Assembly (NCBI RefSeq): GCF_000214375.1 | Contig: NC_015578.1 | Span: 2,170,001-2,234,000, forward strand | Source of the DNA: Treponema primitia ZAS-2 | GTDB taxonomy: Bacteria; Spirochaetota; Spirochaetia; Treponematales; Breznakiellaceae | Length of the DNA stretch: 64,000 nt | Direction: 5' to 3' | Part shown: in pieces, positions 1 through 64,000 of the stretch | Layout: the number at the start of each line of letters is the position of its first letter | How positions within the stretch are numbered: position 1 is the stretch's first letter | Program-made: the position numbers and the translations under genes | The notes under the pieces: generated by a model | Told to the model about the DNA's origin: nothing | The model's database searches: none | Seen by the model: the letters and a program-made list of their open reading frames with translations, nothing else

Positions 1-1
1 G

Positions 2-757
2 ACCTTTGTGGAAGAGGTTCGTCAGGAGGGAGGCATTAACGCCCAGGAAGAGGATATGATACGCCGGACCATCGAATTTGACGATCTGACGGCTGCGGAA
101 ATTGTCACCCCCCGGGTGGACCTGGCAGCGGTAGATATCCAGGATACCCCGGAGCGTATTGAGGCGAAATTCTACGAAACCGGCTTTTCCCGGCTGCCGG
201 TTTACCGGGGCAGCATTGACAGTATAACCGGGGTTATACTCCAGAAAGACTTTCACTATGGTGTATTAAAGCAGGGCAAATCCCTGGAAAGCATCATGAA
301 ACCCGCAGTTTTTGTGGTCAAATCCATCAAAATCTCCCGTCTCCTCAAGACCCTCCAGGAAAAAAAGTCCCAAATGGCCATTTTAGTGGACGAATTCGGA
401 GGCACCGTGGGGATTGTGACCATTGAGGACATCCTGGAGGAGCTGGTGGGCGAAATTTGGGACGAACACGACCAGGTTGTGGAGGCAATCACCGCCCTGG
501 GCGGGGGCGCCTACCGGGTTTTGGGCAATACCGCCCTACAGGACGTGCTGGATCTCTACGCCATCGGGGAGGATCAGGGGACTAACGCCACCACCGTGGG
601 GAGCTGGGTCATTGAAACCCTGGGGGGGGTCCCCAAGGAGGGGGAGTCCTTCAGCTTCAGGAACCTGAGTGTCCAGGTTACTAAGGCGCTGCGGCACCGG
701 GTGCTGGAGGTGGTGGTGCGGGGTAGCGATATAGATCTTATTTTATATTCAAAATGA
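2..757 (+). CDS. CorC/TlyC-type CBS-domain protein, 5' end outside window
   Basis: The reading frame is already open at base 2, so the N-terminal part (normally a DUF21 membrane domain) lies upstream of the window. What is visible begins with the linker that precedes the CBS pair in this family (EEVRQEGGINAQEEDMIRR), then two CBS domains (about residues 30-150, including the LVDEFGGTVGIVTIEDILEE motif) and a C-terminal CorC_HlyC domain (about 165-245). Family members are membrane-anchored and linked to Mg/Co efflux or ion homeostasis; some are annotated as haemolysins in spirochaetes. The stop overlaps the next start as ATGA, so the downstream Nudix gene is translationally coupled. The last residues (SDIDLILYSK) are echoed at the end of a chimeric ORF near 11010, before the second Nudix copy. 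Confidence 0.85.
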   Translation, partial: TFVEEVRQEGGINAQEEDMIRRTIEFDDLTAAEIVTPRVDLAAVDIQDTPERIEAKFYETGFSRLPVYRGSIDSITGVILQKDFHYGVLKQGKSLESIMKPAVFVVKSIKISRLLKTLQEKKSQMAILVDEFGGTVGIVTIEDILEELVGEIWDEHDQVVEAITALGGGAYRVLGNTALQDVLDLYAIGEDQGTNATTVGSWVIETLGGVPKEGESFSFRNLSVQVTKALRHRVLEVVVRGSDIDLILYSK

Positions 758-1158
758 AACATCTGGAAGTTGTTGCGGGCATTATAGAATTTGGCGGAAA
801 AATCCTTTGCCTGCAAAAGAATGTGGGTAAATATGATTATATTTCTTACAAGTTTGAGTTTCCGGGGGGGAAGGTTGAGCCAGGGGAGTCTCATTGTCAG
901 GCATTGATGAGGGAGCTTAATGAAGAACTAGCCATGGATATTAAGATCCGGGAGCAGGATTTCTACATGACGGTAGATCATAGTTATCCGGACTTTGAAA
1001 TTACCCTGCACAGCTTTTTATGCAGGGTAAATGATTGTACTTTTACACTGAAAGAGCATAAAAGTTTTATATGGCTTAAAAAAATGGATTTACTACGTGT
1101 TGAATGGGCTGCGGCAGATTTGCCCATAGTCAAGAAATTAATGGATGATATAGTCTAA
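754..1158 (+). CDS. mutT: Nudix hydrolase, MutT-like (copy 1)
   Basis: A 134-residue protein with a complete Nudix box in the order G-x5-E-x7-R-E-x-x-E-E (GGKVEPGESHCQALMRELNE, about residues 37-62), which binds the metal and hydrolyses the diphosphate. MutT-type enzymes act in the cytoplasm and sanitise oxidised dGTP; the exact substrate cannot be read here. It overlaps the upstream CorC gene by 4 bases (ATGA) and is probably in one operon with it. A near-identical copy lies at 11118-11528. This copy sits outside the left attachment repeat and is taken as the chromosomal original. Confidence 0.85.
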   Translation: MKHLEVVAGIIEFGGKILCLQKNVGKYDYISYKFEFPGGKVEPGESHCQALMRELNEELAMDIKIREQDFYMTVDHSYPDFEITLHSFLCRVNDCTFTLKEHKSFIWLKKMDLLRVEWAAADLPIVKKLMDDIV

Positions 1159-1170
1159 TCCGCATATACC

Positions 1171-1282
1171 TAATTAAATCATTACAACGTAAAGAGTTAA
1201 ACTAAGGTGCCGGGCGGAATCGCCTTCCATTCGCAAACATCCTGTTTGCTCATTCCAGCCGGGGTTTAGTCCTGTCGGCGCC
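1171..1282. other. Left attachment-like repeat with degenerate tRNA-Cys sequence
   Basis: Bases 1182-1222 match 55302-55342 (flank plus 3' end of tRNA-Cys) at 34 of 41 ungapped positions, the first 14 being identical. Bases 1171-1192 also match 14203-14224 at 20 of 22. Read on the minus strand, 1206-1282 starts GGCGCCG and ends CGGCACC like tRNA-Cys, but has no T-loop and no anticodon arm at the right place, so it is not a working tRNA. It also contains a small hairpin GCAAACA/TGTTTGC. Inference: the left end of the integrated island. Confidence 0.5.
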
Positions 1283-1347
1283 ATCCATGGGCGTGTCAGG
1301 AAGTATGTGTAAATGGCCAAAGATGGTAGAATACCAAGGGAGCAAAG

Positions 1348-1605
1348 ATGGCCAAGACACGAAAGACGAAAGAGAAGGATCTGATCGACCAGATGCTGGA
1401 CCAGGTGAACCTGAAGGGATTGTCCCGGGACGAGGTTCTGGGACAGGACGGCTTATTAAAACAGCTTACGGGAAAGTTGTTAAGCAAGATCCAGGAAAAA
1501 TTCAAACAGCTCGGGCGCCGGGCAATCAATGTCGGGGTAGATGTACAAAACTATCGCCCGGTGAGTATAGAGGAAGTAATCAAAAAGGCTGACGCCGCAG
1601 GGTAA
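1348..1605 (+). pseudogene. IS256-family transposase N-terminal remnant
   Basis: The first 50 or so residues (LIDQMLDQVNLKG, GQDGLLKQLTGKLL) resemble the N-terminus of IS256/Mutator transposases, which start with a short leader followed by a GL-KxLxxALxER-like segment. The catalytic part is absent. The remaining 35 residues do not look like a transposase and run to a stop at 1605, so the ORF is a fusion of the remnant with unrelated sequence. It differs from the transposase of the complete element at 11640-12903, so it comes from another insertion. A short frame with no identifiable function beyond this. Confidence 0.4.
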
Positions 1606-1612
1606 TAGAGAA

Positions 1613-1888
1613 ATGGATATGGAACATGGGAACATAAACCGCTCTGTTTGCCATCTTAATATCATCGGCTTTCGGGCGGCAGTGGCGGCTCAAAAGGATA
1701 CCAGCCTGCGGGGGCGGCCTTTTGTCGTTGCCGGGGCTACGGGGGGCAGAGCTTTAGTTCTTGATCTCTCGCCGGAAGCAATGAAAGAGGGGATTAGCCC
1801 TGGCATGGCAAAAGTCGAAAATCTGTCAGAAATTTTTATTTTTCCACCTAACCCGCTCATCCCATACTGGTTTATTGAGCATATATGA
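1613..1888 (+). pseudogene. Truncated imuB (Y-family polymerase-like) fragment
   Basis: Residues 5-66 are almost identical to the N-terminus of the intact ImuB-like gene at 35439-36656 (both share CHLNIIGFRAAVAAQKD, RGRPFVVAGATGGRALVLDL and EGISPGMA). Similarity stops at about base 1810, after which the frame reads unrelated sequence to 1888. About 90% of the gene is missing, including the little finger domain. The orientation is opposite to the intact copy. Together with the dnaE2 C-terminal fragment at 10456-10560 it brackets the signalling operon, which suggests that operon replaced the middle of an imuB-dnaE2 cassette. Confidence 0.8.
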
Positions 1889-1965
1889 TTAATATAGTCA
1901 TATAATATGGTATCTCAGATATGTAAATATTCCCTTTATATAAATAACATGATAATATCCTTTCT

Positions 1966-6505
<4,540 letters not shown>

Positions 6506-6516
<11 letters not shown>

Positions 6517-9028
6517 AGAAGACAAGATTATCACTAAATTTAAGTACCGGTTCTCCCTGTTCTTTGCTATATTTGTAGCGGCAATATTTACGGTTATCAT
6601 CATCACATCCTTTCAGCAAATATTGAATGTTACCACCACCCTCTCCGCACGGCAGGGAATACCGATTAACGAAAAGGTAAGCGCATTAATTGACGTTGAC
6701 GCCTTTGTCAATTTAAGCAAAACCCTTGATCCAAATGATCCCTATTATGAAACAACCAGGCAAAAGATGCTGGCCATAAAAGAAGATGTCAACTGTCTTT
6801 ATCTGTACACCATGGCGCCGGTCAACGATACGATATTCCGGTTTATCATTGACGGCAGCGGCCAGCCCGGGGACAGCTCCTTTTCACCGCTTGGGAGTCT
6901 GGAGGATGTGCGCAACTATGACAAGGCTTTTTTTAAAGCCATGAAGACGAAAAATTCCCAGTTCGGCGGCACAATTGATTCTCAGGACAAATGGGGACGG
7001 GTGGTTTCCACCTATACGCCCATCCTTAACAGCGCCGGAGACGCGGTGGGCATTATCGGCTGCGACTTCGAAGCCGAAAGTATTTATTTAGACCTGCGGT
7101 CTCAGATACTGGGGCAGATTGCCCTGTCTTTGGTATTTATCATCATTGCTATCATAGTGTATATTTCCCTGTTAAACCAGGTTAACCGACAGAACAGCCG
7201 CTTGATTGAGCTTAAAAGGGAAGCGGAAAGCGCCTCGGATGCTAAAAGTAATTTCCTCGCCAATACCAGCCATGAACTCCGCACACCCATGAACGCTATC
7301 ATGGGGACCACGGAAATGATCCTGAGAAAAGATATCAGCCCCGATGTATATCAGGACGCTCAGCGGATCAAGCAGGCCGGTTCAAGCCTGCTCTCCATCA
7401 TCAATGATATCCTTGACTTTTCAAATATTGATTCGGGGAAGGCGGAGATACACCCCACAGAGTACCTTCTTGATTCCCTGATAAGCGATGTCATTAACAT
7501 TATCGGGGTGAGAATTGAGGATAAGCAAATCGATTTTATTACCAATATTGACTGCAGCACAAATATTAAACTGTACGGTGACATCGTGCGGATCAGGCAG
7601 GTCCTGCTTAACATCCTGGGGAACGCAGTTAAACACACCGAAAAGGGGTATATAAAGCTGACAGTCTTTTCAAAAACAGAGGGCGATGACATCCAGCTGA
7701 ACTTTGAGATTACCGATACCGGGCTGGGTATAAAAGATGAAGATATGGATAAACTGTTCGGCAACTTCACCCACCTGGATAACAAAAAATACCAGGGGAC
7801 CGAAGGGACCGGCCTGGGGCTTGCAATCAGCCGTAACCTCTGCCGGCTTATGGGGGGAGATCTAACCGTACAGTCAAAATACGGCGAAGGCAGTATCTTT
7901 ACCGTTGTAATTCCCCAGAAAGTCCGCGGAGAAACGCCGCCCGCCGGGACGGAGCATACACTCCAGGAACAGGCGGAAATCCGATTCATCGCTCCGGAGG
8001 CAAAGATACTCATTGTGGACGATATCATCACGAATATTAATGTGGCAAAGGGCCTCCTGTTACCCTATCAAATGGATATTCATACCTGCACAAGCGGTAA
8101 AGAGGCGGTTGAATTAGTAAAGAACAACCATTACGATATTGTGTTTATGGATCACATGATGCCCGGCATGGACGGCATTGAAACAACCGCAGCAATTCGT
8201 TCTTTAGAGGGCGCCGATGGTATGGATGGCGACGCATATTTTCAGAACCTTCCCATAGTAGCCCTGACCGCCAATGTGGTGGTTGGTATGAAGGAAATGT
8301 TTTTGGAAAAGGGGTTCACCGATTACCTTCCCAAGCCCATAGAAATATCCGCCCTTGATCGTATCGTAGCCCGCCTGATTCCCGCAGAGAAACACCGGGA
8401 CGCAGGTCCGGAAGCGGTACGGACACGAACGGTAAAGACGACGGACCTGAAAATAAGCGGTGTGGATACCGCCAAGGGCATAGCCATGACCGGGGGTACC
8501 GAAACGGGGTACCGCAAAGTGCTTGCCTCGTTCCACAAGGATTGTGAGGACCGGCTTCCCCTGCTTACCCAGGTTCCCGGAGAACGGGAGCTGCCCCTCT
8601 TTACCGCCACCGTACACGCCTTAAAGAGCGCCGCCGCTACCATAGGCGCCGAAGCCGTATCAAAAGAAGCGGCCATACTTGAGACAGCGGGGAAAAACGG
8701 AGATATTCAGACCATTGAAGGGGCTCTCGCGGGTTTTTACTACGATCTTAAAAGTCTGGTGGAACGGATTGAAACAGAAAACCCGGCGGAGACCGGACAG
8801 ACAGAGGAAGATCTATCCCCCTACCTTCACCTGTTCACGGAAATTAAAACGGCGCTGGAACAGGAAAATATTGATACCATCGACAGGATCCTTGAGGAAC
8901 TGGAAAGTAAAACCTTTGACGCTAAAATAGCGGGGATCATAAATACTATTTCCGATCAGGTCCTGATGACCGAATATCAGGCGGCGATAAAAACCATAGA
9001 TACTCTCATTAAAACAACGGGGAATTAA
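6506..9028 (+). CDS. Hybrid histidine kinase with extracytoplasmic sensor, receiver and Hpt
   Basis: An 840-residue paralogue of the preceding kinase with a different, shorter sensor. Membrane helix 1 (about 14-37), an extracytoplasmic sensor of about 165 residues that looks Cache-like (closing with [19 protein letters not shown]), and helix 2 (about 203-225). Then HisKA with H256 in SHELRTP, HATPase with GTGLGLAI, a receiver with D549 ([11 protein letters not shown]) and Hpt with H704. Both kinases carry the same 60-residue tail after Hpt (ELK-ALE-E-I-IDR-L--LE), showing they arose by duplication. The degenerate first receiver of the paralogue is absent. Its start lies inside the end of the upstream gene, and the downstream cyclase starts 4 bases after its stop. 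Confidence 0.88.
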
Positions 9029-9031
9029 GGC

Positions 9032-10321
9032 ATGGAAACTAAAAAGGAAGTAATAATTCTGGTGGATGATAATCCGGCGAACCTGCGGGCGGGAAAAAAT
9101 GTATTAAGCCTGCAGTACAGTGTTTTTACCGCCCCTTCGGCGGAAAAAATGTTCAGCCTTTTAGAAAACAACAAGCCGGATCTGATATTGCTTGATATCG
9201 AAATGCCGGAAATGAACGGCTACGAGGCGATAAAAATCCTCAAGGACCGTCCGGAAACCCGTGACATCCCGGTTATATTCGTTACCGGTAAGACCGAGAC
9301 GGATGATGAGCTTGAAGGCCTGAACCTGGGAGCCGTTGATTATATAACCAAACCATTTCAGCCCTCCCTATTATTAAAACGTATTGAGGTCCATCTTCTG
9401 GTACAAGCCCAGCAGCGGGAACTCCAATACTACAACGACAATCTGCGGAAGGCCTTTTCCACCTACGTCTCCGGGGATGTGGTTCAGGACGTAATGAGCG
9501 ATCCTTCCCGGCTGCAGCTCGGCGGCGCCAAACGGAGCATGACCGCCGTGTTTACGGACATTCAGGGGTTTGCGTCCTTTGCAGAAAAAATGGACCCGGA
9601 AGACCTGGTGCGGCTCCTCAATATATACCTCACCGCCATGAGCGATATCCTTCTGGAACAGAAGGGAACCATAGACAAATACAACGGGGACGCCATCATG
9701 GCTTTTTTCGGGGCGCCTCTGGATATCCCGGATCACGCCCTGCGGGCCTGCTGTTCCGCAGTTTTAATGAAAAAAAAAGAAAAAGAATTGAACGCCTATT
9801 TTCTGGAAAAGGGCCGGAGTCCCGATCCGCTTTTTACCCGGATTGGGATCAATTCGGGTAATATGATTGTGGGGAACATGGGCAGCGAACGGAAGATGAA
9901 CTATACCATCATGGGCCATGCGGTAAATCTGGCGTCCCGGCTTGAGGGGGTAAACAAACAGTACGGCACACAAATACTGGCGGCCGAAAAAACTATTCAG
10001 GAAACCGGTAATAAACTCCTCTGCCGCCGCCTTGACCGTGTCCGGGTGGTAGGGGTGAACACCCCGGTACAGCTCTACGAAATTTTGGATATCGCCGGTG
10101 CGGCGCCGGCCGAAACCGTGCAACTCGCCAAACTCTTCAACGCTGCCCTGGAAATTTTTGAAGGCCGTGACTGGACCGCTGCGGAAAGCGCCTTTGAGGG
10201 GGTACTAAACATTGCTCCCCAGGATAGGCCGACCCAGCTATTCCGGGACCGCTCCGCAGCCTTCCGGCAAAAACCGCCCGAAGGGGACTGGGACGGGGTA
10301 TTTAACCTGAACGAAAAATAG
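9032..10321 (+). CDS. Response regulator with class III nucleotide cyclase output
   Basis: 429 residues. An N-terminal receiver (about 1-125) has D55 (LLDIEMPEMNGYEA) and the K of ITKPF. A class III adenylate/guanylate cyclase domain (about 165-350) follows, with both metal Asp sites visible (VFTDIQGF and KYNGDAIMAFFGAP) and the VNLASRLE motif with transition-state Asn and Arg. The residue two positions before VNL, usually the Asp that recognises adenine, is His here (IMGHAVNL), so substrate choice is uncertain. The C-terminus (about 360-429) is helical and TPR-like. As last gene of a three-gene operon it is the likely phosphorylation target of the two hybrid kinases, turning their signal into a cyclic nucleotide. 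Confidence 0.87.
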   Translation: METKKEVIILVDDNPANLRAGKNVLSLQYSVFTAPSAEKMFSLLENNKPDLILLDIEMPEMNGYEAIKILKDRPETRDIPVIFVTGKTETDDELEGLNLGAVDYITKPFQPSLLLKRIEVHLLVQAQQRELQYYNDNLRKAFSTYVSGDVVQDVMSDPSRLQLGGAKRSMTAVFTDIQGFASFAEKMDPEDLVRLLNIYLTAMSDILLEQKGTIDKYNGDAIMAFFGAPLDIPDHALRACCSAVLMKKKEKELNAYFLEKGRSPDPLFTRIGINSGNMIVGNMGSERKMNYTIMGHAVNLASRLEGVNKQYGTQILAAEKTIQETGNKLLCRRLDRVRVVGVNTPVQLYEILDIAGAAPAETVQLAKLFNAALEIFEGRDWTAAESAFEGVLNIAPQDRPTQLFRDRSAAFRQKPPEGDWDGVFNLNEK

Positions 10322-10434
10322 GGCCGCTTAAGGCCGGGGTCTCCGTTTTCCCGTGAAGGAGCTGACCCGACTATCCCTGCAATGAAAGCGGAACCCTTAT
10401 TATCAAAAACAACTTTCCTCCTTTTACGAGCTTC

Positions 10435-11121
10435 GTGTCGCAACCAGGTACCAATGAAGATGAAACGGCTTTGTACAAAACGGTTATTTTCCTCAAGGTC
10501 TATGATAGGTATGGCAGGTTGTTGTTTGATCAAATGCCGCTGCTGGTTTATGGTTCCGTTATGGAAGATTTTGATTATGAGAAATTATTTGACGAAAGTG
10601 AAATGAATACGATAGATGTCAATGAATATCGGCAATTTGGGGCAACGGTAAAAAGAGTAAATGACACCATGGATATTGGGTATCTGGTTGATATGAATAT
10701 GAATTACCGAGACAGGAATATCGTTGCAAGAATTAATGGAGAGAATCCAAGCTTTATCCATAAATATAATGGCAAAAATATTATCATTCATATTGATTGC
10801 CTGGGTGATGGGTCTGAGTTCTCTGATGAAAATGCTATGGCGGCTGCATTTTTGGCAACCGGTAAATACAGGCTTGCGATAAACAAGAAGTGTATAAATA
10901 CTATCGATAAAGCGACTATAAAAACAATAGAAGGTGAAACTGAAATATATTTTCTTGATATATTCGATGAATACCTCGTAGAAATCCCCATACCCCTCAT
11001 TGTTATGAGCGATATAAACCTTATTTTACATTCAAAATCAACAACCCCGCCGCAGAGCGGCTGGGTATGTTGTTCTGTAAGGAAATTTATTGGACCGGGG
11101 TATGCAACCCCTTGCGAATGA
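10435..11121 (+). CDS. Chimeric ORF: dnaE2 C-terminal fragment fused to unknown sequence
   Basis: After a GTG start, residues 8-43 match the C-terminal OB region of the intact DnaE2 at 32498-35455 (EDETALYKTVIF, DRYGRLLFDQMPLLVYG). From about base 10565 the sequence is unrelated and more AT-rich, about 175 residues of unknown function (NMNYRDRNIVARINGENPS, IDCLGDGSEFSDENAMAAA). The segment SDINLILHSK near base 11010 repeats the end of the CorC protein at 757, and the last 26 residues come from an 81-bp insertion. It may be expressed as a chimera or be debris; no promoter is evident. Confidence 0.45.
   Translation: MSQPGTNEDETALYKTVIFLKVYDRYGRLLFDQMPLLVYGSVMEDFDYEKLFDESEMNTIDVNEYRQFGATVKRVNDTMDIGYLVDMNMNYRDRNIVARINGENPSFIHKYNGKNIIIHIDCLGDGSEFSDENAMAAAFLATGKYRLAINKKCINTIDKATIKTIEGETEIYFLDIFDEYLVEIPIPLIVMSDINLILHSKSTTPPQSGWVCCSVRKFIGPGYATPCE
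11037..11117. repeat. 81-bp insertion with hairpin before mutT copy 2
   Basis: In copy 1 the sequence reads TTCAAAATGAAACATCTGG across the gene start. In copy 2 the same sequence is split after TTCAAA by 81 bp, with AT at each border. The insert contains an imperfect hairpin built from AACAACCCCGCCGC and GCGGCTGGGTATGTTGTT. It may be a small mobile repeat; no other copy was found in the window by eye. Confidence 0.45.
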
Positions 11122-11528
11122 AACATCTGGAAGTTGTTGCGGGTATTATAGAATTTAGTGGGAAAATCCTTTGCTTGCAAAAAAGTGCGGGTAAATATGA
11201 TTATATTTCTTACAGGTTTGAGTTTCCGGGTGGGAAGGTTGAACCAGGAGAATCTAATTGTCAGGCGTTGATGAGGGAGCTTAATGAAGAACTAGCCATG
11301 GATATTAACATCCAGGAGCAGGATTTCTACATGACAGTACATCATAGTTATCCGGACTTTGAAATTACCCTGCACAGCTTTTTATGCAGGGTAAATGATG
11401 GTAATTTTACACTGAAAGAGCATAAAAGTTTTGTGTGGCTTAAAAAAATGGATCTACTACGTGTTGATTGGGCTGCGGCAGATTTGCCCATAGTCAAGAA
11501 ATTGATGGAAGATATAGCCTGTGTATGA
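11118..11528 (+). CDS. mutT: Nudix hydrolase, MutT-like (copy 2)
   Basis: A 136-residue near-identical duplicate of the Nudix gene at 754-1158, with an intact Nudix box (GGKVEPGESNCQALMRELNE). Differences are scattered point changes such as VRVE to VRVD, plus an extra CV at the C-terminus. The ATG used here corresponds to the start of copy 1; no ribosome-binding site is seen in front, because 81 bp (11037-11117) separate this copy from the sequence that precedes it in copy 1. The homologous block ends at the gene's 3' end. Whether it is expressed is doubtful. Confidence 0.7.
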   Translation: MKHLEVVAGIIEFSGKILCLQKSAGKYDYISYRFEFPGGKVEPGESNCQALMRELNEELAMDINIQEQDFYMTVHHSYPDFEITLHSFLCRVNDGNFTLKEHKSFVWLKKMDLLRVDWAAADLPIVKKLMEDIACV

Positions 11529-11639
11529 TTTTTTACACTTATGAAAAAGGCGTCGGAGCTGTCGTGGGTTTGCGGAAATGCCTCTGGAACACAAAAAATT
11601 GGTACGATTTGTTGAAGCAGGCGAACTTGTAATTTTTTT

Positions 11640-12903
11640 AGTGTAAACGGTAATCATAGGGGGACTCTGTCTTCCCCGTAAATGATTGCGAATTGATTGA
11701 GGGCAGCGCCCCAATCCCGTATAGGCATTGTCCATTTTCTGGAAATGTTTTTCAAGCCCATAAAAATTAATTTCACCGCAGCCTCATCGTTTGGGAAAGA
11801 CTGGCGGTGTTTGATAATTTTTTGAATCGTGTAATTAACCGATTCAATGGCATTGGTAGTATACACCGCCTTCCTGATTTCAGGTGGGAATTTGAAAAAC
11901 GGTATGACCTCGTTCCACCGGCTCCGCCAGGACTTTGAAATCATCGGGTATTTTTTATCCCACACTTTTGAGAACTCGTCCAGCGCTTCGGCGGCAAGTT
12001 CCGCTGAAGGAGCCAGGTAAATAGTTTTGAGGCTGGCTGTCACCGCCTTCCGGTCTTTGTAGGGGACAAACCGAACTGAGTTTCGGACCATATGGACGAT
12101 GCAAAGCTGGACCTCGGTTTTGGGGAACACCGCGGCAATGGCGTCGGGAAAACCGGTCAGCCCATCGACGGCGGCGAAGAGGATGTCCTGTACCCCCCGG
12201 TTTTTGAGTTCATTCATAATGCCCATCCAAAACTTGGCCCCTTCGTTCTGCTCAATCCAGAGCCCTAACAGCTCTTTCTGGCCGTCCAAACGTATCGCCA
12301 AGGCCAAATAAACGGATTTCTTGACTACCGCAGCCCCATCGCGGATATTGACCCGCAGCGCATCCAGGAAAACTACCGGGTAAAAGGGCTCAAGAGCCCG
12401 CCCCCGCCATTCGGCTGCCAGTTCCTTAACCTCATCGGTTACCCGGCTGATAAGCTCAGGCGAGACGTCAACCGCGTAGATATCCTTGAGGTGATCTTGA
12501 ATCTGGCGGGTAGTAAGCCCAAGGGCGTACATCGAAAGGATTTTGTCATCGAACCCCCGAAACTCCCGCTGGTGTTTGGGAACAATTTGAGGCTCGAATG
12601 TCCCCTCCCGATCACGTGGGACTTCGACCGGCATCGGCCCGTGGTCGGTCCTCAGCTCTTTGCTGTTTTTGCCATTCCGGCGGTTCGAGATTTGTTTTTC
12701 ACCCGGGTCGCTTTTCTCATACCCAAGATGCTCGGTCAGCTCAGCCTCCATCGTCCGCTCCACCAGCGCTTTGGTCAGCTGCTTCATGATCCCTTCGGGC
12801 CCGTAAAAGTCATCGGGCCCATGGTAGTCCTTCAAAATCTCGTCCAGGACTTCTTTTGAAAAGGCCATACTTGCTCCTTCTAGGTAGTATAGCCGTTTAC
12901 ACT
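11640..12903. mobile_element. Complete IS256-family insertion sequence
   Basis: The ends are inverted repeats AGTGTAAACGG at 11640-11650 and CCGTTTACACT at 12893-12903, with weaker similarity further in (TAATCATAG against CTATACTAC). Directly outside are AATTTTTTT (11631-11639) and AATTTTGTT (12904-12912), a 9-base target duplication with one mismatch, as expected for this family. It carries a single full-length transposase on the minus strand. Removing the element and one target copy rejoins the ParA reading frame on both sides, confirming the borders. Confidence 0.85.
11654..12868 (-). CDS. IS256-family (Mutator type) transposase
   Basis: 404 residues, a full length for the family. The N-terminus has the usual GIMKQLTKALVERTMEAELT segment, followed by a DDE catalytic core: first Asp in FLDALRVNIRDG, second in AVDGLTGFPDAI, Glu in TTNAIESVNYTI. 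The C2H-like signature between second Asp and Glu is present (LCIVHMVRNSVRFV). It fills the element almost end to end and has a good Shine-Dalgarno (AGAAGGAGC) before its start at 12868. Nothing suggests inactivation, so the element may still move. Confidence 0.92.
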   Translation of the reverse strand: MAFSKEVLDEILKDYHGPDDFYGPEGIMKQLTKALVERTMEAELTEHLGYEKSDPGEKQISNRRNGKNSKELRTDHGPMPVEVPRDREGTFEPQIVPKHQREFRGFDDKILSMYALGLTTRQIQDHLKDIYAVDVSPELISRVTDEVKELAAEWRGRALEPFYPVVFLDALRVNIRDGAAVVKKSVYLALAIRLDGQKELLGLWIEQNEGAKFWMGIMNELKNRGVQDILFAAVDGLTGFPDAIAAVFPKTEVQLCIVHMVRNSVRFVPYKDRKAVTASLKTIYLAPSAELAAEALDEFSKVWDKKYPMISKSWRSRWNEVIPFFKFPPEIRKAVYTTNAIESVNYTIQKIIKHRQSFPNDEAAVKLIFMGLKNISRKWTMPIRDWGAALNQFAIIYGEDRVPL

Positions 12904-13167
12904 AATTTTGTTACAGGCTCGAAGCAGGCTGGTTAACTCATTCAGACTGTGATACTCGGCCATTAAGTTTTGTTGTGGTGCAAGGCCTTCCGCCTCTGTG
13001 TCAAACCCAATCCGGCAGAATCGTTTAAATAGAAGGAAAGCGAATTGTTGCTTGCATCAGCGTCAATTACCAGATATTTATATCCAGCGCCGGTTAATGC
13101 TTTGACAAAAAGACAGACAGGGTACTTTTCCCTGTCCCGCCTTTGATTGAATTGATTGCTATGGTCT

Positions 13168-14095
13168 TCATACATTGCCTTCCTTCTGGGTGTTAACCTG
13201 TCCAAGGGAGAGTTCCGGCAAAAGCCCGCTAAAAACATCCCCGGTGGTTACCGCCACATCATTCAAGTCGTTTTCAAGAGCATGATCCGCATATACCTTG
13301 AAAACAGCCTCCGTCTTATGCCCGGTGGCCAACATGACTTTGCGGGCTTCAATTTTGTCGGCCATCCGCGCCGCATAAAAATGACGCCAGGAATGGAAAA
13401 CCACATTCCGCTTCTTCCAATAATCCACCGCCTCTTGACGAATTTTTTTTGCTTCCGCCCGGTCCTTCAGCGCTTCCGGTTTTTGAGATCTCCCCCAATT
13501 CTTAACCACATAAGATTCCCCTAAGCGCAAACGAATAAGCATTTTCTTTAAAGCCAGAAGCTGTCCTTCCTGGTCCCAGGGTCTTTCCCTTAAAGAAAGG
13601 AATCCAATATAAATAGGCCCTTTCAAGGCTTAATTTGGTGTGGGTCTGGCCAATTCGTAATTTATGGGAGTGTTTTTCTTGTACATAGGGAGAGCGTTTA
13701 TAATCCCAAAAACGAGTAATAAAATCCTCAAAAAGTTCATCGCCAAGGGTATTTTGCCGGATTATCAAGCTCACAAGCCCTTGGTCCTGAAGGATTTTCT
13801 CAATTTTTAGGACATCCTGGCTAGTTAAGGCGGCATTTTTAAGCCCGGCTAGGATTTGGGCTGTACTCAATACATCCGACACTAATCGAGCCGATGGCGA
13901 AAGAGCGGTCTTAGGCTGTTTTTTGGGTATTCCTTTAGCCAACCAGTCATAGACAATTAGGAGAGCTTCATCTCTCGTGGATTTACCAGTGGATAAGGCG
14001 GAAAGCCGCTGTTTAGTTTCAGGATTGATAAACTGGACGTAAAAAATGCCATTACGAGGGTGTAAATGGAATTGCCGCTCTTGCTGACGTATCAT
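13168..14095 (-). pseudogene. Tyrosine recombinase/integrase, frameshifted and internally deleted
   Basis: The N-terminal frame (14095 to about 13590) has an AP2-like arm-binding region and a core-binding start (TGKSTRDEALLIVYDWLAKG, HTKLSLERAYLYWIPFFKGK). The C-terminal frame (about 13600 to 13168) has the late catalytic box HSWRHFYAARMAD, ATGH and the Tyr in FKVYADH. The frames are offset, and the part with the first catalytic Arg and Lys is missing, so a deletion of roughly 150 residues accompanies the frameshift. The start lies about 110 bp from the attachment core at 14214, the same spacing as for the intact integrase and its core at 55302. It is the dead integrase of element A. Confidence 0.8.
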
Positions 14096-14202
14096 GTCAC
14101 AATCTCCCTAAGCAAAACCAGAACAAACCCCTTAAATGGGGTTTTGCTCATAGTGCTTGCTCATAGTTTTAATCATGAATGAACGCCAGTTTTCTTGTGG
14201 TT

Positions 14203-14240
14203 CAATTAAATCCTTACAACGTAAGTAGGTATCAGACAAA
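14203..14240. other. Middle attachment-like repeat
   Basis: Contains TTACAACGTAA (14214-14224), identical to the cores at 1182 and 55302. Its left flank (AATTAAATC) matches the left copy, and AGACAAAG (14234-14241) matches the bases next to tRNA-Cys in the right copy. It lies upstream of the broken integrase. It is the probable junction between the decayed element A and the prophage. Confidence 0.5.
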
Positions 14241-15520
14241 GATATTATGTTATGAACAGCGATTTATGCTCTTATTCTATTACAGGATATAGAATTAGTC
14301 AATAGCAGACATGAAATATTTTACGAAGGTTTATGATAGAAAACGACCCTTTGTTGCATACATAACTGCATACATTTTATGATATTCGACGACAATATCC
14401 CCATTCCCAATATGATAAAGGTCATTTTCAAAAGCCTAATCCCGGCCCTTTCTGCCTGAACCCTGCTAGGAGCAGTCCATCCCTGAACCCTGTTCCGCTA
14501 ACCCAGAGCCCGAAGCCCCGCCTGTGCCCTCCCTTTTTCTGCCTGGTCCCTCGCAAACCGGGGCCGCCATTCCTCAAGCCGCCGCCCCACCCCCTGTTGT
14601 ATGCCGCCACCTGGCCCCGCTGTCCGCCGCCTGCAACCCGGCGCATACCGAATCCGTAGGACAAACCGCCACAAGCCGTTCCGGTCGCTCCGTAAACTCC
14701 GCTCCCTCCACGGCCCATGGCGCTTTACCCATTAACCAAGGGGGATAAAGGCGGGGACACCATCATTCAAACCGGAAGCCTTTACACCCAGCAGTAAAGC
14801 TGCCAATCCAGGCGGCCCCGCCTTCCCCCTTGACCCCCATAACCACCCCGGCCATCCAATATGCGCCAACACCCGCCGCCTGCCCTTGGCAAGCGGCGCA
14901 TCAGCCGTACCTACAGCCTGGCCCAAAGATTCGCCCTGAAAGCCGCACCCCCATTTTGAAGCCCCCGCCCGCAGCCTCCAAAGCCGGGGCATAATTCCCA
15001 GCGGCCCTCCATTGCCCCATACCGTCCAGCCCTCATGGGGACTAAACCGCATGGGGCAATTCCGGGCCGCCTAAAGCCCACATCAGCCGGTGGGATCCTC
15101 CGGCGCTGCGCTTCTCCGGACACCACCGGCCCCCGTCTTTTCCGCATGGTCCTTCGCATACCGGGGCCATCATCCCCAACCCGCCGCACATCGGCCTTTA
15201 TCCCCACAAGCCATTATCCCCAGCGCTCCGGGGGCGTCCTGCCCCCTCCGCGCCGCATGGTGGCTAGTCCTCACGCCTCCATGCGTACCGTTATCCACAC
15301 AGGCAGTTATTCTAACGCCCTAACGGGCGCCGCTGCTTCGCCCGTGTAAACCCTATTTCCCATCGGCTTTTCATAGCACCGTGGGGAGAAATGCGTACAG
15401 TGCCCACCCCGGGGCCGCGCAACCTTCAAGCATAGAGTAGTCAGGTGGTGGTGTATGGACGACCTCCATTGTCCCTCCCCCTCGCCGCCGGGCTTCCCCC
15501 ACTTCCGGAGAAATAGGAGG

Positions 15521-15640
15521 GGTTTTTTCCACTGTCCCAGCGCCCATTTTATCTTCAACACAGCTTTCCCTGGCTACCGCCACTTTTACTATCACTTTTG
15601 CATCGTATCCCTGGGGGCCGCTGGGACAGTGGAAAAAACC
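15521..15640. repeat. 22-bp perfect inverted repeat around 76 bp
   Basis: GGTTTTTTCCACTGTCCCAG plus CG at 15521-15542 is perfectly complementary to 15619-15640. The arms enclose 76 bp. On either strand this would make a long hairpin, or the arms could be ends of a small mobile or invertible unit. No gene is recognisable inside. Confidence 0.7.
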
Positions 15641-15700
15641 CTTGCATCCACGGCTCATAGGGGGAGGAGCAGCCACCGGCGTGGCCGGTGGCAGAGCGGA

Positions 15701-15736
15701 AAAAAACCACACCGGCGTCCATGCCGGCGTGGTTTT
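15701..15736. terminator. Bidirectional terminator-like hairpin
   Basis: AAAAAACCACACCGGC (15701-15716) pairs with GCCGGCGTGGTTTTTT (15721-15736) with one mismatch and a 4-base loop, giving a GC stem flanked by A and T runs on both sides. It would work as an intrinsic terminator in either direction, but no gene ends close by. Confidence 0.55.
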
Positions 15737-16075
15737 TTCTCCCAGGCGGCGTCCTGCCGCCTCGTCCATACACCACCACAGCGGGGAGTGGTAAGCCCAC
15801 CCGGTTTTTCGTCTTCCCATGAAGCCCAGCGGAGTCCGCCCCACAGCTGACGCAAGTGTATAACCCCAATCGCTGGTATAAAGGCCCGCATACCGTTACA
15901 TACATTCGCAATAACCGCCACCCCTACGGGTAGGCGGCAAGAATCCACAACAAAAACCATCATCCCCCAAAGAGGCTCTGCCTACTTCCTCCGTATAACA
16001 CAGCAACCCCTACGGGGATGCCGTGCCGAGCCCCAATAACCGCCCCTTCGGGGCGGCCAAAAACCAATCCCCGGC

Positions 16076-16302
16076 AAATGACCAATGACACTCGCAATAC
16101 CCTAATTTCCGAAACCCCCTCTATTATCTTAAGATATACCTATTTCCCTTTTTTTTATTGTCATAATAGTCATAAAAAAAATAAATAGAAACAGTATTAG
16201 TATTCAGTAGTATTGGGTAGCAAAAAATACCCATAAAACGCAATGACAGAAATCCCCCAAAAAAAGCCCATATTTTTGTCATTTATGACAAGGTTTCAGT
16301 CA
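16076..16302. promoter_or_regulatory. Candidate replication origin: AT-rich with repeated GTCAT/ATGAC words
   Basis: An AT-rich patch inside a GC-rich tract, about 340-560 bp beyond the end of the P4-type primase gene. The word TGTCAT/ATGACA or a near match recurs at 16079, 16085, 16160, 16168, 16242, 16278, 16286 and 16298. TTGTCAT and ATGACAA at 16276-16291 form an inverted pair. Iterons beside the primase gene are typical of P4-like replicons, where the primase binds them. This is inference from pattern and position only. Confidence 0.35.
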
Positions 16303-16637
16303 TTTTTTGCCCGTGAGGGGGGAGCGCGCGCGCCATAAAATTGCCCGGAATTGCACAGCCTGATTTCAAACCCTGCCGGAACCGGAAAACCAAGCCAGAA
16401 CCCGTATAAAGAAAAAGCCCTGCGGCATAAAATATACCAGCAGGGCATACACTAAAAACGCCAAAAAACAAGCGCCCGTGTTTTCACTTTCCAACAACCG
16501 GGGGCGCACGGGGGCCGCCCAAAAACCGCACGCGAAACATTGAGCGTGTCCTTCCGGTAAAGTTGGCACGGCGTGGGGCTCAATAAAGCCCCAAATACAA
16601 TAATGGCTACAAGCCCCCGGTGGCCCGGAAAAAATCC

Positions 16638-18032
16638 CTACTCCTCCCTAGCCCTCAGCATAATCCCCGCCCAGTACCTTGCCTCCGCAGTCCTGGTCCG
16701 GCTAAACCCCATCTCCTTCAGCCGCTGGGAAAGAATCCGCTCGCACATCGCCTTCTCGTTATTCTGCTCACACCAATCCTGATACGCCTTAAACAGCTCC
16801 CGGATCCTGATACTCACCCCCGGCGACTGAACGCAGCGCTCTTTCAGGAAAATCCCGATCACGTCCATTTCCCCCTTGTAGTCATCGGTCACCGCCAGAA
16901 CCGCCTCCGGCACCACCAGCCCCTCCCTAAGCCAGCGGTACGCCCCTTCCAGCAGCCAGTTCAGAATCCCCGAAGCTTCCGCCCGCAGCTTTTCCTCCAG
17001 GTGCTTGTCCTGCCTGTCCGCCTCAATCCGGGTAGTAAAGGGAATCAGCTTAATCCGCCGCCAGATGCCAAAGTCCGTCCCCTTGACCGTAGGCTTGTGG
17101 TTAGTCCCCATGAAAATCTTGAAGGTCGGCGTGAAGGAAAAGTATTCCCCGTAAAGAAACCGCGCAGTAACCTTGTCATTCCCCGTAATCTGCTTAATCA
17201 AAGGTTCCGAAAGCCGCCGCCCCTGGTCAAGCTCGGTAGTACTCACAAACCGCGCCCCCCGCAGCCGGGCAATATCGTTGGTAGCCTGCTCATTGTTCCG
17301 CTTCATAAACGTATCGGTAGTAGTAGTAATCGCGTAGTCCCCCAGGATATACATCAGGGTATTCAGAAAAGTACTCTTGCCATTGGCGCCGGACCCAAAC
17401 AGAATAAACATAGACTGCTCCGACACATCCCCGGTAATAGCCATCCCCGTCACGGCCTGCAGAAAGCCGATAATATCCCCGTTGCAGTTCATGATCTCCC
17501 GGACAAACTGCTTCCACGCCGGACAGCCCGCCGCCGGGTCATACACTACATTGGCAGTTTTAGTAATCATGTCCTCCTGCCTATGCTCCCGGAACAAACC
17601 GCCCTTAATGTCAATGGTGCCATTCTGCACATTGAGCAGCCAGGGGTTGCTGTCCAGCTCCTCGCTGGAAATATTCAGCTCCCTAATCCAGGAAGCCGCC
17701 TTGATAAACGCCTCCCGCCGCCTCACACTTTCGCTCAGCATGGCGTACTTCTCGATTTCTATCCGTTCCCGGTAATCCTGGGTCTTCAGCAGATCGTCAT
17801 AAATACCTCGGACCATAGCCAGCCCCTTTTCATGAATCAAGGCCCCGTCATCTATCCGCCAGCAGGTACCGTCCCAGACAACCCACTTCTTCCAAGCCCC
17901 GTTATACCGGATATCCCGCCCATAAATACTGAGCAGCCGCTCCGCATTGGTAGCATCGGTAAACTGAATTTTCCCGGCCTTCAAATCGCTGATACGCAGA
18001 TACATTGATTCGTCGCCCACCCGTTCCGCCAT
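16638..18032 (-). CDS. P4-family phage/plasmid primase-helicase (SF3 helicase part)
   Basis: 464 residues. The D5_N region (about 60-205, with LDSNPWLLNVQNGTIDI) precedes a superfamily 3 helicase core with Walker A GSGANGKST (213-221), a Walker B region near VSTTELDQG and a sensor region FMGTNHKPTVKGTDFGIWRR. The C-terminal part (about 370-464) is a helical DNA-binding segment. Full P4 alpha proteins are longer because of an N-terminal TOPRIM primase domain, missing here, so this is the helicase and D5 half only. It unwinds DNA to start element replication. It is the last gene of the minus-strand operon and overlaps the preceding gene as TAATG. Confidence 0.9.
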   Translation of the reverse strand: MAERVGDESMYLRISDLKAGKIQFTDATNAERLLSIYGRDIRYNGAWKKWVVWDGTCWRIDDGALIHEKGLAMVRGIYDDLLKTQDYRERIEIEKYAMLSESVRRREAFIKAASWIRELNISSEELDSNPWLLNVQNGTIDIKGGLFREHRQEDMITKTANVVYDPAAGCPAWKQFVREIMNCNGDIIGFLQAVTGMAITGDVSEQSMFILFGSGANGKSTFLNTLMYILGDYAITTTTDTFMKRNNEQATNDIARLRGARFVSTTELDQGRRLSEPLIKQITGNDKVTARFLYGEYFSFTPTFKIFMGTNHKPTVKGTDFGIWRRIKLIPFTTRIEADRQDKHLEEKLRAEASGILNWLLEGAYRWLREGLVVPEAVLAVTDDYKGEMDVIGIFLKERCVQSPGVSIRIRELFKAYQDWCEQNNEKAMCERILSQRLKEMGFSRTRTAEARYWAGIMLRAREE

Positions 18033-18367
18033 TATAAACCCTCCTGCCTTAAACCAGCCGCATACATCCTGAACCGGAACGCCACCAGATCAAAGGCAAT
18101 CTCCGGCGTAGACTCAGGCAGCTCCTGCATCATCCGCCCATACATGGAGTACAAAAAAGTAAGGGAACCAGGCTTCCCCAGATATTCCCGGTTTTTGAAA
18201 AACGCCACCGCCCGGTATTCGTCATCCGGGATATCTTGTTTCCGCGCCCGGTACCACGTCAAAAGATCATCAGCCCATTCAATCTCATGGGCAGCGTACT
18301 CCTCCAGCGCCTTCCGTTGGCGGCGCACATTGTATTGGTACCGTTCCGTCCAATCAACCTTACGCAT
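18032..18367 (-). CDS. Hypothetical protein upstream of primase
   Basis: 111 residues from the ATG at 18367, which has AGGGACAGG in front; a longer frame to 18550 is not needed. Rich in Arg, Tyr and Glu (YNVRRQRKALEEYAAHEIEW), apparently all-helical and cytoplasmic, with no motif I recognise. It ends in TAATG with the primase start, so the two are co-translated. A primase accessory role is possible but not shown. Confidence 0.6.
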   Translation of the reverse strand: MRKVDWTERYQYNVRRQRKALEEYAAHEIEWADDLLTWYRARKQDIPDDEYRAVAFFKNREYLGKPGSLTFLYSMYGRMMQELPESTPEIAFDLVAFRFRMYAAGLRQEGL

Positions 18368-18562
18368 ACACCTGTCCCTAAATGAAAAAACGAGAAAAAA
18401 GTGCCATTGAACTACTACAGCATTACTACAAAAATCGGGAAACAAGGGCGGGGACCGCGCCCTCAAAACAAAGACTGCCCTAAACCCATCCCCTGCCACA
18501 GCAAAGGGAATACCAAGCAACCAGCGTATAAAGCAGATAAGCAGCAGCAAAGCTATTCCTTT

Positions 18563-18656
18563 CCGCCATGAATGGCGGTTTTTACCAGGCTTTAGGTGTA
18601 GTTTAGTTTTGCTAAACTACAAGCTCATAAAATGCCATGGAGGGCATTTTATGAGC
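18563..18656. other. Cluster of three short hairpins
   Basis: CCGCCATGAATGGCGG followed by TTTTT (18563-18583), GTAGTTTAG/CTAAACTAC with a 5-base loop (18598-18620), and a perfect 14-bp stem GCTCATAAAATGCC/GGCATTTTATGAGC (18623-18656) that overlaps the stop codon of the gene ending at 18649. The first has a U tract on the plus strand. The others lie at the end of the tail gene block and may separate it from the primase genes or protect the mRNA end. Confidence 0.55.
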
Positions 18657-18939
18657 CCTCTTGCCACACAAAGACCCGCACCGTTTCCCCGGCAGCAGTC
18701 CGCCCATCGGCAAAGGTGATGAACGCCCACAGGGACCACCACCCGACCTTGTCAATCTCCTCCTCAAGGCACTCATGGAAAATAACCCCTCGTGCCACAT
18801 CTCCCACACCTGCCGTAAAACTCCCCGTTGAGCCGTCAGGTTTCCGGTACTTAATCGCCGCCGATAAACACCCTTCCAAATCCGTAAAGGTTTTCACGGT
18901 AATCCGCAGTGCACTCTGTCCCCGATAAATCCGATTCAT
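18649..18939 (-). CDS. Small phage tail-associated protein
   Basis: 96 residues. The start MNRIYRGQSALRITVKTFTD and the alternating pattern (AIKYRKPDGSTGSFTA, WSLWAFITFADGRTAAGE) look like a single beta-sandwich, similar in style to small baseplate or tail-tip proteins that begin with YRGQ-LRI and a KPDG motif. It follows the large tail protein directly. No family assigned; a structural role is inferred from position and style. Confidence 0.55.
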   Translation of the reverse strand: MNRIYRGQSALRITVKTFTDLEGCLSAAIKYRKPDGSTGSFTAGVGDVARGVIFHECLEEEIDKVGWWSLWAFITFADGRTAAGETVRVFVWQEGS

Positions 18940-18947
18940 CTGTCCCC

Positions 18948-21029
18948 CTAATGGATACGGCTCTCAAGCACAATCTCCCGGCATATCGCCGACTTCAAAA
19001 CAAGCTCCTCATTACTTTTTAGGAACCGCCGCAAAAGAAAATCCCGCACAAACCCTACCGTAGCCAGCCTGATAAAAACTCCCAGGCTCCGCAGCGCCTC
19101 CCCCGTAGTTCCTGCAGTGTCAAACGCTTCCCGGTGATATTCCCCCAGATGAGCCGTCCCCGCACGGCTCCCCGCAGCTGCATACATCCCCCGTACATAG
19201 TCCCCCCAATGCCCCACTGCATCGGAAACTCCCGCCTTCCCGGTCAAAACCCTCAGCAGCAAAGCTGCCCGGCCTGTGGCATCGCTCTCCCTGACGGTCA
19301 TCAGCATAACCCGAAAAATACCCCGTTTCGTACTGCCGCCCCCGTCAAGGCTTCTCCCGGTTTCAATAATACTGCGCTTATTACCGACAAAACGGCTTTG
19401 CGCCGTTGTCGTTTTCACCGTATCTACCGCTTTCCGCAGTAAAGCCCGGCTACCTTTGAGTAAGTCACCAGCTTTTAGCTGTTGGGCCAGTTTCCGGTAT
19501 ATCCCCGCAGCACGGCTTGCCAGGCCCGTCCCCTTTACCGTCGCCGTGTGTTTCCGCACATAGGATGAACCGTGTCCCAGGGCACTGGTATTCCCCCCAT
19601 CCATGACGCTGACCCGCTTATAACTTGACGTGTGCCCCAGGCCTGCATTATTCCTGCCATTCATAGCCAGAGTCTTTTTATAGGACGCCTCAGGTTTCAA
19701 TATATCACTTAGTTTTACCCCCTGTGCCAGTGTCTTCTTATAGGCTGCCACAAGTTTCCGGGAATCGCCTAGCGTTACTCCCTGGGCCAGCGTCCTGATA
19801 TAGGCATTTGCCGGTATTTCAAGGTATATGCTCATCTTCATGTCGTACCGTGCATTGGGCAGCACATTCCTGTATTCGCTTCTTGGATCATTAAATTTGT
19901 CATTAAAAATACCAATATCCAAAAACATCAGATCAGAGAGCATTTCATACACCGTGCTATAGTATTCCCTATAGCTGGGGTCAAGCTGCAATTCCTGTGC
20001 CCGGAACAAAGGAACGCCATAATCGAATTGCAGAGCCACCCCATTACCATAAAACCCAAACCATATATCCGTATTTGCCGCAATAGCATTAGGGGTAATG
20101 GTTGATTTTATCCATCGGTTGATATTTATATACTCATAATTATGGTTTTCCGGCAAAGGGTACCCATAGGTAAACTGATAGCTAAGCAGCTGTTTTGGCC
20201 TATTGCCATAATTGCTGTATATAAAAGGCGCAATCGTACAGTCATAGCCGTCCATAATTTTCCCTGCTTTATGGATATACGCATAACAGTCATAGGTTCC
20301 ATTAAGCGCCACCGGTGTGTTGTATTTATTGAAAGCCGCTTCTTCATACAGCTCTATCCACATGGCGCGTTTCACATTATCCATGGTTTTACCAGGATAG
20401 TATTCCTGGCAAGTTTCCCAGTCATCGTAACTTAAATAATCATACTCGTAATACGCCCCAACCGTATTTGACCCGATAACCGGGTCCACCACCACCGGGT
20501 ACTGAGCTTCCCCCAGCCACCTTTCCGGAATAGTAATAGTCATGACCCCATTTTCTATCCACACATCCCCCCAAACCTTCTGCCCCCGTGCGTCAATAAT
20601 CCTGGGCCGGTGTATATGGCAAATCTTCCCGGTCCCCACATGGTAGGCGGGGGAGTTAATAACCATCTCCTTTTTATAAACCGCATAGCTTCCCCGCAGT
20701 ATTTCAGGCCCGAAAGAATCAGGCTGCCTGAAAAAATCAAACTGCTCCCAGCCCTCAATAGCCACAAAGACCTGGTTACCCTCCGGTTCCCGGTTCAGGA
20801 TAAGGTCATACTCAAAATGCGAACCATCAAGTATCGTAAATCGGTGGCTTTCCCGTTCCCCGGAGTAGTGGAGCGTTCTCTTGTCCCCCCGCAGGGTATA
20901 GGAATCCCCGGTAATAGGGCTGAACCGCAGGGCATCCCTGCCCCAGCGGTTCAGCTTCCAGGAAGGGACTTTGCTCCCCAGGCTTACCATCAGCGGAAAA
21001 TCTTGCGGTGATTGTAAAAATTGTGCCAT
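18948..21029 (-). CDS. Large phage tail/host-contact protein with C-terminal repeats
   Basis: 693 residues. The first about 180 residues form a beta-rich domain (SWKLNRWGRDALRFSPITGD, ending in WLGEAQYPVVVDPVIG, a motif seen in bacterial surface and tail proteins). A second domain (about 185-400) is rich in Tyr and Asn. From about 405 to 680 there are around a dozen short repeats of 20-25 residues of the form Y-K-TLAQGVKLSD-L (AAYKKTLAQGVKLSDIL, ASYKKTLAMNGRNNAG and weaker versions). It is the best candidate for tail fibre or receptor binding. The small protein at 18649 follows in the same operon. Confidence 0.7.
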   Translation of the reverse strand: MAQFLQSPQDFPLMVSLGSKVPSWKLNRWGRDALRFSPITGDSYTLRGDKRTLHYSGERESHRFTILDGSHFEYDLILNREPEGNQVFVAIEGWEQFDFFRQPDSFGPEILRGSYAVYKKEMVINSPAYHVGTGKICHIHRPRIIDARGQKVWGDVWIENGVMTITIPERWLGEAQYPVVVDPVIGSNTVGAYYEYDYLSYDDWETCQEYYPGKTMDNVKRAMWIELYEEAAFNKYNTPVALNGTYDCYAYIHKAGKIMDGYDCTIAPFIYSNYGNRPKQLLSYQFTYGYPLPENHNYEYININRWIKSTITPNAIAANTDIWFGFYGNGVALQFDYGVPLFRAQELQLDPSYREYYSTVYEMLSDLMFLDIGIFNDKFNDPRSEYRNVLPNARYDMKMSIYLEIPANAYIRTLAQGVTLGDSRKLVAAYKKTLAQGVKLSDILKPEASYKKTLAMNGRNNAGLGHTSSYKRVSVMDGGNTSALGHGSSYVRKHTATVKGTGLASRAAGIYRKLAQQLKAGDLLKGSRALLRKAVDTVKTTTAQSRFVGNKRSIIETGRSLDGGGSTKRGIFRVMLMTVRESDATGRAALLLRVLTGKAGVSDAVGHWGDYVRGMYAAAGSRAGTAHLGEYHREAFDTAGTTGEALRSLGVFIRLATVGFVRDFLLRRFLKSNEELVLKSAICREIVLESRIH

Positions 21030-21032
21030 GGT

Positions 21033-21584
21033 TTATTGTCCAAGAATAGTTATTTCCCACAGCACCTGCAGGGTATCGCTGATAGTAACATTCACCACCG
21101 GCGTAATCTGCGCATACGCCAGGCAATTAGAAGCCGTGGCGTTCCCGTTGAGCAGACACGCTTCGTTTATCCCGTTTGCGTTCAAAGCCCCGGCGGCAAA
21201 ACTCGCCCGGTAGGTAATAGTGGTATCCCCGGTATTCCCCCAGGCCGCCTTCAACGCCGGGTACCCGCTGTCCAGAGCTTTCATACTCCCCGTAGGGGTA
21301 TTGCACCGGACATTAGTCTTAACGCTGTTCCCGGTCCAGCCTGTCCCCACTTGAATAAATCCGGCGGAACTACTCACCTTTGTTTTCGTAGGCGAAACCA
21401 GCAACGCATCAGCAATCAGCGCGTCACCCTCTCTCGTAACAATATTGTGATGATGGTACAGCATAGGCCGCCCCGGCACACGAAAGAGCCTACCAAACCA
21501 CCCAGGCGCCCTCCGTTTGATATTCCCGTCCTTATCCAGAACCCGAACCGTAACCATCCCACGAACCCTAATCCTGTCTTTCAT
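21033..21584 (-). CDS. Phage tail/fibre-associated protein
   Basis: 183 residues from the ATG at 21584, chosen because it overlaps the upstream stop as TAATG. Early residues (RVRGMVTVRVLDKDGNIKRR, HHHNIVTREGDALIADALL) resemble the N-terminal part of phage proteins attached to the tail tip, followed by a Gly/Ser/Thr/Asn-rich beta region. It lies between the lysis genes and the large tail protein. Exact role unknown. Confidence 0.6.
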   Translation of the reverse strand: MKDRIRVRGMVTVRVLDKDGNIKRRAPGWFGRLFRVPGRPMLYHHHNIVTREGDALIADALLVSPTKTKVSSSAGFIQVGTGWTGNSVKTNVRCNTPTGSMKALDSGYPALKAAWGNTGDTTITYRASFAAGALNANGINEACLLNGNATASNCLAYAQITPVVNVTISDTLQVLWEITILGQ

Positions 21585-21886
21585 TAGTTCCCCCCAAATA
21601 TCAAAATACTTCCGGCGCCTAAAACAAGCCCGGAAAAAAGGCAAATCACCCCCGTAATAATCATCTTTTTCATTCTGCCCGCTTTTTCATCCCGGTACTG
21701 CTGTTCCCAGCGTCGCGCCTCCGCCAGGGCCGCCGCCGTTTCCCGCCGTGCCGTCCCTTCCCGGTCCAGGGCAGCCATGGACGCAGCCTTTGCCGCCTCA
21801 GCCGCCGCGCTTTCAATCGCTTCCTCCGCTGCCTCGGACAGTTCCGCCACCAGCGCCGTCACTTCTGTATCGCTGTAGAATCTCAT
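21584..21886 (-). CDS. Small coiled-coil protein with C-terminal membrane helix
   Basis: 100 residues from the ATG at 21886. An Ala/Glu-rich coiled coil (LVAELSEAAEEAIESAAAEA and on to AEARRWEQQYRDEK) is followed by a membrane segment at the C-terminus (MIITGVICLFSGLVLGAGSI). It overlaps the end of the preceding gene by 74 bases in another frame, as nested lysis genes often do. By place and shape it may be a spanin or holin partner; no family match. Confidence 0.5.
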   Translation of the reverse strand: MRFYSDTEVTALVAELSEAAEEAIESAAAEAAKAASMAALDREGTARRETAAALAEARRWEQQYRDEKAGRMKKMIITGVICLFSGLVLGAGSILIFGGN

Positions 21887-22130
21887 CCCGCCGTTCCCGG
21901 AATCGCTCAACATTACTGTCGGAACTTCCCCGGACACCGGGAAGCTCCAAAAACTCATAAGGATCACGAGCGCTGTACTCCTCCCGCAATTCCTGTATTT
22001 CACGCTCAGCCTCCCATTGTTCGATAATCGCCAGGTCCCGTTCCCGGAGCCGAATCGCCGCAAGCGCCATCCCCACTAGCAGCAGAGCCGACCCCGCCCC
22101 GACAGCCACCCCCCGCCAGAAATCCCCCAT
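21813..22130 (-). CDS. Small membrane-anchored coiled-coil protein, possible i-spanin
   Basis: 105 residues from the ATG at 22130. One N-terminal membrane helix (VAVGAGSALLLVGMALAAI) then a charged helix (EAEREIQELREEYS, VERFRERRDEILQRYRS), the layout of Rz-type inner-membrane spanins. It starts inside the previous gene and overlaps the next one. Sitting just after endolysin and putative holins supports a lysis role, which stays an inference. Confidence 0.45.
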   Translation of the reverse strand: MGDFWRGVAVGAGSALLLVGMALAAIRLRERDLAIIEQWEAEREIQELREEYSARDPYEFLELPGVRGSSDSNVERFRERRDEILQRYRSDGAGGGTVRGSGGSD

Positions 22131-22386
22131 CCCTGCTTCCTCCTCGTGCAATAACCTTGAGCCCCACAATCCCGAACAGCACCATTACCATAACCGCAAA
22201 CCATATCCAGTCCCGGATAAGCCCCTTCACTAAAAGCCACGTTGCCAGGTACAAGCAGAAGGGCTTAAACCCCAGCATCTTGGAAGGCAGGGCAATAAGC
22301 CGCTTTCCCAGAATCACCAACAGTTCTTTTTCCGAATGTTCCCAGCTTGCCTTGTCGCTAATCTGTATCCCGTCAGAATCGCTCAT
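22006..22386 (-). CDS. Holin-like small membrane protein
   Basis: 126 residues. A short hydrophilic N-terminus is followed by two closely spaced hydrophobic segments (FCLYLATWLLVKGLI and WIWFAVMVMVLFGIVGLKVI, about 44-80), fitting a class II holin-like topology. The last about 45 residues are Gly-rich and overlap the next gene by 125 bases, so the true reading end could be affected by an undetected frameshift. It starts at the stop of the endolysin gene. Role inferred from topology and neighbours. Confidence 0.5.
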   Translation of the reverse strand: MSDSDGIQISDKASWEHSEKELLVILGKRLIALPSKMLGFKPFCLYLATWLLVKGLIRDWIWFAVMVMVLFGIVGLKVIARGGSRDGGFLAGGGCRGGVGSAASGDGACGDSAPGTGPGDYRTMGG

Positions 22387-22907
22387 AAAGCTATTTCCAT
22401 ATAGCGCCTGAGTTCCGGGTCCACATCGTAGCGCGATCCTTCATGGGACAAACGGACCAGTGCTGCCCGGTCCAGCCCCCGGATTGCGGTAGACGATCCC
22501 CGGTTCCAGAACCACGCAGAAAGGAAGTCCAAACTGCGGACCCGTGCGCCCCCTTCCTGGGAATTAAGCACCACGCCGTCCCCAACCAGCCCCGCAACAT
22601 GGGAAGCCGCCCCGGTTTTCCCGTCAACAAAAAACGCCGCCCTGATACCGTCAGGTGAAGGGCGCTGTGCCGTAAACACCCGCTTGTACAAATCATCCGC
22701 AGTAGTCCTGATAAAGTGCCCGGTAGCCGCAAGCAAAGCCAGGCACACTGCGCCGGAACAGTCCGACGATTCCGGGTTTTCCTTCCCCCAGCCGTAGGGC
22801 GAATTAAACTGCAATAGCAGAAAGTAGATAAACTTCTCCGCCTCTGTCATCCGGTCAAACTGACGCTGTTCGTTCTCAAAAACCCTGTCCCATTTAATAC
22901 CCATCAT
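22383..22907 (-). CDS. NlpC/P60-type endolysin
   Basis: 174 residues. The catalytic layout of NlpC/P60 cysteine peptidases is visible: PYGWGKENPESSDCSGAVC with Cys50, ASHVAGLVGDGVVL with His103. These enzymes cut cell-wall peptide crosslinks; in a phage lysis cassette the target is the host peptidoglycan. It overlaps the upstream XhlA-like gene by 4 bases and the downstream holin-like gene by 4, forming a tight lysis block. Confidence 0.8.
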   Translation of the reverse strand: MMGIKWDRVFENEQRQFDRMTEAEKFIYFLLLQFNSPYGWGKENPESSDCSGAVCLALLAATGHFIRTTADDLYKRVFTAQRPSPDGIRAAFFVDGKTGAASHVAGLVGDGVVLNSQEGGARVRSLDFLSAWFWNRGSSTAIRGLDRAALVRLSHEGSRYDVDPELRRYMEIAL

Positions 22908-23131
22908 TTAGCTCCATGCCGAAAAAAATTGACAATAATACTCACCGCCAGCGCCGCCCCCGCAATAAGCACGCTCACCGTAGCCTTCAAATCCCCCCTC
23001 CGTTCTTTCTCCTGTTTTTCCAGCTTTTCAACCCGCCCCATCACATGAACCTTAAACTCCCGCAGTTCCCCTTTCAGTTCCCGCATTTCCGCAATGGTAT
23101 CAACCAACAGCCGCTGTAATTCCTCGCCCAT
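22904..23131 (-). CDS. XhlA-like small membrane protein
   Basis: 75 residues: an amphipathic coiled coil (LVDTIAEMRELKGELREFKV, GRVEKLEKQEKERRGDLKA) then one membrane helix near the C-terminus (VSVLIAGAALAVSIIVNFF). This is the typical shape of haemolysin XhlA/BhlA proteins, which help holins in phage-like particles. Directly upstream of the endolysin. Confidence 0.7.
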   Translation of the reverse strand: MGEELQRLLVDTIAEMRELKGELREFKVHVMGRVEKLEKQEKERRGDLKATVSVLIAGAALAVSIIVNFFRHGAK

Positions 23132-23150
23132 ACAAACCCCCTAATTCCTG

Positions 23151-24662
23151 CTATTCTTCCATAATCCTGAACGCCGCCACAAACGCCGCATCCCGCTTAT
23201 ACCGCAGAGAAAAGGCATTAACCGTCCCCTGCACTGTTTCACCATTGGCTTTGATTTGCACCGTTGCGCCGACCCGCCCATGAAACAAAGCCCGGTGGGT
23301 CTTGACCGTAAACTCCCGCCGCTCCTGCAAGCGATCCGCAAGTTCCCGGGCCGCCCAGTCCTCGTATTGAGGGCGCCCATTAACCACATCTTCTGAAAAA
23401 TAGGAGCCCGTAACATTCAGCGCACAAGTTCCCTGCAAATCAACCGCATTGCTGTCCCGCAAGAAGCAGGAGCGGTTCAGGTCCAGCACAATAGACCGCC
23501 CATGAATCGAAGCAATTACCAGATCCCCTTCTTTCCGTTTCTCAACTTCAATAGTAATGTACGCCCGGTCGTGCCTGGTAGTAACATCGTAGTGGGAATA
23601 CGCAAATGAACAGCCGTCAAACATCAGCCGTTCCGTAGCTTCTTCCACCGTATCTATATTGTCAGCATATAGAACCGCCCGCTCATTTCCCTTTTCATCC
23701 CGGACCCGGTACTTTGCTTCATATTCTCCAAGCACAATACTCCGCAGGTTTATTAACCGGAACGGATAAAAATCCGTCATCCCATCATCATACAGCACTG
23801 GAGGGTCCGTATACCGCCAGATTTCCTGTTTTTCCAGAACCACCGGCATATTGATTTTAAGCCGCACCGTATTCCGGTACCGCTCCGCCCGCGCCGTTTT
23901 CCGCAGATAAAAAATATCCCTCCCGGAAAAAATATAGGAAGCGGAACCCTCCGGGTTTCCATCGTCAGCAGTATCCGGTTCCGCCTGGTAGGGCGAATGG
24001 GCAAAGACCAGGGGCTTCTCAACCGGGCATTCCAGGTGGCACCGATACGCCGTGGCCAGTTCAGACAGTTCTGCCCAGATATTTTTGGTTAATTTCACAT
24101 AGGGCAGGGCAATAGGAATAGTTGCGCAGTCAATATCCGCCGCCTCAATCCCCGCCCGCTTCGCAATCAAATGAACCAATGATTTTTCCGGCTGTGTTTT
24201 GTCGCACACAACCGAGTAGGTAAAAACCTCATGCTGGGTCCAGTCCCGGCTCTCGTCAGACCGCCGCAGAAACACTGAACGGTCCCCCAGAGCCAGCCGC
24301 ACCAACCGCCGCCGCCCCGGCCCCCGAATATCCTGGAACCCCTTATGGTCCACATACAGGACAAAACGCTGAAACCAGGGCAAGCCCTCACCCAGGGAAA
24401 AACTAACCCGCACTTCCCGGCCCGCCCCATTGCCGCTATAGGCATAGTTCCCAGAGGTGTTATCCAGCAGCAGTTCCCCCCGTGCCGTAGTCCCCCCGGC
24501 AGTTTCCTTGAGCCCAAAAAACGAAGCTTCAATAATATCCCGTTCAGATACGGTTTCAAAAACCCCATTCCCGGCAAAATCAAGGCTAACCCGTACCCGG
24601 ACCGCCGCCATCCCCTTGTCAATCGCCTCTTTCAAAGAATCATCGACCGTATAAAACCTCAT
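23151..24662 (-). CDS. Phage tail/baseplate hub-like structural protein
   Basis: 503 residues. Starts MRFYTVDDSLKEAIDKGM and contains RVRVSLDFAGNGVFETVSER, LLLDNTSGNYAYSG and a middle domain with paired beta segments, the pattern of phage tail proteins that define a reference frame for tail spike or baseplate attachment. It is the longest gene in the connector-to-lysis block besides the tail protein. It overlaps the upstream gene by 4 bases. Assignment as hub is an inference from order and beta-rich style. Confidence 0.5.
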   Translation of the reverse strand: MRFYTVDDSLKEAIDKGMAAVRVRVSLDFAGNGVFETVSERDIIEASFFGLKETAGGTTARGELLLDNTSGNYAYSGNGAGREVRVSFSLGEGLPWFQRFVLYVDHKGFQDIRGPGRRRLVRLALGDRSVFLRRSDESRDWTQHEVFTYSVVCDKTQPEKSLVHLIAKRAGIEAADIDCATIPIALPYVKLTKNIWAELSELATAYRCHLECPVEKPLVFAHSPYQAEPDTADDGNPEGSASYIFSGRDIFYLRKTARAERYRNTVRLKINMPVVLEKQEIWRYTDPPVLYDDGMTDFYPFRLINLRSIVLGEYEAKYRVRDEKGNERAVLYADNIDTVEEATERLMFDGCSFAYSHYDVTTRHDRAYITIEVEKRKEGDLVIASIHGRSIVLDLNRSCFLRDSNAVDLQGTCALNVTGSYFSEDVVNGRPQYEDWAARELADRLQERREFTVKTHRALFHGRVGATVQIKANGETVQGTVNAFSLRYKRDAAFVAAFRIMEE

Positions 24663-25537
24663 TCGATAACCCCTTCTTCGGTGTTATAAACCTCAGCCGA
24701 AAAACTCCCCGTACAGTAATACCGCAGTGGTCCGATAAGCGCATCAGCAGCATTAACCGCCGTTTCGTCAGCCATCAGCGCCAGCCGCGAAAGGGAAAGC
24801 CGGAACGCCCCGTACATACAGTGGACATAATGATCATTCAGTAATTGTGCGGTAATTTCCAAAGACTCAATAAGCGGAGGCAGTTCCCCCGTTTCTCCCA
24901 GAACTCGGTGTATCCATACCTCCGTTTGCGTCCCACCTGCCCTGCGGACAGCAATAGTCAGCCCATAGATATTCTTTTGCTCAATGCCGTTTATCCGGTA
25001 GCTAACCCTGTCTTCATTAAAGCGTTCTCCCCCGCACACCGCCGCCTTTTCCAGATATGGATACGGAACCGGCGGCATATCCCCGGCAATATCCAGTTTC
25101 AGCTTGATCAAGGAAGCTTGCTTCCATTCGTTCCTCATAACCCGCAGTTCAAACCCCCGGACCCGGCACCCTTCATACAATGTCCGCACCGCCCCCCGGT
25201 CCTGTATCAGGTCAAAGCTCAGGCCGCTTTCCATAGGCACCAGGCATACCGGATGGCAGTATAAAACCCGTGTCCCGCTCACATACACCGGAAGGCCGGC
25301 CCGCCCCAGGGCCAGCGCAAAAAGCAGCGGCGCCGTCCCGATGGAAAGGGGCGTAACCACGCACCCCGTACCCCCCCGGCTCACCCGGATAGCCCCGCAG
25401 TTTCCATCCCCTTCGATAGCCGCTTCTTCTTTCAATAGAGATACCGCTTCCCGGATCGTTTCCTCCGCGTAGGGCAGCCCCAATTCCCGGTACCCTGTTT
25501 TCAGGGTGATACCGCAGTCCCGTCCCTGTACGTTCAT
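24659..25537 (-). CDS. Phage structural protein, tail-related, unknown
   Basis: 292 residues, overlapping both neighbours by 4 bases (ATGA type). The sequence is beta-rich with hydrophobic patches (TPLSIGTAPLLFALALGRAG, LPVYVSGTRVLYCHPVCLVP) and no recognised motif. By position, after the tail completion protein and before the hub-like protein, it should be a tail or neck component. Confidence 0.5.
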   Translation of the reverse strand: MNVQGRDCGITLKTGYRELGLPYAEETIREAVSLLKEEAAIEGDGNCGAIRVSRGGTGCVVTPLSIGTAPLLFALALGRAGLPVYVSGTRVLYCHPVCLVPMESGLSFDLIQDRGAVRTLYEGCRVRGFELRVMRNEWKQASLIKLKLDIAGDMPPVPYPYLEKAAVCGGERFNEDRVSYRINGIEQKNIYGLTIAVRRAGGTQTEVWIHRVLGETGELPPLIESLEITAQLLNDHYVHCMYGAFRLSLSRLALMADETAVNAADALIGPLRYYCTGSFSAEVYNTEEGVIE

Positions 25538-25989
25538 ACCGTTATTCCCTCCACCGTAACCCGCAGGGTAACAATCAGTTCCCAGCAGTCCCCGCAGTAC
25601 GGTTTCTTTGGGGGCACATATTTTTTCCCGGTTATAACCGCCCGGTCCGCCACGCCCCCCAGGGTAGGGTCCTCCGCCAGGGCCGTGCTAATCGCCGCCC
25701 CATACGCATAGACATCCCGTTCGCTGTCAGGCGTTTTCGGCACTTCCAGACTTAAGGTCAGCGCATACGCATCCACCCGGATAATCCGTTCCTTCTCTGA
25801 CTGCTCATATTCCGCAAGCCGCAGGATCGGCACAGCAGAAAAGCCACCCAGGGGAACGCCAAACTCTATAGGGGGAATCTGAAATTCCGCTTCCCCCAGC
25901 AGTTCATTGACCCGCCCGGTCAGCATCTCTTTAATTCTTTGCAGAATAATTTCCTCTCTATATTTCACTCGACCCTCCCCATTCCTCAT
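25534..25989 (-). CDS. Probable tail completion/neck protein
   Basis: 151 residues. N-terminal helix (REEIILQRIKEMLTGRVNEL) then a beta domain (RVDAYALTLSLEVPKTPDSE, WELIVTLRVTVEGITV), a layout common to tail terminator or head-tail joining proteins of HK97-like phages. It begins 2 bases after the connector gene stop. Function inferred from order. Confidence 0.5.
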   Translation of the reverse strand: MRNGEGRVKYREEIILQRIKEMLTGRVNELLGEAEFQIPPIEFGVPLGGFSAVPILRLAEYEQSEKERIIRVDAYALTLSLEVPKTPDSERDVYAYGAAISTALAEDPTLGGVADRAVITGKKYVPPKKPYCGDCWELIVTLRVTVEGITV

Positions 25990-25991
25990 TG

Positions 25992-26603
25992 TTAAATTAT
26001 CCTCCGTTGATACGGCTCCAAAAGTTCCTTAGCCCGCTCCGGCATCTTCGCTTCCAAAAACTCCCCGTTCATTCTTTGGCCCCCGCTGCCCCCTGCTACC
26101 CCAACCTTCTTCCCCCGGAACCGCGCCATGTTCCATACCGCCAGTTCAAGGCAAGCAGAAGCCAGGTCCGCCGGGGCATCTGTGGGCTTATACCCCGCCA
26201 CATACCGTACCCGTACCGAAAACGGTGACGAAACCACTCCCGGCCGAATTTCCAGGCAAAACGGAATATCCTCCCCAACCCCGCACTGCGGTATGCAGTG
26301 GAACAATTCAGGATCAATGTCCTCAACGGGTTTCCAGGGCCTGTATTTTTGAGCCTCTAAAATTTTCCGTACCGGGTATTGCTTGAGCGGTACAAACGGA
26401 TCGTCCGAATATTCATGTATTTCCGTCAGTTTGCTTATCAGAAGCCGCCGCCTGCAATATTGCTCTATGCTGTAGGTGGCGGTTACAAGACAGTACCGGG
26501 AGAGGGCATCGTCCCGGTCATCAATGCCGAGGATCTCCTTAAAGTCCGCAAGGGAGATCAGTGAATGAAAGGAACCTGCGGTTCCCATTGTTTGGTTTTC
26601 CAT
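25992..26603 (-). CDS. Head-tail connector protein, gp6-like
   Basis: 203 residues. The N-terminus (LADFKEILGIDDRDDALSRY, CLVTATYSIEQYCRRRLL) is the helical start typical of HK97 gp6-type connectors, and the later part includes a YVAGY motif followed by a long helix (ADLASACLELAVWNMARFRG). This protein forms the ring under the portal. In related phages it follows the capsid gene directly; here 20 kb of cargo lies between. A truncated homologue of its N-terminus sits upstream at 26673-26831. A 19-base motif shared with the terminase operon lies 30-50 bases before the start. Confidence 0.75.
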   Translation of the reverse strand: MENQTMGTAGSFHSLISLADFKEILGIDDRDDALSRYCLVTATYSIEQYCRRRLLISKLTEIHEYSDDPFVPLKQYPVRKILEAQKYRPWKPVEDIDPELFHCIPQCGVGEDIPFCLEIRPGVVSSPFSVRVRYVAGYKPTDAPADLASACLELAVWNMARFRGKKVGVAGGSGGQRMNGEFLEAKMPERAKELLEPYQRRII

Positions 26604-26633
26604 GAAATCAGGATAAAACGGCTTTCAACAACT

Positions 26634-26652
26634 GGATATTTCACAAAGGTAA
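26634..26652 (-). promoter_or_regulatory. Shared leader motif TTACCTTTGTGAAATATCC, copy before connector operon
   Basis: Identical 19 bases occur at 53610-53628 before the HTH-terminase operon, both on the minus strand and both about 31 bases before a start codon. A variant is at 55273-55290 before the integrase and a decayed one at 14314-14330. Either a promoter/operator for the phage late genes or a phage recombination boundary. Confidence 0.6.
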
Positions 26653-26672
26653 CTTTTTGGGGGAAATTTGGC

Positions 26673-26831
26673 CTAAAAGGTGACGGGCATTATTTTCACT
26701 TCGGTGTAGGTAGCCGTAATCAGAACATAGCGGGTCAGGGCATCCTCCCGGTCGTCAATACCGAGCAAAGCCTTAAATTCCCCCAGAGGGACCAGGGAAA
26801 AGAGCCGTTCTTGTTTTGGTGTATTGCCCAT
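26673..26831 (-). pseudogene. Truncated second head-tail connector (N-terminal fragment)
   Basis: A 52-codon frame reading MGNTPKQERLFSLVPLGEFK and on through ALLGIDDREDALTRYVLITA, clearly homologous to residues 10-48 of the connector at 25992-26603 but diverged at many positions. It stops after only 52 codons, where the intact protein has 203. It marks the edge of the 20-kb cargo and suggests recombination between two related phages at the capsid-connector boundary. Confidence 0.75.
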
Positions 26832-27008
26832 AATGGAGAAAGGATAAGCCCGAAATTTCAGGCCAAAACATAGGGCCGCCGCCCTATCCGGAAGCTTTTA
26901 GAAACAACTTACCAGAGTTATTTCTGATTTCTATGTAATAAAAATTATTGACTTTATTGTAAACTTAATGTTATTATAGTTGAGATTAATAAAGGCAGGA
27001 AATGGCTT

Positions 27009-27848
27009 ATGACAAATCTCGTATTATCATCCAGTTTTTTTACCTCATTTATGGAATTACCTAAGCATGCCCAGGATAAAGTTAGAGACTTTTTCGAAAA
27101 ATTTTGTAAAAATCCAAATTTGCCAGGAATACGATTTAAGTCAATTAATAAACATAATGGCAAGCAATTATATTCTGTACGAATTAATGATAATTATCGT
27201 GGAATAATTTGTAAAGATGAAAATGATTCAATAATTCATCTTCTATGTGTCGATAAACATGATGACGCTTATGAATGGGCGGATAGTAAAAAACAATTAA
27301 ATGGTGAACCCGCAACTATTTTATTTTATGGTAAAGATTATTATAAGGAAAATGGGATAACTTTAAAACAAGGAACAAAATTATTTGCACGTATCTCTAA
27401 TAAGGACCTTCTTTATCTAGGTGTCCCACAACAGCACCTATCTCTGATAAGAGGAATTTCAGATATTAATACTTTTCAAACATTTAAAGATTTATTACCT
27501 GAAAATGTATATGCAAATTTGGAATGGCTGGCCTATGGTTATCACATAAATGATTTGCGGGAAAATGATAAAAAAATAAGATTGAAATTATTTGATTTCA
27601 TTAACATACAAGTACTGCAACCATGTTTAGTTCATCCTGATTTAGATGAAGATAAAAAAGAAAGCATAAGGGATACAATAAGGATGTTGCAAAATAAAAA
27701 AACGGTAAAAGAAATAGTTGATTTTATTGATGATGCCTTAGATAGAAAAAGAGGAAAAGAAATGCATAGCGCATTAAAGGCATGTGGCTTAACAACATTT
27801 GAAGATATAGAAAGCGATATTAGGGAAATGGCATATAATACAATATAA
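27009..27848 (+). CDS. RelE-like domain fused to helicase-type N-terminal region, no helicase
   Basis: 279 residues. The first about 95 residues have a RelE/ParE-like toxin fold pattern (MELPKHAQDKVRDFFEKFCK, LYSVRINDNYRGIICKDEND, LLCVDKHDDAYEWADSKK). The next part has LFARISNKDLLYLGVPQQHL and LLPENVYANLEWLAYGY, which normally links the same RelE-like domain to a UvrD-like helicase in large bacterial proteins. The helicase itself is absent; the frame ends normally at 27848. No antitoxin gene is next to it. AT-rich like the following genes. It could be a detached regulatory domain or a relic. Confidence 0.65.
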   Translation: MTNLVLSSSFFTSFMELPKHAQDKVRDFFEKFCKNPNLPGIRFKSINKHNGKQLYSVRINDNYRGIICKDENDSIIHLLCVDKHDDAYEWADSKKQLNGEPATILFYGKDYYKENGITLKQGTKLFARISNKDLLYLGVPQQHLSLIRGISDINTFQTFKDLLPENVYANLEWLAYGYHINDLRENDKKIRLKLFDFINIQVLQPCLVHPDLDEDKKESIRDTIRMLQNKKTVKEIVDFIDDALDRKRGKEMHSALKACGLTTFEDIESDIREMAYNTI

Positions 27849-27909
27849 ACAGTGTCTGTATTTATATTAAGAACTTATTGGGTTTACCATACTTAAATGG
27901 AGGGTTCAT

Positions 27910-28575
27910 GTGAAATTCTTTTTTATTTCCATTATTTCAATTTTTTTTATAGTTAGCATATATGCAGAAGGAAGTACTGACTCACAAAGTCAAGCGCTTT
28001 TATTTAAACAGAAACGAACCGAATGGGAAGGGGCTCCCGATAGTGCTGTGTTTTATGAGTGCTATTTAGTTCGATATAATAATGACAGTACAACGCTTCT
28101 TGATTTTTACTTAAAAACAGGGCAATCTAAAGATTCTATTCTTTTCGTTAGTAATGACACTTCTATGAAAATTAGAGCACAAAATGCAGAAATAATGTTA
28201 AAGGAACCTTATATAATATATAAATGTATTGTTTTTTATTCAGTCGCTATGCTGGGTGAAGCAGTAGTGAATATATTTAAGGCCGATCCTGTTAATATAA
28301 GAATCGGAATATTGTACGGAGATAAAGCATATTTTTCTGATAACCAGCGTACATGTATTGTATTAGACCAATGGCCGAATCCAACTCTTTTTACAATTTT
28401 AGACATGATAGAATATTGGGAAAAAGAATATAATGAGATAATTAGTAATTATGATAAAGGATTAGAAGAAGCAGAAACAGAACAAGAAAAATATTCACTG
28501 TTAGAAAGTAAGGCAGAATATATAAAATATTATGAAAATATTATATCACAACCATTATTGAGCCTTGAGTTATAG
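27910..28575 (+). CDS. Secreted protein of unknown function
   Basis: 221 residues from a GTG start with a strong ribosome-binding site (GGAGGG, 27899-27904). A signal peptide (FFISIISIFFIVSIYAEG, cut near residue 21) shows export. The rest has no recognised motif; the C-terminal helix (EEAETEQEKYSLLESKAEYI) may form a coiled coil. AT-rich accessory gene. Confidence 0.6.
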   Translation: MKFFFISIISIFFIVSIYAEGSTDSQSQALLFKQKRTEWEGAPDSAVFYECYLVRYNNDSTTLLDFYLKTGQSKDSILFVSNDTSMKIRAQNAEIMLKEPYIIYKCIVFYSVAMLGEAVVNIFKADPVNIRIGILYGDKAYFSDNQRTCIVLDQWPNPTLFTILDMIEYWEKEYNEIISNYDKGLEEAETEQEKYSLLESKAEYIKYYENIISQPLLSLEL

Positions 28576-28727
28576 GGATAGAAAATATGAAAGTAAGCGT
28601 TTCACAATTCCTGTATATAGCACTACCATCTTTGGAATAAACGATGATTCTTTTTCATGCAAATTATGGCTATAAAATATAAAAAAATTATTATTTATGC
28701 ATATAAAATAACAAAGGAGATAATAAC

Positions 28728-29282
28728 ATGAAATTGGAAAACAAACTTACTAAAAATAATATAAATGAAGTTATTGATAAATATTTAGAATGTTTAAAAG
28801 AAATAAATATGAATGAATTTATGGAAAAAATGTCAAAGCTAAATATCTTAGATTATTTAACTTATTTAAAACGAGATTCCTTTAACAAAGGGCCTTATCC
28901 AGATGTATCTATATTTGAAGCTTCGAATAGAATCATGACAGACATGGTAATATTAAATGGTATAAGTATTCTTTTAGAAGGAAGATATCCAAATATTAAT
29001 TTTTCTGAATATATTGTTGAATATGGAAATGATAGGAATTTAGAACATGACATAAATGCTAAAGAAAATGGTTATATTTTACATGGTGAAGCTTTTAATG
29101 TAGCACCATCTTTTTTTCAAAGCAAAAAAACAAAAGCGTTGGCAAAATTAAGAAAAAATATGATCGATAATAAAACGATTTCAATATTACTATTTAATAA
29201 AGATTCTGTAAATATTAAATATAAACCAAAATTAAAAAATAGCGAGTATTTTATTCCAGTTGAAATAAATGTTAAAATATAA
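28728..29282 (+). CDS. Hypothetical protein with possible PD-(D/E)xK-like core
   Basis: 184 residues with a good Shine-Dalgarno (AAAGGAG). A segment around residues 105-130 reads EHDINAKENGYILHGEAFNV, with an Asp then Glu-Ala-Phe-Asn after two turns, the spacing of a PD-(D/E)xK nuclease core but with Asn where Lys is usual, and is followed by APSFFQSKKTKALAKLRKN. The same EAFNVAPSFF type of motif occurs in unannotated bacterial proteins. A nuclease-like role in defence is possible but unproven. Confidence 0.5.
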   Translation: MKLENKLTKNNINEVIDKYLECLKEINMNEFMEKMSKLNILDYLTYLKRDSFNKGPYPDVSIFEASNRIMTDMVILNGISILLEGRYPNINFSEYIVEYGNDRNLEHDINAKENGYILHGEAFNVAPSFFQSKKTKALAKLRKNMIDNKTISILLFNKDSVNIKYKPKLKNSEYFIPVEINVKI

Positions 29283-29303
29283 ATTTTATAGGTAGGAATT
29301 ATT

Positions 29304-29582
29304 ATGATTATTCATAAATTAGGTTCTAGATATTATGTTTTACGTTGTATAGATTGCGGAGCAGAGGAAGAATTTTTTTCCAAAGAAGATGCAAGAAAAT
29401 TTATTTATGAAGAAACAAATGGATGGATTTATGTTGAGCAAGAAGGAACATATTGTAGTTCTTGTAGAAAATCTATAAAGGTAGAAAAAACTACATATAG
29501 ATTCCAATTTTCTAATGGAAAAAGTTTTTTGGAGGAAATTGAAGATCTTAAAGATCAAGGATTTGACCCTCATGATTATTAA
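29304..29582 (+). CDS. Small zinc-ribbon protein
   Basis: 92 residues with two Cys pairs, CIDC (residues 15-18) and CSSC (about 52-55), spaced as in a zinc ribbon. The remainder is charged. Starts 22 bases after the previous gene and is probably co-transcribed with it. Function unknown; such proteins often bind nucleic acid or protein partners. Confidence 0.6.
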   Translation: MIIHKLGSRYYVLRCIDCGAEEEFFSKEDARKFIYEETNGWIYVEQEGTYCSSCRKSIKVEKTTYRFQFSNGKSFLEEIEDLKDQGFDPHDY

Positions 29583-29595
29583 AATTGGTCAATGC

Positions 29596-29610
29596 GGGTA
29601 ACCTGGCACC
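29596..29610. repeat. GGTGCCTGGCACC-type palindromic repeat, dispersed family (list in evidence)
   Basis: This copy and eleven others share a 13-base near-palindrome GGTGCC(T/A)GGCACC or GGTGACAGGCACC. Other positions: 30680-30692, 31038-31050, 31097-31110, 32167-32180, 32363-32376, 32477-32490, 44794-44806, 44837-44849, 44956-44968, 45033-45045 and 55478-55490. All but the last are inside the cargo, between genes and at the borders of gene blocks; the last is beyond tRNA-Cys in host sequence. No transposase for it is in the window. Confidence 0.75.
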
Positions 29611-29808
29611 GAAAATGTAAAGGCCAATGGATTTCATGGGTTAAATATTGTTGAGAAAAATGAGCGAGAAGTTTTTAACATAAGTTGATTTTTCATCATT
29701 GTAATATTATAGGCTGTACAGAATAATAGCCATAGTACAATTTTGTAATCTGACGCTTTTTTCATTGTCAATTTATACTACAGGCGAATTAGATAAGGAG
29801 ATATAAAT

Positions 29809-30576
29809 ATGAATAAAATATTATTTTACTTTTGTTTTTTAATGTCATTTTTGATTATTATATTTTGTGGATTTAAAATTTATATCTTTCCATCAATAGG
29901 AAATTTTCCCTATGAAAATTTTAACAAAATAATATACGATATTTCTCTTGGGATTATTTCTGCTTACATATTTTATTTTGTAATAGAATATATTCCAAAT
30001 ATTGAAAATTCAAAAAAAGCATATAAAGTATTACATTCGCAATTTGTTGATATTAAACACAACCTAAAAAATATTGTTGGTGTTTTAAATGGTATAGTCC
30101 TTATTAAAGAAGATAATAAATTTGAGTATGATGATAATAAAATATATTTTAAAATAGAAAACGTATTTTATTATGAAAAAATAAATGAATTCATAGATTA
30201 CAATATTAAATATTTATATTCTAAAATAAATAAATTAATATTTATACCAATATATAGAGATATAGATAAAAATATTTCAGATATTATTTCAAAAATAAAT
30301 TCTTCTACTTTTCTTGATAACACATTAAAAAATGTCTGTAAATCAGATAGTAAAACAAGAAGTAAAACTGTGTATGGAAATGCTTTTAAGGATAATAAAA
30401 ACTTTATTATTTTGTATCAAAAATTAAATAAAACAAAATCATTTTCAAAAGCGATATTAATGGAAAATGAAGAAATAGCTATATATAATGAAAGAATAAA
30501 TTCTGCTAATAGTATAATAGAACAAAATTATAAAGGGATACGATATTTAAATGGGATTGGTATAGGAAAAATATAA
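29809..30576 (+). CDS. Two-helix membrane protein, unknown
   Basis: 255 residues, strongly AT-rich. Two membrane helices at the N-terminus (about 5-27 and 45-65) and a long cytoplasmic domain rich in Lys, Asn and Ile without known motif. Preceded by AAGGAGA. The layout (membrane anchor plus soluble helical domain) is seen in effectors of defence systems, but there is no direct sign of that here. Confidence 0.55.
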   Translation: MNKILFYFCFLMSFLIIIFCGFKIYIFPSIGNFPYENFNKIIYDISLGIISAYIFYFVIEYIPNIENSKKAYKVLHSQFVDIKHNLKNIVGVLNGIVLIKEDNKFEYDDNKIYFKIENVFYYEKINEFIDYNIKYLYSKINKLIFIPIYRDIDKNISDIISKINSSTFLDNTLKNVCKSDSKTRSKTVYGNAFKDNKNFIILYQKLNKTKSFSKAILMENEEIAIYNERINSANSIIEQNYKGIRYLNGIGIGKI

Positions 30577-30597
30577 ATTGAATTAAACTACAAATTA

Positions 30598-30665
30598 CAT
30601 CACCACAGAAACCACCCCATTATCCTCGCAAGCCCGCCCATATACCAGCAGCGGCGCCTGGCCAA
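30598..30665 (-). pseudogene. dnaE2 3'-end fragment
   Basis: On the minus strand this reads FGQAPLLVYGRACEDNGVVS and ends soon after, matching the C-terminus of the intact DnaE2 (FDQAPLLVYGRVCEDNGAVS) whose gene ends at 32498 in the same orientation. It has a clean left boundary at the point where the AT-rich gene block ends and is followed at once by a GGTGACAGGCACC-type repeat. It means the two-gene segment 31133-32128 sits between two copies of the dnaE2 tail. Confidence 0.75.
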
Positions 30666-30699
30666 ACTGGGGCGTCAAGGGTGACAGGCACCAGAATTT

Positions 30700-31018
30700 T
30701 GTAGTGTCCCTTTTCAATGAGACACTACAGATAGCGTATAGTGCATAAGGGCAACGCAAGTGCCCGGCCTGCCCGTAGCCTTGCTATGAATAATGGTTTT
30801 TTTTCCAAAATACCATTTGAAACCATCTGGACGGCATTTGAAATTTTATTTCAAGTCATTAGTATTACATTAAAAACACTGCCAGTAAAATTTCCCTATT
30901 TTTTTAAATATACTCAGAATTTATTTTACAAAATATAATGCCATGGTTATACTATATTTATCAGCATTTCAATGATTTGTTGGGGACGCCCCGTTTTATG
31001 TGGCTAACGGGGCGTCCC
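30700..31018. repeat. Two hairpin elements between dnaE2 fragment and DUF6884 gene
   Basis: First, a stem TGTAGTGTC/GACACTACA at 30700-30729. It resembles one arm of the perfect palindrome at 44977-45002. Second, a 13-bp perfect stem GGGACGCCCCGTT (30983-30995)/AACGGGGCGTCCC (31006-31018) followed by ATTTTT, which would also end transcription on the plus strand. No supported gene lies in 30577-31132. Confidence 0.6.
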
Positions 31019-31132
31019 ATTTTTCTGGGAGCAAACAGGTGCCTGTCACCATTTTTACCGGTAGTATCCTTCGCGCGAGAAAAACTAAGATAAGCGGATG
31101 TCAGGCACCCTTGCGTTGCCACCAATGTAAAA

Positions 31133-31549
31133 TCATGCTTTATATAATTCTTTATTTAACCATTTCAATTTTTTACCAATTGGTAAACCAGACATAGGAA
31201 TTTCCTTATTATTAATTTTATCTATAAATAATTCAATATATTTATCAAATGCTAGTATTATAAATTTATCATTATTAATATCGCACTTTGTTTCTAATTG
31301 CTCAATAATATTTTTACTCCATAATTTTCTGTCACTTATGCTCTTTGATCTTAATTCAACATTGTATGGTTCAATTTCATCATCACTTTCTAAAACACCA
31401 TATTTTGAGGAGATAATAAAAATACGATCTGGTTTTAAAATATTTGCATATTCATAAGCTTTTTCAAAATATGATCCGTGATATAAATATTTCGCTTTTG
31501 TTTTATAGTTATTCTGAGTTTTAACACAAGACAACAAAACAATTTTCAT
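31133..31549 (-). CDS. DUF6884/YaaA-like hypothetical protein
   Basis: 138 residues. Begins MKIVLLSCVKTQNNYKTKAK and contains YLYHGSYFEKAYEYANILKP, IFIISSKYGVLESDDEIEPY, the characteristic Cys-x-x-Thr, Ser-Lys-Tyr-Gly-Val and EPY signatures of the DUF6884 type, distantly like YaaA. These proteins occur with DNA-modification and defence genes; the reaction is not known. Co-directional with the secreted protein gene 15 bases upstream. Confidence 0.6.
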   Translation of the reverse strand: MKIVLLSCVKTQNNYKTKAKYLYHGSYFEKAYEYANILKPDRIFIISSKYGVLESDDEIEPYNVELRSKSISDRKLWSKNIIEQLETKCDINNDKFIILAFDKYIELFIDKINNKEIPMSGLPIGKKLKWLNKELYKA

Positions 31550-31564
31550 TTAATTATCCTTTAT

Positions 31565-32128
31565 CTATTGTAATAATCTACTATATGTTCTTTTATCAAA
31601 GAATGATAATATCCATCTTTTATTTGGATGATTATAATAAAGTAGTTCTGCTCTAGTCTTAATTTTACTTTTTACAAATTCAATTTCAATCATTTTATTT
31701 GTTTTATTACGATTGCCAGGGTCATTTACAGAAGAGTCCAGTAATTCAATAACATAAGAAAAATCACATATGTTCCAAGCAAGGCAAAGTAATGCAAAAA
31801 TTTTTGTACCAGATTCTTGACCATATATCATATTTCTATGAAAAGACAAAATCAAATTATATTTTTCCCTAGTACCATATTCTTCTTTATATTCTATAGG
31901 GTGTTCGTTTATAAACTTTTCAATACCCTCTTCAATTGATTTTCCACCATAATCAATATCATAAAAAAGGTCATCTAAAACTTTACTGCCATATTGGCTG
32001 TCATACCAAATTGAAGAATAGAGTAATGAATAGGCTATCACTTTATCAGAATCAACATCCTGAGCATATAGGTTATTCATTGTCAAAAAAATTAAGCCAA
32101 TTATGGATAAACATAGCATTCTCTTCAT
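31565..32128 (-). CDS. Secreted protein of unknown function
   Basis: 187 residues with a signal peptide (MKRMLCLSIIGLIFLTMNNLYAQ is the start, cleavage after YAQ at about 23). The mature part is acidic and Tyr-rich without known domain. It is upstream of and probably in an operon with the DUF6884-type gene. Repeats of the GGTGCCTGGCACC type lie on both sides of the pair. Confidence 0.6.
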   Translation of the reverse strand: MKRMLCLSIIGLIFLTMNNLYAQDVDSDKVIAYSLLYSSIWYDSQYGSKVLDDLFYDIDYGGKSIEEGIEKFINEHPIEYKEEYGTREKYNLILSFHRNMIYGQESGTKIFALLCLAWNICDFSYVIELLDSSVNDPGNRNKTNKMIEIEFVKSKIKTRAELLYYNHPNKRWILSFFDKRTYSRLLQ

Positions 32129-32497
32129 TTTTCACCTTTAAATATTTTAATGCAAAATATTGCTATTGCCTGGCACCGGTTTCGGCTGCCAAAGCCTTCC
32201 CGAGTTTCTTTTGAATAGCAACGGTATGCCATCTTTTACTTCTTAAAAATACATGACTTCAAAACATCAGATTAACAATAGGGCTTGGGGTGAAATTAGT
32301 CAAGTAAATTGGAAAAAAATACCACCAATAGGACGGTATATCCATCTAGCAGTGGGTTGGAAAGGTGACAGCCACCAAATTTGGGTTTAGACATGAAATT
32401 TGCGGGTTTCCCTTGCATACTACACAATAGTATAGTATAACGAAGCTATGACACAACTAGAGATTGGAACTTGCTCCGGTGCCAGGCACTCTTTTTA

Positions 32498-35455
32498 TCA
32501 CACCCCGACCACCCGCCCCACCTCCACCGAAACCGCCCCGTTATCCTCGCACACCCTTCCATACACCAGCAGAGGCGCCTGGTCAAACAGCAGCCGCCCA
32601 TACCGCTCATACACCCCGGGAAAAATCACCGTCTCATACAGCGCCGTCTCATCCTCAAAGGTCAGAAAGCTCATAGCAAGCCCGTCCTTAGTCCAGACCT
32701 CTTTCTGCGTCACCGGCCACCCCAGAAGACAAACCTGCTGCCCAATATATTCGCCGACATACCGCCCCTTAACCCGCCGCAATCCTCTAATCTTATCCTT
32801 CCACAGCGCAAGCGGATGCAGCCCCCGCAGAAACCCCAGCGCCCGGTACTCCTCCCATAACTCCTCATCACCCGTTTTCTGCTTCACCGGAGCCGGAGCC
32901 AGTACAGCCGCCCCACCAGCCCGGTAAACAGGCGTAATCTCCGCAGCAAATAATTCATCCTGCCCCTTACGGCCCGCCCCGGTATGGGCCTTCAACAATT
33001 CCCGCGCCTGCAACGCCCTGGGCAAGCCCCCGGCAATGCCGTCAAACACCCCTGCAGGGCAGAGCGCGATCACATCATCCCTGTCCAAGCGTACCCGCCG
33101 CAAGAAATCTGCCATCGACCGGAACTCCCCGCCCTTCTCGCGCTCCGCAACAATCGCCGCCCCCCCGGAAGCAGACAGCCCCTTAACCGCCATCAGCCCC
33201 ACAACAACCCGCTTCCCCATGCCGTAGTACCGCCAGCGGCTCGTATTCACATCCGGCCCTTCCACAATCAGCCCCATCCTCCGGCACTCCGCAATATACG
33301 CATGGGGCCTATAATATCCCCCCTGATTGGACAACACCGCCGCCATAAACTCACCCGGATGGTGAACCCGCAGATACGCCGACTGAAACGAAACCATCGC
33401 ATAGGAAGCCGAATGGGGCTTACAAAAACTATACCCGTCAAAAGACAGCATCATTTCCCAAATCTTCTGAATCACCTCATCAGCAACACCATTCTTCCTG
33501 CACCCCTCAAAAAACTGCTTTTCATAAACAGCCAGCTTAACCCCCGCTTTCTTGGCAATAACCTTCCGCAGCTTATCCGCCTCAACTTCGTCAAACCCCG
33601 CCAGAGCCACCGCAGTTTTACTCACATCCTCCTGGTAACACAGAATCCCGTAGGTCTCGTCCAGGATATACGCCAGCCGTGGATGAAGCGGCGCCCATTC
33701 CCCGCCCTTGAGCCGCCTGACATACTCGTTAATAAACTTATTCGCCGCAGGCCGAATGATACTGGAATGAATAACAATATGAGCAAAGTCCCCAGCCCCG
33801 GTCTTTTTCTGCAACTGCCGCATAGCCGGGGACTCGATATAGAACACCCCCATGGAATCCCCACGGGCCAACGCCGCCACGGTAGGCCCATCCTCAATAG
33901 GCCGCCATGTATCCCGGTCAATGGCAATCCCCTGTTCCCCCAGATTTGCCAAGGCATCCCGTATAACCGCCAAAGACCTATTCCCCAGCAAGTCAATCTT
34001 CACAAACCCCGCGCTTTCGGTCCCATCCTTTTCCCAGCTTAAAAGAGGGTATCCATCCAGAGAACTTTCAATCGGCACATACCGGTCTATCCGTTCCGGC
34101 GTAATTACCAATCCCCCGCAGTGCATGGATAACCCACGGGGCAGCCCTTCAATTTTTTTTGCAATGCCCAGTATTTCTACCCAGAGCGGATCACTCACAC
34201 CCGATTTATCCCCAAAGTGAAACAACTGTTTTTCTATTTGCGAAATCTCAGCGTCCCCAAACCCATATGCCTTTGCCGCTTCACGAAACGCCGACCGGGG
34301 CCTGAACATATTATGATTGGCCACCCGTGCGCAGTGTTCAGGCCCAAACCGCTCTATCACCCGCTTAATCAGATCGTCCCGTTCATCCCAGGCAAAGTCT
34401 ACATCAATATCAGGCGGGTCAGGCCGCGCCGGATTCAGAAACCGCTCAAAATACAGCTTGTGCGCCAGGGGATCAACATTGGTAATCCCCAGGGAGTAGG
34501 ACACAATAGAAGCCGCCCCCGATCCTCTCCCGCAAGTCCGGGAAGCCATGCGGACAATATCGTCCATCACGAGGAAATAGGGCGCAAACCCCTTGCTGTT
34601 GATAATCCCCAATTCATACTCAATCCGCCCCAGCTCAGCGTCCCCCAGTTCCCCATACCGGGCCGCCGCCCCTTCCAGAACCCGGCTATACAATTCCTCC
34701 CCAGGCGATAGTTCCGTTGTGTATCCGGGAAAAATCCAGTCCTCAAATAGTTCATGGTACACGCAGGCCGCGCTAATCTCTTTCGTTCCCTTCACTGCCT
34801 CAGGCCATGACCGCAGGCGCCCCTCCAGGGCCGCATCAGAAAGGAGCAAATGGCCGTCTTTTTTTACCGTGTCCCCTTCGCCCAAATTACCCACCGTTTT
34901 ACCCAAGCCAATAGCCCGTAAAGCCCGGTGAACCGGGTAATCCTCTTTTTCCAAAAACAGTGCGGTATCCAGAAAGGCCAGGGGTATACCAAGCCTGCGG
35001 CAGGGGCCAATGGCCCCAAGGGAATCAGGCGTTATTGCCCCATACAAAGCCTTAGTGCGTCCTGCCAAAGCTTCTAAAATAATTTCATCCGATGAAGCCA
35101 GAATAAGCCCGGCAGAATTTTGCCGCAGCAATGATACGGGCTTGTAATTTTCCGTATCCCGGTTTCTCATGGTCAGCAGTTCGCAGAGCCGGGAATATCC
35201 CCGCCTGTCCCGGACAAAGCAATACACCAGCCCCTTATCAGGCACGGTAAGGCAAGCGCCAATAATAGGGCGCACTCCCATTTCCTTAGACTTTTCCAGA
35301 ATAACCGGAAGCCCGTACAGATTATCCCGGTCAGTAAAACTAACGGTATCGGTGCCACAGGTTTTGACAGCTTGTATCAAATCCTCCGGCCTCCGCACCC
35401 CATAGAGCAAAGAGTAAGCCGAACAAAGCCCCAGCCGTTCAAGCATTAGAAACAC
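32498..35455 (-). CDS. dnaE2: Error-prone DNA polymerase III alpha subunit, DnaE2/ImuC
   Basis: 985 residues, close to the DnaE2 length and shorter than replicative DnaE. A degenerate PHP domain (1-about 210) has lost expected metal His residues (GLCSAYSLL, TDRDNLYGL where TDHGN is usual). The palm has PDIDVDFAWDERDD with two catalytic Asp, and FVKIDLLG with the third. Helix-hairpin-helix and OB regions follow. DnaE2 does translesion synthesis in the mutasome with ImuB. It overlaps the imuB gene by 17 bases, so the two are coupled. Fragments of its 3' end also occur at 30598-30665 and 10456-10560. Being inside a prophage is unusual. Confidence 0.92.
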   Translation of the reverse strand: MFLMLERLGLCSAYSLLYGVRRPEDLIQAVKTCGTDTVSFTDRDNLYGLPVILEKSKEMGVRPIIGACLTVPDKGLVYCFVRDRRGYSRLCELLTMRNRDTENYKPVSLLRQNSAGLILASSDEIILEALAGRTKALYGAITPDSLGAIGPCRRLGIPLAFLDTALFLEKEDYPVHRALRAIGLGKTVGNLGEGDTVKKDGHLLLSDAALEGRLRSWPEAVKGTKEISAACVYHELFEDWIFPGYTTELSPGEELYSRVLEGAAARYGELGDAELGRIEYELGIINSKGFAPYFLVMDDIVRMASRTCGRGSGAASIVSYSLGITNVDPLAHKLYFERFLNPARPDPPDIDVDFAWDERDDLIKRVIERFGPEHCARVANHNMFRPRSAFREAAKAYGFGDAEISQIEKQLFHFGDKSGVSDPLWVEILGIAKKIEGLPRGLSMHCGGLVITPERIDRYVPIESSLDGYPLLSWEKDGTESAGFVKIDLLGNRSLAVIRDALANLGEQGIAIDRDTWRPIEDGPTVAALARGDSMGVFYIESPAMRQLQKKTGAGDFAHIVIHSSIIRPAANKFINEYVRRLKGGEWAPLHPRLAYILDETYGILCYQEDVSKTAVALAGFDEVEADKLRKVIAKKAGVKLAVYEKQFFEGCRKNGVADEVIQKIWEMMLSFDGYSFCKPHSASYAMVSFQSAYLRVHHPGEFMAAVLSNQGGYYRPHAYIAECRRMGLIVEGPDVNTSRWRYYGMGKRVVVGLMAVKGLSASGGAAIVAEREKGGEFRSMADFLRRVRLDRDDVIALCPAGVFDGIAGGLPRALQARELLKAHTGAGRKGQDELFAAEITPVYRAGGAAVLAPAPVKQKTGDEELWEEYRALGFLRGLHPLALWKDKIRGLRRVKGRYVGEYIGQQVCLLGWPVTQKEVWTKDGLAMSFLTFEDETALYETVIFPGVYERYGRLLFDQAPLLVYGRVCEDNGAVSVEVGRVVGV

Positions 35456-36656
35456 CCGGTAAAGCCAGCGCAGGCCCCCTCCGGGAAGCCGCCAACACCG
35501 CCCCGGTAGTCAGCATAGCCAGCCCGTATTTATTCCGCACCTTATCCGCCGCTTCCTGCAATTTCCGCTGTTTTGTATCTTCCGCTATCTCGAACAAATC
35601 AGGCGACCACCCCAAAGGCCGCAGATCCCCCAGGGTCAGCGTAATACTCCGAACCCTCAGCCGCCGCACCACCGCTTTCAGGTACACCCGTTCCGCCACC
35701 CCCGCAATATCCCTATCCGTAACACAAAGCCGCCTGAGTTTTTCCTGCCCCTCCACCCGGACCCCATCAGCGTACACAATGCCCAGAGCCACCGCCCCAG
35801 CCCCCCATTTCTGCCCCCGCATTTCAATGCCCCCCGTTTCCGCCAGAAACATAAGAGCGCCCCGGATAACATCAAAATCCAGAGTATCCTCCGCAAGCTC
35901 CAAATGTTTTTCTATCCGCCGTTCCCCCAGAAAAGCCGCCACCACCGGGCTATCATCAATACCCCGCGCCGTGTCCCTGAGCCGCCTTCCATGCTTCCCG
36001 AAAAGGGCAATCGCCTCCCCGTCAGAAAGGCAAGCCAGCTCCCCAATTTCCCGCAGCCCCGTAACCGCCGCAGTCCGCAAAAGGGACGGCCCCATACCGG
36101 GAAGCAAACACAAATCCTGGTGAACCAAAAAATCCGGTTCCCCCCCGGCCTGAATCTGGATAAGCCCCATAGGCCGAATAGTCCGGGTCGCAATCTTGCC
36201 AACCAGCTTATTACCCGCCACCGCCGCCGCAGGGCGTATGCCAACCCGTTCCAGCATCTCCCGCAGAATCCGGCTCGCACAGTCCGCCGCAGGCCCGAAC
36301 AGCCGGGCCGTCCCGGTCAGGTCCAAATACAAATTGCCAAATTGGTCATTCTCATAAATCGGCGCATACACCGAAGCAATCTTTTCCATTTCCCTATTCA
36401 TAGCCGCATACGAAGCAGGGTCAGGCGCCAACACCGGCAAATCCCTCACCAGCCGTTCCGCCGCCGCCAATGCCATACCGGGGCTAATCCCCTCCCGCAA
36501 AGCCTCAGGCGAAAGGTCCAGAACCAGCGCCCGCCCCCCCGTAGCCCCGGCAACGACAAAAGGCCGCCCCCGGAGCGCCGTATCCTTTTGGGCCGCCACC
36601 GCCGCCCGGAACCCGATAATATTAAGATGGCAAACCGCCCGGTTTATGTTCCCCAT
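35439..36656 (-). CDS. imuB: ImuB-like inactive Y-family polymerase
   Basis: 405 residues. It has the Y-family layout but not its catalytic acids: the first motif reads HLNIIGFRAAV (Asn12 where DinB has Asp), and the SxDE pair is gone (QFGNLYLDLTG). This is the mark of ImuB, which is not a polymerase but a hub joining DnaE2 to the beta clamp. Helix-hairpin-helix (LPGMGPSLLRTAAVTGLREI) and little finger regions follow. It starts 3 bases after the DUF72 gene and overlaps dnaE2. No imuA gene is present. A truncated copy lies at 1613-1888. Confidence 0.88.
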   Translation of the reverse strand: MGNINRAVCHLNIIGFRAAVAAQKDTALRGRPFVVAGATGGRALVLDLSPEALREGISPGMALAAAERLVRDLPVLAPDPASYAAMNREMEKIASVYAPIYENDQFGNLYLDLTGTARLFGPAADCASRILREMLERVGIRPAAAVAGNKLVGKIATRTIRPMGLIQIQAGGEPDFLVHQDLCLLPGMGPSLLRTAAVTGLREIGELACLSDGEAIALFGKHGRRLRDTARGIDDSPVVAAFLGERRIEKHLELAEDTLDFDVIRGALMFLAETGGIEMRGQKWGAGAVALGIVYADGVRVEGQEKLRRLCVTDRDIAGVAERVYLKAVVRRLRVRSITLTLGDLRPLGWSPDLFEIAEDTKQRKLQEAADKVRNKYGLAMLTTGAVLAASRRGPALALPGVSNA

Positions 36657-36658
36657 GT

Positions 36659-37462
36659 TCAGCCCGATGTTTCGCCCAATCCCGCCCGTTTCAAAATTTC
36701 CAACAGCGTTTGTGCGTTCTGTACCGCCTGCCCCCGCGCATGGTTGTTAAAGTACACCAGAATTCTATCTGCCTGCACTTCAATCCGCCGTATCCGGTCA
36801 AGCCAGGCTTCAAGCTCCCGCTCATTATACAGGTAGTCATACCGGGCCACCTCATCGGACCCCCACCATGCCCCGGCATTCCGCCCATGGAGCCGGATAT
36901 ACGCAAAGGGCGCCGTAACCACATCCAGAGCCGGGGGCAGCTTCGCCAAATCCGGCATATCCAGCGCCACCAGCGCCGCCCCCTGTTTTCGCATACCCTC
37001 GATCATCCTCGCGGTATACCAGTCCGCCACCCGGAATTCCACCGCAAGGGGAACCCCCTGAAAACAAGAAAGCACATCCCGCAAATAGCGCCGATTCTCA
37101 GTTGTATAATGGAACGAATAGGGAAACTGGAATAAAACCGCTTCCAGCCGCCCGGCTTGCATAACCGGCTCAATGGCTTCCCGGTATGTCTCCGCCTCAG
37201 CCTTCCAGTTATTAGGGTCAATTTTATGGGTCAGGCTCTGGTGCGCCTTTGCGGAAAAGCCCAAGCCCGGCCCCCCGTCAACAAGCATTTTTGCCAAATT
37301 TACCGCCTTGGGCATGGAATAGTAGGTATAGTCCAGCTCGACCGTATTAAACCGCTCCGCATACAGGGATAGATAGCCCTCTTTTTTGGTTCCCAGGGGG
37401 TACACCGGCCCCAGCCAGTCGGTATAATAAAAGCCGCAGGTTCCTATTAAAATTTTCGCCAT
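36659..37462 (-). CDS. DUF72 family protein
   Basis: 267 residues. Starts MAKILIGTCGFYYTDWLGPV and contains FNTVELDYTYYSMP, LFQFPYSF and VYFNNHARGQAVQNA, the conserved DUF72 (YecE-like TIM barrel) signatures. Biochemical role unknown in the family. As first gene of the DUF72-imuB-dnaE2 operon it takes the place where imuA is normally found. The promoter region is shared with the divergent repressor and holds a likely operator at 37520-37536. Confidence 0.88.
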   Translation of the reverse strand: MAKILIGTCGFYYTDWLGPVYPLGTKKEGYLSLYAERFNTVELDYTYYSMPKAVNLAKMLVDGGPGLGFSAKAHQSLTHKIDPNNWKAEAETYREAIEPVMQAGRLEAVLFQFPYSFHYTTENRRYLRDVLSCFQGVPLAVEFRVADWYTARMIEGMRKQGAALVALDMPDLAKLPPALDVVTAPFAYIRLHGRNAGAWWGSDEVARYDYLYNERELEAWLDRIRRIEVQADRILVYFNNHARGQAVQNAQTLLEILKRAGLGETSG

Positions 37463-37519
37463 AATCAGCCCTACAAACCCCTTTACAAATCGGCGTATTG
37501 CCTATAAAATTCACTCATG

Positions 37520-37536
37520 GTGATTAAAATAATCAC
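37520..37536. promoter_or_regulatory. Probable repressor operator GTGATTaaaatAATCAC
   Basis: A perfect 6-bp inverted repeat with a 5-base spacer in the 112-base gap between the divergent DUF72-imuB-dnaE2 operon and the LexA/CI-like repressor gene. Position and symmetry fit a dimeric repressor site controlling both directions. Only one site is visible. Confidence 0.6.
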
Positions 37537-37574
37537 TTGATTTTAACTGTAGATCAGGGCAATAGAGGGTGTCA

Positions 37575-38198
37575 ATGGAAACCGAGGAAGAACGCTATAA
37601 TTTTCTTCAAAAACGCTCCGGTTTATCAAAATTGGAGTTTGCCCGGAGCCTGGGGGTCTCAAAAGAGCGGGGGTATTCCCTCTCAAAAGGCATTTACCAC
37701 GCTTCTCGTGAAATCCTGGACAAATTGTCCTCCGTATATAACGTCAACCTAAACTGGTTCCTTCTGGGGGAAGGCTCCCCCTTTGAAACCGAAAAAGCCA
37801 CTATCAAGCTGCTTCGTCAGGAAGCCGCCGCCGGACGGGGCCGGGAGATAGAAGACTACGCCGAGGAGGAGACCCTCAAACTCCCCCGATCCCTTATCAG
37901 CCCCTACCGCCCGGAAAACCTACAGGCCGTCTATGTCGCCGGAGACTCCATGATAGGCGAACACATCTACAATGGCGATGCGGTTATTTTTTACCCTGGC
38001 CTTACCGAAGGCAACGGCATCTATGTCCTGTCCCTGGACACCGCATTACTGGTCAAGCGGGTGTCCTTTGACAACCTCCCCCGGTCAGTCTCCCTCATCA
38101 GCGCCAACCCTGCCTATCCTCCCCGGCAGATAAGCGGGGCGGAACTGGAAAATCTGCGGATCGAGGGGCGGGTGGTTACTTGTGTCCACAAAGTTTGA
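37575..38198 (+). CDS. LexA/CI-like repressor with S24 autocleavage domain
   Basis: 207 residues from the ATG at 37575 (AGAGGG in front). An N-terminal helix-turn-helix (about 7-65, SKLEFARSLGVSKERGYSLS) is followed by an S24 peptidase domain. The Ala86-Gly87 bond in EAAAGRG fits the cleavage site; Ser125 in GDSM and Lys161 in ALLVKR form the dyad. Such proteins cut themselves when RecA filaments signal DNA damage. It faces the DUF72-imuB-dnaE2 operon across a palindromic operator, so it most likely makes that operon, and perhaps the prophage, damage-inducible. Confidence 0.85.
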   Translation: METEEERYNFLQKRSGLSKLEFARSLGVSKERGYSLSKGIYHASREILDKLSSVYNVNLNWFLLGEGSPFETEKATIKLLRQEAAAGRGREIEDYAEEETLKLPRSLISPYRPENLQAVYVAGDSMIGEHIYNGDAVIFYPGLTEGNGIYVLSLDTALLVKRVSFDNLPRSVSLISANPAYPPRQISGAELENLRIEGRVVTCVHKV

Positions 38199-38246
38199 TA
38201 GTATAGCTCATAAGGAAGGCCATTATTGGATAAAAAACGGGGAACT

Positions 38247-38588
38247 ATGAATAAAGAACAGCCCAGCTTAAAAGAATTTATTAAATCTACGTTGCTTGAT
38301 ATTAATTGTGCGGTTATAGAAGCAAAAAAAGAAGGCATTCCAATAGCATACAGACAATATAACAATGATATATTGCCAATCTTAAAAACAGTAGAATTCG
38401 ATATAGCCATACAAGTATCGGAAGATGAAAGTTCAGGTAAAAATAAAGGAGCTGGCTTTGGCATTTCCGTTGTCAATTTAAATATTTCATCTGACAAGGA
38501 AAAAACTCATCTACAAAATTTGACTAATAGAATTAAATTTTCTGTGGATTTATTTTTAGGTTTAGAAAAGGAAGATAATCAAATATAA
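38247..38588 (+). CDS. Trypco2-domain (trypsin co-occurring) protein
   Basis: 113 residues from the ATG at 38247. The sequence has the Trypco2 layout: an N-terminal helix (LKEFIKSTLLDINCAVIEAK), a short strand, ILKTVEFDIAIQVSEDESSG, a Gly-rich turn and a terminal strand (RIKFSVDLFL). These small domains are known from computational studies as common companions in bacterial conflict systems, next to or fused with proteases and other effectors; the role is thought to be assembly or activation. Here it is 1 base from the Type ISP restriction gene and transcribed with it. Assignment by pattern only. Confidence 0.6.
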   Translation: MNKEQPSLKEFIKSTLLDINCAVIEAKKEGIPIAYRQYNNDILPILKTVEFDIAIQVSEDESSGKNKGAGFGISVVNLNISSDKEKTHLQNLTNRIKFSVDLFLGLEKEDNQI

Positions 38589-38589
38589 C

Positions 38590-41500
38590 ATGAACCCCTT
38601 TGAAACAGTCATCCAAAAATACCGTGACACCGCCTTCTCCGAACGGGACAAAGGCTACCGCTTTGAAAAACTCATGCAGGAATACCTCAAATCCGATCCA
38701 CTCTATGCTGCTCAGTGGAGCAATGTCTGGCTATGGGGCGATTTCCCCTCCCGGAATGACTTTTCAGGCAAGGATACCGGAATAGACCTGGTTGCTCGTA
38801 CCATCCACGGCGATTATTGGGCTATCCAATGCAAATGCTTCAAAGAAGATACCCGGATCAACAAGCCGATGGTAGACACCTTTCTGTCCACCTCCGGCAA
38901 ATCCTTCTACGATGTTCTGGAGCCAGGTAAAAAAGTCCGCTTCTCATGCCGCTTATGGCTTGATACCACCATAGCCGGGTTTAACCCCGAAGCCGAAAAT
39001 GTCATAAAAGGACAAAGCCCCGAAGTCAAACGCCGGGGTTATTACGACCTTGTTGACGCCCCCGTAGATTGGGCCAAACTGGACAAAGGAAGTTCCGGCG
39101 AACAGGCCGTAAAAAAGCGGTACAGCCCCAAACCCCACCAGCAGACCGCCATTGATGCTACCCATAACTACCTAAAGACCAGCGACCGTGGCAAACTAAT
39201 AATGGCCTGCGGAACCGGCAAGACTTTTACCAGTCTCCGTATAGCGGAAAACGAAACAGGGGGTAAAGGCTTTGTACTTTTTCTTGTCCCTTCTATTGCC
39301 CTTTTGGGCCAAACCCTCCGGGAATGGTCCGCCCAGGCACAGGAACCCATATACCCCATCTGTATTTGTTCAGACGCCCAAGTCTCAAAGACCAAAGATG
39401 ATGATTCTGTCGTTGATTTAGCCTTGCCAGCTTCCACCAGCATTAAAAATATTACCCAACAATACGACCGTGCCATCGCTTCACAAAAGAAGTCAGGCGG
39501 CTTAGTGGTAGTATTTTCAACCTACCAATCCATAGACGTAATCAGCCAGGTACAGAAGTCCATAAACAAACAAAAACAAGGCTCATTTCTATTTGACCTC
39601 ATTATATGTGATGAAGCCCACCGCACCACCGGCGTAACTATTTCCGGCCAGGACGAATCAGCCTTTGTAAAAGTCCACGACGACAAATTCCTCAAAAGCA
39701 AAAAACGAATCTACATGACCGCAACCCCCCGGCTTTATTCCGAATCGGCGCAGAAAAAAGCAAAAGAGGCGGATGCCCTTTTATGCTCAATGGATGATAC
39801 CAAACTATATGGCGAAGAAATGTACCGTATCGGCTTTGGCGAAGCCGTAGATAAAGAATTGCTGTCCGATTATAAAGTCATCGTCTTAACCATCGAAACA
39901 GAACAGTTAAACGAAAAATTAAAAGCCTCCATTGAAAAACACAATACCAACGAAAACAAGGAAATCGAAGTAGAAGAAGCTCTAAAAATTATCGGTTGTA
40001 TCAATGCCCTCTCCAAAAAATCTTTAACCGATAAAGAAATATTTGAAAACATAGACCCCCAGCCCATGCACAGCGCCGTTGCCTTCTGTCAGAACATCGC
40101 CATATCAAAGGCAACCGCCGAAGCTTTTAATGATGTAAGAGAAGCCTATTTTGAAAGCCTCACCGAAGAACAGCGCAAGGAAATTGTTACCGTAGAATCG
40201 GACCATGTTGACGGCACTATGGGAGCGCAGACCAGGGAACGGAAATTGCAATGGCTTAAATCGGCGGATACCGGAAAGCAGGATTGCCATATCCTCAATA
40301 ATGTCCGCTGTCTTTCCGAAGGGGTAGATGTACCTTCCCTGGACGCCGTTATGTTCCTCTCCGCTCGGAACAGCCAGATTGATGTAGTCCAGTCCGTAGG
40401 CCGGGTAATGCGAAAGGCCCCCAATAAAAAATACGGCTATATCATTATCCCCGTGGTTGTACCGAGTACAGCGGAACCGGAAAAAATCCTTGCCTCCGAC
40501 CGCTTTAATGTGGTATGGACCGTCCTTAATGCCCTCCGCGCCCATGATGACCGTTTTAACGCTACCATCAATAAAATCGAACTCAATAAAAAGAAGCCCG
40601 ATAAAATCAAAGTAACCGGAACCAGCATAGGCGGGGCCGCCGTTGATGGGGATGATGACAGCGGGAGCGGCGCCACAAAGGATCGGAAACTAAAATCCGA
40701 ATTCCAGAAACAAATGGAACTGGAATTCGCCCAATTCCAGGGTTATATTTATGCCAAAATGGTACAGAAATGCGGCAACCGTTTATATTGGGAACAGTGG
40801 GCCGCCGATGTTGCCAATATTGCCGAGCGGCATATCGAACAAATCACCGCCATTGTTTCCCAGCCAGGAAAGCCCAAGGACGAATTCACCCGCTATCTAT
40901 CGGGCTTGCAGAAAAACATAAACCCTTCCGTATCACAAAAAGACGCTATAGAAATGCTGGCCCAGCACATCATCACCCAGCCGGTATTTGAAGCCCTTTT
41001 TGAGGATTATTCTTTTGTCAAAAACAACCCCGTATCCCAATCCATGCAGGGTATTATCAATGTCCTTAATGAAAAAACAACCAAAGAGGACAGCGAGCAG
41101 CTTGACCGCTTCTATGTATCTGTCCGCAAACGTGCCGAAGGTTTAGACAATGGCGAAGCCAAACAGAGGGTAATCAGCGATCTTTACGATAAGTTTTTCC
41201 GTACCGCCTTCCCACTGGTAACTGAAAAATTGGGGATAGTGTATACCCCGGTGGAAATTGTAGATTTTATTATTCACAGCGTCGAGGATGTTTTACAAAA
41301 AGAATTCTCTCGCAGCCTATCCGACGAAAATGTCCATATCCTTGACCCCTTCACGGGGACCGGGACCTTTATAACCCGCCTGCTCCAAAGCGGCATAATC
41401 CGCCCGGAAGATTTAGAACGGAAGTATAACAAGGAAATCCACGCCAACGAAATAATGCTATTGGCCTATTATATCGCTTCAATTAACATTGAGAATGTGT

Positions 41501-43590
41501 ACCATGATTTATTAAAATCCATTGACCCCTATAATGAAGCATTTTTAGAGCCTATTAAGGAATTAGCCGTTGCAGATTCCGGGGCAAAAGCCAAAATTAA
41601 GAAATTCCCAAAAAAAGCGGCTAATCAGGGGTACACAGCTTTTAACGGTATTTGCCTTACCGATACGTTCCAGTTAGGGGAGACAAAAGAAGGCGAAGAC
41701 CTCTTTAGTGAGATATTTCCTCAAAATTCACGCAGAGTGCAGGAACAACAGAAAACACCGTTACGAGTAATTATTGGTAACCCACCTTATTCAGTAGGGC
41801 AAAAGTCTGCTAATGATAACGCGCAGAATCAGCATTACCCAAAACTTGAAGCAAGGATAGCAAATACTTATGCCGCAAATTCTAACGCAACTAATAAGAA
41901 TTCTCTATATGATTCTTACATAAAAGCCTTCCGTTGGAGTACAGACAGATTGAAGGTTCAAGATGGAGGAGTTATCGCCTTTATTACTAATAGTGGCTGG
42001 ATCGAGAAAGGTGGTGGTTTAGATGGTATGCGGAAATGTTTAGAAGATGAATTTTCATCAATCTATATTTTTAATTTGCGAGGAGCAATTAAAGGCAGAA
42101 GCGGCGAATTAGCAAAACGAGAAGGGCAGAATGTTTTTAATATTTTAACAGGTGTTGCAATAACGATTTTAGTGAAAAAGAAATCTGATATAAACACCAA
42201 AGCAACAATCTATTATCGTGATATTGGTGAATATATTAACCGCAAAGAAAAACTTGATATACTAAATAAAGAGAAAACGATATTAGATAGAATAGCAGAA
42301 TCAGAAATATTGAAACCTAATATACAAAGTGACTGGATATTACAAAGAGGAAATTTATTCTCAACATATATTCCATTAGAGCCATTTAAAAAACTTGATG
42401 CAGCTTCAAAAAGTTTTTTCGTTTTATATTCCAATGGTGTGAGTACAAATCGTGATCCGTGGTCTTATAATTCATCAAAAGAAATATTAATTAAGAATAT
42501 GCGCTCTCATGTTCGATTTTATAACCAACAAGTTGATGAATATAAAACTGCATTGCAAAATAATTCTTCATTGAGTATAGATGATTTTAAAAATAATTCA
42601 ACTGATAAAATTAAATGGTCAAGTAGTCTTGAAAATAATTTGAAAAACCTGAAAAAGGCTAAATTCGATGTTAACAATATTGTAATATCAACATATAGAA
42701 CTTTTTTTCAACAATATCTTTATTATGGCGATAAAATGGTACATCGGCCAGGGCAATTTGATCAGTTCTGTCCAAATATTGATACAAAATATTATATTAT
42801 TTGTGTTCCCGCCATTGGCAACAGAGGAGACTTCTCAACTATAATGACGAATAACATTACTGATTTACATATTTCATCAGATGGTACTCAATGTTTTCCC
42901 CTTTATTGGTATGAAAAGAAAAATAAGGTTCAAGGTGGATTATTTGAAAATGTAGAGGATGAATATATTCGCCATGACGCTATTTCAGACTTTATTTTAG
43001 AACAGGCTAAAACCCGCTATGGAAACCGGGTAACAAAAGAGGATATTTTCTATTATGTCTATGGTATTCTCCATAGCCTGGAATATCGCAAAATCTTCGC
43101 CAACGACCTTAAAAAAATGCTCCCCCGGCTTCCATTAGCAAAAAAGCCTCATGATTTTTGGGAATTTAGCAAAGCCGGAAAAAAACTTGCGGATCTTCAT
43201 CTAGCTTATGAGGATCAGAAGAAACCCACCGAGGTTAAAGTAACAGGGACAGAGAAAAGAGATTTTATAGTCAACAAAATGGAATTCGCTAAAAAGGATA
43301 AGAAGGAACAGAAAGATACTATTATCTATAATGCCCATATAACAATTTCTAACATCCCCGCTAAAGCCTATGAATATGTGGTAAATGGAAAATCCGCTAT
43401 CGAATGGATAATGGAACGCTACGCCGTAACCACCCACAAGGAGAGCGGTATAACCAATAATCCCAATGACTGGGCTGCGGAGCATGGGGATCCTCGATAT
43501 ATACTGGATTTGTTGTTATCGGTTATTACCGTCAGCGTAAATACGATTGATATTGTGAATGGATTGCCAACGGTAGAGTTTCAAATTTGA
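38590..43590 (+). CDS. Type ISP restriction-modification enzyme
   Basis: A 1666-residue single-chain enzyme with all parts of the LlaGI/LlaBIII type in order. Mrr-like nuclease: D66 and Q80-x-K82 (GIDLVARTIHGDYWAIQCK). SF2 helicase/translocase: MACGTGKT (205-212), DEAH at 341-344. Coupler region. Gamma-class N6-adenine methylase: DPFTGTGT (919-926), NPPY (1064-1067). C-terminal target recognition domain (about 1090-1500). It methylates one strand of an asymmetric site and cuts after translocating between head-to-head sites. Bases from about 41750 to 42960, coding the recognition part, are more AT-rich than the rest, suggesting the specificity domain was exchanged. Confidence 0.93.
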   Translation: MNPFETVIQKYRDTAFSERDKGYRFEKLMQEYLKSDPLYAAQWSNVWLWGDFPSRNDFSGKDTGIDLVARTIHGDYWAIQCKCFKEDTRINKPMVDTFLSTSGKSFYDVLEPGKKVRFSCRLWLDTTIAGFNPEAENVIKGQSPEVKRRGYYDLVDAPVDWAKLDKGSSGEQAVKKRYSPKPHQQTAIDATHNYLKTSDRGKLIMACGTGKTFTSLRIAENETGGKGFVLFLVPSIALLGQTLREWSAQAQEPIYPICICSDAQVSKTKDDDSVVDLALPASTSIKNITQQYDRAIASQKKSGGLVVVFSTYQSIDVISQVQKSINKQKQGSFLFDLIICDEAHRTTGVTISGQDESAFVKVHDDKFLKSKKRIYMTATPRLYSESAQKKAKEADALLCSMDDTKLYGEEMYRIGFGEAVDKELLSDYKVIVLTIETEQLNEKLKASIEKHNTNENKEIEVEEALKIIGCINALSKKSLTDKEIFENIDPQPMHSAVAFCQNIAISKATAEAFNDVREAYFESLTEEQRKEIVTVESDHVDGTMGAQTRERKLQWLKSADTGKQDCHILNNVRCLSEGVDVPSLDAVMFLSARNSQIDVVQSVGRVMRKAPNKKYGYIIIPVVVPSTAEPEKILASDRFNVVWTVLNALRAHDDRFNATINKIELNKKKPDKIKVTGTSIGGAAVDGDDDSGSGATKDRKLKSEFQKQMELEFAQFQGYIYAKMVQKCGNRLYWEQWAADVANIAERHIEQITAIVSQPGKPKDEFTRYLSGLQKNINPSVSQKDAIEMLAQHIITQPVFEALFEDYSFVKNNPVSQSMQGIINVLNEKTTKEDSEQLDRFYVSVRKRAEGLDNGEAKQRVISDLYDKFFRTAFPLVTEKLGIVYTPVEIVDFIIHSVEDVLQKEFSRSLSDENVHILDPFTGTGTFITRLLQSGIIRPEDLERKYNKEIHANEIMLLAYYIASINIENVYHDLLKSIDPYNEAFLEPIKELAVADSGAKAKIKKFPKKAANQGYTAFNGICLTDTFQLGETKEGEDLFSEIFPQNSRRVQEQQKTPLRVIIGNPPYSVGQKSANDNAQNQHYPKLEARIANTYAANSNATNKNSLYDSYIKAFRWSTDRLKVQDGGVIAFITNSGWIEKGGGLDGMRKCLEDEFSSIYIFNLRGAIKGRSGELAKREGQNVFNILTGVAITILVKKKSDINTKATIYYRDIGEYINRKEKLDILNKEKTILDRIAESEILKPNIQSDWILQRGNLFSTYIPLEPFKKLDAASKSFFVLYSNGVSTNRDPWSYNSSKEILIKNMRSHVRFYNQQVDEYKTALQNNSSLSIDDFKNNSTDKIKWSSSLENNLKNLKKAKFDVNNIVISTYRTFFQQYLYYGDKMVHRPGQFDQFCPNIDTKYYIICVPAIGNRGDFSTIMTNNITDLHISSDGTQCFPLYWYEKKNKVQGGLFENVEDEYIRHDAISDFILEQAKTRYGNRVTKEDIFYYVYGILHSLEYRKIFANDLKKMLPRLPLAKKPHDFWEFSKAGKKLADLHLAYEDQKKPTEVKVTGTEKRDFIVNKMEFAKKDKKEQKDTIIYNAHITISNIPAKAYEYVVNGKSAIEWIMERYAVTTHKESGITNNPNDWAAEHGDPRYILDLLLSVITVSVNTIDIVNGLPTVEFQI

Positions 43591-43634
43591 ATTTACATAT
43601 ATCAAAAATTAACATTGTCAGTAGGTTTGCCTAA

Positions 43635-44786
43635 ATGCCAGATTTAACACACCTTGTTAAAGAAGAAGAAAACCGCAAATTTATACTCACCACCAAGAAA
43701 CATGGAAATATCCAATTTGATACTTTTTTAGTATGGCGCATAGAATTAGTTTTAGAAAAAGAAAAAGATATTGAAAATATTCCATCAAAATTATTTTGCC
43801 TTAATGTTGCCAAATATTTTTTGCTTGATTTCAACGGCTTAAAAATTGATAAGGATTATTATAGAAAAATTAAGGATTTATCTGAAATAAAATTAATCCT
43901 GGATGATAATGAAATGCTTAATTTTACAGAATTACTCATAAAAAACAATATTGATGCTATAGAACCGTATGAGATTCAAGATAAACCGGGTGTAAAAGAT
44001 GATTTCGATATAATTAAACAATATTTTGTTGATGAAAAAAACCGATATGATGCGCTAGTAAAAAGTATGACGGGATTTTTAAATATAAATCTTACGCCCA
44101 AGATATTCTCCAACCTTAACGCAATATCAAAATTAACTAACATTAGTTCTATGCTTAATCACCCAGGTATTGACGCAATATCAAAATTATCTAGCGTTAA
44201 TCCCGCCTTTATATCTTCAAGTCTGGATGAATTATCAAAAACAATTGATATTAAACCTTTACCTATACCCATAACAGAATCTGTAAAAATACCAGAAATT
44301 CATGACTATAAATTAGATACTCTTAGGGATATAGAAAAAACCATCCATTCTTTTATTGAAAAATACGAAAACAATGTCTTACTTAACAATGAAATTATAA
44401 AACTATCAAATGGAATTTTAGAGGATGTAAATAGAAATATCAAATCACAAATAGATACTGCTGAAAAAAACAGCAAAGAAGCAAAATCGCAAAGTAATTT
44501 GGCAATTACAATTTCATTAATTGCTTTACTCATATCTTTTATTTTCGGTGGTATTCAAACATATTTAACGTATAAGTCAAATGTTCAAATTGATATATTA
44601 AATATTGGCATTCAAAATTTAAATAACTCAATTAGTACCAATAATGAGTTATATCAAAATATTAAGGAAAATTTACATCAAACGAATGAATATCTTGAAT
44701 CTTTACCGGAAGACCTGAATAAAACAAATAGAATTTTAGAATCTTTGCCAAATAAAATAATACAATATATACAACCTAAAGACTAG
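43635..44786 (+). CDS. Unknown membrane protein downstream of Type ISP enzyme
   Basis: 383 residues, AT-rich. A soluble N-terminal part (about 1-270) holds two imperfect repeats (LNAISKLTNISSMLNHPGID and IDAISKLSSVNPAFISSSLD). One membrane helix (AITISLIALLISFIFGG, about 285-305) is followed by a coiled coil with repeated short units (TNEYLESLPEDLNKTNRILE). No domain recognised. It lies 44 bases after the restriction gene, same direction, and may belong to the same defence unit. Confidence 0.55.
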   Translation: MPDLTHLVKEEENRKFILTTKKHGNIQFDTFLVWRIELVLEKEKDIENIPSKLFCLNVAKYFLLDFNGLKIDKDYYRKIKDLSEIKLILDDNEMLNFTELLIKNNIDAIEPYEIQDKPGVKDDFDIIKQYFVDEKNRYDALVKSMTGFLNINLTPKIFSNLNAISKLTNISSMLNHPGIDAISKLSSVNPAFISSSLDELSKTIDIKPLPIPITESVKIPEIHDYKLDTLRDIEKTIHSFIEKYENNVLLNNEIIKLSNGILEDVNRNIKSQIDTAEKNSKEAKSQSNLAITISLIALLISFIFGGIQTYLTYKSNVQIDILNIGIQNLNNSISTNNELYQNIKENLHQTNEYLESLPEDLNKTNRILESLPNKIIQYIQPKD

Positions 44787-44902
44787 GTTAAAAAGGTGAC
44801 TGGTACACACAAATTAAATATAAAATGCAATGCAAGAGTGACAGGCACCAGTTAGAGGGGGGAAGTCTCCCCCCCACGCTCCAAACCTGCGGTTTTCCGC
44901 TC

Positions 44903-45002
44903 CCCCCCTCAGCGGGGGGTACCCCCGCAACGCCCCCATGGCAGGCAACGCAGGGGTGCCAGGCACCGGAAATGCCTAGTGTCCCTCGCGCGAGGGACAC
45001 TA
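44903..45002. repeat. GC hairpin unit and 26-bp perfect palindrome
   Basis: A hairpin unit with CCCCC, GGGGGTACCCCCGCAA and GCCCCCAT at 44903-44939 recurs at 45883-45918 with few changes, in the same orientation. The ASCH-domain gene lies between the two copies. At 44977-45002 a perfect 26-bp palindrome starts TAGTGTCCCTCGC and continues as its reverse complement. A shorter relative is at 30700-30729. Confidence 0.7.
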
Positions 45003-45252
45003 CCAGTATCATAGTGTTATTTTTCATTTCAAAGTACCAGGCACCAAAAATCCTAGAGGTAAAGCAAAGGAAAAATCAGCTCTGTTAATTTAATTGAAAT
45101 TATACAAGGCGTTTTATGAGGGATAACTACGAATACATAGACCCCAATTATATCTATACCTGGGGCAGGAAGCACTTATATGCTTTTCAAATATAAATAA
45201 CTATATTGGTATCTTCCGAAAACTGAAAATTGATAAAATAAAAAAACCTAAA

Positions 45253-45771
45253 CTATTTTTCATACTCCCATAGCCGCAATTTCCCCATCACATTCATAAT
45301 CGGTTTTTCATACAAAACAGCCTTGTCAAAAATCCAATGGAAACAGGAAGGCTCAGCAAATTCATCTTTCGAATCATCGATAATATCGGCCAGCTCAGCC
45401 TCCCCGACAATACATTGGCTAGGCATAATAAACCCATATTTCTTGGCAGCATTTTTTGCTTCTTCTACAGGCATTTTATAAGTAAGTTTCTCGCCCAAAC
45501 CATATTGCGTAACTATCTCATTTAAAAACTGAATATACCCTCTAAAAGAATCCGGGGCATCTTTAGGCAGAGGATCATACCCATAATATTTAAGATGGTA
45601 TTTAGTAAAAACATCCGGCATATACTTTAATTCCGGCCATGCAAGAGGCTTGCCCGAAGCGTGAATAAGCAGCTTCCCCCGGTATTTAGTATCCCAAGTC
45701 CTATTTTCAACAGTTTTTATCCCTCTGCAAACAAGCGTAGCATACGGCTGCCGTATCGATAAAACTTTCAT
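45253..45771 (-). CDS. ASCH-domain protein
   Basis: 172 residues from the ATG at 45771, chosen because MKVLSIRQPYATLVCRGIKT is the canonical ASCH start. Also seen are TVENRTWDTKYRGKLLIHAS and GEAELADIIDD. ASCH domains resemble PUA and are thought to bind RNA or modified nucleosides, some acting as nucleoside deaminases or hydrolases. No operon partner; GC hairpin repeats lie on both sides. Confidence 0.8.
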   Translation of the reverse strand: MKVLSIRQPYATLVCRGIKTVENRTWDTKYRGKLLIHASGKPLAWPELKYMPDVFTKYHLKYYGYDPLPKDAPDSFRGYIQFLNEIVTQYGLGEKLTYKMPVEEAKNAAKKYGFIMPSQCIVGEAELADIIDDSKDEFAEPSCFHWIFDKAVLYEKPIMNVMGKLRLWEYEK

Positions 45772-45828
45772 AGAAAGATTATAAAACATCAGCAGAAATG
45801 ATTCAAGCAATTATAAATACTGTTAATC

Positions 45829-46343
45829 TATACCGCCCCCCGTTCCTTCCCACCCCAGCCCAGCCCAGCCGCATTATTATCACCCCCTAAACAGGGGGTA
45901 CCCCCGCAAGCCCCCATAAGTCGGAAGAAATTACTACGTAATTTCAAAAACATTTACCTTCGTCCTCCGCCGCCCTTACCCGTTCCATAGGGGTACTCAT
46001 TCCGTAAGCCCCTTTGGCATGGCCCTCGCCTATGCGCCGGTGAGCGGCGCGCAAGGGCCACGCCAACCCCCTACGGGGGTCGGGTCATCTTTCCCAGCCG
46101 CATACCGGGAAATTTACCCGCTCCACCCGCCACCTTTTCTAAAACTAACGTTCACAGTAGCCATCACCCCATTTTGCTGCGGCCGATGGCTATTTTGTTT
46201 TTCCCCTCGGGGGGAGCCATGGGGGCGGGGTTTGTGAGCCCCCATGGCCCCCCCCTCTACAGGGGAAAAACAATGGGGGGGTCTGGGGGTAGCGGTGGGT
46301 TATCCCATCCACTATCTGTCTGGGTTCATAGAGGGGTTTTGCT
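45829..46343. other. Non-coding C-rich tract with strong hairpins
   Basis: About 500 bases with no supported gene. Holds the hairpin unit at 45883-45918, a long stem built from TGGCATGGCCCT and AGGGCCACGCCA (46016-46062), and a perfect 11-bp stem GCCATGGGGGC (46216-46226)/GCCCCCATGGC (46238-46248). It resembles the C-rich tract at 14430-16080 in composition and in having CCCCTACGGGG-type hairpins. Confidence 0.5.
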
Positions 46344-46583
46344 ATGCGTAGTTACTTTCTAGCTTCAGTTCTGGTTTTCCCTTGCCACCATAACAGAGTC
46401 CATTGCTGTCCCTCTGTCTCTTCGGCCAGGGCTTCCATTTTGCCGCCCCCAAGCCTTTCTGCCTTCGGAAACTACTACACCCTAAAACGGTATTTCCACA
46501 GCAGAACTGCCGCCCAGCAGTGGGCTGCCCAGGTAGTTGCCGCCCACACTGTGGGCACGGATGGGCAGCTCTCTTTGCTCTAG
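46344..46583 (+). CDS. Small hypothetical protein
   Basis: 79 residues, ATG preceded by AGAGGGG at a proper distance. The C-terminal half (YTLKRYFHSRTAAQQWAAQV) looks protein-like; the N-terminal half is less convincing and could be leader sequence. It is the first of three plus-strand frames that are each separated by GC hairpins. No similarity recognised. Confidence 0.35.
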   Translation: MRSYFLASVLVFPCHHNRVHCCPSVSSARASILPPPSLSAFGNYYTLKRYFHSRTAAQQWAAQVVAAHTVGTDGQLSLL

Positions 46584-46640
46584 GTTTCTATACCCCGGCC
46601 CTGGCTGCCGGGGGTTATTACTTTTTTGAGAGGTATTCAT

Positions 46641-46970
46641 ATGAACGAATACGACGATTTGACCATGGCCGGGATAAATGCCCGCAGAGCACCGCCCCCT
46701 TCCACCGCATTAAACACCCGGAAAAAAGCAGCCCCAGCCTTTAAGCCCTATACGCCACAGTTTTCCGAGACTGCTACCGTCACGGTCCGCCGCCTTGCTT
46801 GGGCATTAGGCTGCAGTATGCCCGCCACAGTAAACCACCTGGTAGAGCTATTGCCATCACTCTATGCAGCAGAAACAGTCTGCTCCCATTGCCAGGACAA
46901 GGAAAAATGTAGCCTCTGTTCCTTCAAAACAGCCGCGCCTACACCGCTAAAAGATTTTATTTACTTATAG
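46641..46970 (+). CDS. Small Cys-rich hypothetical protein
   Basis: 109 residues from the ATG at 46641 (GAGAGG 8 bases in front). A helical segment (TVRRLAWALGCSMPATVNHL) that could be a helix-turn-helix is followed by CSHCQDKEKCSLCSFK, a likely metal-binding knuckle with CxxC and CxxC. Preceded by a GC hairpin and a T run (about 46594-46627). Plausibly a small regulator; function unknown. Confidence 0.5.
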   Translation: MNEYDDLTMAGINARRAPPPSTALNTRKKAAPAFKPYTPQFSETATVTVRRLAWALGCSMPATVNHLVELLPSLYAAETVCSHCQDKEKCSLCSFKTAAPTPLKDFIYL

Positions 46971-47028
46971 GATCCTTCCCCCCGGCCCTAGCGCCGGGGG
47001 CTATATCATTTTTTCAGGAGCTTTATAT

Positions 47029-47448
47029 ATGAAAATTGATTTTGAAATAACCAACGAACTAGCAACCATCATCCCCCGCAGCCAGTTACTGGTGACCGCC
47101 GCCAATCCCGAAAGCTATGCCGAGCCAATAGAACGGCTTGCAAGACAGCTTGAAAAATGCCCCAGGCTTTACGAGACAAACGGAAAAGACGAGCACCCCG
47201 CCATTTTCCATTACTTCTACGGCGGAACCGATATTTTTATCTGCGAGTACGACCGGGAAGATACCATGTTCGGCTATACCATTCTGAATAATGACCTTGT
47301 AAATTCAGAATGGGGCTATACCAGCGTTTCCGAAATCTGCCGTATAGCCCCCTTGAATATTGATTATTGGTTTGAAGAACAGACCATCGAAACCGCCCTA
47401 TACCAGCGTAATCCTGATTATTTTAAAAAGCCTAAATCATTGGACTAA
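47029..47448 (+). CDS. DUF2958-like hypothetical protein
   Basis: 139 residues. The pattern HYFYGGTDIFICEYDREDTM, FGYTILNNDLVNSEWGYTSV and SEICRIAPLNIDYWFEEQTI corresponds to the DUF2958 layout (FYGG/W, EYD, FGY, WGY-S--E). Such genes are common on phages, plasmids and conjugative elements; role unknown. CAGGAG lies 8 bases before the ATG. A hairpin and T run (46981-47018) precede it, and a bidirectional terminator follows. Confidence 0.65.
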   Translation: MKIDFEITNELATIIPRSQLLVTAANPESYAEPIERLARQLEKCPRLYETNGKDEHPAIFHYFYGGTDIFICEYDREDTMFGYTILNNDLVNSEWGYTSVSEICRIAPLNIDYWFEEQTIETALYQRNPDYFKKPKSLD

Positions 47449-47450
47449 CA

Positions 47451-47482
47451 AAAAAGCCCCCGGACATAACCGGGGGCTTTTC
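47451..47482. terminator. Bidirectional terminator between cargo and capsid gene
   Basis: AAAAAGCCCCCGG, loop ACATAA, CCGGGGGCTTTT. The perfect 8-bp GC stem with A and T runs on both sides serves the plus-strand DUF2958-like gene and the minus-strand capsid gene, which converge here. It ends the head operon right after the capsid gene. Confidence 0.85.
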
Positions 47483-47486
47483 TTTC

Positions 47487-48791
47487 TTACGCTCTAGTTT
47501 TCAAAACAACCATATTCCCCCTCGGCCTGGTCACCAAAAACCCGTCCCGCTTGCGGAACCGCAGGAACAGTTCTCCATACTCCATTGATTCCGTGGTCCC
47601 GTCAAACTTCTTGATTTCAATACCTTTCCTGTTGCCATGCTGGATCCTCTTGGGATTCATGAAGATAGCAAAGGGGGTGTCGTTTTCAATCGCCCCATGC
47701 TGGGGCAGGATGGACACTTCATGATAGGGATACAAGTCCAGCTTGCCCGGCATAGCCTCAGTAGGATGCCGCCAAATCGGGCGCCCATCAGCATCTTCAA
47801 TATTGGCGATATGGTTCAGGACTGTTTCATGCAAGAACCAAGCGCAGTCCTTCCGTTCCTCCGCAGGAACTCTATACACCGCATCCCGAAAGTCTTTCCA
47901 GGTCAGCGCGTTGATATCCGCCCCGGCAATCTCGACTTCCTCTGTCCCATCAGCCGCCAGCGCCCCGGTAAAGGGATCATCGTCAGCCAGGAGGCATTGA
48001 CGGTCAAACTCCTGCCCATACACTTCGGTAAACTCATCGATGAACATGGCGCCCAGGTCAGTAAAGACATCCTCCTCAAATTCGTCAAACCAGGGAATGA
48101 ACCCCGCCAGGGTATAGGCTTTAAGCTCAACGCGCTGCGCCCCTTGGGGCTTGCTCCCGGTAATCTGCTGCCCGTAAGCGGTTAGCCAATGAAGCTGCAC
48201 CCCGCCCCGGTCCCGTGTCGGCAGAAAGATTGACGGCCCCATCATCGGGCGGTGACGCACCAGGGGCATCATCACCGATTTTTTTGCGGCATCCTGCATA
48301 ATCTCGTTTTCATAAATCGGATTGATAAGGTATTGGTCATTGGTTGCCATGTTCCCCATCGGCGAGCCAAGGGCTGCTTTCTCATTGACGTTCCAGCCCT
48401 TCTCCCCCCATGACACATCCCGGGGATTCGTCCAGTTGTCAGCCTTGAGGTTCGGGGTAAAGGACAGTTCCGCCAAGGCCCCATGGTTCCCTGTCCAGGC
48501 CGCCGCCAGGGCTTTGCCCAACCGGTACTGCAATTCCTTCCGGGTCAGCTCCCGGGGATTTGCCGCCTGCCCCTTGAGTTCCCCCCGTAGCTCCTTGACC
48601 GTGCTTTTCAGAGCTTCCGTTTCCTGCAAATGCCCTACCGCAACCGCTTCCAGGGCTTTGACAATATCCTCCAGCAGCTCCTCTTTTTCCCGGAAATAGT
48701 CCGCCGCCTTCTCCTGGTCCCGGAACCCAGCCGCCTCGATTTTCTGCATATCCGCCAGCTTTTTTTTAATCGCTTTAATCAGTTCGTCCAT
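47487..48791 (-). CDS. HK97-type major capsid protein
   Basis: 434 residues from the ATG at 48791 (GGGAG before it). An N-terminal coiled-coil delta domain (about 1-80, ELIKAIKKKLADMQKIEAAG) is followed by the capsid fold; LSFTPNLKAD marks the region after the probable protease cut. It includes a typical E-loop to spine region (NEIMQDAAKKSVMMPLVRHR) and late strands (IFMNPKRIQHGNRKGIEIKK). Encoded in the usual order protease-capsid. It is the last gene of its transcription unit, whereas the connector gene that normally follows is 20 kb away. Confidence 0.85.
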   Translation of the reverse strand: MDELIKAIKKKLADMQKIEAAGFRDQEKAADYFREKEELLEDIVKALEAVAVGHLQETEALKSTVKELRGELKGQAANPRELTRKELQYRLGKALAAAWTGNHGALAELSFTPNLKADNWTNPRDVSWGEKGWNVNEKAALGSPMGNMATNDQYLINPIYENEIMQDAAKKSVMMPLVRHRPMMGPSIFLPTRDRGGVQLHWLTAYGQQITGSKPQGAQRVELKAYTLAGFIPWFDEFEEDVFTDLGAMFIDEFTEVYGQEFDRQCLLADDDPFTGALAADGTEEVEIAGADINALTWKDFRDAVYRVPAEERKDCAWFLHETVLNHIANIEDADGRPIWRHPTEAMPGKLDLYPYHEVSILPQHGAIENDTPFAIFMNPKRIQHGNRKGIEIKKFDGTTESMEYGELFLRFRKRDGFLVTRPRGNMVVLKTRA

Positions 48792-48859
48792 ACCACACTC
48801 CCAATAAAATAGTAATACTGTCAAAGGAGCAGCCAGGCTGACAGCCGGGCGCCCCCTGG

Positions 48860-49555
48860 TTACCCCTGAATAAGCCCGCCCAGGAATTGCCGGGAAGCCT
48901 GCAAATCAAGCGCCACCGGGCCGCCTTCCGCCGGGGAAGCTTTGGCCAGAGCTGCCTTCGCCAGCGCCCAGGGATTCGCCGGGACATTGCACACGCTGAA
49001 TTCCAAAAGTTCCTGCTTGCGAAAAATCAGCGTAGTCCCATCCTCCGCATCCTTCTTTGAAGGAATCTCGATTTCCAGTACCCGGAACCCCACGGACCCT
49101 GCCCTGATAACCCCGGCCTTTACCCGTTCCCCGATACCCCAGCCAAAAGCGTCATAGTCCCTGTCATTAAAGATGATGGACCCGTGCAGCCCCTTGCCAT
49201 CGGCATACAGCCCATCGGCCCGGCCAATCGCCGGGATGTCGTATTTGTGCGCCCACTGAATCACCGGGTTTTGCATAAACTGTTTATAGTCCCAGCCCGC
49301 AGGGTCAATGCGTTCGTCAAAGCGGTCAAGGTCAAAGGTACTGAATGTCCAGGCCACGCCAGAGGCAGTGTCCTGGACATCCCCCGTTTGAAGCGCCAGG
49401 ACAAAGGGTGCCGCCGCAATCACCTCCAAACCGGATTCAACATTCCTGATTCCTCCCTCATCCTTCCCCATTCCCAATTCCCCCCGCAGAAACGCAAGCA
49501 GCCCCGCCCGGTCCCGCACCGCAATTTCCCCGCCCTTATTCCTCAGAATCACCAT
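48860..49555 (-). CDS. HK97-family prohead protease
   Basis: 231 residues, start overlapping the previous gene by 20 bases. Family signatures: NPVIQWAHKYDIPAIG with the catalytic His, IRAGSVGFRVLE with the catalytic Ser region, and ELLEFSVCNVPANPWAL. It trims the capsid delta domain during head maturation. The N-terminal about 65 residues are longer than in typical members. Confidence 0.85.
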   Translation of the reverse strand: MVILRNKGGEIAVRDRAGLLAFLRGELGMGKDEGGIRNVESGLEVIAAAPFVLALQTGDVQDTASGVAWTFSTFDLDRFDERIDPAGWDYKQFMQNPVIQWAHKYDIPAIGRADGLYADGKGLHGSIIFNDRDYDAFGWGIGERVKAGVIRAGSVGFRVLEIEIPSKKDAEDGTTLIFRKQELLEFSVCNVPANPWALAKAALAKASPAEGGPVALDLQASRQFLGGLIQG

Positions 49556-50258
49556 ACACCCCCGTGTCCATCATGTTCCCGCCTTCCCCGAAAGCGGCCT
49601 TCAGCACTTCTTCCAGGCTCACATAGCCCATATACAAGGCAAACAATAAAAGCTGCACCGCATTTTTTATCCCGCACTTTTTGTAAATCCGGCTCTTGTA
49701 GTTCTTCACGGTCTCATAGGTCAGATGCAGGAGCCCGCCAATCTCCCCAGCCGTTTTTCCCCGGCTCAACAGGCACATCAGTTCCCGGTCCTGCATGGTC
49801 AAGCCCTGCTGCTTAAGTTCCCCCAGGCGATAGTCAGAAAAATGCTGTAAAGCCCCGGTTTCAGCTATTTCTTCCGGAAAGTATTCTTTCCCCTCAAGCA
49901 GTTTCCGGCAGCCCTTCAAACAGGCCTCAGGCCCATCCCGGTAATTCAAGTACCCCGCCGCCCCCAGGTTGTAGAAACGCTCCACTTCCTGGCACACCGC
50001 CTTCTCAAAACTGAAAATCGCAAACCGGGCCCGCTCGCTTTTCCCCTTCAAAACCGCCATTAGATACGGCGTAGCAATGTCCGCAAAATTCGATTCCAGA
50101 AACACCAGCCGCGCCTGAAACCGTTTTATTTTTTCCTTCAAATCCTCCAAACCAGAAGCAAGCAGCACCGGCTCATTACGGGTCAGCTGCTCGATATTTT
50201 TGCGAATATATTCTGCAATCGGTACCGAAGTACTCGCCACAATAATATTATTCGCCAT
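49536..50258 (-). CDS. LuxR-type regulator with pseudo-receiver domain inside the head operon
   Basis: 240 residues from the ATG at 50258 (GGGGAAGGG in front). The N-terminal about 125 residues have a receiver-like alternating pattern (ARLVFLESNFADIATPYLMA, VCQEVERFYNLGAAGYLNYR), but the acidic pair is missing and the phospho-Asp position is Glu (LES), so it should not be phosphorylated. The C-terminus is a LuxR/NarL helix-turn-helix (TMQDRELMCLLSRGKTAGEI, LTYETVKNYKSRIYKKCGI). It overlaps portal and protease genes at its two ends, so it is made together with head proteins. Such a regulator in this place is unusual. Confidence 0.8.
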   Translation of the reverse strand: MANNIIVASTSVPIAEYIRKNIEQLTRNEPVLLASGLEDLKEKIKRFQARLVFLESNFADIATPYLMAVLKGKSERARFAIFSFEKAVCQEVERFYNLGAAGYLNYRDGPEACLKGCRKLLEGKEYFPEEIAETGALQHFSDYRLGELKQQGLTMQDRELMCLLSRGKTAGEIGGLLHLTYETVKNYKSRIYKKCGIKNAVQLLLFALYMGYVSLEEVLKAAFGEGGNMMDTGVYGDSEE

Positions 50259-51498
50259 GCCCTTCCCCGGAAGCACCACCGGACTGCAAATCCACCGGTA
50301 CCAGGTTTTTAGGCCGGTACCACTTATTGCCCCAGGGCTTGGGATCCTTCCCGCGCTCTTTCAGAACATCATTGATAGTCTTGAGCCCCGCATTGATCTC
50401 CGCAATATCCCGGCTGCTCTGGGCATCTTCGCTTTCCTGCAATTCAGGGATATCCCAGAGATCAAATTTCCCGGTTTCCTGTAGCCCCAGGCGGATAAAA
50501 AACTGTGTTTCCAGTATGCTTTCAAATTGCCGCAGGGCAGGGATAAGGGTGTATTTCCAGAACGCAGCGTGCTGCTCCTGGGTATCCTTGCCGGAAAGGG
50601 ACGTAGACTTGTCATTGATATTGGCAACCCGTGGAGGGATGCCGTATTTAGCCAGAATAGTGTAGAGGTTCCAGCGTTTCAGCTCGAACAGTTTTATAAC
50701 TTCCGGGGTAAAGGCAAGGGGCTCAAAACTGGTCCCCTTGCCCAGCACCGCAATTTTCCGGTTAGCCCGAACCGCCCCGTATTTGCTTTCCCAGCGCTTT
50801 TCAAGGGCGTCAGCTTCCTCCGGGCGGATAGCCTGGTCAGTTTTCAGAATCCCCATAGGGACAGCGTTATTTTTAAGCAGCTGGCTATTAGCTTTGTTGG
50901 CAAAATAGTCTTGCTCCAGCTCCAGGGCCAGAGCCGCCAGCGGATTAACACCCCGAACCGGGTTCCAGGGGTTCCAGTCCCGGAAATGGATAAGTTCATC
51001 CCGCAGAATAGGTATCAGATCGGTATCAGTCTGATAAAACCACCGCCTGTTTACTTTTTGAAATGGATCACATACGCCCCCCGCCGCACTGTCCTCATGC
51101 CGCACCCTTCTCGGATCAAGAATATAGATCTCATGCGGCAGCCCACCCCCGTACTCGGGACCAAACCACCAGAATGCCTCGCCTTCCAGGTACCACCAGG
51201 CAGCCGTTTCCTTCCAGAGATCGTACCGGCTCATAAGCCGGTTCGGCCTCCTGAACAGATCAAACAGCCGCCCGCCCTTTACATCGTTCCCCCCCCGCAC
51301 AATAACAAAATCTGCCCGTGCAATATTGCGGACTAAAATACCAACCGCAATATTCACCCAGGCATTGTGCAAATACCCATTGCCAGAATATATAGTACTA
51401 TAGTTATCATAATTGTCAAGAAAATTTTCTTTCTCCATGCACTGAGCCGCCATGCCACGAGTTTTCTGTTTGCTAAAAAAGAAATCCCATAGTTTCAT
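50248..51498 (-). CDS. Phage portal protein, HK97 type
   Basis: 416 residues. Signatures: an early clip/wing segment (NAWVNIAVGILVRNIARADF), DELIHFRDWNPWNPVRGVNP, LALELEQDYFANKANSQLLK and IPPRVANINDKSTSLSGKDT. Forms the dodecameric ring for DNA entry at one capsid vertex. Overlaps the large terminase stop by 4 bases (ATGA) and is followed by the pseudo-receiver regulator. Confidence 0.87.
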   Translation of the reverse strand: MKLWDFFFSKQKTRGMAAQCMEKENFLDNYDNYSTIYSGNGYLHNAWVNIAVGILVRNIARADFVIVRGGNDVKGGRLFDLFRRPNRLMSRYDLWKETAAWWYLEGEAFWWFGPEYGGGLPHEIYILDPRRVRHEDSAAGGVCDPFQKVNRRWFYQTDTDLIPILRDELIHFRDWNPWNPVRGVNPLAALALELEQDYFANKANSQLLKNNAVPMGILKTDQAIRPEEADALEKRWESKYGAVRANRKIAVLGKGTSFEPLAFTPEVIKLFELKRWNLYTILAKYGIPPRVANINDKSTSLSGKDTQEQHAAFWKYTLIPALRQFESILETQFFIRLGLQETGKFDLWDIPELQESEDAQSSRDIAEINAGLKTINDVLKERGKDPKPWGNKWYRPKNLVPVDLQSGGASGEGHGE

Positions 51499-52736
51499 TG
51501 CGCGATAATCCCCTGCTGGACATCAGAGAACACCGCATAGCGCAAGGCATCCATAAAGTGGTCATTAAGCTTTATGATTTCCCCCGCCTCATCCCGGCAG
51601 TAGTCCCAAATCTCCGAAAGAACGCCAGTACAGCTATCAGCAACAAAAAACTGACTCCGCTCAATCTTTGCGTTAATAAAGTCAATCCCGCTTTCAACAC
51701 TGTTATTAGCCTTAGTTCCATTCGTAATCTCCTGAATCCGCTCTCCCCCAGCCGGATCGCAGTAAACCGGAAAATCGAGATACTCATACCTGCCATCAGC
51801 GATACTGTCAAACCAATGGCGTGATTTTAGCTCCTCGTTAAACGATTTCGTGGTCATATTAAAAGCGCCGTAATCGGCTAGCACAAAAATTGCGCCATTC
51901 ACCCACCCAATTTTTACATTCGTAATATTGAGCCCAAAATCCTGGCCCGCAGCAACCCGGTCATATTCAGCAGGCATATCCGCCGCTTTCAGAATCATGG
52001 TCTCGTCAAACAGTTCGTAGATAACCCCCTCGGCCTTAACCCAAGACCCATCCCGGAACCGTGCCCGCTGTTTTTCTGGCAGCGCATCCAGCACATCGGA
52101 AATATAGTCATCGGGCAAATGCTCCCGGTTATCAGCCGGGTTAAGCAGCATGGAAGCGTACAGCTCCGGCCGGGCCAGCGGTTCACCGTTCAAAAACTGC
52201 TGCTTGCGAATGAAAATCCTATACGCCCAATGGAGCGGCGAGCCTGGGTTGCAGTCGTAGAGAAACAAATTCCGGCACCCAGGAACCCGCATAGCCAGCC
52301 GTGAATACGCCGTAGTAACCGCAATATAGCTAAGCTGTGAAATCTCGTTAAAATAAATCGTGTTGTATTCATGCCCCAGAATCTTGTCCGCCTGCTCCCG
52401 GTCCCCCAGTCCGCCAATCCAGATTTCAGACCCGTTAAAAAGGGTAATCATGCTTTCATGGGCCAGATAGCTGTAGCGGCTGCTGCCCACCGTATTCGAA
52501 AGTGCAGGCAAAAGCGTTTCCCGCAGCACCGAGGACCGCGCATCCTTGGCCCGGTACCGACAAATCAAATGCCGGGACCCCGCAAAGCGGATCGCCCGGT
52601 AGACAATCACCATCACCAGGACCGTAGTCTTGCCCGACCGGGACCCGCCAAACAGCAGAATATGTTTCGCCCCGCCCTTAACCAGTTTGATAGCTTGCCG
52701 CTGAACCGCAGTAGGGTTAAACACCGCCATACTCAA
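51495..52736 (-). CDS. terL: Large terminase subunit
   Basis: 413 residues. ATPase: Walker A GGSRSGKTT (30-38), then LICRYRAKDARSSVLRETL, and NTIYFNEISQLSY as the Walker B region, with Asn where Asp is usual before Glu. Nuclease: AAGQDFGLNITNVKIGW with the first Asp, and FPVYCDPAGGERIQEI further on. The motor pumps and cuts DNA into proheads. Overlaps both neighbours by 4 bases. Confidence 0.88.
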   Translation of the reverse strand: MSMAVFNPTAVQRQAIKLVKGGAKHILLFGGSRSGKTTVLVMVIVYRAIRFAGSRHLICRYRAKDARSSVLRETLLPALSNTVGSSRYSYLAHESMITLFNGSEIWIGGLGDREQADKILGHEYNTIYFNEISQLSYIAVTTAYSRLAMRVPGCRNLFLYDCNPGSPLHWAYRIFIRKQQFLNGEPLARPELYASMLLNPADNREHLPDDYISDVLDALPEKQRARFRDGSWVKAEGVIYELFDETMILKAADMPAEYDRVAAGQDFGLNITNVKIGWVNGAIFVLADYGAFNMTTKSFNEELKSRHWFDSIADGRYEYLDFPVYCDPAGGERIQEITNGTKANNSVESGIDFINAKIERSQFFVADSCTGVLSEIWDYCRDEAGEIIKLNDHFMDALRYAVFSDVQQGIIAQ

Positions 52737-53269
52737 AGCCCCTCAAACTCAGGGAGAAAGGTAATCTGCCCGTTTTTATCGACCGACCCCTCCGGCTTAT
52801 CCTTCCCAGCCGTAATCCCCGCAGCTTCCCGCTCTGCCCGGATCGCCGTGGAAACCCACTCCGTTACGGTTCCCTGCGCCAGGTCCGCCGGGTCCATCAG
52901 GTCCAGCTTCTTGCTCACCACCTGCAGCATTTTCCCCGTAACCGCCCGGTGGACCTTCCCCTGCTCCTCGATAGTTTTTCGCAGCTCCGCCTGTTTCAGC
53001 TTGTCCAGGTACCCGTCATAATCCGCCGCCCGTTCCCGCCACCGGAACGCCGCCGCCCAGCCCCGCCAGACCCGATACTTCTTGCCCTGTTTCGTTTCGT
53101 CCTTCTCGGAGACCTCCACAGCTTTACGGATATTCCGCTCCGGCCCAAAGTCCCGAAACGCACAGAACGCCGCATAGGCCACAGCACTTTCCCCGGCCAG
53201 CCGTTCCCAGGACTCAAAGGGCATAACTACCGCCTGTACTTCCTCGATGACCTTATTTATGTCCGTCAT
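52733..53269 (-). CDS. Small terminase subunit-like protein
   Basis: 178 residues from the ATG at 53269. It has an early segment typical of terminase small subunits (ESWERLAGESAVAYAAFCAF, DFGPERNIRKAVEV) and a central helical part (YRVWRGWAAAFRWRERAADY). It recognises phage DNA for packaging. Starts inside the end of the HTH gene (17-base overlap) and overlaps terL by 4 bases. Confidence 0.8.
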   Translation of the reverse strand: MTDINKVIEEVQAVVMPFESWERLAGESAVAYAAFCAFRDFGPERNIRKAVEVSEKDETKQGKKYRVWRGWAAAFRWRERAADYDGYLDKLKQAELRKTIEEQGKVHRAVTGKMLQVVSKKLDLMDPADLAQGTVTEWVSTAIRAEREAAGITAGKDKPEGSVDKNGQITFLPEFEGL

Positions 53270-53579
53270 CACCGGCCCCCTTGGAAATGCACTCCGCTTC
53301 CAGCCCGGTAAACAGTTCCGGATTTCTTTCAGCCTCCCCCTTCCCGGAACGGATGCCCGCCGCATCCCCGCCTTTCATGCCCCCGTTAATCCATGCCGCA
53401 ATTTCAGAAGGCCGGAACCGCAAACCGCCCCCAATCTTGATAAAGGGAATCGTTTCTTTCAGTACAAACTTGCGGATCGTGCAAACCTTGAATTGGGTAA
53501 TCCGTGCCACATCATGCACCGTCATCAGGTCCTCGATGACCGTCACCTTTTCCGCCCACACCGTTTTGTCTTTATCCAT
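53253..53579 (-). CDS. Excisionase/MerR-like helix-turn-helix protein
   Basis: 108 residues. A helix-turn-helix of the excisionase type is clear (MTVHDVARITQFKVCTIRKF, ETIPFIKIGGGLRFRPSEIA, then AAWINGG). The same type is found as excisionase or small regulator. Placed between integrase and terminase, it may direct excision or control the late operon. The shared motif at 53610-53628 lies 31 bases upstream. Confidence 0.75.
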   Translation of the reverse strand: MDKDKTVWAEKVTVIEDLMTVHDVARITQFKVCTIRKFVLKETIPFIKIGGGLRFRPSEIAAWINGGMKGGDAAGIRSGKGEAERNPELFTGLEAECISKGAGDDGHK

Positions 53580-53609
53580 GCCCCCACTTTCGCCCGGAAT
53601 TCGCCTATT

Positions 53610-53628
53610 GGATATTTCACAAAGGTAA
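53610..53628 (-). promoter_or_regulatory. Shared leader motif TTACCTTTGTGAAATATCC, copy before HTH-terminase operon
   Basis: Identical to 26634-26652, same strand and same distance (31 bases) to the next start codon. On the minus strand AAAAAA stretches lie just in front of both copies. Probably the common control point for the two halves of the structural genes. Confidence 0.6.
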
Positions 53629-53656
53629 TTTTTTGCCGAGTTTTTGACGTGGAAGC

Positions 53657-53686
53657 AAAAAAAACGCCCCTGGGAAACCAGGGACG
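53657..53686 (-). terminator. Intrinsic terminator after integrase gene
   Basis: On the minus strand: GTCCCTGG, loop TTT, CCAGGGGC, then GTTTTTTTT. A GC stem with a U run, 22 bases or so after the integrase stop at 53709. It separates the integrase transcript from the late operon. Confidence 0.8.
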
Positions 53687-53708
53687 TTCACAAACCTTTT
53701 TATAAATC

Positions 53709-55148
53709 CTAGACAGCGCCGGCACTATTCTCCGTTACATTACGCTCCTTGCATTCTTCCCACTTCTTCCTGTTCACCACCTCGGCAATAGCCGAGAAAT
53801 CAACCCGCTCAAGCCACACCATAGGATCGCCTATTTCACCCGTTTCCGAAGGCACCACCACATTAAGCACCTGGATATTGACCGCCCCATCCTGCATTGA
53901 GCCCGGAGCCGGTATCTGCGCGGGGAACTTGCCGACTGAAGTCGGCGTTGCAAGTGGCGCGGGGACAGGCATCCCCGGTTTCTGGTCCAGCATTTTTTCC
54001 TGCGCCGCGCGCACATCCGTAAACTTGGAGCCGTCGAAATGGGTATACCGCTCTTTCGTTTTCTTGTTAAGATGGCCCGTCATAGCCATCACCTTATCAT
54101 CGGTAATATTTTCGGTTAGGAGAAAGGTGTTGAAAAAATGCCGCCAGCCGTGCATATGAAGGTTCCGTTTTCTCTGCACATCCCGGGCAATCCCTGCCTT
54201 TTCCAGTGCCCGGTGGTACTCAATAGTTACACAAGCCCGTGATATCGGCTGTGGGGCATTGGGCCTCCAAACGAAAATAAACCCATCCCCATTTTTCGCA
54301 ATAAGCTCCCGCAGCTCATCCTCAACGCCCGCCGGAATAGTAATATACCGGGGCCTTTTTGTCTTAACATTCCGGTAGCCCAGACTGTCAAACTGTTTCC
54401 TAACATAGATATACCCGTTACACACATACTTAGCCTTCAGCCCCAGCAGTTCCCCTATCCGCATACCCGTGCAAGCCGCTAGCATATTCAGCACATAGTA
54501 CAGTTTTTTGCTCCAAACCGTTTCCCAGTTTTCAGGAAACAACAGCTTCACTTCTTCCGGGGTAAGAATAGTCATATCTTCCTGGTACTCATCATCTCCA
54601 TCATCCTGGTTTTTGTCTGAACCGAGCTTCTCAACCAAATCAAACGGGTTGGAAGGGATAAGGCGTAATTTCCTATGGGCGTAGGTCAGCATGGTCCTGA
54701 AAATGTTGTAGGCATTATTGGCGGTAGACTTTTTTAAACCCTTGCCCACCAGAGCAAGCAGCCAGTTATCGATCATGACATCGGTAATCAGATCAATGCG
54801 GCTCTTTTCAAAATAAGGCAAAATATACTGTTTCAGGTTATACGAAGCAGTATCAAGATACCGTTGGGTAAGACTATTCCGGGCGTTACGGCTCTTGGTA
54901 TACCGGCAGGTCTCGAAATCCCACCACCCCTGGGAAAACTCCCCAAAGGTCGGTACTGGCTCTTTTTCCGGCAGCAGCTTCCCCGCCTTCAAAAGCTGGT
55001 TGCAAAACTCCCTTGCCGCTGTTTTGGTCGTTTTCCCCGTGGAATGGCCGCACAGCCGTTTTCCCGCCTCGTCATAGACCTGATAATAAAAGACCACCCC
55101 CGCCGGTGTCTTCCGCTGGTACAGTGAATAAGACTCTCTTACTCGCAT
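53709..55148 (-). CDS. int: Tyrosine integrase of the prophage
   Basis: 479 residues from the ATG at 55148, preceded by AAAGGGG; a longer frame to 55196 lacks such a site. Arm-binding domain (about 1-70), core-binding domain (about 85-185) and catalytic domain with Arg in ACTGMRIGELLGLK, HGWRH, MTGHLN and the nucleophile Tyr in KERYTHF. The C-terminal about 90 residues are Pro/Ala-rich and extra to the family. The gene abuts the attachment core and tRNA-Cys, the standard layout for a tRNA-integrating phage. Confidence 0.92.
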   Translation of the reverse strand: MRVRESYSLYQRKTPAGVVFYYQVYDEAGKRLCGHSTGKTTKTAAREFCNQLLKAGKLLPEKEPVPTFGEFSQGWWDFETCRYTKSRNARNSLTQRYLDTASYNLKQYILPYFEKSRIDLITDVMIDNWLLALVGKGLKKSTANNAYNIFRTMLTYAHRKLRLIPSNPFDLVEKLGSDKNQDDGDDEYQEDMTILTPEEVKLLFPENWETVWSKKLYYVLNMLAACTGMRIGELLGLKAKYVCNGYIYVRKQFDSLGYRNVKTKRPRYITIPAGVEDELRELIAKNGDGFIFVWRPNAPQPISRACVTIEYHRALEKAGIARDVQRKRNLHMHGWRHFFNTFLLTENITDDKVMAMTGHLNKKTKERYTHFDGSKFTDVRAAQEKMLDQKPGMPVPAPLATPTSVGKFPAQIPAPGSMQDGAVNIQVLNVVVPSETGEIGDPMVWLERVDFSAIAEVVNRKKWEECKERNVTENSAGAV

Positions 55149-55263
55149 GGTAAACCCCTTTGCGGGTATTGCAGACATACCTGCATACACCCGCAAAACT
55201 AAGATTTAAACCGCTATTCACAGCTGATTTATTTCTATGTCTGGCAAGGATTTACCTAAAAGC

Positions 55264-55290
55264 GACCTTTTGTATATTTCACAAAGGTCA
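55264..55290. promoter_or_regulatory. Inverted repeat before integrase, variant of the shared leader motif
   Basis: GACCTTTTGT (55264-55273) and ACAAAGGTC (55281-55289) form an inverted repeat with one extra base. The right arm with ATTTCACAAAGGT matches the leader motif seen before the two late operons. It lies 115-140 bases upstream of the integrase start, between integrase and attachment core, and may be a repressor or Xis/Int binding site. Confidence 0.5.
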
Positions 55291-55301
55291 CTTTTCACTA
55301 C

Positions 55302-55325
55302 TTACAACGTAAAGATTTAGACAAA
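55302..55325. other. Right attachment core next to tRNA-Cys
   Basis: TTACAACGTAAAGA followed by TTTAGACAAA leads straight into the 3' end of tRNA-Cys. The same sequence, diverged, is at 1182-1222, and the core alone at 14214. Part of the crossover region is likely inside the tRNA 3' end itself. Confidence 0.6.
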
Positions 55326-55396
55326 GGCGCCGATTGGAATCGAACCAACGCATAAAGGTTTTGCAGACCTCTCCCTTACCGCTTGGGTACGGCGCC
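55326..55396 (-). tRNA. tRNA-Cys (GCA)
   Basis: 71 bases fold as a standard cloverleaf: acceptor GGCGCCG/CGGCGCC, D arm CCC/GGG with AAGCGGTAA, anticodon arm GAGGT-CTGCAAA-ACCTT with anticodon GCA, variable TATGC, T arm GTTGG-TTCGATT-CCAAT. CCA is not encoded. It is the integration target of the element to its left, which leaves it intact. Confidence 0.95.
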
Positions 55397-55886
55397 AAAT
55401 ATTACAATATACAAATCATATCCCAAATCACAAGGAATGTCTAGTCACAGCGCCAGGGGTTCGACTTTTTTCAAATTGGTGCCTGGCACCTTTTTGGAAA
55501 TCGGGAAATCTCAACGGGCCCTCGTTTTTGGGGTGTTTTGACGCTTTTGGCGATATGGATGCTCTATTGGCGGTATTTATAGAGGTTTGTTTTGTCTAAA
55601 AGAAGGTATTTTGTGCTTTCTACGATTAAAGTTTAGCTTTAGTCCGGTATTTCAGAAAAAAACCAGAGGGAATTTGGGGCTTATTTTGTATTTTTATCAT
55701 TTGTTTGGTAGAAAAATAGGAAAATCGATTGGGAATTAATGAATAATCTTTTATTTTTTTAAACATTTAGTAGACTAAAAGCATAAAGATCTAAAAATAA
55801 TGGGAAATCACATTATTTTGTCGTTTTTAATTTTTATTAACAATGAATAATCTCGCGCTTAGGTTCTGGTTTGAGAGAGGTATAGT
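55397..55886. other. Intergenic region between tRNA-Cys and lipoprotein gene
   Basis: About 490 bases without a gene, AT-rich. It holds one perfect GGTGCCTGGCACC repeat (55478-55490) followed by TTTTT. The last 250 bases, before the lipoprotein gene, are very AT-rich and probably contain its promoter. The ribosome-binding site GAGAGAGG is at 55873-55880. Confidence 0.6.
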
Positions 55887-58800
55887 ATGAAAAGGTTTCT
55901 TGAGAAGGGTGTTGTTCTGGCTTTGGCGTTTGTGGCCTTGATTTCCTGTGAAAATCCTGTAGAAGCAGGGTTGGGTATCCGGGTTGATGTTAACCCGCCG
56001 CTTATAGCCATAGAATGGCCTCCTTCAGGAGCCTTTATCGATGGGGATCTGGTCTTCCGGGTCTCAGTCACCGACGATATGCAGGTGGACCATGTGTATG
56101 TCCGTTCGGGCATGGAAGCGGATTACCCTAACTCCACATGGGCGCCGATCTTTGCCCCTGAACCGGGGTCGTATATTTGGACTTGGCCCAAAAGGACCAC
56201 CGATGACGACGATGGAACCTTCAAAGTACGCTTTAGGGCGGTAGATACTTCAGGGAAAGTTTCGGAAACCTCGGATCTGATTTACAAAATCAAAAACCTG
56301 CCCCCCAGAATCGACCTTAACCGGCCCAATTTTATGTTGAAAAACCGAAGTGTGGTGGGGGAAAGCGAATTGGCGGCCATCAGGAGGGGGCTGTCCATTC
56401 CCCAGGGGGATTACCTGACCGGTATTTCTACGGATTCCAAAGGTATCAGGGGGGGATTCCCCAGGATAAAACTATGGCGGGAAGGAACCGATGTTCCCAG
56501 CGAATGGGCAAAAATGGACTTTTACTCCACCGAGGCTGATGGGGCCACGGATCTAAATTTCCGGTGGATGATGCGGGTCCACCCGGATGATCCGGAGGCG
56601 CCTAATGCTGAGAAAGACGTGAATAAATGGGATGCCTACGAAACCGGAGTATACCGGATGCAAATCTGGGTGCAGGATTCCGGGGATTCTGAGCCCCCGG
56701 TGGAAACGATCTTCCCGCCGCCCTTTACCCTTGATGGCAGGGAATACGATTACCTGCCCATCACAATTACTCCCTTTGTTGAGCAGGTCCTTCTTTCTGT
56801 TGAAATGGATACCAGAAGTCAGGACCTTGCTTACCAAAGCCAGCCCTTCTCCTTCTCAGCCACTGCGTCTCATTCCTCGGGTATCGAAAATTTCAAACTG
56901 CGGGTACGGAGGGCCCAGGGGGATTACCATGAACTTATTTGGCGGTATGAGGATACCACCGGCATTCCCGGCATGGACATTAACGGCCATGAAACTTTAA
57001 GCGCATCCGCAGTCAGCCTGTCAGTAACCCCGGGTTCAGAGTATCCTGAAAAAGGCGGGGGGGCCTTCAACTTCTCCAGCGGTGCCTACACTTTCCTGAT
57101 TGAGGCTTATCCTTCGGGGTCCCAGAATAGCCCTGTAATCTGGCAACAGAAGATCACCATTGACAATGATCCACCCACAGTAACAATACCCAGAATTGAC
57201 CCAGCGCTTGTGGTAAACTACGCCGCACCGCCCCTGGACATTGCTTTTAAGAAAGACCGGCCCCTGGGTATCAGTGAAGGCCGGGTGGTAAATGGCAAGG
57301 TGATCATCAATATCAAAGCCGATGACCCCAGCGGGCTTGCGGAACAACTGGCGGAACCCAATAACACTGCCAGTAAATTGTACCGGCAATTCAGATATCT
57401 ATTGATAAAAACACCGGCTTTTACTACCGAGCCCCAGGCTCAGGCTTATCTGGAAACGATACTGCCATCCGTTAATAATACTATCAATGCCTCTGCTGTC
57501 TACAACTTCAATAAAGATAGCATTACTACACTCAATGATCAAAATCGTTCCCATGGCTTTATTTCAGCCCCTGCTGCGCCTCTGGGGGCAGCAGGATCAT
57601 CCGAATACTGGGCCGGCTTTGTGGATGATCTTCCCTATGCCACAGATGATGTTTTCAAAATCCTTAAATCCACAGACAGTGCCCCGGATATCCTGACCAT
57701 CAATACTACTATTCCTTTCCCGGATGCCAACAGTACCGGGGAATTGTTCTTCTTCCTGGCAGCGAAGGATAAGGCGGATAACCTGGCAACTCTGGCCAAG
57801 GATGGCGCCCCTATAGGCTATCACTTCCATGTTGATCAGCAGGATGATAAGCCTACAGTCAAATTTACGGACCTTAACGGGGGAATAAACGAAGCGGAAA
57901 AACTGGCCGGGGCATTCAGCAATATCCTGGACCTGAACGCCCGGCTCCGGGGTATCCTGGAAGACGATGACGGGATTAACCTGGCAAATCCGGGTAATGC
58001 AAAATTTGAACTCTACAAAACCGGAACCCATGCCGGGGACGAGGCGCCGGGATATGTTCCCCAGGCATCGGACAGTAAAACTATTCCCCATAACGAACAA
58101 CTGATCGGCCGGCAGGACAGGTCCATCAACTTTGAATTCAGTCGCGCAGACATGGGCAGGGCCTATGGTTTACCTGCTCTGGAGGATGGGATCTACCGGC
58201 TTACCATTACGGTGACCGACGATATCACTAAAAAAGATGGGCTTAGCGCAGTTAGTAATACTATCGGACCGGTGTTCTTTGCCATAGACAGCGCAAACCC
58301 GGCGATCACCATAAAAACACCCCAGAATTATGGCTATGCAGGGAGGGATTTCCCGGTCCGGATCGAGGCCTTTGATGGGAACAATCCCCTGTACCTGGAA
58401 ATACGCCCTCCCCGGGCTGCTGCCTCCACCGCTAATTTTAACGGTGGCGCCCTGGGCTTCAATGGAACTACGCCCTATTATACAGGAAATTTGCCCGGCA
58501 TAGTCCAGTACTGGGATATCAATTATATTAACTGGATCAAAAGCGCACCGGAACTGGATTGGTTTAAAGGGGACGCTACTTCGGATACCAGTACCAATAA
58601 ACGGCTTGCAAAGTACGGGGAGAAGCGCTTAAGCGAAATACGGGCAGATGCAGCGGCCTGGACTAAAATCGGCGGAGATGCCAATGGCATGGATAACCTT
58701 AAAAAGATTCTGGAACAGGCAAAGCTGGATATGGTCGGTATCAGCGGCCCCAGTGATACGAACCCTGCGGTGACCGGAACCTGCCAATGGGACTTCCATC

Positions 58801-61800
58801 TTTCCGGGGTTGACCAGGATCACCTTACGGTAGGGATACTGGCAAAGGACCGGTTCCTGAAATCAACCGAAACAACCCTTACCGTAAAATTTGACCAGGT
58901 TCCCCCGGTTGTTGAAAGCACCTACCCCGCAAGCGGGGCCGGATGGTTTAGTTCCAACTTCAGCATCGCAGGAAGCGCCTGGGATCCTACCAGGGATGAT
59001 CAGGACAAGGAAGCGCATCCTCCGGTAATCCCCGGAGCCAATGGGGAGATTGCAGATGTTAAATACTGGATCGGCAAAAAAACTGCTGTTCCGGTAACTG
59101 ATTTGAATTTATGGGCCCACGCAAACCTTGCCAATCGGAACGCCCCCCGGACCAGCTGGAGCGTGTATGTCCCGGTGGAAACGGCAACTGAGGAGGGGGA
59201 GTTTGTACTCTATATCGCGGCTATTGATCAGACGGGGCAAACAAGCCTGGCCCTTAACGGGTCGGTTCCCTATTTTACCCCTGCCCTAACGACAAATTTA
59301 TTTGCAAATACTAACATAGTATCCATACCCTATGGAATAGACAAATACTTTCCCCAGGCAAGCGGCAAAATAACAGGCTCAAGCGATCCTGAAAATGTTG
59401 CGGCCTATACTTCTTACAAGGATATACTCTTTGACCTTTCCGGCACTATTTCTGACACCAACGGGCTGCAATCCTACACCATAACCCAGCAAAGGAACCT
59501 GGAAACGCCGGTTGATATAACTAATTTTAGCACCACCCTTACTGCCGGCAGTACCAGCCTGAACTGGTCCCTGAGTTCACTGCCTAGAAAAACTGATAAA
59601 ACTGTGATTAGCCCCGCTGATCTGCAAAGCGGCGCCTATGATGGTATCTACACCTACACTATTACTGTCATCGATGTAGCGAACCAGACCAGCACTATCA
59701 CCCGGACCGTGTACCTGGACACCCAGGCGCCTACGGTAACGGTAAAACAGCAGCAGAGTTCCTATCTGGACCCGGTGATTAGGGCAAACTTTACTTCCGA
59801 ACGCCTGACCTTTGTGGGGGAGGCTAAGGATAGGAGTCCGGGAACCGTGAAAAATGTCTACTACTGGGACGGGCCGGAAGGGGTTTCTCCCACCCTTAGC
59901 TACCCTACCCTTGCCCAAGTTGAAGCCCAGACAGGGCTCCCTGCTACCTGGGAATGGAAACTCGCCGACGGGGTCCCCGGTTCATGGCGCATCGAAATTA
60001 ACCTGCCTAACAATACTCCCGAAGGAAAGCGGCGGATAAAGATCATCGCCTTTGACAACCAGGGGCACCGGAGTGAGAAGCTTTTTTACACAGGCCCCGG
60101 GGGATCAGAGACTGACGCTGAAACCGAGCTGGGGGTCACTGATCCGACAAAGCGTTACGATTTCCCCTATGCCCTGGATAAAACCCCTCCTGCGGTAAGT
60201 GGAAAAATATTCAACACACCTGACTTGGCTGCGGGAACCGGGGCATTTACCTACTACCGGGATCTTCGCTTTGATCTTACCGGGCTTATTTCCGATGCCA
60301 ACGGACTAAAGTCTTTTTCCATAATCCAGCGGAAGGACTCAGGCATGGATAGTACCCTTACCGGTGAGCTCACCGCACCGCTATTGGTGCCCGGGGCAGG
60401 CTTATATAACTGGACCCTGCCTTCGCTGCCCAGAAAAACTGACAAAACTGTGATTAGCCCCGCAGAACTGCAAAGCGGCGCCTATGACGGTATCTACACC
60501 TACACTATTACTGTTATAGACGTGGCTGACCGGATCAGTTCCATTACCCGAACCGTCCATGTGGACACCCAAGCGCCTGAGATTAGCGTTATTACGCCCC
60601 ATACTTCCTATGTGGATTCAACGAAACGGGCTTATTTTTCCACGGAGCACTTGTTTTTGGCCGGAGAGGCAACAGACAGGAGCCCGGGTACAGTAAAAAA
60701 TGTCTACTACTGGGACGGCTTAGCCTCGGCTTCCCCAGCTCATGGGGATCCAAGCCTTGCCTGGATTGAAGCCCAGACAGGGGCCCCTGAGACCTGGGAG
60801 TGGAAGCCCGCCCAGGGCACCCCAAATTCCTGGCGTATTGATTTTAACCTGCCCATAGGCGAACACGAAGGGGACAGGCGGATGAAGATCATCGCCTTTG
60901 ACAATCAAGGCCACCGCTGTGAAAAGCTTTTGTACTCCGGAGCTAGCTTGGGTACCGATGCTGAAACCGAACTTGGAGGCCTTGACCAGGACAAACGCTA
61001 CGATTTCCCCTATGCCCTGGACCGCTCTGATCCGCAGTTGACGGAAAACACCATTGGTACGGAAAACCAAAAACTGGTGGCCTCGGAATTCAGCCTGGGT
61101 GGGCGCTTCGGGGACACCAATAAACTGGTTTCCCTTAAAATTGAACAGGAAAAACAGCTCAGTTCCAACACCTGGGACACTGCCACAATCATTACCATTC
61201 CCCATGCGCCCTTTTCAGGGATAGACGAGCTTTGGAGTACCGATGATCTGGGACCAGGAAAGAAGCTGCCCGTGGATGCCCTGGGCAACCATGATCCTGT
61301 TGCAAGCGGCGTTTACCAGTACACTATTACTGCTACGGATATAGTGGGCAGAAAGACCCGGCTGGTACGCCGGGTAAAGGTGGATGTCACTCCCCCGGGG
61401 ATAAAAATCCAGTTCAGTTCTTATCAGCCTGATAAATGGTACGATACAACCACCAATATCCGGGGTGACGCTGACGATAGTAACCCTGATAATACCGCCG
61501 GTTCCGGGGTATCCGGAGTCTATTACTGGTACGGTCCCCAAACAGGTGCGGGAAGTACCCCGCCGCCCTATACTACCCTTGATCTGCTTCAGTCGAACTG
61601 GCTATCCGCCTCAGGAACAGATTCATGGAGCGTGCCCCTGGATATATCCGAGCCCGGTTTTACGGAAGGGCTCTATACCCTTTGGGTACTTCCCACAGAT
61701 GTGGCGGGCAATATAGGCGGCAATAAACCCACCACCCCCGGCGTCCCTCCCCTGTCCGGGGATCCCCTGAAATACGATTTCAAGGTAGATAAGGCCAAGC

Positions 61801-64000
61801 CCGAAGTGGAAGAGACCTTTATCGATCCCGATGTAACGGCCCCCTATACCAATTCGCCTGAAAACCGCAGCCCCTTGAGAAAAGATTTTTTCAACCTGAA
61901 CCTGAATTTCAGGGACAGCTATATGCTTAAATCCGTTACGGTTACCCAGTCCATAAATGGCGGGCCCTCCCTAACGCTGGCGAATATTACTAATTTAGCC
62001 ACCCTCAGCGGCTCCCTCCCCATGAGCAGCCTTCCCTGGGCAGCTCCCAATACCCCGGTAGCTACCCTGGCGGACGGCGTCTATACCTATGCAGTAACCG
62101 TAAGTGACCAGGCGGGGAAAACCGCATCCCTTATCCGCACCATTACTGTGGACAGGGAAAAGCCCAAGGTACACATAAAAACCCCGGACAATGACAATTC
62201 CCAGGCCATTGGGCAGATAACCATCGAAGGGGAAGCCAAAGACCTTCCCTACGGCAAGGTAGTAAAAGTCCTTTACTGGACAGGGCTGAAGGAAGATGAT
62301 TCCTCATACCCCGCGGTGGCGATTCCGGTCCCGATCCCTGTTTATAACCCGGCGGACCCCATTTATGATCCCACCAATACCAACTACAATACCCGGCCCT
62401 GGCAAGAAGTTGACGGCATAAGCCCGGGCCTGTCGTCCCTGTGGTTTAAGACCATCCCCCTGGGGGGCACAGCGGAAGGCAAGCGCCAGGTGGCGGTGAT
62501 CGCGGTGGACCATTTGGGCAACTTCAGCTCGCCTGAACTGTATAACCCGAGTACCAACACAGATCATGTGGGCATACGCTACTTCTCCAAGGATGACAGC
62601 CAACCCTCCTTTGAGGAAACGGTCATAAAAGGCTCCACAGAATCCATGCAAAAGCCCCAATTTTTACTTAAAGGGAGTGCCCAGGACAGCAATGCTATCG
62701 ACCGGGTGGTGCTGAAACAGGAATGGACAGGAACGGGGCCCTCCCCTATTCCCCAGACTATTACGGTGACCCTGGTTCTTAACAGGCACCCGAGCTATAA
62801 AAAACAGACCCAGTATTGGTGCTTTAATGACCTACCCTATAAAGACACAGACACCGAGGCTCATGGTTCAAGCAATTTAAGCACCGTTAGTAACGGCGGT
62901 ACAAACAGCTCTGATCCCATAAGCTTTACCCCCGCCCTTGCGGACAGGTATACCGGGGACGGCAAATTCCGCTATACCCTCACTGCCTACGATGCTGCGG
63001 GTTCAGTGGTTCTGCTGACCCGGAATGTGGCCATAGACACCACGCCGCCCAGGGTCTTCCTGGACGCCGGAAATCCCCTCCAGAATTCCTTCTTCGATCA
63101 GAACGCCATTATCCGGGGGAGCGCCGAAGACACCGGGGCCAACAAATCCGGAGTAGAGGATATCTACTACTGGATAGCCCTCAGGTCGGTGACAACGATT
63201 CCGCCCCATGCAGGGAAAAACGATCTCACCGCTGCTGCCAATGGCTGGCAGCGGGCTGAACACGCCGTTTCCGGGGGAAACGATACCTGGCGCCTGAGCA
63301 TCGATACTACAGTTCTCAGCCCGGAAGGGGAATACCAGCTTCAGGTGCTGGCCCTGGATTATGCGGGAAATACTGGCGGCGATCCGGGAACCCCGGCCAG
63401 CCCGGTTCAATACCTCTTCGGAGTGGACAAGGCTCTCCCGATGGGGGATGAACTGGCCATGGGCACAGATAAATTCACTGCTATAGCGTTCTTCCTGGGG
63501 GGTACCCTCTACGATACCTACGGCATAAATGACTATACGGGTGTCAAGATAAGCCAGAGCAAAGATGGGGGTACAGAAGTACTACTCAAGGCGTTTACAG
63601 ACAACCCCGGGACAAACTACACCGAATACGCTACCCATGGCTCCATACCCGGCGGCAGGCCCGCAGAAACCAGGTGGTGGGAACTAACCGGCCTGCCTAG
63701 GAACCCCGGTAGCCCGGCCACTACCCTGTTAGCGGACGGCAAGTATACGTATAAAATTACCTTCAAAGACAAGGCAGGAAAAGAAAGCGCCATCACCCGC
63801 ACTATTTCTGTGGATAATACCGATCCTACCCTGAGCATAAAACCGGCGGATCCGGATCATCCCAACGACTTGGCTATCTATGCCGGGTCCGTCACTATCC
63901 TGGGAACCGCCAGCGATCCTGCGCCGGGCACGGTGACCACGGTGTATACCTGGATTGGGGCTGACGGCTCAAGTCCGGCATCCACCCTGCCCCTGGACGG
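55887..64000 (+). CDS. Giant Ig-like repeat lipoprotein, 3' end outside window
   Basis: An open frame of at least 2704 codons from the ATG at 55887 to the window end. A lipoprotein signal (MKRFLEKGVVLALAFVALIS then Cys21) predicts membrane anchoring and surface or periplasmic exposure. The rest is a chain of Ig-like/cadherin-like beta sandwiches, each ending in a strand such as DGIYTYTITVIDVANQTST followed by a linker DTQAPTV or DKTPPAV. One 282-residue unit is duplicated at DNA level: 59577 onward matches 60423 onward closely, with the same KTDKTVISPA, SGAYDGIYTYTITV and RSPGTVKNVYYWDG. A role in adhesion or cell-surface interaction is inferred. Confidence 0.88.
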   Translation, partial: MKRFLEKGVVLALAFVALISCENPVEAGLGIRVDVNPPLIAIEWPPSGAFIDGDLVFRVSVTDDMQVDHVYVRSGMEADYPNSTWAPIFAPEPGSYIWTWPKRTTDDDDGTFKVRFRAVDTSGKVSETSDLIYKIKNLPPRIDLNRPNFMLKNRSVVGESELAAIRRGLSIPQGDYLTGISTDSKGIRGGFPRIKLWREGTDVPSEWAKMDFYSTEADGATDLNFRWMMRVHPDDPEAPNAEKDVNKWDAYETGVYRMQIWVQDSGDSEPPVETIFPPPFTLDGREYDYLPITITPFVEQVLLSVEMDTRSQDLAYQSQPFSFSATASHSSGIENFKLRVRRAQGDYHELIWRYEDTTGIPGMDINGHETLSASAVSLSVTPGSEYPEKGGGAFNFSSGAYTFLIEAYPSGSQNSPVIWQQKITIDNDPPTVTIPRIDPALVVNYAAPPLDIAFKKDRPLGISEGRVVNGKVIINIKADDPSGLAEQLAEPNNTASKLYRQFRYLLIKTPAFTTEPQAQAYLETILPSVNNTINASAVYNFNKDSITTLNDQNRSHGFISAPAAPLGAAGSSEYWAGFVDDLPYATDDVFKILKSTDSAPDILTINTTIPFPDANSTGELFFFLAAKDKADNLATLAKDGAPIGYHFHVDQQDDKPTVKFTDLNGGINEAEKLAGAFSNILDLNARLRGILEDDDGINLANPGNAKFELYKTGTHAGDEAPGYVPQASDSKTIPHNEQLIGRQDRSINFEFSRADMGRAYGLPALEDGIYRLTITVTDDITKKDGLSAVSNTIGPVFFAIDSANPAITIKTPQNYGYAGRDFPVRIEAFDGNNPLYLEIRPPRAAASTANFNGGALGFNGTTPYYTGNLPGIVQYWDINYINWIKSAPELDWFKGDATSDTSTNKRLAKYGEKRLSEIRADAAAWTKIGGDANGMDNLKKILEQAKLDMVGISGPSDTNPAVTGTCQWDFHLSGVDQDHLTVGILAKDRFLKSTETTLTVKFDQVPPVVESTYPASGAGWFSSNFSIAGSAWDPTRDDQDKEAHPPVIPGANGEIADVKYWIGKKTAVPVTDLNLWAHANLANRNAPRTSWSVYVPVETATEEGEFVLYIAAIDQTGQTSLALNGSVPYFTPALTTNLFANTNIVSIPYGIDKYFPQASGKITGSSDPENVAAYTSYKDILFDLSGTISDTNGLQSYTITQQRNLETPVDITNFSTTLTAGSTSLNWSLSSLPRKTDKTVISPADLQSGAYDGIYTYTITVIDVANQTSTITRTVYLDTQAPTVTVKQQQSSYLDPVIRANFTSERLTFVGEAKDRSPGTVKNVYYWDGPEGVSPTLSYPTLAQVEAQTGLPATWEWKLADGVPGSWRIEINLPNNTPEGKRRIKIIAFDNQGHRSEKLFYTGPGGSETDAETELGVTDPTKRYDFPYALDKTPPAVSGKIFNTPDLAAGTGAFTYYRDLRFDLTGLISDANGLKSFSIIQRKDSGMDSTLTGELTAPLLVPGAGLYNWTLPSLPRKTDKTVISPAELQSGAYDGIYTYTITVIDVADRISSITRTVHVDTQAPEISVITPHTSYVDSTKRAYFSTEHLFLAGEATDRSPGTVKNVYYWDGLASASPAHGDPSLAWIEAQTGAPETWEWKPAQGTPNSWRIDFNLPIGEHEGDRRMKIIAFDNQGHRCEKLLYSGASLGTDAETELGGLDQDKRYDFPYALDRSDPQLTENTIGTENQKLVASEFSLGGRFGDTNKLVSLKIEQEKQLSSNTWDTATIITIPHAPFSGIDELWSTDDLGPGKKLPVDALGNHDPVASGVYQYTITATDIVGRKTRLVRRVKVDVTPPGIKIQFSSYQPDKWYDTTTNIRGDADDSNPDNTAGSGVSGVYYWYGPQTGAGSTPPPYTTLDLLQSNWLSASGTDSWSVPLDISEPGFTEGLYTLWVLPTDVAGNIGGNKPTTPGVPPLSGDPLKYDFKVDKAKPEVEETFIDPDVTAPYTNSPENRSPLRKDFFNLNLNFRDSYMLKSVTVTQSINGGPSLTLANITNLATLSGSLPMSSLPWAAPNTPVATLADGVYTYAVTVSDQAGKTASLIRTITVDREKPKVHIKTPDNDNSQAIGQITIEGEAKDLPYGKVVKVLYWTGLKEDDSSYPAVAIPVPIPVYNPADPIYDPTNTNYNTRPWQEVDGISPGLSSLWFKTIPLGGTAEGKRQVAVIAVDHLGNFSSPELYNPSTNTDHVGIRYFSKDDSQPSFEETVIKGSTESMQKPQFLLKGSAQDSNAIDRVVLKQEWTGTGPSPIPQTITVTLVLNRHPSYKKQTQYWCFNDLPYKDTDTEAHGSSNLSTVSNGGTNSSDPISFTPALADRYTGDGKFRYTLTAYDAAGSVVLLTRNVAIDTTPPRVFLDAGNPLQNSFFDQNAIIRGSAEDTGANKSGVEDIYYWIALRSVTTIPPHAGKNDLTAAANGWQRAEHAVSGGNDTWRLSIDTTVLSPEGEYQLQVLALDYAGNTGGDPGTPASPVQYLFGVDKALPMGDELAMGTDKFTAIAFFLGGTLYDTYGINDYTGVKISQSKDGGTEVLLKAFTDNPGTNYTEYATHGSIPGGRPAETRWWELTGLPRNPGSPATTLLADGKYTYKITFKDKAGKESAITRTISVDNTDPTLSIKPADPDHPNDLAIYAGSVTILGTASDPAPGTVTTVYTWIGADGSSPASTLPLD

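Follow-up and report, generated by a model that had tools for sequence, protein, structure and literature searches.

The DNA analyzed here (the window) comprises 64,000 nt, positions 2,170,001-2,234,000 of the forward strand of NC_015578.1, from Treponema primitia ZAS-2 (GCF_000214375.1), whose genome is a single contig of 4,059,867 bp. It contains a prophage matching the one previously placed at NC_015578 2,202,498-2,225,178 (PMC6581674); that study had already noted synteny and portal monophyly between the ZAS-2 prophage and prophages of hydrothermal-vent Spirochaetes. Within the head genes, a gene for a NarL/LuxR-type regulator, referred to here as REG, shares 11 nt with the portal gene and 20 nt with the prohead protease gene (Table 1). 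The main text of PMC6581674 makes no mention of a regulator, and the operators and the covariation presented below are not described there.

Table 1 Features of the T. primitia ZAS-2 prophage, in window coordinates
Feature	Position	Strand	Basis or remark
NarL/LuxR-type regulator with degenerate receiver domain (REG)	49536..50258	-	240 aa from ATG 50258
HK97-type portal gene	50248..51498	-	PF04860 1.5e-61; upstream of REG
Prohead protease (S78)	48860..49555	-	PF04586 3.4e-8, phrog_80; downstream of REG
HK97-type major capsid protein (MCP)	47487..48824	-	PF05065 4.2e-26; closes head block
Terminase large subunit (TerL)	51495..52736	-	PF03237, PF04466, phrog_2
Terminase small subunit (TerS)	52733..53365	-	phrog_6299 3e-19; listed ORF, true start maybe further in
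Xis-like HTH_17 protein (Xis)	53253..53579	-	PF12728 9.8e-8; head operon gene 1
Tyrosine integrase (int)	53709..55196	-	PF00589 9.7e-18; listed TTG start, ATG 55148 likelier
Probable int terminator	53661..53690	-	T-run after GC hairpin; identified by eye
tRNA-Cys adjoining int	55325..55396	-	ARAGORN, Rfam tRNA
Head-tail adaptor	25992..26603	-	phrog_442 3.7e-14; first gene past operator 3
Cargo: type ISP restriction-modification enzyme	38590-43590		
Cargo: S24 repressor	37569-38198		
Cargo: DUF72/DinB/DnaE-type polymerase cassette	32498-37462		resembles SOS mutasome
Putative REG operator 1, int leader	55274..55288	-	ACCTTTGTGAAATAT, exact
Putative REG operator 2, xis/head-operon leader	53612..53626	-	exact
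Putative REG operator 3, leader of head-tail adaptor/tail operon past cargo	26636..26650	-	exact
Weak fourth motif copy	14316..14330	-	2 mismatches; may be chance

The tRNA-Cys gene beside int is likely the attachment site; no second att copy or exact att repeat was found within the window, and a search of the leaders for RNA families returned none apart from the tRNA. The arrangement of the int terminator recurs in many related leaders. A cargo region of approximately 20 kb (window 26700-47400), which also encodes an ASCH protein, DUF6884 and a RelE-like toxin, separates MCP from the head-tail adaptor. In the G034 prophage, whose adaptor is 92% identical, about 19 kb lie between the same two genes. 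A D5-type primase/helicase is encoded at window 16638-18032, near the far end of the prophage.

The REG reading frame is intact, being open from GTG 50279 or ATG 50258 through the stop at 49536, and the better ribosome-binding site, ggggaagggcATG, precedes ATG 50258. Pfam detected a GerE (LuxR HTH) domain above the gathering score (E=2.6e-9, residues 159-214 of the GTG ORF) as the sole domain above cut-off, with no match to Response_reg. The NCBIfam NarL/UvrY/CsgD models span both REG domains, with scores all far below their cut-offs. The structure prediction proposed in the earlier note returned an AlphaFold2 model (pLDDT 80) with a complete (beta-alpha)5 receiver fold and an HTH. When this model was compared with known structures using Foldseek and VIA-align, NarL-type response regulators ranked first; the best PDB matches were NarL-family proteins such as LiaR, RcsB, EvgA, VraR, VpsT and NarL, with a VIA-align Z of about 16 against NarL-family receivers. 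By the criteria of the NarL/FixJ family, the LuxR/GerE HTH and the predicted receiver fold are present and the phosphorylation quintet is absent, and for lack of the quintet REG was not filed as a canonical response regulator. The model and its pocket instead correspond to the published definition of a pseudo-receiver, a receiver fold without the key catalytic residues (PMC12632262). The description of this gene in the earlier note as a pseudo-receiver LuxR regulator in a head operon is thus borne out by the ORF, the GerE domain, the predicted fold and the TerS, TerL, portal, protease and MCP neighbors. No histidine kinase was found among the prophage ORFs scanned. The nearest cellular relatives in the P0001 genome scan, L031 and L032, resemble ordinary response regulators, and L032 adjoins a histidine kinase and has kept its phosphorylation pocket.

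In REG of the window, Glu55 occupies the place of the phospho-Asp at the end of strand 3, Ser/Thr replace the acidic pair, and Asn stands at the Lys position. Among 124 relatives, position 55 is Gly in 42, Glu in 38, Asp in 24 and Ser in 12, and Lys is found at the aligned position in six. The earlier observation of Glu in place of the phospho-Asp therefore holds for this protein and not for the family, where the residue may be Gly, Glu, Asp or Ser. Since position 55 is variable and most members have also lost the acidic pair and the Lys, a phosphomimetic Glu is probably not what matters in the REG family. Distant REG proteins also vary at the pocket; one of them, L256, retains LDLFLPGMNG, suggesting descent from a true response regulator.

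To place REG in a wider context, we examined related loci, collected mainly via the portal or capsid protein; of the loci behind the first profile, 14 had entered via REG itself. REG lies between portal and protease in all 126 distinct related loci that have both genes, and likewise in 20 of 20 further loci found by portal in the Spirochaetia families f3, f19 and f21 (weakest REG match, 36 bits), giving portal-REG-protease in 146/146 spirochaete phage loci examined. The common order is int-xis-terS-terL-portal-REG-protease-MCP. As one portal/capsid-based collection was limited to the best 80 of 147 candidates, there may be a remoter relative that lacks REG. Deposited phages with approximately 24-26% portal identity have other neighbors or another order around portal: in GBK2 a prohead protein follows portal, in mu1/6 a small gene stands between portal and the downstream protease, and in PAJU2 portal stands in a different gene order. 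The earlier note had proposed a search for the portal-regulator-protease order in other phages; absence of the gene from all related phages, with evidence for a recent random insertion or a lack of translation, would have spoken against it. The order was found throughout the 146 loci, a conservation well beyond what the note could tell from the sequence alone, and together with purifying selection on REG (dN/dS 0.07-0.34 in close pairs) this rules out a recent insertion or an untranslated ORF.

Several individual loci depart from the common arrangement. L126:1504-6779 carries two REG genes, one straight after xis and one between portal and protease, and in L117 and L098 REG is split over two reading frames. 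L040:8853-11714 has int-xis-REG without head genes, beside restriction-modification and ATPase cargo, and is possibly a small integrative element retaining only the switch.

REG diverges far more than its neighbors, with a median pairwise identity of 33% compared with 68% for protease, 72% for portal, 78% for MCP and 84% for TerL; an alignment of all members was too divergent for a viral scan. The HTH core is intact and its base-contact positions are variable. Four genomes hold two or three elements of this kind; between co-resident elements identity is 82-99% for MCP, 21-29% for REG and 33-44% for Xis. The identity of co-resident REGs is not below that of random phage pairs (median 33%), and the idea of an incompatibility between co-resident REGs was dropped because random pairs are equally different. 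The ZAS-2 chromosome itself holds a second element of the lineage, L033 (host C1:2124500-2132200), whose MCP is 92% and whose REG is, depending on the alignment, 24-29% identical to the window counterpart; its integrase is reversed and placed after MCP, and the element is apparently decayed.

A candidate target for REG is the 15-mer ACCTTTGTGAAATAT, which occurs in three exact copies in the window, at the leaders of the int, xis/head and tail operons. Allowing up to one mismatch, no further site exists in the 4.06-Mb genome, and a reversed-pattern control gave one match. The closest relative has the motif at all three corresponding places and the next at two; operators 1 and 2 are kept in two relatives, and operator 3 has the same place in the G034 prophage. 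The tail leader (window 26603-26680) is nearly identical in G034; it looks as if the late operon had been restarted there after the cargo arrived. The motif is absent from the site near 37520 that the earlier note had named as an operator, which sits in the cargo region between the S24 repressor and the DUF72/DinB/DnaE2 cassette.

Comparable motifs, different from phage to phage and often dyad-symmetric, were found in related phages. Of the 43 loci in which both the int and the xis leader are present, 25 (22 distinct phages) have a motif of the phage's own in the two leaders, and this motif almost never occurs elsewhere in the examined contigs. With a generic operator model, nAAAATTGCACAAAACnCCnATTTnn, 51 of 64 xis leaders yielded a site above threshold, typically right behind the int terminator; the weakest of these sites are doubtful and were excluded or replaced by hand-aligned sites in later analyses. 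In the distant f3 phages, a search for a motif common to the two leaders found none. The xis leaders of the distant L258, L246 and L247 contain phage-specific direct repeats with an exact spacing of 21 bp, or two helical turns (scores 29, 15 and 12, respectively; shuffled maxima about 10). Given these repeats and the lack of a shared motif, the circuit may differ in f3 phages.

When 46 leaders were aligned on the operator center alone, a -10-like element emerged at a fixed distance downstream in 39 of them, with A at +32 in 41/46, T at +36 in 43/46, T at +37 in 38/46 and A at +43 in 29/46. In most phages this would place the center of the putative operator some 43 bp upstream of the inferred start site, over the -35 region. 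No -35 consensus was seen in the leaders, and the xis leader of the window is an exception in that no clear -10 stands at this distance. A Gibbs search of the sequence past the operator caught a GC-rich stretch instead of the -10. A conserved sequence after the int-leader motif was rejected as a -10 alone, because it partly consists of a palindrome close to int that may be an att or Int-binding element; the int-leader -10 was weighted less for this reason.

Operators of class II activators lie over the -35 region. Because the putative operator covers this region, REG is most likely a class II-type activator. The same overlap, and the presence of the motif at two leaders of the lysogeny-to-lysis switch, would also suit a repressor that keeps int, xis/head and tail down during lysogeny and restricts its own synthesis. 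We regard this alternative as unlikely, since such a repressor would need to be expressed while its own operon is off, yet REG is fifth in the late operon, and the absence of a -35 consensus fits dependence on an activator.

Mantel-type tests were then used to relate operator similarity to protein similarity across 46 phages (1035 pairs); six of the operators added beyond those of the EM model had been aligned visually, and shared ancestry is not fully removed from these correlations. Operator similarity correlates with REG (rho 0.56), its receiver (0.53), Xis (0.52) and the REG HTH (0.49), and much less with TerS (0.23), int (0.12), protease (0.07), TerL (0.04) and portal (-0.02). As int evolves fast and adjoins the motif, it serves as a control for both rate and position. 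With all other genes controlled, the partial r with the operator is 0.32 for REG (p=0.001), 0.20 for Xis and 0.00 for int, and after thinning to REG identity below 60% (37 phages) it is 0.34 for REG and 0.19 for Xis. Among the covarying REG columns, recognition-helix residue 182 ranks third and residue 189 is in the top 20, a moderate enrichment.

REG and Xis are themselves correlated (0.74, partial 0.67) despite the TerS, TerL and portal genes between them, mostly through the receiver (partial 0.53, compared with 0.16 for the HTH). The covariation of Xis with the operator is almost as strong as that of REG, and in the smaller 22-phage set the two could not be separated as motif binders. The Xis-like protein might therefore bind the motif itself, REG covarying merely through binding, or being controlled by, Xis; excisionases do contact DNA near int, and the REG-Xis link through the receiver would agree with this. 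We consider it quite unlikely that Xis is the binder, for four reasons: the partial correlation is larger for REG despite the roughly 3.5 kb between its gene and the xis leader, a copy of the motif stands at the tail leader 27 kb away, many of the motifs are dyads, as fits a LuxR dimer, and the HTH of REG keeps a partial r of 0.19 with receiver and Xis controlled.

The invariant place of REG between portal and protease, and overlapping genes that suggest translational coupling, could also point to a morphogenesis factor, a scaffold-like or packaging-associated DNA binder built on an old regulator fold. This is very improbable: REG identity barely tracks that of portal, TerL and protease (correlations of just 0.16-0.36), REG matched no head or scaffold family in Pfam, PHROG or NCBIfam, its HTH core is well preserved, and MCP has about 100 extra N-terminal residues and could serve as its own scaffold.

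We therefore favor the reading, to which we assign a probability of roughly 60%, that REG is a core, phage-private activator, independent of phosphorylation and probably self-amplifying, which ties excision to the production of heads and tails. Points that count against it are the covariation of Xis with the operator, the suitability of the operator position for a repressor, the missing -10 at the usual distance in the xis leader of the window, the failure to find a shared leader motif in f3 phages, and the shared ancestry left in the correlations. REG outpaces the shell genes and changes in step with the motif at the phage promoters; it is for this reason that we regard it as the probable on-switch, private to each phage, of excision and particle assembly. 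The suggestion in the earlier note that the regulator may time late gene expression is indirectly supported, in that a phage-specific motif stands at the int, xis/head and tail leaders and covaries with REG.

Binding, activation, autoregulation and partnership with Xis are what we infer for REG under this activator reading. A captured NarL-family response regulator would have become a core factor of a temperate-phage lineage of Spirochaetia. A REG dimer would bind an operator of about 16-26 bp. Such operators would lie in the leader of each transcription unit of the phage: that of int, that of xis-terS-terL-portal-REG-protease-MCP and, in phages whose late region is interrupted by cargo, that of the tail operon. 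As the REG gene lies inside an operon under REG control, the loop would be self-amplifying and, once on, would bring about both excision, by Int and Xis, and the synthesis of heads and tails. The Xis-like protein would probably be a partner of REG, perhaps via the pseudo-receiver. Because the specificities of REG, Xis and operator drift together, each phage would have its own wiring. More tentatively, and at somewhat less than even odds, a Spirochaetia-wide lineage may carry a co-evolving REG/Xis/operator specificity module within otherwise conserved, exchangeable head genes, insulating near-identical co-resident prophages by a self-amplifying switch.

If this reading is correct, it would define a control circuit for a phage lineage of hard-to-culture spirochaetes and show a two-component regulator that has become an obligate virus core gene. 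More than 40 naturally occurring regulator/operator pairs would also become available for work on specificity change in LuxR-type proteins and on the insulation of co-resident prophages. How bacterial pseudo-receivers are driven is still open (PMC12632262), and the covariation of REG names a concrete candidate partner for one, the Xis-like protein.

Among known systems, the bacterial pseudo-receivers CsgD and VpsT have, like REG, a receiver fold without the phosphorylation quintet, and both appear among the structure or profile matches of REG. The pseudo-receivers reviewed in PMC12632262 are cellular, and the word "phage" is absent from the main text of that review. BldM and WhiI of Streptomyces (PMC4125116) are, like REG, orphan atypical NarL/LuxR regulators, and act without phosphorylation; BldM binds a 16-bp palindrome, and its pairing with a partner alters its targets. 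In contrast to the hypervariable, phage-encoded REG, they are highly conserved chromosomal regulators of development. The small-protein induction modules of polylysogenic vibriophages (PMC10432266) exert phage-specific control to which co-resident prophages respond differently, as proposed here; these modules use other proteins and another logic, and competition was measured there, whereas the REG circuit is proposed from sequences. The role proposed for REG is that of the phage-coded late-promoter activators P2 Ogr/P4 Delta and staphylococcal RinA/ArpU (PMC9867676). REG gave no Pfam or PHROG match to the Ogr/Delta or RinA/ArpU families at E up to 0.1; it differs from them in its unrelated fold and in its location inside the head block.
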